From a bacterium BMS3Abin14 (GTDB lineage Bacteria; BMS3Abin14): DNA of 27,258 nt. Made by a program: the position numbers and the translations under genes. The DNA lies in NCBI GenBank assembly GCA_002897695.1, contig BDTG01000042.1, forward strand, positions 1 through 27,258. Reading direction: 5' to 3'. The stretch's first letter is position 1, and each line of letters begins with the position of its first letter. The notes beneath the pieces are model-generated. The model saw only the letters and a list, made by a program, of their open reading frames with translations. It did no database searches and was not told where the DNA came from. This document shows, piece by piece, positions 1 through 27,258 of this stretch.

Positions 1-1282
1 TGTTGAGACGGAACTCCCCTGCCTCGATCCTCGTGAGATCCAGCAGCTCTTCGATGAGGCCAAGCTGGTTTTTCGCCTGTTCCTTGATGACGACGAGGAT
101 CTCCTTCAGCACAGATGAGGGCTCTCCATAGTTCTTGTCGAGGATAAGCGACAGGTATCCGTTAATAACGGTGAGAGGGGTTCTCAGCTCATGGGACATG
201 ATGGAAAGGAACTTGTTCTTGACCTCGTTGGCCCGCTGGAGTTCACGGTTCATCTCTTTGAGAATATCGTAGTTCTCCTGCAGCCTGGCCTGGGCCTCCT
301 CCAGTTCAGCCGCCGTGGATTGAAGCTGGATATATGAGGCCTGGAGTTCCTCATTGGTGGACTCAAGCTCCAGGAACTTGCGGTTCAGCTCACGCCGCTT
401 GCCCCTCAAATCCTCCGTTCGGCCGCGCACATTTTTCTCAAGGCTCTCGTTCAGTTCCTCCAGTTCCCTCTTCTTCTCGTTCAATCTCATCTCACGATTT
501 GCAACAACCTCGGCCATGGTGTTGAAACGATGGGCCAGAAGGACCATTTCATCATCGCCGGTCAGGCTTACCCTGAAGTTGTAGTCCCCGTTGACGATAG
601 CCTCCGTACCCCTGGTCAGAAGATTGAACGGACGAGTGATCACCCTGACAAGGATCACGAAACCCGCCAGAATTAATAAAACCGTAAACACTGCTACCAA
701 CTCCTGGGCACGGTAGATGCCGGCAAGGGTCCGGTTCACCTTGGCATCGGTATGGCCGATCATGGGAGAAACATGTTTGTCCAGTTCATCCATCAGGGTA
801 TTTATCTCGTCCAGGCTGGATTTCATTTCCTGGAGGATCTTGTCCTCGTCGACCCCAGGCCCCCGGGTGATGAACACGCTGGCAAGAAAAGTCAGGTTAT
901 CGAACGACTTTTCAAGACCCTTGAGGAGATTCTTCATATCATCAACCTTGAGATCCCCCCGGATGTGGCAGCTGCCGCAGCTCTCCGTGGCAAATTGGTC
1001 GGTAAGGATGTCGTTCCTGACCGACTTAATTGATTCTTTGATGGATTTGACCCTGTCCAGAAGCACCCTGAGACGTTTTTCATTATTCCACGAGAACCTG
1101 ATATCCTCCACGGTCCTCAGTATATCAATCTCCAGGTAGTTCAAGGCCTGGTAGGCAGTGCTGACCTGATATCTGGCCCTGTTGACGGCTTCCAGACGCT
1201 TCATGAGAACAGCGATAAAGGATCCGCCGATTACGGCAATCAGAAGGATCAACGACAGACCGAAGATGATCTTCTTTTTCAA
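1..1282 (-). CDS. Sensor histidine kinase with periplasmic c-type heme motif (partial, C-terminus outside window)
   Basis: 427 residues are visible; the reading frame leaves the window before the ATPase domain. Seen: an N-terminal membrane segment (about residues 5-27), a periplasmic region of about 165 residues, a second membrane segment (about 195-215), a HAMP-like linker (about 215-265), a long coiled coil (about 265-350) and a HisKA dimerisation domain with the motif SHELRTP, phospho-acceptor His364. The periplasmic region contains CGSCH at residues 102-106 (bases 965-979), the covalent heme c attachment motif, so the sensor probably binds heme and may read redox state or a gas. The start is TTG at 1282: TAA TAG lie in frame just upstream and GGGGAAG sits as a ribosome site. 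It follows the PhnD-like gene by 68 bp on the same strand, suggesting an operon and a binding-protein/kinase pair. Kinase identity is strong; heme attachment is inferred from the motif. Confidence 0.9.
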   Translation of the reverse strand, partial: MKKKIIFGLSLILLIAVIGGSFIAVLMKRLEAVNRARYQVSTAYQALNYLEIDILRTVEDIRFSWNNEKRLRVLLDRVKSIKESIKSVRNDILTDQFATESCGSCHIRGDLKVDDMKNLLKGLEKSFDNLTFLASVFITRGPGVDEDKILQEMKSSLDEINTLMDELDKHVSPMIGHTDAKVNRTLAGIYRAQELVAVFTVLLILAGFVILVRVITRPFNLLTRGTEAIVNGDYNFRVSLTGDDEMVLLAHRFNTMAEVVANREMRLNEKKRELEELNESLEKNVRGRTEDLRGKRRELNRKFLELESTNEELQASYIQLQSTAAELEEAQARLQENYDILKEMNRELQRANEVKNKFLSIMSHELRTPLTVINGYLSLILDKNYGEPSSVLKEILVVIKEQAKNQLGLIEELLDLTRIEAGEFRLN

Positions 1283-1350
1283 CTGGATCTTCCCCTATTA
1301 TGCAGCGTTTCAGATCGCATTGCAGAAATTGTCGATGAGGGAAATGGGGC

Positions 1351-2268
1351 TCATCTGGCGGTGTGGTCTACAACTTTCAATTTTGACAGGTCGAATCCCC
1401 CCGCCTTGACGGTCTTTATAACGTCGACGTAATCAGCGGGAGGCGAGGAGATGAAACGCCTGGCGCCAAATCTCTTTAACACTTCCCTGCCTTCGGCAGT
1501 GGCATCCATATGGAGAAAAGCCTCGATGATCTTCTTCTGGAGAGAGGGGGGGACCTCCCGTGTCACGGTCACTGTGTCATCAGGAAAATGACCACCGGAA
1601 TACAGGATCTCAACCTGCCCGCTTAATTCCGGTTTTATTTTCATGGTCTCATCAAAAACGGTATTCTTCGCCGCGCCCAAGTCAGCGAGCCCCTTGGCCA
1701 CCATCCAGATGGAGGCATCATGGCTCCCGGTAAAAAAAAGTTTTGAGAAGAACGCCTCGGGATCATCGATCCCCCCGGTTTTAACGAGCGCCATGGGGAA
1801 GAAAAATCCGGCGGATGTACTACGATTCGCCATGGCGATGGACTTGCCTTTCCATGTCGATATGTCGCGGGTCAGTCCGGAACCGGTTTTTTTGAACACA
1901 TAGGAACGATAATAGGAATCCCCCGACAGCCATACCGGACGAACCAGGGGGACAAAGCCGTGCTTCTCCATCCCATGGACGGCCAGGAAACTCCCCAGCA
2001 CCCCTCCCTGTGCCCTGCCGTCCTCCATCTGGCTCATAACTTCTTCGTAGCTCTTCGCCACCTCGAACAGGACCTTGACCGGCGACAGATGACTGCAAAG
2101 ATAGTCGCACAGCTTCCGGTACTTATCCTCCTGGCGAAAGATATTCCGCTCCGGGACCAGGATAAATCTCAGGGTCCTTATCCCCCCCTCCCCGGCTATG
2201 GCGGGAAACGGCTTCATTATGAGGAGAGCCGCCAGGATGAGGACGATGAAGCTACTGCACTTCCTCAA
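1351..2268 (-). CDS. PhnD-like periplasmic substrate-binding protein
   Basis: About 305 residues. An n-region with Arg/Lys is followed by a hydrophobic stretch ending in a plausible signal peptidase site near FPAIA. The mature protein begins with a strand like those of PhnD-type binding proteins (LRFILVPERN) and carries family-like segments such as YEEVMSQMEDGRAQGGVLGS and the later WKGKSIAMANRSTSAGFFFP. No ABC permease or ATPase is visible nearby; the next gene is a membrane histidine kinase, so a sensory role (as TorT serves TorS) is more likely than transport, though this is inference. I chose the TTG at 2268 because GGGAG lies about 7-10 bases upstream and it gives a clean signal peptide; an ATG at 2307 in the same frame would add 13 poorly fitting residues. 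The gene overlaps the end of the DUF362 gene by 17 bp, implying translational coupling. The ligand is unknown. Confidence 0.85.
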   Translation of the reverse strand: MRKCSSFIVLILAALLIMKPFPAIAGEGGIRTLRFILVPERNIFRQEDKYRKLCDYLCSHLSPVKVLFEVAKSYEEVMSQMEDGRAQGGVLGSFLAVHGMEKHGFVPLVRPVWLSGDSYYRSYVFKKTGSGLTRDISTWKGKSIAMANRSTSAGFFFPMALVKTGGIDDPEAFFSKLFFTGSHDASIWMVAKGLADLGAAKNTVFDETMKIKPELSGQVEILYSGGHFPDDTVTVTREVPPSLQKKIIEAFLHMDATAEGREVLKRFGARRFISSPPADYVDVIKTVKAGGFDLSKLKVVDHTAR

Positions 2269-3358
2269 GCATGTACTCCCTTCTCCCGAGGCCGATGGTC
2301 TCAGCATGCGCCAGAATGGGCCGCCACTCGATCCCGCGAAGGCTTTTGACCTTGTCGCTGCTTTTCAGATCTTCCAGCTTGCTCCCCGCAAGAGCCGGCG
2401 CGCTGTTGACCAGATCCACCGACGCCTGGTCCAGCGCCACGGGATCCATTCCGGCCAGTATTCCAACATCGGCGACAAAGGGCGGATCGTTAAAATCGTA
2501 GCAATCACAATCCGGACTGATATTAATGAGAAAATTGTAGAAAAGGGATTTTTCCAGCTTGTTTTTCACCGCGCCGAATGCGTATTCGGCCGTTTTTTCC
2601 TGGGTTATGGTCGGATCGGTCTTCCAGTTCACCGCTATGGCGCCGTAATTACACGCCACCGTGCACTCACCGCACCCGATACAGACCGCTTCCATGATTT
2701 TCGCCGGAGTGCCGTTTTCCCACATGACGGCGTCGGCCGGACACCACTGAAAGCACAGCCCGCAGGAAGTGCATTTCTCCTCTGTAACGAACGGCAGGAC
2801 ATCCGAGTGCATCTCCTGTTTCCCGCTGGGGGCCGCACCCCCCATCCCGAGGCCTTTCAGTGCCCCGCCGAACCCGAACAGCTCATGGGCGGTAAAGTGG
2901 GTGAGGTTGATCAGCGCGTCGGCGTAGTACAGGGCCTCGGCTATCTTGACATCCGCAAAGTGCTTTCCGTTGACCTCCTCGCGGACGTAGTCCCTGCCGA
3001 CGAGCCCATCCCCGATGATCACCGGAGCGCCCACGGTGGCATAGGAAAAACCGTTGGCTATGGCCGTCTCGATATGATCGACAGCGTTGCCACGGCTCCC
3101 CTTGTAAAGGGTGTTGGTATCCACGAGAAACGGCTTGCCGCCTGCCTTTTTGATCTCCTCCACGACCACCCGGGCGAACACCGGGGGCAGGAAGGCGGTG
3201 TTGCCCGCCTCACCGAAGTGAAGCTTGACCGCCACCTTGTCTCCCTCTTCGATGCGGTCGGCGAAGCCGCTCCTTTTAAACAGCTTGCGGGTCTTGTCCA
3301 GGAGGCTGTAGCCCATCCGGGTACGGAGATTGGTGAAGTAAACGGTGGAGGCGGTCAT
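2252..3358 (-). CDS. DUF362 domain protein with 2x[4Fe-4S] ferredoxin module
   Basis: 368 residues, starting ATG with AAAGG a few bases upstream. The N-terminal two-fifths matches the DUF362 pattern (VAVKLHFGEAGNTAFL, FLVDTNTLYKGSRG, the GDGLVGRDY segment). The middle holds two tandem ferredoxin-type cluster motifs, CTSCGLCFQWCP and CIGCGECTVACN, which should bind two [4Fe-4S] clusters. No signal peptide is visible, so it is probably cytoplasmic. DUF362 proteins are widespread in anaerobes; their reaction is mostly unknown, and an electron-transfer or iron-sulfur-linked reductase role is inferred. It sits between a lipoprotein gene (104 bp upstream) and the PhnD-like gene, whose start it overlaps. 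Confidence 0.92.
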   Translation of the reverse strand: MTASTVYFTNLRTRMGYSLLDKTRKLFKRSGFADRIEEGDKVAVKLHFGEAGNTAFLPPVFARVVVEEIKKAGGKPFLVDTNTLYKGSRGNAVDHIETAIANGFSYATVGAPVIIGDGLVGRDYVREEVNGKHFADVKIAEALYYADALINLTHFTAHELFGFGGALKGLGMGGAAPSGKQEMHSDVLPFVTEEKCTSCGLCFQWCPADAVMWENGTPAKIMEAVCIGCGECTVACNYGAIAVNWKTDPTITQEKTAEYAFGAVKNKLEKSLFYNFLINISPDCDCYDFNDPPFVADVGILAGMDPVALDQASVDLVNSAPALAGSKLEDLKSSDKVKSLRGIEWRPILAHAETIGLGRREYMLEEVQ

Positions 3359-3411
3359 GTCAACCTTTCTTTAATATTCCGGTTCAAGGACAATTCATCT
3401 CACGCTCGTTC

Positions 3412-3430
3412 GTCACGCAAAAAGCGTGAC
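3412..3430. repeat. Small perfect hairpin in the lipoprotein-DUF362 gap
   Basis: GTCACGC (3412-3418) pairs perfectly with GCGTGAC (3424-3430) across a five-A loop. The preceding bases (CACGCTCGTTCGTCACGC) resemble the left ends of the direct repeats at 21648 and 24009, so this is probably a remnant of that repeat family rather than a true terminator; no T-run follows on either strand. Confidence 0.5.
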
Positions 3431-3462
3431 TCACTAAAGGCGCCAAGATGCAGAGAGACCAT

Positions 3463-5046
3463 CTAATTAGGGTTGCTCAGATCAAACGGGGAAAACAACA
3501 GATAGGCCCTCTGAGCCGGAAAATCCTCTCCCCAGTTACTTAGAGGAACACCTGGACCGTTGATATCCCCATCCTGTATTACCTGATCCACAGCGGCAAA
3601 GGTTGATATCCCCGATCCCCAATAATTGCCTTGGGCGAAAATAGAAATAAAATTGGTGCTTGTACCGGAAACAATCACATCATAGGGGCTGTTGCCGAAG
3701 AAACTGTTTCTTCCCCCCTCTGAACAAATATTGAAAGCCGCGCAATTCCCCATTACCGGTAAATCATTGATGCTGCTGAAATTATAATCGATGAGTATGC
3801 CGGCATTCTGATTGTTGGTGATAGTATTATGCAGAAAAACAGGGCCGACTTTGCCTACGATATCAACGCCTGCCCCACTGTTGTTTTTAACAATATTGTA
3901 TCTGAGTTCGGGAAATGTCCCTGAAGTACCGGAGAAAGCAATCCCATTGGTCTGTGAGAGGTTATTACCATCGACGACACAGGACGAGATTACCGGAGAG
4001 GCGTTGGAAACCCAGATAGCGTAACCGTTCTCGGAAAAAACACTGCTGTCGATGGTCCCTGATCCGGACTGAGCGTAGATCCCGGCCCCGAACCCGGAGG
4101 GTAGTTGTTGCCCCTTGACCAGGGAGTCGCTGACATCGAAAACGGTGTCGTCGAGGAATACGCCACCGTGGTCAGTCGCTGTGGCGGACGACGCGTCGAT
4201 CATGACTCCGGAGACGGTAACCTGGACAGTACCCCCTGTACCATTGGTGTCGTCTGCGTAAATTCCCCACCCTTCCTGTTTTTCGAGGAGGCAGTCGCCA
4301 AGTTCCAATTTTAAAGGACCGTTATCAGCGAGAAACACCCCTTTAGTTCCGCCGATGATCCGAAGATTCTTAAGGATGAGATCAGACCCTACGCTGAAGA
4401 TGTATGAGGACCCGCTCGACGTGGCGAGCGCGGTCTGAGGGGTAGCATCGACTGCTGAGAACCCGTCCGCGGTCAGGGCTGTACCGTATCCGCTGCCGAC
4501 AACCATGAGGTCCTTTGTGTTGGCCAGCACGGGGCCTACTGACGAACTGGTCCCGTAGGCTCCCCCGGTTCCCGAGCTGAGGTAAAGCACCGTTCCGGCG
4601 TTAGCGTAGAAACTCTCGAGAACGGCCGGGGTTGAAGAGACCGAAACCGAGGGGGCGGACCACAGTTGATCAGCCTCTGCGTTTCCGTCGTTGTCGGTGG
4701 CCCGGGTCCAGATGACGGGACCACCGGAGGACAGCTCCCCTGCCGTGGCGGCGTATAACCAGTCGAACCTCGAGTGGAGGGGGTCGTTAATAACCTCCGA
4801 CCAGGTGGTCCCGCCGTCGAAGGATATCTCAACTTTGATCCCGACGGTATCGTCCGAGGCCGTCCCTCGGAAGGTGACGGTTTCCCCGGGGCCGTTCATG
4901 AAGATGTAGCTGGGAGGGTCTGTGAGGGTGGAGGTCGGGGGCGTTGTGTCTACGTAGGTGCCGCACCCTCCGAAGATGACGCCAAGGGCCAAGAGCATCG
5001 CAGGCCATATCCTGGAAACTGCCGATCGGTCCATTCTTACAGCCAT
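3463..5046 (-). CDS. Secreted parallel beta-helix lipoprotein
   Basis: 527 residues from the chosen ATG at 5046; GGAG and AGGG lie upstream. A TTG at 5094 would add 16 residues without a better ribosome site. The N-terminus has basic residues, a hydrophobic segment (MLLALGVIFGG) and a cysteine (FGGC, an imperfect lipobox), so it is probably a lipoprotein. Residues about 35-140 form an Ig-like, Ser/Thr-rich region (TPPTSTLTDPP, FRGTASDDT). The rest, about 160-470, has the repeating short-strand pattern of right-handed parallel beta-helix (PbH1/NosD-like) proteins, for example LKNLRIIGGTKGVFL, SGTIDSSVFSENGYAIWVS and FLHNTITNNQNAGILI. Such folds often bind or cleave polysaccharide or act at the surface; no catalytic residues could be assigned. 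It is the first gene of the minus-strand group leading to the histidine kinase, but the 104-bp gap leaves operon membership open. Confidence 0.85.
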   Translation of the reverse strand: MAVRMDRSAVSRIWPAMLLALGVIFGGCGTYVDTTPPTSTLTDPPSYIFMNGPGETVTFRGTASDDTVGIKVEISFDGGTTWSEVINDPLHSRFDWLYAATAGELSSGGPVIWTRATDNDGNAEADQLWSAPSVSVSSTPAVLESFYANAGTVLYLSSGTGGAYGTSSSVGPVLANTKDLMVVGSGYGTALTADGFSAVDATPQTALATSSGSSYIFSVGSDLILKNLRIIGGTKGVFLADNGPLKLELGDCLLEKQEGWGIYADDTNGTGGTVQVTVSGVMIDASSATATDHGGVFLDDTVFDVSDSLVKGQQLPSGFGAGIYAQSGSGTIDSSVFSENGYAIWVSNASPVISSCVVDGNNLSQTNGIAFSGTSGTFPELRYNIVKNNSGAGVDIVGKVGPVFLHNTITNNQNAGILIDYNFSSINDLPVMGNCAAFNICSEGGRNSFFGNSPYDVIVSGTSTNFISIFAQGNYWGSGISTFAAVDQVIQDGDINGPGVPLSNWGEDFPAQRAYLLFSPFDLSNPN

Positions 5047-5149
5047 TTCTCCATAGCCCTTTCTCCCCACAAGAAAATGTCTAAAGCCATCCAATTCCTA
5101 CCATATCAACGTGTTGGAAACAAGGAATACATTTTTGAAATCAACTTCA

Positions 5150-5316
5150 TTGCTGTTCGTCATTGCGAGGAGCGTCGAGTCACACCCAAGGCGTGATCGA
5201 GAGTGACGCGGCAATCCCAGACGAAGCTGAAACAGCACCCTCATGCTGTCTCATTGCTGCGGCGCCCTTCGGCCGCCCACGGGATCGCTTCGCACAGTAT
5301 CGGCTCGCGATGACAG
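5150..5316. repeat. Dispersed non-coding repeat (CATTGCGAGGAGC...GCGATGACA type)
   Basis: The segment runs from TCATTGCGAGGAGCG through GACGCGGCAATCCC to GGGATCGCTTCGCA and CTCGCGATGACAG. The right part (5251-5316) has an inverted relative at 20233-20297, sharing CCTTCGGCCGCCCACGGGAT and the flanking motifs. Parts of the same consensus occur at 15579-15727 and 23179-23278. It lies in the gap between the minus-strand lipoprotein and the plus-strand flp gene and shows no coding pattern. Elements of this type are common in intergenic regions of related genomes; origin unknown. Confidence 0.75.
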
Positions 5317-5357
5317 CCATCAACTCTCCGCGTCTGTTCTCCCACGCCCGTTCACTC

Positions 5358-5418
5358 CCGGACAGTTGTCCGGTATCCGGACGAATTCCAGCATTTTTGC
5401 CGGATCTGGATTTTCCGG
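5358..5418 (+). promoter_or_regulatory. Putative enhancer-binding protein sites upstream of flp
   Basis: CCGGACA-GT-TGTCCGG (5358-5373) is a perfect inverted repeat, and it overlaps a second one, GTCCGG-TAT-CCGGAC (5368-5382). Another CCGGA / TCCGG pair follows at about 5400-5418. These lie roughly 100-160 bp upstream of the predicted sigma-54 transcription start (about 5516), where NtrC-family activators usually bind. The activator is not in the window; function is inferred from symmetry and position. Confidence 0.5.
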
Positions 5419-5459
5419 AACTAAACCCCAATCCTACTTGGCACCGAATTTTCTTTTGA

Positions 5460-5472
5460 AATCAACGGGTTG
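5460..5472 (+). promoter_or_regulatory. Candidate IHF site between enhancer and sigma-54 promoter
   Basis: AATCAACGGGTTG matches the IHF core consensus WATCAANNNNTTR at every defined position. It is centred near -50 relative to the predicted start, the usual place for DNA bending that brings an activator to sigma-54 polymerase. The consensus is short, so a chance match is possible. Confidence 0.45.
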
Positions 5473-5489
5473 TCAACAGCATCCCCGGA

Positions 5490-5505
5490 TGGCACATACA
5501 TTGCC
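5490..5505 (+). promoter_or_regulatory. Sigma-54 (RpoN) -24/-12 promoter of the tad/flp operon
   Basis: TGGCAC-N5-TTGCC, with GG at 5491-5492 and GC at 5503-5504 separated by exactly ten bases, matches the sigma-54 consensus. The predicted start is near 5516, leaving a leader of about 30 bases before the flp ATG (5546). This implies activator-dependent control of pilus expression. Confidence 0.82.
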
Positions 5506-5545
5506 CTATGTGTATGCAACCTGTGAACGACGAAAGGAGGAGAAG

Positions 5546-5797
5546 ATGACATTGATGCGAAGAAAATCAGAAAAGGGCCAGGGGATGACCGAGTACATCA
5601 TAATCGTCGCCCTGGTGGCGATCGCCGCAATAGCCGTAGTGGGTTATTTCGGGGACGTTGTGCGGAACCAGTTCTACAACATGACGGCCGCCCTGGCGGG
5701 CAGTTCATCCCACAGCGACACGGGCAAGTTCGCCAGAAAAGCGGAAAGGGAAAAGAACCAGAGGGGGCTGGGCGACTTCTCGCCCTCGGCCCATTGA
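5546..5797 (+). CDS. flp: Flp-family type IVb prepilin
   Basis: 83 residues. The start is fixed by AAAGGAGG at 5533-5540, six bases before ATG 5546; the open frame extends further upstream but that part is the repeat and promoter. A short basic leader (MTLMRRKSEKG) precedes the prepilin motif G-QGMTEY: cleavage after Gly11 leaves Glu at +5 and Tyr at +6 (Glu16, Tyr17), as Flp prepilin peptidases require. A hydrophobic helix follows (about residues 17-35). The C-terminal tail (about 55-83) is charged and longer than in minimal Flp pilins. It is the first gene of the plus-strand Tad operon, directly after the sigma-54 promoter, and is likely the major pilus subunit. Confidence 0.95.
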   Translation: MTLMRRKSEKGQGMTEYIIIVALVAIAAIAVVGYFGDVVRNQFYNMTAALAGSSSHSDTGKFARKAEREKNQRGLGDFSPSAH

Positions 5798-5814
5798 GAG
5801 TGGTTACCGGTCTG

Positions 5815-6360
5815 ATGGCGATCCATATTACCCCACTGGCAAGGCCGAACCCCTCGGAACAGGGACAGGGAGCGGTTGAGGCGATCCTCACCCTCCCTGT
5901 CTTTCTCGTCCTGGTCACGGTTCTTCTCCAGGGCGCTCTTCTGTGCATGGCGCAGGTCGTCGTCCAGTATGCGGCTTTTACCGCGGCGCGTACGGGAGCG
6001 GTATGGAACGGCGATGTGGATCAGATGACGACCGCCGCAGGCAGGGTCCTGCTGCCCATGACCGGGCGAGTATTCACAGGCAAACATATCTTTAAGGTGG
6101 AAGTCATTTCGTCGGAGGCTGCCGGAAAACCGTCCGGGAAACCCGATGCCGGTGCGAAAAATACGGACAGGCTATTGAGGGTTCGGGTGACATGGAACTA
6201 CCCCCTGATGCTCCCTCTGGCCGGCCGCCTGCTTAACCGTGGCGTCCTGACGTCGTCGGTGACACGCCCCTCACTTCCCCTCACAGCCACGTGGACGCTT
6301 CCAATGGAACCGCTCCGGATTCCCTGGGACACAGAAGGAAACAGACATGCGCGTTCATGA
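5815..6360 (+). CDS. TadE-like pseudopilin (first copy)
   Basis: About 181 residues from ATG 5815; in-frame GTG 5800 and TTG 5794 are alternative starts that touch or overlap the flp stop, and no start has a strong ribosome site. The N-terminus carries a prepilin-like motif (EQG-QGAVEAILTLPVFLVL, Glu at +5 after Gly) followed by one hydrophobic helix, the TadE pattern. The rest is a periplasmic domain with no recognised catalytic motif. TadE/TadF-type pseudopilins are needed for Flp pilus assembly and are processed by the same peptidase. The gene overlaps the next by 14 bp. Confidence 0.85.
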   Translation: MAIHITPLARPNPSEQGQGAVEAILTLPVFLVLVTVLLQGALLCMAQVVVQYAAFTAARTGAVWNGDVDQMTTAAGRVLLPMTGRVFTGKHIFKVEVISSEAAGKPSGKPDAGAKNTDRLLRVRVTWNYPLMLPLAGRLLNRGVLTSSVTRPSLPLTATWTLPMEPLRIPWDTEGNRHARS

Positions 6361-7465
6361 AAGCCGCTCCGGGCAGGCCATGGTCCTCGGGATCGTTTTC
6401 CTGTCCATCGGAGTCATCCTCCTTCTGGGGCTGTTCCGCCTGTCCCTGGTCGTAAGGGACAAGATCCGGCTCCAACTCACCGCCGACCTGGCCCTCAAAT
6501 CCGCCCTTAACGCGGAGGCCAACGGACTGAATGCCATAGCCATGGCAAACAGGGCCATGCTTTCGGACGACGCCCTGGCGGCACAGGTCAATACCCTCGT
6601 GAGCGAGACAACCTTCTACCGCAGGCTCATTGACGGTTTTGGCCGAATCATCCGATTTATCCCAGGCGGCGGCCTTGCCTTCTCGGTGGCTCTCGGCAGG
6701 GGCGGCAGGGCCGTGGAAGCTCTGGCCCGAAGAGGCGCGCGGATACTGATCCCGGTCGCACGGATCCATCGGACCGTTATCGGTTCCGAGCAACGTCTGG
6801 TCCGCGCATCCCTCCCCTTCGTGACCCTGAGAGCAGCCGGATTGTCCGCCTCGGAAAACTTCCCCGGAAGCTCAATCTCGCCTGTTTCCCAAGCGTTTTT
6901 GTTAAAACAGGCCCGATCGGTGTCATCAGGCATGGCTCCCCTACCCGGAAGCGACACGACGCGGATAATACGCGCGACCTTAAACCCCCACACCCTGAGG
7001 AGAAACTGGAGAATCAGTTTGGGAGCCATATCGCTTCCCGTCAAGAAGAGGGGTGGAACTTGGGTACTTCCTGATGACTTCGCGGCTTTCGACCAGTTAA
7101 AGGTCAAAAGGTTCAGACACCTTCACTGGTCATGGAAAACGGTTCTGTCCTCGGGCAGCCGGGCATCCGGGTTCGGCTACCGTTCCCATAGCAGGACACT
7201 GAATATCTCCAGGGGAAACTTTATCCCCGGCCTGACTCTGCTGATGGAATCACAGGCCCCTCATTTTTCAGAGGGTCTCTCCGGCTACGAAAAAAAGCTC
7301 TACGCCGTCAGTTCGGGGGAGATCTATTACGAACGTCCGGGGAAACCCGAGGAGAGGACCAACCTTTTCAACCCATTCTGGAGGTCCCGCCTGATACCTG
7401 TGTCCAGGGAAACCACAGCGCGCCACCTGGTTCCGAGGCTGATTCTAAAGGAGATAAGGCATTGA
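6347..7465 (+). CDS. TadG/Tad-like pilus assembly membrane protein
   Basis: 372 residues. The N-terminus RSGQAMVLGIVFLSIGVILL has the GQ-plus-hydrophobic helix of the Tad/TadG-like N-terminal domain, but lacks the +5 glutamate of the neighbouring pseudopilins, so it is probably a membrane-anchored protein rather than a processed subunit. After the helix comes RLQLTADLALKSALNAEANG, typical of the region following the anchor in these proteins (a run of Ala-rich helix). The remainder is basic and shows no recognised domain. It overlaps both neighbours (14 and 4 bp), so it is in the same transcript. Confidence 0.75.
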   Translation: MRVHESRSGQAMVLGIVFLSIGVILLLGLFRLSLVVRDKIRLQLTADLALKSALNAEANGLNAIAMANRAMLSDDALAAQVNTLVSETTFYRRLIDGFGRIIRFIPGGGLAFSVALGRGGRAVEALARRGARILIPVARIHRTVIGSEQRLVRASLPFVTLRAAGLSASENFPGSSISPVSQAFLLKQARSVSSGMAPLPGSDTTRIIRATLNPHTLRRNWRISLGAISLPVKKRGGTWVLPDDFAAFDQLKVKRFRHLHWSWKTVLSSGSRASGFGYRSHSRTLNISRGNFIPGLTLLMESQAPHFSEGLSGYEKKLYAVSSGEIYYERPGKPEERTNLFNPFWRSRLIPVSRETTARHLVPRLILKEIRH

Positions 7466-8073
7466 ATTACCGTGCATTCAACTCGTGCCGGCGAGGGCAG
7501 GCCCTCATCGAATTCATCGTCGTCATTCCGGTTCTCGTTCTTCTGATGGCCGCATCCTGGACCATGCTGGCGTACCAGGCCTTTCCCGTATGGATAGACG
7601 AGTTTCTGAGCCTCGGGATGTCCATCCCCAACAGCGGGCAGATTTACAGGGAACTCGCCGGGACCCATGTAAATTCCATGATCCCACCTTACCCCTCCGG
7701 GGATGACTTCCATTGGAAAACCGGGATAAGCAGCCCGATCAAGTTTCCCCCGCCCCTTTCCAACGCTTACCCGGGGAAGTTTTTCAAAGCGCAAATAACC
7801 CTCGATCCCGCCCGCATGGTTCGGGAGAGTGTGCCGTTTTCGGGACTTCTTCCCTCTGACCCAGCGCCTTCGGATCGGGGTCTTACATATCTGGCATCGC
7901 CCACATATGAGGACGGAGACGTCAAGGGTGCGCTGGAGAAAATAATTTCAGGCGGTGTAAGAACCGGGGCTTTGATAAGAGCGCTTCGCCGAATCGGTAT
8001 CGACCCGGTTCACCTGAATCTCAACGCGCTGCCAACCCCGACCGTGTCAGCAGGGAGCAGCCATGGGAATTAA
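7462..8073 (+). CDS. TadE-like pseudopilin (second copy)
   Basis: 203 residues, TTG start at 7462 overlapping the previous stop, with AAGGAG (7449-7454) well placed upstream. RRG-QALIEFIVVIPVLVLLM is a prepilin-type motif with Glu at +5 and a single hydrophobic helix. The exported part has no recognised domain and is Pro-rich (for example SPIKFPPPLSNAYPG). It differs clearly from the first TadE-like protein, so it probably fills the TadF-like minor role. It overlaps the 52-residue pilin-like gene that follows by 11 bp. Confidence 0.8.
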   Translation: MNYRAFNSCRRGQALIEFIVVIPVLVLLMAASWTMLAYQAFPVWIDEFLSLGMSIPNSGQIYRELAGTHVNSMIPPYPSGDDFHWKTGISSPIKFPPPLSNAYPGKFFKAQITLDPARMVRESVPFSGLLPSDPAPSDRGLTYLASPTYEDGDVKGALEKIISGGVRTGALIRALRRIGIDPVHLNLNALPTPTVSAGSSHGN

Positions 8074-8221
8074 TCGCGATACGGGACAATCCCTGGTTGA
8101 AACCATTGTCGTCACGACCCTCGTCGCCATGGGAATAGCTGCCCTGTCCGCGAGCATATCAGGTGTCTTTGAAAAGTCCCTGCGGATCATTATCGCCATC
8201 ATTTCATCACCCATCCCCTGA
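8063..8221 (+). CDS. 52-residue pilin-like protein
   Basis: A very short gene: ATG 8063 to TGA 8221, with GGGAG about six bases upstream of the start. The protein begins MGINRDTG-QSLVETIVVTT: Gly8 followed by QSLVE puts a glutamate at +5, the prepilin peptidase pattern, followed by a hydrophobic helix (about residues 14-32) and a short amphipathic, Ile-rich end. Size and layout fit a second Flp-like minor pilin or a minimal pseudopilin. It overlaps the TadE-like gene before it and ends just before CpaB, whose ribosome site starts three bases after this stop. No name can be given from sequence alone. Confidence 0.75.
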   Translation: MGINRDTGQSLVETIVVTTLVAMGIAALSASISGVFEKSLRIIIAIISSPIP

Positions 8222-8233
8222 ATGGAGGCAGGA

Positions 8234-8905
8234 ATGAAACGCAGAACAACCATCATTATCATTTCGGGCATGATCGGCATCCTGGTCGGGACCGGGTACA
8301 TGATGAAAATCCAGGCTATCAGGAACCGGATCACCGGCATCCAGGAAACCGTTCAGGTCCTCACCACGAGAAACCCCCTCTCCATCGGAGACACGCTGAG
8401 CGGGGAGAACCTTTCGGCAACCGGGTTCCCCAAAGCTCATCTTCCAAAACGGGCGATCCTCGCGGCCGACATGGAGCTTATCAACGGCAGGACCCTCATT
8501 CATCCTGTCCCGCAGGGAGACCCGATTCTCTGGACGGATCTGCCCGAGGGGCCCAGGATCCACTACCCTACGGAAAGGATCCCGTCCGGGCTCCGTGCCA
8601 TGGCTCTTCCCGCCGGCGAGGTCCAGACCCTGGCGCATCTGCTTTCGCCGGGAGACAGGGTCGACATGTTGTGGACCCGCTTCGTGGACGGGTCGGCTCA
8701 ACCCACCAGCGTCATTTTAGGGGAATCGGTTCCCATACTTGCCGTGGGCAATTGGATTCGCCCGGAAAGACCGGACCGGTTGGGGGATGATTTCCCCTCC
8801 TCCATCACCCTGATGGTCGACCGGAAACTGGCGCTGAAGGTTGCTTCAGCCATGCAAAACGGCCAGATAACGCTCATCGCCAGGACGCGGGGAGACTACC
8901 GATGA
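8234..8905 (+). CDS. cpaB: Flp pilus assembly protein CpaB/RcpC
   Basis: 223 residues from ATG 8234, chosen because GGAGG (8224-8228) is five bases upstream; an ATG at 8222 would precede this site. An N-terminal membrane anchor (IIIISGMIGILVGTGYMM) is followed by a SAF-like region (about residues 40-110: LSIGDTLSGENLSATGFPK, LINGRTLIHPVPQGDPI) and a C-terminal domain with the family's LSPGDRVDMLW and SITLMVDRKLALKVASAMQNGQITL segments. CpaB works in the periplasm with the CpaC secretin in Tad pilus export. It overlaps cpaC by 4 bp. Confidence 0.93.
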   Translation: MKRRTTIIIISGMIGILVGTGYMMKIQAIRNRITGIQETVQVLTTRNPLSIGDTLSGENLSATGFPKAHLPKRAILAADMELINGRTLIHPVPQGDPILWTDLPEGPRIHYPTERIPSGLRAMALPAGEVQTLAHLLSPGDRVDMLWTRFVDGSAQPTSVILGESVPILAVGNWIRPERPDRLGDDFPSSITLMVDRKLALKVASAMQNGQITLIARTRGDYR

Positions 8906-10143
8906 ACCGGCCGGGCTGCATTCTTACAGTAGTGGCCATCGGCGCATTGCTGGCGTCACCGGGAGTGGGAATGGCAGGGGAGCAGAACCCTGACGGTGAG
9001 GCGATCTTCAGACAGGAGCCGGTGGACAATCCGGTTCCGAGGGGAGGGCCGACAGACCCCTCGCAGGCCCTCCATTCCCTGCGGGACATCGAGAATCTCA
9101 GGATCAACAGCTTTCCGGGAGGCGCCGTCCTTCAGGGAGAACTCCTTTCCCCTGAAGATCTTCGCCGCGTTCAGGAGGTGTCAAGATCCATCAACGGGAT
9201 AATCAATCTATGCACACTTCACCGGAACGCCCTCCAGGTGGCCGCGGAATTTATAGGATCCGCCATGGCGGCCATAGGGATCAAGGGCCTGGACATGACT
9301 GTCGTAGGTGAAAGCCTGTTTCTCAGCGGCACCCCTGCATCCTCCGATGACGTGGCACGGGTCGGGAAAATATGCCAGGCATACAACCTTCCATTCATCG
9401 ACGGGACACGCAAAGGGGTCATCAACCCGAGGATGGTCACCTTCGAGGTCAGCTTCACGGAGATAAACCGCACCGCGCTCAAGGAATTGGGGGTTCGGTG
9501 GCCGGCGGCCCTTTCCTTCAGTGATCCGTCGGGATTCAGGCTGGGCCGGCTGCTGCCCGGCAGCGCCATGGAAATGACTGTCAATCTCTTTGTGGAAGAG
9601 GGCAAAGCGCGCATCATCTCCAAGCCAAGGATCGTCTGCAGATCGGGCGAGAAAGCATCGTTCCTGGCCGGTGGTGAGATCCCCATCCCCAGAACCGATG
9701 CCGACGGCAATGTATCCGTAACATGGAAACACTACGGGATAATCCTCGAGGTTGCTCCGGAGGTTTCAGCTGACGGGCGCATCAATGTACTCGTAACCTC
9801 GGAGGTCAGCACCATTGATCAGGCGAACTCGGTGGAAGGCATACCGGGGATCCTCACGAGAAAGATCTCCACATCGCTGAGCCTCGTGGCAAATCAGACC
9901 GTCGTCCTGTCCGGGCTGGTCAATACCGATGACGCCCTCAAGATCAGAAAAACTCCGTTCCTCGGCGACATACCGATCCTCGGTGAATTGTTCAAATCAA
10001 GAAGTTTTCAGAGGAGGGAGACGGAACTGGTCGTCTTCCTGACACCCCGGTTGGCCGGAAGCGAAGGCCCCGACGGGACGGGCGGCAGATTGGCTGCCGA
10101 CCTCTCCGAGGACCAATTGCCTTCCCCCGATGCCTTCCAATGA
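8902..10143 (+). CDS. cpaC: Tad secretin CpaC/RcpA
   Basis: 413 residues with a signal peptide ending near GVGMA. A BON-like N-terminal region (about residues 55-160) precedes the secretin core (about 165-395). Visible secretin hallmarks: FEVSFTEINRTALKELGVRW, ARIISKPRIVCRSGEKASFL with GGEIPIP, YGIILEVAPEVS, and the C-terminal KTPFLGDIPILGELFKSRSF followed by ETELVVFLTPRL. It should form the outer-membrane ring through which the Flp pilus passes. Slightly short for the family but all core motifs are present. It sits directly after cpaB with a 4-bp overlap. Confidence 0.95.
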   Translation: MNRPGCILTVVAIGALLASPGVGMAGEQNPDGEAIFRQEPVDNPVPRGGPTDPSQALHSLRDIENLRINSFPGGAVLQGELLSPEDLRRVQEVSRSINGIINLCTLHRNALQVAAEFIGSAMAAIGIKGLDMTVVGESLFLSGTPASSDDVARVGKICQAYNLPFIDGTRKGVINPRMVTFEVSFTEINRTALKELGVRWPAALSFSDPSGFRLGRLLPGSAMEMTVNLFVEEGKARIISKPRIVCRSGEKASFLAGGEIPIPRTDADGNVSVTWKHYGIILEVAPEVSADGRINVLVTSEVSTIDQANSVEGIPGILTRKISTSLSLVANQTVVLSGLVNTDDALKIRKTPFLGDIPILGELFKSRSFQRRETELVVFLTPRLAGSEGPDGTGGRLAADLSEDQLPSPDAFQ

Positions 10144-10155
10144 TGAGAGGAGAAA

Positions 10156-10470
10156 ATGATGAAAAGATCAATAACCGGAAAGAAAGTTTTCACCGTCGCC
10201 CTTCTGTTGCTGGCCTTCATGGCGGTCCTCGCCGCACCCACGGTCGTCTCAGCTGCGTCCCAGGATGGTTCAAGGCTTAATATCAACACCGCTTCCGTGG
10301 AACAGTTTACCGCGCTTCCGGGCCTCGGGACCATCAAGGCCCAATCCATCGTAGATTTCAGAACGGAGCACGGTCCATTTGCCTCCGTTGATGACCTCAT
10401 CCTGGTGTCGGGCATCGGGAACAAACTTGTGAACAGGGTCAGGGAATTGGTCACAGCCAATTCGAATTAA
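10156..10470 (+). CDS. ComEA-like helix-hairpin-helix protein
   Basis: 104 residues; GAGAGGAG lies just upstream of ATG 10156. A signal peptide or N-terminal anchor (about residues 10-33, ending VVSAAS) is followed by the ComEA helix-hairpin-helix pair: LNINTASVEQFTALPGLGTI, then IVDFRTEHGPFASVDDLILV and SGIGNKLVNRVRELV. ComEA binds double-stranded DNA outside the cytoplasm during natural transformation; some such proteins have other roles. It is placed inside the Tad operon, 12 bp after cpaC and 54 bp before the FHA-CpaF gene, so it is probably co-expressed with the pilus. Confidence 0.9.
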   Translation: MMKRSITGKKVFTVALLLLAFMAVLAAPTVVSAASQDGSRLNINTASVEQFTALPGLGTIKAQSIVDFRTEHGPFASVDDLILVSGIGNKLVNRVRELVTANSN

Positions 10471-10524
10471 ACATGCATTGGGGGGGCAGGGGTTTCCCTG
10501 TCCCCCTCGGGCGGAGGAGCCGAA

Positions 10525-12123
10525 ATGAACCTTATTGCCACCTTTCAGACACCCATGGAGGAGAACAGAATAATACGGATCACCGGAGATCGGGTCGAGA
10601 TTGGACGAGATTCCGAATCGGACATATGTCTGGACCACCCCTCGGTATCGAGAAAACACGCCTGCATCAGCATCGTGGAGGGCAAGTCCTTCTTTTCCCT
10701 TAAAGATCGTGGAAGCGCCAACGGAACGTACGTGGACGGCATGATGATTGACGATGCGGAAATTCTCCACGGCGACCAGGAGGTGAGGATCGGTCCATTC
10801 CGCTTTCGGATATGCCATTCGCCGGAGACATCCATTCCCGGGGAAGAGAGGATGCCTGCCGAGGGTTTGACGCGTGAAAACGAGAGGGAAATAATGATGG
10901 AGGCCATAAATTCTCTCCCGAAAATACTTGACTCCGAGACCGGAAAGGACGGGGGCGATGACAGGGAACTGGCCTCGCGCGCGGAGAAGCATCTCTATCC
11001 CCGGATTCTTGGACTCCTCCCACCTCACGCCGATCCGAAAATGGCGGATGACCTGACAAAAAAAGCCCTGACGCACGCCATGGGTCTCGGTCCGCTCCAC
11101 GACTGGTTGAATGATCCTTCCATAGACGAGATCATGGTGAACGGCCTGGAAGGCGTCTACCTGGAAAGTGGGGGGAAACTCACCAGAAGGGACCCTGTTT
11201 TCTCCGATGAACATTCATTGATGCGGGTCATAGACCGCATCCTCGCTCCGTTGGGACGCAGGGTGGATGAATCCACACCATACATGGACGGCAGGCTCCC
11301 CGACGGCTCCCGGATCAACGTCATCATCCCCCCCGTTTCACTCATGGGCCCCGTTCTCACCATAAGGAAATTCCCGGCCGAGAGGCTTGACATTGAAAAG
11401 CTGGTTGAGTTGGGATCACTGACGCAGGATGCGACGGAGATGCTCGCGTCGGCGGTACACTCCAGGACGAACATCCTGATTTCCGGAGGGACCGGGACCG
11501 GCAAGACCACCCTGCTCAATTGCCTTGCCTCCTTCATTCCGGAAGACGAACGCATTATCACCATAGAGGACACGGCCGAACTGGACCTGCACCAGGACCA
11601 CGTTATCCGGTTGGAGACACGCCCCCCCAACGTGGAGGGCCTGGGGGAAATACCAGCCAGGGATCTCGTAAAGAACAGCCTTCGCATGAGGCCCGACAGG
11701 ATCATCGTGGGTGAATGCCGGGGAGGTGAGGCCATGGATATGCTCCAGGCCATGAATACCGGCCATGACGGGTCTATGACCACGTGCCACGCCAACTCCC
11801 CGCGTGACGCCCTCAAAAGGATCGAGATAATGGCCATGATGGCCGGGCTGGACATCCCCTACCGCGCCATCCGGGAGCAGGTCACATCCGCTATCCAGCT
11901 GGTCATTCAGATCAGCAGGTCCCCGGAAGGACGGAGAATTGTGAGCAGCATAACCGAGGTGGACCGTCTCGAGGGCGATCAGATCCTTACTCAGGACATT
12001 TTTACATTCCGCAAGGACAGTGGATCCAACGAACTGCGGCCGACAGGTATGATCCCCTCTTTTTCCCCACAAAAGGACCGGAAACGCGCATCCTTTGAGG
12101 TGGCAGGGAGGATTATCAAGTGA
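10525..12123 (+). CDS. cpaF: FHA domain-CpaF/TadA secretion ATPase fusion
   Basis: 532 residues; GGAGGAG precedes ATG 10525. Residues about 18-95 form an FHA domain (VEIGRDSESDICL, SVSRKHA, DRGSANGTYVDG; Arg28, Ser42, His45, Asn66), a phosphothreonine-recognition fold. From about 150 the CpaF/TadA family follows: DPSIDEIMVNGLEGVYLE, then DGRLPDGSRINVIIPP, Walker A GGTGTGKTT (Lys327), and the Walker B/Glu region RIIVGECRGGEAMDMLQAM followed by GHDGSMTTCHANSP. CpaF is the hexameric motor that powers Flp pilus assembly on the cytoplasmic face. It overlaps tadB by 4 bp. Normal CpaF proteins lack an FHA domain; the fusion is known in some lineages and suggests control or docking through FHA contacts. 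Confidence 0.96.
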   Translation: MNLIATFQTPMEENRIIRITGDRVEIGRDSESDICLDHPSVSRKHACISIVEGKSFFSLKDRGSANGTYVDGMMIDDAEILHGDQEVRIGPFRFRICHSPETSIPGEERMPAEGLTRENEREIMMEAINSLPKILDSETGKDGGDDRELASRAEKHLYPRILGLLPPHADPKMADDLTKKALTHAMGLGPLHDWLNDPSIDEIMVNGLEGVYLESGGKLTRRDPVFSDEHSLMRVIDRILAPLGRRVDESTPYMDGRLPDGSRINVIIPPVSLMGPVLTIRKFPAERLDIEKLVELGSLTQDATEMLASAVHSRTNILISGGTGTGKTTLLNCLASFIPEDERIITIEDTAELDLHQDHVIRLETRPPNVEGLGEIPARDLVKNSLRMRPDRIIVGECRGGEAMDMLQAMNTGHDGSMTTCHANSPRDALKRIEIMAMMAGLDIPYRAIREQVTSAIQLVIQISRSPEGRRIVSSITEVDRLEGDQILTQDIFTFRKDSGSNELRPTGMIPSFSPQKDRKRASFEVAGRIIK

Positions 12124-12785
12124 CCGCTGCCGACCTTGCCGTCTCCATGATATGCGGTATCTCAGTGGGCATCCCGGCGGCCATGCTCTTTGCCGGGATC
12201 AGACCGAGGGAAAAGGGTGATAAACGTTTCAGTCATCTCGGGGAAAAGCGGCTGGAACGCAGGCTTCCTGAGACGCTTGAACGGATAGCCTCAGGCCTTT
12301 CCGCGGGGCATAGCCTCCAGCAGTCCCTGGAAACCGTGACACGGCCGGCAGACCACCCTCTGGCCCCCATCTTCTCCCAGGTCCTTACCCGGATGAAGGC
12401 CGGACAATCCCTGGATGATGCCCTGGTAAATGTCGCAGGGCTCTTTGGACGACGATCAATTCCCCTCGTACTGCACAGCATGGCAAGCGCCCACCGGTCG
12501 GGTTCCAATCTCGTTGAGTCCTTACATCTTCTGGCCAGGATCTCCCGGGACAGAGAGGCGCTGCGCGGGAAAATCGCCGCCATGTCCGCCCAGGGCCGGC
12601 TCCAGGGGATAGTCCTGTGCCTGGTCCCGCTGCTCTTTCTCGCCGGGCTGTTCCTGGTCAGCCCGCAAAGCCTGTTTCCGGTCCTGCGAAGCCCCCTCGG
12701 CCGGAAAATTCTGCTGCTTTCCCTTGTGCTGCAGGGTTTCGGAGCCGCATTCATCTTCAGGATGGTTCATAAGGAGGTTTTCTGA
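12120..12785 (+). CDS. tadB: Tad pilus inner-membrane platform protein TadB
   Basis: 221 residues, GTG start overlapping the cpaF stop. An N-terminal hydrophobic segment (VSMICGISVGIPAAMLFAGI) is followed by a T2SSF-like helical domain (RRLPETLERIASGLSAGHSL, LVESLHLLARISRDREALRG) and two C-terminal membrane segments (about 155-175 and 190-210). This is the GspF-type platform with which the CpaF motor interacts. Shorter than typical TadB, which often has an extra N-terminal stretch. It overlaps tadC by one base. Confidence 0.9.
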   Translation: MTAADLAVSMICGISVGIPAAMLFAGIRPREKGDKRFSHLGEKRLERRLPETLERIASGLSAGHSLQQSLETVTRPADHPLAPIFSQVLTRMKAGQSLDDALVNVAGLFGRRSIPLVLHSMASAHRSGSNLVESLHLLARISRDREALRGKIAAMSAQGRLQGIVLCLVPLLFLAGLFLVSPQSLFPVLRSPLGRKILLLSLVLQGFGAAFIFRMVHKEVF

Positions 12786-13471
12786 TGCATCCTCAGGATA
12801 TAATGGCCGCAATCGCCGTGGCCGCCGGGGCAGGCACACTCGCTTTCATCGTCCCCAGGGCAAAAAACCGCCTGTTCGCGGCAATTCTGACGGTATTCCT
12901 GGCCGCGGCAATCGTATGGTCCCTCCCCCGCGGCAAGGCCACCCTTTTATTCATCCTGCCTATAGCATTCCTCCTGTATTTTGCCATCGGAAGATCGCGC
13001 AGGCATCGCAGAAGGGAGCTGCTCCGGCGGGACCTGCCGACCATGCTCGATTCTCTTGTCCTGGGTGTCGAGGCCGGCCACGCATTGATACCTGCCCTCA
13101 TGGGCAGCGCTGAAATCCTGGGCGAAAAAAGCCCACTGACCGCCGAGATCAACCGGCTCAAACATGACGTTGAACTGGGGGCGTCCCACCCGGAGGCTAT
13201 CGACAGGATGAGGGAACGCCTGGGACTGTCCACGGCTGACGCGGCCCTGGGGGCTATCTCACAGGCGCTCTTACTGGGAACCCCCATTGGGCGGACGCTC
13301 AAGGAACAGTCGGGCAGGATCAGGGAAAGCCTTATCCTGGAGGGGGAACAGTTCGCGAACACACTCTCCGTAAAGCTTCTGATCCCCCTGCTTCTCTTCA
13401 TCTTTCCCGCGTCTTTTCTCGTCATCCTCAGTCCCATAATTGTAACCCTGATAGGGGGACAGCCATGGTAG
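12785..13471 (+). CDS. tadC: Tad pilus inner-membrane platform protein TadC
   Basis: 228 residues, ATG start overlapping the tadB stop by one base. Two N-terminal hydrophobic segments (about 5-25 and 30-70), then a T2SSF domain (LLRRDLPTMLDSLVLGVEAG, EINRLKHDVELGASHPEAID, LGAISQALLLGTPIGRTLKE) and a C-terminal membrane helix (LLIPLLLFIFPASFLVILSP). TadB and TadC are paralogous platform subunits. It overlaps the DUF192 gene by 7 bp. Confidence 0.92.
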   Translation: MHPQDIMAAIAVAAGAGTLAFIVPRAKNRLFAAILTVFLAAAIVWSLPRGKATLLFILPIAFLLYFAIGRSRRHRRRELLRRDLPTMLDSLVLGVEAGHALIPALMGSAEILGEKSPLTAEINRLKHDVELGASHPEAIDRMRERLGLSTADAALGAISQALLLGTPIGRTLKEQSGRIRESLILEGEQFANTLSVKLLIPLLLFIFPASFLVILSPIIVTLIGGQPW

Positions 13472-13854
13472 AGGCCATCGACACACGGTCCGGCGCCGTC
13501 ATTATCCGGGACCTTGATATTCGGTGCGGTTTCAGGGGAAGATTAAGGGGGTTCATGTTCAGCAGACGGCCTGAAGACGGGACCGCCATTTTGCTTCTGC
13601 ACACGGGACGCGTACACACAGTATGGATGAGGTTTTCGCTGGACCTGTATTTTTTCGATGCATCCATGAGGTTTCTCGGCTCAACACGGGCAGTGGAGCC
13701 TTTCCGGCTCCCGTCATCGCCCCGCGGCTGCCGGCACATCCTGGAGGTCCCGCACATGCCGGACCACCCTCCGCTAAAGTTAGCGTTGGGAGACCGGCTG
13801 TCTATTGTCATCAGATCAGTCATAAGGACATCCACGGAGCACTGTCGGCCATGA
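13465..13854 (+). CDS. DUF192 family protein
   Basis: 129 residues. It shows the DUF192 pattern: RGFMFSRRPEDGTAILLLHT, then GRVHTVWMRFSLDLYFFDAS (usually V-H-T-x-x-M-x-F), a valine/proline region, and the C-terminal KLALGDRLSIVI. The function of DUF192 is unknown; in other genomes these small domains are often exported or found beside secretion genes. No signal peptide is visible here. It overlaps tadC and is overlapped by the next gene (ATGA), so it is part of the operon. Confidence 0.85.
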   Translation: MVEAIDTRSGAVIIRDLDIRCGFRGRLRGFMFSRRPEDGTAILLLHTGRVHTVWMRFSLDLYFFDASMRFLGSTRAVEPFRLPSSPRGCRHILEVPHMPDHPPLKLALGDRLSIVIRSVIRTSTEHCRP

Positions 13855-14594
13855 CCCCTTGCATCGTAACTATTCGCGGCGGAAAGAAACGGCGGCGCTT
13901 TTTCTTTTTAACCGGCTCCTTCTCCATTGGGATAGGCAACGATGACGACCTGATTATCTGTGACCCGGCGTTTTCTGATGAGAGCATAAGCGTTGTCGAC
14001 GGAAAGGTAGTCCACGGGCCATTCGACACCGAAAATGGGACTATCCACATTACATGCCTGAAACTCAGATTCCTCCTGCCCACAGCCATTGTCCTGGCCG
14101 CCCTCCTCTTTGCCGGACCATTTCTCAGCCGGAACGCCCTCTCCTCTCAGGCTCGCCACGATCTGACTACTCAGCCGTCAGGCAGGATCACTCCGGCGAG
14201 ACCCCGGGGAGCCCGCGATGTCCGTGTTGCAGCCGGTTTGCCGAAAGCGAAGGAAGGAGACGCCACCGGGAGGCGGATGGCGAACATTCGATCCGTCCTT
14301 GACGACCCCATGGCGGGCGGACGGGAAATCTCGCGATATTATCTCATGTTGAGATCCGGGCTCCCGGGAGGCGGGGACGTTGATTCAGCCAAGCAGATGG
14401 AGTCGATAAGAGCCACAGTGGAGGGGAGAATGCAGATCCTTTTACGCAGGGCCGTGATTAAAAGCAGATCTCTCATTGCTTCCGGCCAGATTTCCATGGC
14501 CATGGATGAGATGGACCGCCTCAAGGACTGGGTCCCAGCAGCATGGGTGTACGGAAGAAAGGAACTTGATGAAGCGGAAGGCATGTTCTACTGA
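13851..14594 (+). CDS. FHA-like single-pass membrane protein (first)
   Basis: 247 residues from ATG 13851, which overlaps the DUF192 stop; the frame is open further upstream but that part is antisense-like and overlaps DUF192. Residues about 20-65 have a small FHA-like core (SFSIGIGNDDDLIICDPAFS, then DESISVVDGKVV), though the usual conserved Ser/His/Asn residues are mostly absent. One membrane helix follows (about 73-93, LRFLLPTAIVLAALLFAGPF), then a periplasmic-side region of about 155 residues, predicted helical, ending in MAMDEMDRLKDWVPA. The FHA-helix-soluble layout recalls YscD/PrgH-type ring proteins, but homology is not claimed. Function unknown; location suggests a Tad assembly factor. 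Confidence 0.7.
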   Translation: MTPCIVTIRGGKKRRRFFFLTGSFSIGIGNDDDLIICDPAFSDESISVVDGKVVHGPFDTENGTIHITCLKLRFLLPTAIVLAALLFAGPFLSRNALSSQARHDLTTQPSGRITPARPRGARDVRVAAGLPKAKEGDATGRRMANIRSVLDDPMAGGREISRYYLMLRSGLPGGGDVDSAKQMESIRATVEGRMQILLRRAVIKSRSLIASGQISMAMDEMDRLKDWVPAAWVYGRKELDEAEGMFY

Positions 14595-15543
14595 CACCGC
14601 GCCGGGGTCGCTTCCCTCTCTCATTTTATTGGCCAGAGCCGGGAAGGCTATCTCGATTCACAGGCCTGAGGGGAATACAATACGTTTGGGCCGGTCGTCC
14701 GCCAGCCAGATCCGGGTGAACGATCCCCACTTTCCACGCTTCGCCGGAGAGGTCATCCTGAGACCAACCCCGCTTTTTCGCACACCGGCACGCGGACAGG
14801 AGAAAAGCCGGCTGCAATTGATAACGCCCGGCCATCCCATCACGCTTTCGCCCTACAAACTGTTGATCCTGGAAGAGGGGCAGGTTTTCCGTAATCGAAA
14901 AAAGACTTTCCTGAAGAAGCTGAAGATCACGCGACATCTGAAACCAATATCGTTTGTAACGGCTGCCATGATGGTTTTCGCGCTCACTGCCGTCGGGCTT
15001 CATCAACGCGACGGCACCAAAAATCATGATCAAGCGGCTGTGACAGTTCCATTTGACATCGTACATCGGAAACAGTTCACGGCGGATAAATCGCGGGATG
15101 AGGGCAAGGCAGCTGCACCGGTTCATAGAAAATCGGCCACCCGGCCGAAGAACGCCCCTGTTAAAACAGAACCGCGCCGTCACAGTCCCTCACGCCGCCC
15201 CCCGGGGCATATAGAGGAAGCCAGCTTCGCCAGGATCCTCAAACAGGCGGAAAAACGGCTATCGAAATACGACGCGCCCGGCGCCGGGAAGCTGATCACC
15301 CCCCTATTATCCCTGCTGTCGACAGGGCAGCGCAATGCTGCGATCCAAGCCCTGAATCCCTATGCGGAGGAGATTTTCCAGAAGGCCTACATCCTGAAGC
15401 CGTTTCGCAGGGAAGAGAGCGACAGAATGATGCGTGAACTGGCGCTATGCGGCCTCGGTTTGCTGCCCGGTGTTCGAAAAGCCGAAGGTTTTTACAAGTT
15501 AACCCGGCGCATGGGTAAGAGGGCAACTGGGAAAAAGCTTTAA
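14569..15543 (+). CDS. FHA-like single-pass membrane protein (second), last gene of the tad operon
   Basis: 324 residues. The start is ATG 14569, preceded by GAAAGGAAC; the longer open frame from 14476 overlaps the previous gene and has no ribosome site. Residues about 18-105 resemble an FHA fold (IRLGRSSASQIRVNDPHFPR, then ITLSPYKLLILEEGQVF) with Gly41-Arg42-Ser43 as the best matching positions. A basic stretch (KKTFLKKLKITRHLK) precedes one membrane helix (about 127-144). A long basic, Pro-rich linker (about 150-235) leads to a helical C-terminal domain (about 235-324) rich in Leu/Ala repeats. It has the same layout as the preceding protein and overlaps it by 26 bp, so the two may work as a pair. 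No known function. Confidence 0.75.
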   Translation: MKRKACSTDTAPGSLPSLILLARAGKAISIHRPEGNTIRLGRSSASQIRVNDPHFPRFAGEVILRPTPLFRTPARGQEKSRLQLITPGHPITLSPYKLLILEEGQVFRNRKKTFLKKLKITRHLKPISFVTAAMMVFALTAVGLHQRDGTKNHDQAAVTVPFDIVHRKQFTADKSRDEGKAAAPVHRKSATRPKNAPVKTEPRRHSPSRRPPGHIEEASFARILKQAEKRLSKYDAPGAGKLITPLLSLLSTGQRNAAIQALNPYAEEIFQKAYILKPFRREESDRMMRELALCGLGLLPGVRKAEGFYKLTRRMGKRATGKKL

Positions 15544-15576
15544 ATTCATCCTGTGAACGAGTGCCTGGATGAATTT
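15542..15576 (+). terminator. Possible stem-loop at the end of the tad operon
   Basis: AAATTCATCC (15542-15551) pairs perfectly with GGATGAATTT (15567-15576) across a 15-base loop, starting inside the stop codon of the last tad gene. No strong T-run follows, so it may be an mRNA-stabilising stem or weak terminator rather than a classical intrinsic terminator. Confidence 0.4.
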
Positions 15577-15578
15577 GC

Positions 15579-15678
15579 TGTCATTGCGAGCATAAGAAGG
15601 AGACATTCCTTACTCTTCCTCCCCCTTGAGGGGGGAGGACCAGAGGTGGGGGTGAAAGGTTTGAGTGACGCGGCAATC
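15579..15678 (+). repeat. 100-bp inverted repeat, left copy
   Basis: This segment (TGTCATTGCGAGCATAAGAA... to CGGCAATC) recurs in reverse orientation at 23179-23278 with a single difference (G at 15670). It contains a GC-rich core that can fold on itself, CCTCCCCCTTGAGGGGGGAGG, and a CATTGCGAG...GCGGCAATC frame like the element at 5150. The remaining bases to 15727 (ATCGCTTCGCAAAG, CTCGCGATGACA) complete that element. No coding pattern. Confidence 0.9.
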
Positions 15679-15797
15679 CCGTGCGGTTGACTAGATCGCT
15701 TCGCAAAGTACCTGCTCGCGATGACATGAGTGGCGTTGCTTTAGCGAAGGCGGAAGGGAGCGGGCGTGAGACCGTCTTTGACTTTCCCTGCGGCAGT

Positions 15798-16385
15798 CTA
15801 GTTATCCGGGCACGACCGGTCCCTTATGATCTCCAGGAGCCTTTTTTTTGCACGGAAGATCCTTACCTTGACCAGGTTCAGGCTGATCCCGAGAACATCC
15901 GCGATCTCCCGGTAGGAAAGGTCCTGAAAATAGCAGAGGATAATGGCGGTCCTGTATTTCTCCGGCAGGAGGGCGATGGATTCCTCCATAAACATCCTCT
16001 CCTCCATCTGTATGGATATGTGGGATGGGTCCTTCAGGTGGAGAGCGCCGTCATCCCTGACGATAGCGCCGGGGGGAACTTCATCCATGGACACGGTTTT
16101 CCCCCTTTTCATCCTGCGGTATTCGTCGATGCAGATGTTTTTGGCAATGCTGTATATCCATGTAGAGAACTTCTTCCTGGGATCATACCGCTTGATAAAC
16201 CGAAATACCCTCAGGAACGTCTCCTGGGTGAGTTCCGCAGCCAGGTCCTCGTTCCTGAAAAACTGATATGTGAAGTTGAATATCCTGTTCTGGTAGGCAG
16301 ACACCAGCTCTGTGAAGGCGTCCCTGTCGCCCTTTTGAATCCTTACCGCAAGGTCGCTGTCATTTATATCCGGAGCAGATAACAC
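15798..16385 (-). CDS. ECF-type RNA polymerase sigma factor
   Basis: 195 residues, GTG start with AGGGAA seven bases upstream. Region 2 (about residues 20-90) has ELVSAYQNRIFNFTYQFFRN, DLAAELTQETFLRVFRFI and KFSTWIYSIAKNICIDEYRR; region 4 (about 135-185) has ALLPEKYRTAIILCYFQDLS and YREIADVLGISLNLVKVRIF. It is an RpoE-like group IV sigma factor that would direct RNA polymerase to a small gene set. It lies only 9 bp after the 14-heme cytochrome gene and is the last gene of that operon. No anti-sigma factor gene is visible nearby, so how it is held inactive is unclear; self-regulation of the operon is inferred. Confidence 0.95.
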   Translation of the reverse strand: MLSAPDINDSDLAVRIQKGDRDAFTELVSAYQNRIFNFTYQFFRNEDLAAELTQETFLRVFRFIKRYDPRKKFSTWIYSIAKNICIDEYRRMKRGKTVSMDEVPPGAIVRDDGALHLKDPSHISIQMEERMFMEESIALLPEKYRTAIILCYFQDLSYREIADVLGISLNLVKVRIFRAKKRLLEIIRDRSCPDN

Positions 16386-16394
16386 GACGGTTCC

Positions 16395-18389
16395 CTAATA
16401 CTCAGCGGCCGGATGACACGAGTTACACAATGCCGTGTATTCAATCTTCGGGTGAATAGCCTGCGGGGCCGTATTTGTTCCCCGGGCAATTTTCAACATG
16501 TAAACCCCTCCCGGCAAAGCAGCCCCGTGAGGTAAATGACAGGACTGGCAGTTTATCAGGTTGTTCATGGTATATGAAGCGGAAGTCTCGCCGGGCATGA
16601 GATGATCCGAGTAGATAGTGGAGAATTTGGCCGTGTCGGCGTCAAGCAGAGGATGCGTTGCGCCCCCTCCAACCGTGGCAGGGGCCTCGCCGTGGCATCC
16701 AGTGCAAAGATACTCCTCAGAGTAGCCCGGGGCCCACTCAACATCCTCCCCGGCCGGGGCAAGCAGATAGTGGGAAAGCTGCTCGGCCCCATCCAGGATC
16801 GGCCCGATATCGTGGCACGAAAGACAGGTTACTACGCCTGGAAGTTCGCCTTCACCACCATAATAGGAATATTTCAGGCTGGCAGGCCACTGGTCCCGTT
16901 TGAGCGGCGGGTCGCCAACATCATACGTGGAAGGCAGAGTGGGATCTCCCATGAAATGGCTGACTCCCAAGCGGTGGCAACCGGCACACAACATGGTTCC
17001 CTTGTCTACAAGGATGGGAATGTAATCCACCTCTTTGCGGCGGTACCCGGCGTTGTGGGCCCTGTGGCAAAGGCCGCAGTACACCGTACCCGGCTGCAAC
17101 TGACTACCGTAGATAAAACCCAGGTTCGAATTCCCCAGTGGGATGGCGATCGTCGACCCGGCCAGGGAACTTTTGTCCCACTCATTGTAACCGTGATGTC
17201 CCTCCGGCGGCAGGCGGTGACATATCTCACAGAAGGAGTTTATGCCTGAGTCATTGCGGATCGTGTCGCTTATTTTCACCAGGCCCGGGGAGTAAGCCAG
17301 CCCATCATGGGCAGTGTGACATGTGGTGCACAGGATCCTCGGCTGATCCGTGTCGGGGTCCGGCGATCCCCAGACATACCCCTCCAGTTCCACCGTGTCG
17401 GCGATGGCAACAATGGAACCCGGTCCGTTGGACAGGTCATCATCCTCCGGGTGATATGTCCGCCCTGTCACCGTTCCCCCGGGATTGGGAAAGGGCGGGG
17501 TCTTCTCACCGTCCCCTCTCTCTCCCCGGTGGCATCCCTCGCAAAATTCATCGGACACGCTTCGCACGGGATCTACCGCCAGGAGACTATCCACCGGGCC
17601 TTTTTTATCCCTGCCATGGATGGCATGGCATGTCCAACACTCAATCTTGCCCTGACTGCCATAGCCGAGGTGACCGCCCAGCATCCAGTGTACCCCGCTC
17701 GCTCCGCGTCCATTGGCGGCAGGATAGTTCAGGGGAAAGGCGACCTTAAATCCCTGTTGAACGGATATGGGGCTCGCTCCACCGATCTTGTCGTACGGCT
17801 CCACGGAAACGGGATGATCGCCGGTCCTGTTCTCGGGACCGGCCCCCACGGCCTTCCGGCCTCTGTGGCATCTTTCGCACAGCCCCAGTAGCGGAACGCG
17901 CAGGAAGGGGCGGTTGGCCTCGTTGTGGGGGTCATGGCAGGTGGTGCAGTTCATCGCCCCGCCAGACAAATTGGGCAGCCCCGTGTTCGTTAAAAAGGTG
18001 TCGATCGTCGCCATATTGGGGTCCAGGCCATGGCTGTCCGGGTGAAAAACGGTCAATCCCGCGTCCACATTTCGGTCCATTATGGAAACGCCATCGTGGC
18101 AGGAAGAGCAGGTAATGCCCACGGTCCCGAGGGTTCTCAGGGAGGGTGGGACGGCACGCCAGATGAGAGGCCTGTCATCGGATGAGACAAAGTGGCAAAA
18201 GTCGCACTGCGGGTTGGTTTTGAGTTTGTCCCCACTGGTGGAAAGATAGCCCTGTCCGAACAGGTCATGAGGGGAACCGATGACGGCTCCAACCCCCCGA
18301 TCCGCAGTCATCAGGATTATCAATACAACGAGAAGCCCTCGGAGGACGGGACCCGGGGAATGCCTCGTTATCATAACCCTGCCGGACAT
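16395..18389 (-). CDS. 14-heme c-type cytochrome
   Basis: 664 residues. A long basic leader and hydrophobic stretch (VLRGLLVVLIILMTA) form a signal peptide. Fourteen CXXCH heme attachment motifs are visible, from CDFCH at residue 62 to CNSCH at residue 655, in order: CDFCH, CSSCH, CTTCH, CERCH, CWTCH, CEGCH, CTTCH, CEICH, CGLCH, CAGCH, CLSCH, CTGCH, CQSCH, CNSCH. The spacing is irregular and resembles 'doubled CXXCH' periplasmic or outer-surface cytochromes. It should carry electrons outside the cytoplasm. The ATG overlaps the NHL gene stop (TGATG) and has a weak ribosome site, so it is probably translationally coupled; ATG 18374 is an alternative start. No porin gene is present beside it, so a complete porin-cytochrome conduit is not shown. 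Confidence 0.93.
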   Translation of the reverse strand: MSGRVMITRHSPGPVLRGLLVVLIILMTADRGVGAVIGSPHDLFGQGYLSTSGDKLKTNPQCDFCHFVSSDDRPLIWRAVPPSLRTLGTVGITCSSCHDGVSIMDRNVDAGLTVFHPDSHGLDPNMATIDTFLTNTGLPNLSGGAMNCTTCHDPHNEANRPFLRVPLLGLCERCHRGRKAVGAGPENRTGDHPVSVEPYDKIGGASPISVQQGFKVAFPLNYPAANGRGASGVHWMLGGHLGYGSQGKIECWTCHAIHGRDKKGPVDSLLAVDPVRSVSDEFCEGCHRGERGDGEKTPPFPNPGGTVTGRTYHPEDDDLSNGPGSIVAIADTVELEGYVWGSPDPDTDQPRILCTTCHTAHDGLAYSPGLVKISDTIRNDSGINSFCEICHRLPPEGHHGYNEWDKSSLAGSTIAIPLGNSNLGFIYGSQLQPGTVYCGLCHRAHNAGYRRKEVDYIPILVDKGTMLCAGCHRLGVSHFMGDPTLPSTYDVGDPPLKRDQWPASLKYSYYGGEGELPGVVTCLSCHDIGPILDGAEQLSHYLLAPAGEDVEWAPGYSEEYLCTGCHGEAPATVGGGATHPLLDADTAKFSTIYSDHLMPGETSASYTMNNLINCQSCHLPHGAALPGGVYMLKIARGTNTAPQAIHPKIEYTALCNSCHPAAEY

Positions 18390-20053
18390 CAGGGTGAAAC
18401 CCGCATTGTCGGCACTTTTCTCACCTGTACCCTGCGTGCCAGCTTTTCACAGATAACAAGCCGGTCAGGGGGCGCCAATACGATTCCGTTGGGAGATCCG
18501 ACGTCGAGGGGTAGTCCGTTCTCGTTTCCCAGAAGCGCCACAAAGGTACCATCAGGCCTGAAAACCTGGATGGCGTTGAGATAGGAATCCGCAACGTAGA
18601 TGACACCCTTTTTGTCCCGGGCAATGCCCTTGGGACGGATGAACTGGCCGATACCTAATCCGGTCTCTCCGATTATCCGCTCGGGCTTACCAGACAGCCG
18701 CATGATCTGAAGACGGGAATTGAGGGTGTCGGACACGATCAATCGGTCAGGACCTGATACTGTCAGAAAGGTCGGATACTGCATCAGGCCGGGTTCATAT
18801 CCTCTCCCCCCCAGGATATTCACGAGCTTGTTGTTCCTGTCCAGGACGTAGATCCAGCCATTGGGGTTGTCGGTCACCAGAAGGGCGCCGTCCGATCCGA
18901 TGGCGATATCCACCAGACCGAACCTGAAATGAGGAAAACGTTTGTTGAAATCATCCCCAAAATAATCCTTGACCATCCCCAGGAGGGTTATCCTCCTGTC
19001 AAAATACCCGTTGGGATTGAAGACTACGATTTCTCCACGGTAGGCATCCACCGCGTAGACTTTCCCGTCAGCGTCGATAGCGATGCCCATCAGGCGGTCG
19101 AACTCCCAGGGAGAGTTCCCTGTTCCTCCAAGGCGGTTCTGTACCTCGTCCCGGCTGCCGATAATGATGATCTCACCGGTGCCGGAATCCGAAACGTAGA
19201 TCTGATCCGTATCCTTCCTGTAATCGACATCCACGGGGCTGACGAAGCCGTAATCCTCCCAACCGTACATCTTGATCAGTTCGGTGCGGCTCACCACCTC
19301 TTCCAGGGTTTTTATTCCCTGAAAGGGGCCCTTAGCCCTTGAGCCGGCCCCGCGGGCCTTAAAGAGAACCCGCAGTACGGCGCTCCGGGCCGACTCCTTG
19401 AGAGTCCTGCTGAAGGCCGTTAATACATACTGATAGATTTCCCCCGGGATCACGTCGTGGTCAAGATAACTGGTGTCGACAGAGCTGTAGACAAGACTGA
19501 AATTTTCATCGCCTTTCCGTTTTCTGTAAAGGTTATACGCCAGGACTGAACGGGGAGCGCCGTGGGACCATGTGAGAGCGAGGCCATCCGGTCTGATCTG
19601 ATGGGCCGCCCATTCCGGTGGTTGGACAGACTCCAGCGCCTGGGATACAATACGGAAATAGCGCACCTCTGAAGGAGGGCCGGGCCGCTCCTGCTTGTCC
19701 AATGGAATTATCTGGTAATAGTAGTTCAGGTTGGCTTTGACATTGGAGTCATCGTAAACAGGGTTTTTGCTTCTTCTGATTTCATTGAAATGGCCCTGAT
19801 CTCCATCTCTTCTCATGACCACATACCGGACAGCGCCCTGAACCCTGAACCACCTCAGGTTTACGAGGTGCTCCTCCTGGTAGATACCGATCCACCGTGG
19901 CGGAGAGAGGGAAACTTCGCCATCGGTCGGCAGTGCCTGGGATGTCGAACCGACAACCACCGCCATCAGGACGGCAGGCAGGAAAAGCATCCTGGCCCAC
20001 GGAAAAAGGCAGTGGAATTTTCCGGATTCGCGCTCCTTGTTCCGAACCTTCAA
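18389..20053 (-). CDS. Exported FN3-NHL beta-propeller protein
   Basis: 554 residues, TTG start at 20053 with GGAGGGA just upstream. A signal peptide (about residues 20-40, ending near SQALP) is followed by two fibronectin type III-like domains (about 50-130, with VNLRWFRVQGAVRYVVMRRD; and about 145-230, with LALTWSHGAPRSVLAYNLYR) and a six-bladed NHL/6-bladed propeller (about 265-550), whose blades contain repeats such as PVDVDYRKDTDQIYVSDSGT, GIAIDADGKVYAVDAYRGE and GIARDKKGVIYVADSYLNAI. Proteins of this type often sit beside multiheme cytochromes in metal-reducing bacteria and may act as an extracellular scaffold; no enzymatic residues were identified. It is the first gene of the operon with the 14-heme cytochrome and the ECF sigma factor. 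Confidence 0.9.
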   Translation of the reverse strand: MKVRNKERESGKFHCLFPWARMLFLPAVLMAVVVGSTSQALPTDGEVSLSPPRWIGIYQEEHLVNLRWFRVQGAVRYVVMRRDGDQGHFNEIRRSKNPVYDDSNVKANLNYYYQIIPLDKQERPGPPSEVRYFRIVSQALESVQPPEWAAHQIRPDGLALTWSHGAPRSVLAYNLYRKRKGDENFSLVYSSVDTSYLDHDVIPGEIYQYVLTAFSRTLKESARSAVLRVLFKARGAGSRAKGPFQGIKTLEEVVSRTELIKMYGWEDYGFVSPVDVDYRKDTDQIYVSDSGTGEIIIIGSRDEVQNRLGGTGNSPWEFDRLMGIAIDADGKVYAVDAYRGEIVVFNPNGYFDRRITLLGMVKDYFGDDFNKRFPHFRFGLVDIAIGSDGALLVTDNPNGWIYVLDRNNKLVNILGGRGYEPGLMQYPTFLTVSGPDRLIVSDTLNSRLQIMRLSGKPERIIGETGLGIGQFIRPKGIARDKKGVIYVADSYLNAIQVFRPDGTFVALLGNENGLPLDVGSPNGIVLAPPDRLVICEKLARRVQVRKVPTMRVSP

Positions 20054-20067
20054 TATCCCTCCTCAGC

Positions 20068-20083
20068 GACACTCCCAAGTGTC
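20068..20083 (-). promoter_or_regulatory. Hairpin in the leader of the NHL-cytochrome-sigma operon
   Basis: GACACT and AGTGTC pair around a four-base loop (20068-20083), 15 to 30 bases upstream of the TTG start and next to the ribosome site. It could act as an mRNA hairpin affecting translation or as an operator; no evidence decides between these. Confidence 0.35.
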
Positions 20084-20126
20084 TGTAGCCTTTTTAACAT
20101 GAAATTTACGGGCATGCGAGTTTCAA

Positions 20127-20224
20127 GGTATCGAAGTGTCCTGGAACCAGTCCAGAGTCCAGTGTCCAGAGGGAGAAAACGGTATCGAAGTGTCGAGGTA
20201 ACCAGGTAATGTCCAATGTCCAAC
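20127..20224. repeat. Short direct repeats and degenerate heptamer array
   Basis: GGTATCGAAGTGTC occurs twice (20127-20140 and 20181-20194), 54 bp apart. Between and after them are degenerate 7-base repeats related to GTCCAGT (20147-20169 and 20211-20224). A related sequence (ACCTCGATACCTCGATACC) is found at about 24171-24189. This lies in the divergent region before the NHL operon, so the repeats could be regulatory or just repeat debris. Confidence 0.5.
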
Positions 20225-20232
20225 GGGTAACA

Positions 20233-20297
20233 GCTGTCATCGCGAACCGTGTCCCGGGTGAAGCGATCCCGTGGGCGGCCGAAGGACGCCGCAATGA
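20233..20297 (-). repeat. Dispersed repeat, inverted relative of 5251-5316
   Basis: On the minus strand this reads TCATTGCGGCGTCCTTCGGC, continues through CCGCCCACGGGATCGCTTC and ends CGCGATGACAGC, matching 5251-5316 with small gaps and substitutions. It sits within the 412-bp divergent gap 20054-20465, which holds no gene. Confidence 0.7.
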
Positions 20298-20341
20298 CGG
20301 GCGCAGTCATCGCGCGTGACCCCGCTCTCCCCTGTTTTCGG

Positions 20342-20369
20342 TTGACAACTTGACCGCAGGATTGATAGC
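20342..20369 (+). promoter_or_regulatory. Possible sigma-70 promoter for the first TlpA pair
   Basis: A perfect TTGACA (20342-20347) is followed after 16 bases by GATAGC (20364-20369), a weak -10 match. It would give a leader of about 90 bases before the TlpA gene at 20466. The -10 is poor, so this is tentative. Confidence 0.35.
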
Positions 20370-20465
20370 TTCTTTGGGGTTTGTTAAGTTTTTACCAATT
20401 GCACTAGACCCTCGATAGACCTCTTTTTTACAGGAGGGCATCGGAGGTCGTGGAGGATACTTCGT

Positions 20466-21026
20466 ATGGGTTTTCCCATGAAACTCAGGGCGTTGGTCGT
20501 ACGTATAACCCTTACCCTCGCAGCATCCCTCATATCACTGGCGCTTGTCACAGCCGCTATTTCTCCTGATGTGGCGATGGGGGCCTCCATCAGGGAAGGA
20601 GACGTAGCCCCGCTTTTCATCGGGGTGGATCTTCAAGGGGTTTCCCATAACCTCCAGGATCACATCGGCAAAGACGTAATCATGCTGGACTTCTGGTCCA
20701 TCTACTGCGTTTCCTGCGTTCAGGAGATGCCCAAACTGGTGGCGCTTCACAAAAAATACAAGGACCAGGGTTTCGTGGCATTCGGGATAGACCTCGATTC
20801 TTTCAGCGTCCGGCGCGTAAAGCGGTTTGTCAACGGTCTCAATTACGATGTCTCTTATCCCATTATCGTGGACCGTAAAAGAGAGATCGCCGGCGCCTAC
20901 AAGGTGAGTATGCTGCCGACAACCATTTTCATCGGGAAGGACGGCAAAGTGAAACTCTTTCACATCGGTTACAAACCCGGCAACGAAGACGAGTTTGATG
21001 ACCTGATTGAAAAACTGATAAAATGA
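20466..21026 (+). CDS. TlpA/ResA-like thiol-disulfide protein (CVSC)
   Basis: 186 residues; GGAGG is about nine bases upstream of ATG 20466 (ATG 20478 is an alternative). A signal peptide or anchor (about residues 8-40) precedes a thioredoxin fold: VIMLDFWSIYCVSCVQEMPK with the active site at 81-84, and the conserved cis-proline loop SMLPTTIFIGKDG. TlpA/ResA proteins reduce disulfides in the periplasm, often for cytochrome c maturation or cysteine protection. The active-site pair CVSC differs from the usual CEPC/CGPC. It is 16 bp upstream of a second TlpA-like gene, so they are co-transcribed, and it is divergent from the NHL operon. Confidence 0.9.
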   Translation: MGFPMKLRALVVRITLTLAASLISLALVTAAISPDVAMGASIREGDVAPLFIGVDLQGVSHNLQDHIGKDVIMLDFWSIYCVSCVQEMPKLVALHKKYKDQGFVAFGIDLDSFSVRRVKRFVNGLNYDVSYPIIVDRKREIAGAYKVSMLPTTIFIGKDGKVKLFHIGYKPGNEDEFDDLIEKLIK

Positions 21027-21042
21027 ACAAGGTGTTTTGAAA

Positions 21043-21624
21043 ATGATGAAAAAGATTCACCCGGCGATTGGGATATACTTTTCCCCGGCGATTCTTACAG
21101 TGCTGTTTCTCGCCCTTTTACTTGGCGGCGTGGCCTTCGCATCCGAAGCGACCGACAAAGTTGCCGAAAACCGGATTCTGAAGATAGGAACTCAAGCGCC
21201 GGATTTCGAAATCCAGACCATCGATGGAAAACCCTACCAACTCCGGGAGCACCTCGGTCAAAAACCGATCCTTCTCTTTTTCTGGTCGTTCTTCTGCGGT
21301 CCATGCAGGGAGGAGATGCCCTCTTTTCAGAATATCTACTCTGAAGTTGGAAAGGACCGCATGGAATTTGTCGGGATAAACCTTGACGGAAAGGGTTTGA
21401 GTAAAGCCATCAATAAGTTCCTGGCGAGTTCAAAAATGGAGTTTGTGCCCCTTTTCGATGAACTGATAGGGATCAACTACAAGGTAGCCGACCCCTACGG
21501 AATCGCCGGAACGCCAACCGTCTACGTTATCGACCTGCAGGGAAAGATCGCGTTCTCCGGAGTGGGCAGGGTCGAGCCGGACGAGTTGAAAAAGGTCCTG
21601 GAAGGTATCCTGGCGGGAAGCTGA
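21043..21624 (+). CDS. TlpA/ResA-like thiol-disulfide protein (CGPC)
   Basis: 193 residues from ATG 21043; AAGG lies about ten bases upstream. TTG 21037 is an in-frame alternative. An N-terminal hydrophobic segment (AILTVLFLALLLGGVAFAS) is a signal peptide or anchor. The fold shows GTQAPDFEIQTIDGKPYQLR, then the active-site region ILLFFWSFFCGPCREEMPSF with CGPC at about residues 85-88, and the cis-proline loop GIAGTPTVYVID. It is downstream of and probably co-transcribed with the CVSC protein; the two could work in series in the periplasm. Its end faces the converging cytochrome gene across a 324-bp gap. Confidence 0.92.
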   Translation: MMKKIHPAIGIYFSPAILTVLFLALLLGGVAFASEATDKVAENRILKIGTQAPDFEIQTIDGKPYQLREHLGQKPILLFFWSFFCGPCREEMPSFQNIYSEVGKDRMEFVGINLDGKGLSKAINKFLASSKMEFVPLFDELIGINYKVADPYGIAGTPTVYVIDLQGKIAFSGVGRVEPDELKKVLEGILAGS

Positions 21625-21647
21625 AAACAACCCCCTTTTGTCTCACG

Positions 21648-21749
21648 CCCGTTCGTCACGCCTACGGACGACAGTAGCATCCCCCCTCCCTTGAGGGGAG
21701 GGGCTGGGGGAGGGTGCATGTTTCCCCCCTCACCTCGGTCCTCTCCCCC
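21648..21749 (+). repeat. Direct repeat, left copy (89 bp identical)
   Basis: CCCGTTCGTCACGCCTACGG... through to TTTCCCCCCTCACCTC (21648-21736) is identical over 89 bases to 24009-24097 in the same orientation, and similarity continues (GTCCTCTCCCCC) with one difference. The core CCTCCCTTGAGGGGAGG is self-complementary. Part of a repeat family in this window; non-coding. Confidence 0.9.
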
Positions 21750-21780
21750 GGCGGGGAGAAGAATTTCTCCGAAATCAGGT

Positions 21781-21840
21781 ATTGAGGCCTTTCAGGCGGA
21801 GATGAAAGCTTGCTTTTATCTCCGCCTGAAAGATCTCAAT
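21781..21840. other. 60-bp near-perfect hairpin between convergent genes
   Basis: The left arm CTTTCAGGCGGAGATGAAAGC (21789-21809) pairs with the right arm 21812-21832 with one G-U wobble and a two-base TT loop; outside it ATTGAG (21781-21786) pairs with CTCAAT (21835-21840), separated by two bases that give one wobble and one mismatch. It lies between the stop codons of the TlpA gene ending at 21624 and the cytochrome gene ending at 21949. It might be a bidirectional transcription barrier or a mobile-element end, but lacks flanking T-runs. Confidence 0.8.
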
Positions 21841-21948
21841 GGTTCAGGTGACGGGATACGCCTTCCTTTGCGAGCTTTGCGACTTTGCGTGAGACGAATT
21901 GGAATTTGCAGAATGAGGTTCACATTATTGAAACGAACCTGATTTTGG

Positions 21949-23163
21949 TTATTTGGGTGCTTTAATGGATTTGATCCCGGCGTTGATCCACGCCTCATCC
22001 TTGTCCCCATGGCACCGGGCGCAGGCCTGGGGAACGGTCAGATTTTCCTTTATTGAAACCTCATTGATGTTGAAGTTGTGGGAGTCGGCAGGTGCTTCCT
22101 GCCCGTTCATGTCCGAGTCGTGACATTCGATACAGGGCATGGGAGGGCGGCTGAAATCGAACTTGTGGTCATGGATGCTGTAGCGCTTGCCACCGTCCGT
22201 TACAGTCGGCACGTGGCAGTCCACGCATTCGGCCTGGGCCTCAGTATGCATGGAGTGCTTCTCGTAGGCCGGATAGATCTTCCGGTGGCAGGTGCCGCAG
22301 TATTCGCTCCTCGACATCATTCGATGCTCGGTGACGGTAATCCCCCTGTCGAAACCGCATACATCGCACGCCCGATCTGTCGCATAGAACTTTGTCTGCC
22401 AATACATGAACATCCTGTGACGCTCCTTGTACGACATGTCACCCCAGTACCAACCCTTTGATTTGGGCTTGGGCATGAAGAAGTCCGTATAGTAATCCGT
22501 CAGGTCATCACCGGGCTTAAAACCCACAGGGAATGGAAATTTCTGGGTCTTCTTATCCTTGCCGTCGGTGTGACACGCTTCGCAGATCATGTCCCGGCGC
22601 TCTTTGTCCAATTTTGCCGGGTTAACGATCAATGCCGGGTCTCCGCCTGCCTCAACGTGTTTGTCCCCCGGGCCATGGCACGCCTCGCAGGCGATGGATT
22701 CCTCCGCGTAAGAGCGTGTTTGCTGGTCAAATCCGACAGCGTGACAGCCGTTGCATGTAATGGGGTACGGGTTCTGCTTCCAGTTCCAGATAGAATAGGG
22801 TTCCCACTTGGCCTCGGCTATGTTCCAGTATTTGGGAAGTACGTAGAACTGCCCCCCCAGAAGGGTGAGGTATTTCTGAATCCAGTGACTCCCGATGGTG
22901 AAGTAGATATCGCTCTTCTTGAAAGGGATGTCCGGTCCGAAGTTCGTGGCTTCAATCGCACCAGGGTCCTTTAAGGCGTTGCGGAGCATTCTGGCGTGGG
23001 GAGTTTTTTTCCACTGGTTATAGATCTCCTCATGGCACTTCCTGCACTCAGTGGAAGTGACATACCCCTCCATCCCGGCCGCCATGGAAAACACAGGAAA
23101 AAAATACTGTGAAAAAAAGAGAATAAAAAACAGGCTCAACAGGACCTTACGATTCAGAACCAC
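21949..23163 (-). CDS. 8-heme c554-like cytochrome c
   Basis: 404 residues, GTG start at 23163 with GAGGGG six bases upstream. Signal peptide (about 5-29). Eight CXXCH motifs: residues 40-44, 137-141, 159-163, 194-198, 289-293, 313-317, 344-348 and 381-385. The opening TSTECRKCHEEIYNQWKKTP resembles the cytochrome c554/c-prime family. A ninth cysteine pair, CDVCG at 266-270, lacks the heme histidine. The mid region (for example CEACHGPGDKHVEAGGDP) is shared with the 7-heme cytochrome at 24201, so the two are paralogs. It follows a TlpA-like gene, with a dispersed repeat in between, suggesting an electron-transfer module served by the thioredoxin. Partner and acceptor are unknown. Confidence 0.93.
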   Translation of the reverse strand: MVLNRKVLLSLFFILFFSQYFFPVFSMAAGMEGYVTSTECRKCHEEIYNQWKKTPHARMLRNALKDPGAIEATNFGPDIPFKKSDIYFTIGSHWIQKYLTLLGGQFYVLPKYWNIAEAKWEPYSIWNWKQNPYPITCNGCHAVGFDQQTRSYAEESIACEACHGPGDKHVEAGGDPALIVNPAKLDKERRDMICEACHTDGKDKKTQKFPFPVGFKPGDDLTDYYTDFFMPKPKSKGWYWGDMSYKERHRMFMYWQTKFYATDRACDVCGFDRGITVTEHRMMSRSEYCGTCHRKIYPAYEKHSMHTEAQAECVDCHVPTVTDGGKRYSIHDHKFDFSRPPMPCIECHDSDMNGQEAPADSHNFNINEVSIKENLTVPQACARCHGDKDEAWINAGIKSIKAPK

Positions 23164-23178
23164 AACATCCCCTCGTTA

Positions 23179-23278
23179 GATTGCCGTGTCACTCAAACCT
23201 TTCACCCCCACCTCTGGTCCTCCCCCCTCAAGGGGGAGGAAGAGTAAGGAATGTCTCCTTCTTATGCTCGCAATGACA
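23179..23278 (-). repeat. 100-bp inverted repeat, right copy
   Basis: Reverse complement of 15579-15678 with one difference. It fills most of the 151-bp space between the TlpA gene (ends 23315) and the cytochrome start (23163), so it may separate or regulate the two genes. Confidence 0.9.
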
Positions 23279-23314
23279 AGCGCGGCTTCCCATGAAATTG
23301 GCTATGCCAATAAC

Positions 23315-23872
23315 CTACCTGGGTACCTCCAGCACGAGATCATCAAGGACAAAGGGCACCTCGTTCTCGCCGGGAGGATAGTCCCCGACATGGGAGTATT
23401 TAACAGTGCCGTCTACGCCGATGATAACTTTCAGGGGTATGGGCCCGGCAAGACCATAGATCTTGGTGGCCACTTTCAGGTCACTGTCAATGAGTACCGG
23501 GTATGGCATCCCCTTTTCCTTGGCCATTTTTCTGACCTGCTTGTCATCCCCGGTCTCCAACGCAATGGCGAGGAGTTCAAAACCCCTATCCTTGTACTCG
23601 TTATAATCCTTGATCAGGGTAGGGATCTCCTTCTTGCAGATGTTGCACCACGTCGCCCAGAACTCCAGCATCACGACCTTCTTTCCAAAGTAACTGGATA
23701 GCGTGATCTCCTTCCCATCGAGGGACTTCAGGGTAAAGTCCGGGGCCTTCTGGCCGATCTTGACCTTCATGGCCGTACTCTGGGCCTCCGACACCCCTTG
23801 AAAACACAGGGTGATGTTGGGAACAACCATGAATAATACCAGTACAACGAAAAGCATCTTTCTTCTCTTCAT
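23315..23872 (-). CDS. TlpA/ResA-like thiol-disulfide protein (CNIC)
   Basis: 185 residues, ATG start. Signal peptide or anchor (about 6-30), then KIGQKAPDFTLKSLDGKEIT, the active-site region VVMLEFWATWCNICKKEIPT (CNIC at 76-79) and a proline-containing loop (GLAGPIPLKVIIGVDG). A periplasmic redox protein of the TlpA/ResA type. The CNIC active site is unusual. It lies upstream of the 8-heme cytochrome on the same strand; the gap holds a dispersed repeat. Confidence 0.92.
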   Translation of the reverse strand: MKRRKMLFVVLVLFMVVPNITLCFQGVSEAQSTAMKVKIGQKAPDFTLKSLDGKEITLSSYFGKKVVMLEFWATWCNICKKEIPTLIKDYNEYKDRGFELLAIALETGDDKQVRKMAKEKGMPYPVLIDSDLKVATKIYGLAGPIPLKVIIGVDGTVKYSHVGDYPPGENEVPFVLDDLVLEVPR

Positions 23873-24008
23873 TTCAAACCCCCTGCGCGGTTCATAACTC
23901 CTCCATACCTCCCGGCAGAACCCTGCCGATTCTTTCTTTCATACTTTTAGTGATCCACGTTCTCTTCTTCCACCGTAGCCAGGTGGCCTTAAACTTCTTA
24001 TCTCACCA

Positions 24009-24110
24009 CCCGTTCGTCACGCCTACGGACGACAGTAGCATCCCCCCTCCCTTGAGGGGAGGGGCTGGGGGAGGGTGCATGTTTCCCCCCTCACCTCAGT
24101 CCTCTCCCCC
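24009..24110 (+). repeat. Direct repeat, right copy (89 bp identical)
   Basis: Identical to 21648-21736 over 24009-24097 and similar up to 24110. It lies in the 328-bp gap 23873-24200, which contains no gene; the adjacent CCTCTCCCCC-T-GGGGGAGAGG can form a hairpin, and CGATACC-type short repeats follow at about 24160-24190. The pair flanks the TlpA-CNIC/8-heme cytochrome module. Confidence 0.9.
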
Positions 24111-24200
24111 TGGGGGAGAGGAAGAATATGGTGATAGGCGGCCATTTGGTGCCCCACCTCGACACATCGAGACCTCGATACCTCGATACCTTCTACGCCC

Positions 24201-25397
24201 CTAGTGACCCACAAAAACGGGCTTTTTCCAGCTATTGATCAGATCCAGCGCCCAGTTCTCCGCGTCCGGTTTATCTGTATGACATTTTGCGCATGCCTTC
24301 TGAATCCGGGGGTCGTAGCAGTTCTGCGTGTGGACCAGAAAGTAACTGTATGAATGGATGTTCCCCGAAAGTCCCTTGTTCAGATCCTTACCCCGCTTGA
24401 CGTGGCAATCGTTGCAGACCAGCTTTACCGTGTTGGGATGACGGGTATGGAGCGGCATTTTTGCCCTGAAATCATGACAGCTGAAACAAAAATCCATGGT
24501 GTCCGGATCTTTCTTTCCGTCGGTCTTCTGTCCGGTTATCCCGCAGACCTCACACTTGGCCCTGGAGGAGTTAGTCATCTTGTTCTCCCATTCCCCGTAA
24601 ATGCGGCTTATGGCATCGTCTACCGATTCCCCCTCCTTCATCTCCAGGGGGATGTAATAATCCGCCAGGTCCTCTCCGGGCATGAACCCCACAGGGAAAT
24701 AATACTTCCCGGACTTGTCGGTCCCCCTGACGTGGCAGGAGGCGCATATCATGTTACCTCGCGCCTTATCCAGCTTTGAAGGGTTGATGATCTCTTTCGG
24801 ATCCCCACCGCCAGCCACATGAAGCTCCCCGGGCCCGTGGCACTCCTCGCAGGACACGCCTTCATCCGCGATGGTTCTCTTCTCCGGGTTGTAGTGGGTC
24901 GTATGGCACCCGGCGCAATATTTAGAGTATGGTTTCCTTTTCCAGGACCAGACCGAGTAGGGGCGCCACTCTTTGGACTGAACTGCCCACAATCGCGGGA
25001 GCACGTAGTACTCCTTGCCGATCTTTTTCATGTATCTCTGATCCCAATGCAATCCGATGGTATATTCAACCTCATCCCTGGTGAAGGGCAGGTCCTCCAA
25101 CGTGAAATCCGCAAGAATGGCGGAAGGATTCGCCCTGGCATCCTGGACCACGGTGCTGTGAAACGTTTCCTTCCAGCCGGCGTACTCATCCTCGTGGCAC
25201 CCGGCACAGGCCTTGGCGCCCAGATAATGGTTCCCACCGGGAGCATCGTGGGAGATAGTCATCCCGACATAGGTTTTGCCGCTCACGCTCCCGGCTGAAG
25301 GTTGATTATCCCCGGCCCCCAACGCACTCGCCGCACCGGCGACAGGCGCGGTTCCAAGCAGCAGACTCAGAAGAGCTATGGCAATCAGTCTAGACAT
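24201..25397 (-). CDS. 7-heme c554-like cytochrome c (paralog of the 8-heme protein)
   Basis: 398 residues from ATG 25397 (GAGGGG about nine bases upstream); an ATG at 25451 adds 18 residues before the signal peptide and is less likely. Signal peptide about 3-25. Seven CXXCH motifs at 64-68, 161-165, 183-187, 218-222, 304-308, 328-332 and 369-373. A non-heme pair CEVCG at 282-286 sits at the place matching CDVCG in the 8-heme paralog. Shared blocks such as CEECHGPGELHVAGGGDP, IINPSKLDK and FPVGFMPGEDLADYY show common descent. The eighth heme segment of the paralog is absent here. It follows the CGSC TlpA-like gene by 84 bp, giving a second TlpA-cytochrome module. Confidence 0.93.
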   Translation of the reverse strand: MSRLIAIALLSLLLGTAPVAGAASALGAGDNQPSAGSVSGKTYVGMTISHDAPGGNHYLGAKACAGCHEDEYAGWKETFHSTVVQDARANPSAILADFTLEDLPFTRDEVEYTIGLHWDQRYMKKIGKEYYVLPRLWAVQSKEWRPYSVWSWKRKPYSKYCAGCHTTHYNPEKRTIADEGVSCEECHGPGELHVAGGGDPKEIINPSKLDKARGNMICASCHVRGTDKSGKYYFPVGFMPGEDLADYYIPLEMKEGESVDDAISRIYGEWENKMTNSSRAKCEVCGITGQKTDGKKDPDTMDFCFSCHDFRAKMPLHTRHPNTVKLVCNDCHVKRGKDLNKGLSGNIHSYSYFLVHTQNCYDPRIQKACAKCHTDKPDAENWALDLINSWKKPVFVGH

Positions 25398-25481
25398 GAC
25401 TAATTCCCCTCGACCGTTACAATGCCCCATGCATATTGAAGGTTTTTTCACAGCGCCCCCTGAGCCAAAAGAAAGGGGAAA

Positions 25482-26066
25482 CTACTCCAATAGCTTCCCT
25501 AGCATCCTCCGGACTTTGCCCGAATCGGAATCGTTAAAACCTATTTTATAATATTGGACGATCCCTCCCCTGTCAACGATAACGGTTACAGGGATGAACC
25601 AACTTGTGAAAATCCTCGTTATTTCCAGATCAGGATCCACCAGGAGCGGATAGGAGATGGACAGCTGTTTCAGCCGCAGCCCCTCGCGTATCTCTCCGCT
25701 GTCAAGCTGCTCGGTGTTGACGGAAAATATAACGAGGCCCCGGTCACGGAAATCATGGTAGATGCTCTCAAGGGCCTTCATCTCCTCGATGCAGGAACCA
25801 CAGTTAAGGCCCCACAGCTCTATGAGGAGAACCTTGCCCCGCATGTCGGTGGAAGAAACTTTCTTCCCATCGACGGTAACCCCGGAAAAGTTTTTCAAGG
25901 GCTTGCCCACCGGGTCCTCACCGATGACGATCTCCGCCATTTTTTTCCTCTTAATATCCTCACCCGGATCGGCGTTGAGAATACCAGCTGCCGTCATCTG
26001 GAAAAAAACCGCCAGAAGCAGAAAACTGACTATAGGACTCCATGAACCACGGAGGAGACTTCTCAA
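25482..26066 (-). CDS. TlpA/ResA-like thiol-disulfide protein (CGSC)
   Basis: 194 residues from TTG 26066, which gives a compact signal peptide/anchor (SPIVSFLLLAVFFQMTAAGI). The frame is open to 26201, but that extra stretch runs into a dispersed repeat and has no ribosome site, so it is not used. The fold shows GVTVDGKKVSSTDMRGK, the active-site region VLLIELWGLNCGSCIEEMKA (CGSC at 89-92) and the loop SWFIPVTVIVDRGG. A periplasmic redox protein, probably with the 7-heme cytochrome downstream. Its start is less certain than those of its paralogs. Confidence 0.87.
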   Translation of the reverse strand: MRSLLRGSWSPIVSFLLLAVFFQMTAAGILNADPGEDIKRKKMAEIVIGEDPVGKPLKNFSGVTVDGKKVSSTDMRGKVLLIELWGLNCGSCIEEMKALESIYHDFRDRGLVIFSVNTEQLDSGEIREGLRLKQLSISYPLLVDPDLEITRIFTSWFIPVTVIVDRGGIVQYYKIGFNDSDSGKVRRMLGKLLE

Positions 26067-26148
26067 TTGTTTCCAACCTTCATGTTCGACGACCTCGTAA
26101 AGGACAAACCTTTTCACCACTGGAAATACGCGGAGAGAATCCCAAACC

Positions 26149-26191
26149 TTCCTCCCCCTTGAGGGGGGAGGACCAAAGGTGGGGGTGAAAG
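26149..26191 (+). repeat. Partial copy of the 15579-type repeat
   Basis: CTTCCTCCCCCTTGAGGGGG and GAGGACCAAAGGTGGGGGTG match the central part of 15579-15678, in the same orientation as that copy, with one substitution (CCAAAGG for CCAGAGG). It is in the 334-bp gap 26067-26400, which otherwise holds an AC-rich stretch with CTCTGTGxCCTCTGTGGCTC-like repeats and no gene. Confidence 0.75.
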
Positions 26192-26370
26192 AGCTGCTCA
26201 CCGCTAAAAAACCAATTCAACACAGGGTTGGTTACACAGGGCTTAAACCCAATCCCTCCTCTGTGCCCTCTGTGGCTCTGTGGTGGAATATCACGCTTTA
26301 GTGCCAAACGGCTACGCTGTAGTGAAATAATGTAAGTTACTACGCAGGCGGTAGTTTTGCGTTACAAAAA

Positions 26371-26390
26371 ATGCGGGCCTAAGCCCGCAT
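26371..26390 (-). terminator. Intrinsic terminator of the CQNC TlpA lipoprotein gene
   Basis: ATGCGGGC (26371-26378) pairs with GCCCGCAT (26383-26390) around CTAA. Read on the minus strand it is followed by six T residues (A-run at 26365-26370) and lies about 10 bp after the stop of the gene ending at 26401, so it should end that transcript before the next TlpA gene. Confidence 0.85.
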
Positions 26391-26400
26391 TTTCCCCAGT

Positions 26401-26943
26401 CTATTCGGCCAGGAGCTTTTCGATGAGCGCGATATACTCACCCTCGATCTCCGGGGTGTACCCCTCGTGGCGGAACCGAACGGTTCCATCTCTGGCAACG
26501 ATAATCGTCAGGGGCGCCGCCATCATCTGGAAAGCATCGACCACCTTGAACTCGGGATCAACGATCACGGGATAGGTAAACTTCACCGGAAGCTGCGGCA
26601 TGAATTTCTTGAGGGTCTTTCCGTCAACCCCATCTGTGTTGACGCCCAATATCACAAGGCCTTTGCTTCCGTACTTGTTGTTCAGCCGCTCGAGGAAAGG
26701 TATTTCCTCGATGCAGTTCTGACAGCGCAGCCCCCAGAAATTCACCAGGACCACCGATTTTCCCTGGTAGCCGGCAAGGCTCGTGCTGCCACCATCGATG
26801 TCCGTAAAAGTTGCGGAAGGGGCCTTGGGGAAACTGGATTCCTTAACCACGCCCGTTGAACCCGCGCATCCGGCTGCAACGACAGATAAGCCCAACAATC
26901 CAATGAGAGCCGCACACCTGATTCCCGCTCGATACCTTCCCAT
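26401..26943 (-). CDS. TlpA-like thioredoxin lipoprotein (CQNC)
   Basis: 180 residues from ATG 26943 (ATG 26946 directly before it is equally in frame); AAGGAGGG lies just upstream. A lipobox VVAAGC (Cys about residue 26) predicts a lipoprotein. The fold shows AGYQGKSVVLVNFWGLRCQN with the active site CQNC at about 74-77, EIPFLERLNNKYGSKGLVIL, and the cis-proline loop MMAAPLTIIVARDG. A membrane-anchored periplasmic thiol-disulfide protein. It has its own promoter-like sequence upstream and a terminator downstream, so it is transcribed separately from the CGSC protein. Confidence 0.92.
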   Translation of the reverse strand: MGRYRAGIRCAALIGLLGLSVVAAGCAGSTGVVKESSFPKAPSATFTDIDGGSTSLAGYQGKSVVLVNFWGLRCQNCIEEIPFLERLNNKYGSKGLVILGVNTDGVDGKTLKKFMPQLPVKFTYPVIVDPEFKVVDAFQMMAAPLTIIVARDGTVRFRHEGYTPEIEGEYIALIEKLLAE

Positions 26944-26998
26944 CATCCCTCCTTATAAAGATCCATCAGCTCGTGAAATATTTACCCAGCGACGCTCC

Positions 26999-27028
26999 TT
27001 TTTAAGCTAAACGGAGGGTTAGTGTCAA
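26999..27028 (-). promoter_or_regulatory. Sigma-70-type promoter for the TlpA lipoprotein gene
   Basis: On the minus strand TTGACA (27028-27023) is followed by TTAAAA/TAAAAA (27005-26999) after 17-18 bases. It lies about 55 bp upstream of the start codon, a good position for the monocistronic TlpA gene. The -10 is a moderate match. Confidence 0.5.
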
Positions 27029-27093
27029 TAAAATCATGGAACTCCCATCACTTCCACGTTTCAGGAAAACCCTCGGTGACCTCCATGCGGCCT

Positions 27094-27258
27094 TCACCTC
27101 CCTGACGATCTCAAGGATCTCAAAAGAAGGATGGCCTCACGCTCACCGGGGTAAAGACCCAATTCGGTTTTAAGCTCCTGTCTGGCCGAATCCTTATTCC
27201 GCTGAAGAAGAAAGAGCTTCGCTCTTAACAGGTGCAATTGCGGGTAACGTGAGATCGG
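27094..27258 (-). CDS. TPR-like protein, C-terminal fragment
   Basis: Only the last 54 codons are in the window. The peptide (ISRYPQLHLLRAKLFLLQ, then SARQELKTELGLYPGEREA) has the helix pattern of a tetratricopeptide repeat, with small and large hydrophobics at TPR positions and a Pro after the second helix. Its stop TGA is at 27094-27096. The full protein and its function are unknown; it may be upstream of and unrelated to the TlpA gene. Confidence 0.6.
   Translation of the reverse strand, partial: PISRYPQLHLLRAKLFLLQRNKDSARQELKTELGLYPGEREAILLLRSLRSSGR

Follow-up and report, generated by a model that had tools for sequence, protein, structure and literature searches.

Organization of the gene cluster

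Five TlpA/ResA-like open reading frames and two multiheme cytochrome genes lie close together in the window, i.e. the whole stretch of 27,258 nucleotides that was analysed, which constitutes an entire contig; the region past the last of these genes was seen in relatives only. The ORF list and Pfam agree with the preliminary description, which had reported five TlpA-like proteins with five different CXXC types around two cytochromes. On the plus strand T1 (20466..21026; CVSC within DFWSIYCVSC, cis-Pro loop MLPTT) is followed by T2 (21037..21624; CGPC within FFWSFFCGPC, cis-Pro loop GTPT). On the minus strand the order from 5' to 3' is T5 (26401..26946; CQNC within NFWGLRCQNC, cis-Pro loop AAPLT), T4 (25482..26201; CGSC within ELWGLNCGSC, cis-Pro loop FIPVT), CytB (24201..25451), T3 (23315..23872; CNIC within EFWATWCNIC, cis-Pro loop GPIPLK) and CytA (21949..23163), which bears out the earlier reading of "TlpA then cytochrome, twice", with gaps of 30 bases between T4 and CytB and of 151 bases between T3 and CytA. 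CytA is a secreted OcwA-like cytochrome with eight CXXCH and one CXXCG motif, and CytB is its paralogue with seven CXXCH and one CXXCG. The annotated start of T4 is doubtful since its first codons fall in an interspersed repeat, and the true start is probably internal to the ORF. T5 may start with a lipoprotein signal, which reads AAGC in this genome and LTGC in the orthologue of G004.

T1 and T2 form a separate pair which converges on the T5-CytA run and diverges from a gene for a secreted NHL-repeat protein (18389..20053, minus strand). Together with the latter and a 14-heme paired-CXXCH cytochrome (16395..18389, minus strand) they make up a module of their own; downstream of the 14-heme cytochrome lies an ECF sigma factor gene (15798..16385, minus strand), found at the same place in G008 and G001. 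In the ORF list and by Pfam, neither a heme lyase, CcmH or CcdA gene nor a Sco, PCuAC or copper gene was seen within the cluster, and the locus does not combine TlpA with a heme lyase in the manner of the Ccm, Ccs, Nrf or Sir maturation clusters. An Rfam search of the window gave no matches.

The TlpA-like proteins

All five proteins score above the Pfam cut-offs for AhpC-TSA and Redoxin and contain the CXXC motif. They share with ResA, CcmG (DsbE) and TlpA the TlpA-like fold family, the signal peptides and the glutamate of the reductant-providing CcmG/ResA proteins, which lies six residues past the first active-site cysteine in T1 to T5 and their orthologues and whose significance in thiol reductants has been described (PMC3961690). 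They differ from these proteins in their unusual dipeptides and, for T3 to T5, in the cis-Pro loops IPLK, IPVT and APLT; furthermore, none of the five reaches the curated NCBIfam cut-offs for ResA (NF002854), DsbE (TIGR00385) or TlpA (NF047696), the best ResA score being that of T3 with 119 bits against a cut-off of 170, and T1, T2, T4 and T5 scoring lower. Each of the five belongs to an old clade of its own with its own neighbour genes.

The genome holds 13 TlpA-like places in 2.28 Mb, from which about 0.03 other such places would be expected by chance within 6.5 kb of a given one. With respect to this low expectation and to the retention of the arrangement in relatives, the clustering of five TlpA-like genes exceeds chance.

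Identity of the cytochromes

The best sequence match of CytA is OcwA, a cytochrome with nine hemes from the cell surface of Thermincola (PDB 6I5B; E 2.6e-31, profile match over positions 26-369), and OcwA is also the best fold match of the CytA model (residues 29-338; Z 15.6, 2.8 Å over 206 residues). The nine C-x-x-C sites of CytA occur in the same order as in OcwA, and the relationship spans both the c554-like and the NrfA-like halves in sequence as well as in fold. The designation of the cytochromes as c554-like stands for the N-terminal half, to which the likeness to cytochrome c554 is confined, and gives way over the full length to OcwA. As the CytB model was poor (pLDDT 67, pTM 0.56), the fold comparison rests on CytA.

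Other identities were considered and set aside. An assignment to NrfA is contradicted by the CytA scores of 28 and 24 bits against model cut-offs of 595 and 692, and by a CXXCG instead of a CXXCK at site 5; in the fold comparison of CytA, NrfA and c554 chains gave low Z scores only (2.5-3.7). MccA is the third fold match (Z 7), and CytA has in common with MccA/SirA and its SirEFG and SirH partners the cytochrome superfamily, an atypical site and a TlpA-family gene in the cluster. An identity as MccA/SirA sulfite reductase was nevertheless rejected: the eight CXXCH motifs of CytA are plain, no CX12-15CH site was seen in CytA or CytB, and the cluster has several TlpAs rather than one and no heme lyase or CcmI-like gene. 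The match to the multiheme selenoprotein MccSep (9wt8) covers only about 50 N-terminal positions.

Instead of the nine CXXCH of OcwA-like cytochromes, CytA carries eight and CytB seven. In CytB heme 8 is missing, and a single conserved cysteine remains there in NC[YW]D. Both proteins depart from OcwA at site 5, which is CDVCG in CytA (residues 266-270; 22354..22368, minus strand) at the place of the OcwA heme-5 motif, and CEVCG in CytB (residues 300-304; 24540..24554, minus strand), whereas the OcwA counterpart is CXXCH. In 34 of 34 sequences both cysteines of this site are invariant and no histidine follows; the next residue is Gly, Glu or Gln throughout (CXXC[GEQ]). Heme 1 of NrfA corresponds to site 5 of OcwA, and the catalytic heme motif of NrfA is CXXCK (PMC6703420; PMC12285233), in contrast to the Gly, Glu or Gln of the CytA/CytB relatives; within this bacterial family, related proteins with ten hemes do have CXXCK at this place. 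His331 of CytA is likewise invariant and lies 14 residues past the heme-7 motif, and the His pair of the OcwA heme-5 pocket lies at 13-14, an equivalence which was judged from spacing and not from a profile alignment. The site-5 region of the model has a pLDDT of about 56-58 and is unusable for the geometry of the Cys pair.

Conservation in relatives

Among 12 genomes of the family, the layout of T1-T2 facing T5-T4-CytB-T3-CytA is retained in four (G000, G001, G004 and G005, in the last spread across two contigs) with near-identical dipeptides, the sole change among relatives with the whole arrangement being CNIC/CDIC, and a fifth genome (G002) retains the core T4-CytB-T3-CytA. The core T5-(T4)-CytB-T3-(CytA) was also found in MAGs labelled Deferrisomatales, Deltaproteobacteria and Poribacteria. 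Evidently, the TlpA-cytochrome pairs are conserved elsewhere; a lack of such conservation was an outcome that the preliminary description had named as speaking against it. Its suggestion of a graded ladder of redox potentials fared worse, and a fixed ladder was rejected as a conserved trait: outside the family T4 and T5 relatives carry CGPC, CSPC, CAPC, CANC, CSAC, CAAC or CSSC and those of T1 and T2 vary too, while T3 keeps C[DN][IV]C.

T3 is the constant partner of CytA/CytB. Its orthologues occur in exactly those five of the 12 family genomes that have CytA/CytB (chance 1/792), its clade is present in 16 of 17 further genomes found via the cytochromes, and it adjoins CytB at 14 of 16 assessable loci. 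Three genomes have T5-T3 at a distance from CytA, with no CytB found in them. T1 orthologues with CVSC and T2 orthologues with CGPC were found in G001, G004, G005 and G008, where they accompany the NHL protein and the 14-heme cytochrome; G008 has this module without CytA/CytB, and T1 to T5 were therefore rejected as a single five-gene unit. Downstream genes at the other loci give no consistent partner (HEAT-repeat at L063 and L066, GidA-family at L118 and L120, glycosyltransferase at L070).

Maturation genes and a TlpA-cytochrome fusion elsewhere in the genome

Ccm and Ccs lyase genes are present in the genome, with lyase-family genes on contigs C8, C10, C4, C19 and C13, and a separate CcmG-like TlpA lies within the Ccm locus; T1 to T5 are therefore additional to the housekeeping route. 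A single DsbD-TM protein was found genome-wide. Other TlpA-like places of the genome also lie beside cytochromes. Furthermore, at another place in this genome, and also in relatives, a ten-heme cytochrome has a T1-like TlpA domain fused to it, and this domain has lost the glutamate of the reductant providers (CSSCVQS).

Discussion

The retention of the arrangement in relatives, and of its core in several other groups, speaks for a set of proteins dedicated to the cysteines of the two cytochromes over a chance cluster. We give an even chance to the explanation that the locus provides client-dedicated periplasmic thiol-disulfide reductants for the paired OcwA-like cytochromes, serving their assembly or upkeep; which way the electrons flow, which cysteines are the clients and what end this serves are, like all functional statements here, inferred. 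T3, T4 and T5 would take electrons from the cytoplasm via the single CcdA/DsbD-type membrane protein and would hold the cysteines of apo-CytA and apo-CytB reduced until the Ccm and Ccs lyases attach seven or eight c-hemes. The invariant extra CXXC at the former heme-5 site might then be delivered as thiols, as a ligand of a metal or heme, or as a controlled disulfide, and T1 and T2 may play an equivalent role for the adjoining NHL and 14-heme cytochrome module.

Dedicated maturation, which the preliminary description had offered as an alternative to a graded pathway, is plausible, with a precedent from experiment: SirH, a TlpA/DsbE/ResA-type protein of the sir cluster, is required for efficient maturation of the octaheme SirA of the MccA family (PMC6976685), and NrfA and SirA, both with atypical sites, depend on additional maturation factors. 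The glutamate of reductant providers, which T1 to T5 all retain, likewise speaks for reductants dedicated to the cytochrome cysteines. In our literature search for TlpA with multiheme cytochromes, SirH was the sole match, and no TlpA partners are described for OcwA, unlike CytA and CytB with their adjoining TlpA genes. Against the favoured explanation count the lack of a heme lyase, CcmH and CcdA in the cluster, unlike sirEFG and nrfEFG, the single DsbD-TM protein found genome-wide, the three genomes with T5-T3 apart from CytA, and the scores of T1 to T5 below the NCBIfam cut-offs. To our knowledge, no described maturation system needs as many as five reductants for two clients. The TlpA-decaheme fusion is easier to reconcile with a function that continues after maturation than with one in assembly.

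A second explanation, which we regard as rather unlikely, is that the extra CXXC is a redox-active dithiol/disulfide at one end of the heme chain, with which T3 to T5 exchange electrons, the cytochromes thereby oxidising or reducing the periplasmic thiol pool. It draws on the invariance of the His-less CXXC in CytA and CytB across several phylum-level labels and on the fusion with its missing glutamate, whereas the low confidence of the site-5 region of the model leaves no Cys geometry to support it, and the partner dipeptides, T3 excepted, vary outside the family. We know of no described thioredoxin that exchanges electrons with a heme chain as this explanation needs, and the literature search found none. 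The multiheme cytochrome MtrC, which is controlled by a redox-active cysteine pair (PMC9973256), resembles CytA and CytB in having a non-heme cysteine pair and differs from them in its fold, in its CX8C spacing and in having no known TlpA partner. In a slightly more doubtful version, a working dithiol/disulfide would replace the NrfA-type catalytic heme in CytA/CytB with T3 as its dedicated redox partner. Several uncultured lineages would then have periplasmic thiol-disulfide exchange joined directly to a multiheme wire, and the TlpA-decaheme fusion would amount to the same junction within a single chain.

Ordinary thiol maintenance, in which the TlpAs would act on many envelope proteins of a cell with numerous cytochromes and adjoin the cytochromes merely as co-duplicated envelope redox genes, is improbable: the 13 TlpA-like places, others of which also lie beside cytochromes, would suit this, but within the family the presence of T3 matches that of CytA/CytB exactly, and each TlpA has its own old clade and neighbours. 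In MccA, Cu(I) is held by two cysteines close to the active heme, which counts, together with the invariance and spacing of His331, for a metal site. That a metal, for instance Cu(I), is bound at site 5 by the two cysteines and perhaps His331 once the TlpAs have reduced the Cys pair, in the way that Bradyrhizobium TlpA reduces both ScoI and the Cys pair of CoxB ahead of metallation (PMC6696091), is less probable still, given a cluster with no visible Sco, PCuAC or copper gene and the weak relation of CytA to MccA.

Should the TlpAs be dedicated to CytA and CytB, as we prefer, the locus would illustrate the way in which bacteria manage the large number of cysteines in multiheme proteins with an altered catalytic heme site. 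A redox-active extra CXXC would join thiols and heme wires, two electron currencies usually treated apart. T3 and CytA/CytB, as the conserved core, form a small testable gene set.

Organization of the cluster

As stated in the preliminary description, positions 20466-26946 of the window encode two multiheme cytochromes and five proteins that are TlpA/ResA-like. The window makes up one entire contig; the genome totals 2.28 Mb, spread over 49 contigs. T1 (CVSC) and T2 (CGPC) form a pair on the plus strand. The minus strand reads T5 (CQNC), T4 (CGSC), CytB, T3 (CNIC) and CytA, with gaps of 30 bases between T4 and CytB and 151 bases between T3 and CytA. Because there are just 13 TlpA-like places genome-wide, only ~0.03 others are expected within 6.5 kb of any given one; the clustering of five exceeds chance. 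Palindromic G+C-rich repeats, mostly intergenic, are interspersed at 15600-15678, 21648-21755, 23179-23257 (23 matching places in the genome), 24009-24116 and 26133-26191, with copies in some cluster gaps and one overlapping the called T4 start.

The cluster consists of two modules, not a single one. T1-T2 are oriented divergently from the genes for an NHL protein and a 14-heme cytochrome in the window's own genome (G000), G004 (where the stretch read includes the NHL gene only), G005 (where the cytochrome extends past the stretch) and G008, from which CytA and CytB are absent. G001, a genome of the same genus, retains T1-T2 but has lost the NHL gene, and its 14-heme cytochrome has shrunk to an 85-residue remnant (L029:2359-2616). 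A paralogous module, kept in G000, G001, G002, G004 and G008, comprises an NHL protein, a T2-like protein (CEPC) and a T1-like domain (CS[ST]C) fused to a ten-heme cytochrome (two ORFs in G008). In the own genome this fusion (L081:7778-9388, contig C33) joins a T1-like domain (CSSC), with Ser instead of Glu at +6, to a paired-CXXCH cytochrome beside the T2-like and NHL genes. The fusion physically ties the T1 type to multiheme cytochromes.

Elsewhere on the contig, a histidine kinase (2-1282), adjoined by a PhnD-like binding protein (1351-2307), is possibly a heme-c sensor kinase, because its sensor part carries a CXXCH motif (CGSCH). Judged from translations, 5243-13471 is a Tad/Flp pilus-like locus (pilin, CpaB-, CpaC-, CpaF-, TadB- and TadC-like ORFs) enclosing a short helix-hairpin-helix ORF (10156-10470). 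On contig C8 of the same genome (L082:6259-13563), two TlpA-like proteins that contain TPR repeats but lack the active-site Cys alternate with 5-heme and 13-heme cytochromes and adjoin CcsA and ResB; comparable proteins lie close to CytA in L056 and L057.

TlpA lineages

T1-T5 fall within the broad TlpA/ResA group, below the curated cut-offs of the named ResA, DsbE and TlpA subfamilies. Each represents a distinct clade in a maximum-likelihood tree, and the five are old, separate lineages. The T3 clade (16 rows, support 100/98) is uniformly C[DN][IV]C and retains EFWATWC and GPIPLK across the sampled phylum labels. Dipeptides vary among T4 and T5 relatives; the graded redox series proposed earlier is therefore not a conserved trait as a fixed ladder.

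Conservation of the TlpA-cytochrome pairs

Within the family, G004 has the block with identical dipeptides, as does G001 apart from CDIC for CNIC; in G005 it is likewise present, divided between two contigs. G002 retains T4-CytB-T3-CytA, with the T4 active site masked in the sequence, and bacterium isolate bin47 (L051, contig CP070719.1) has the same gene order. Five family genomes carry CytA and CytB, and precisely these five encode a T3 orthologue (66-88% identity across the four relatives); the remaining seven, several of them incomplete, have none.

Outside the family, scanning species genomes uncovered 21 loci, all from MAGs that bear the labels Deltaproteobacteria, Deferrisomatales, Poribacteria and Acidobacteria. 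Neighbourhood comparison bore out that the pairs are conserved, in the recurring order T5-type, T4-type or none, CytB, T3, with CytA adjoining or elsewhere. With the family included, 16 loci could be assessed, and in 14 of them T3 comes immediately after CytB; L054 reads T3-CytA-CytB, L065 lacks this neighbour but has T3 on another contig, and L067 stops just past CytB. The T3 clade is present in 16/17 genomes reached via the cytochromes; since these were selected for carrying them, joint absence is shown by the family test alone. Three genomes that have CytA, but in which CytB was not found, carry an isolated T5-T3 pair. A HEAT-repeat protein follows T3 at L063:9794-11521 and L066:9674-11410. 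A description of this layout was not found in the literature searched, to which most subscription papers did not belong.

CytA and CytB

CytA and CytB are paralogues (~36% identity), and a 34-sequence profile matches OcwA with E 2.6e-31. The CytA model (mean pLDDT 79, uncertain around site 5) best fits OcwA (Z 15.6, 2.8 A over 206 residues), followed by a Carboxydothermus undecaheme protein (Z 12.9) and MccA (Z 7.0). OcwA combines a c554-like four-heme part with an NrfA-like five-heme part, heme 5 occupying the NrfA catalytic place (PMC6703420). CytA and CytB are its relatives but lack the nine CXXCH motifs that define the OcwA type, and their heme motifs exclude identity as NrfA or MccA. Profile alignment places site 5 opposite OcwA CLKCH: in 34/34 sequences a CXXC is followed by Gly, Glu or Gln, both Cys being invariant, versus a mean majority-residue frequency of 0.57 over alignment columns. 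Related ten-heme proteins (L033:7485-8969, L034:6323-7777, L035:8009-9580) have CXXCK there. A CRDC-type TlpA lies near this relative in L034 and L035; the window's genome has that TlpA without this cytochrome. CytB has lost the heme-8 motif, with one Cys kept in 17/17 sequences.

Possible function

The T proteins may, with about even probability, be dedicated to reducing cysteines of the cytochromes, whether during assembly or for upkeep. We favour this reading because the Glu six residues past the first Cys, conserved in the reductant providers CcmG, ResA and StoA (PMC3961690), is present in every stand-alone T1-T5, and because a TlpA-family protein encoded in the sir cluster, SirH, is required for octaheme SirA to reach normal levels (PMC6976685). 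Thiol-to-heme electron exchange between the TlpAs and the extra CXXC would accord with its invariance without His and with the TlpA-decaheme fusion, and seems to us rather unlikely. A metal site at site 5, patterned on TlpA and CoxB (PMC6696091), is more doubtful still. For dedicated cysteine reduction, electrons would be supplied by the single CcdA-type protein found in the genome. Ccm and Ccs lyases of this genome are encoded outside the cluster, and the window's TlpA set is therefore additional to the housekeeping route.
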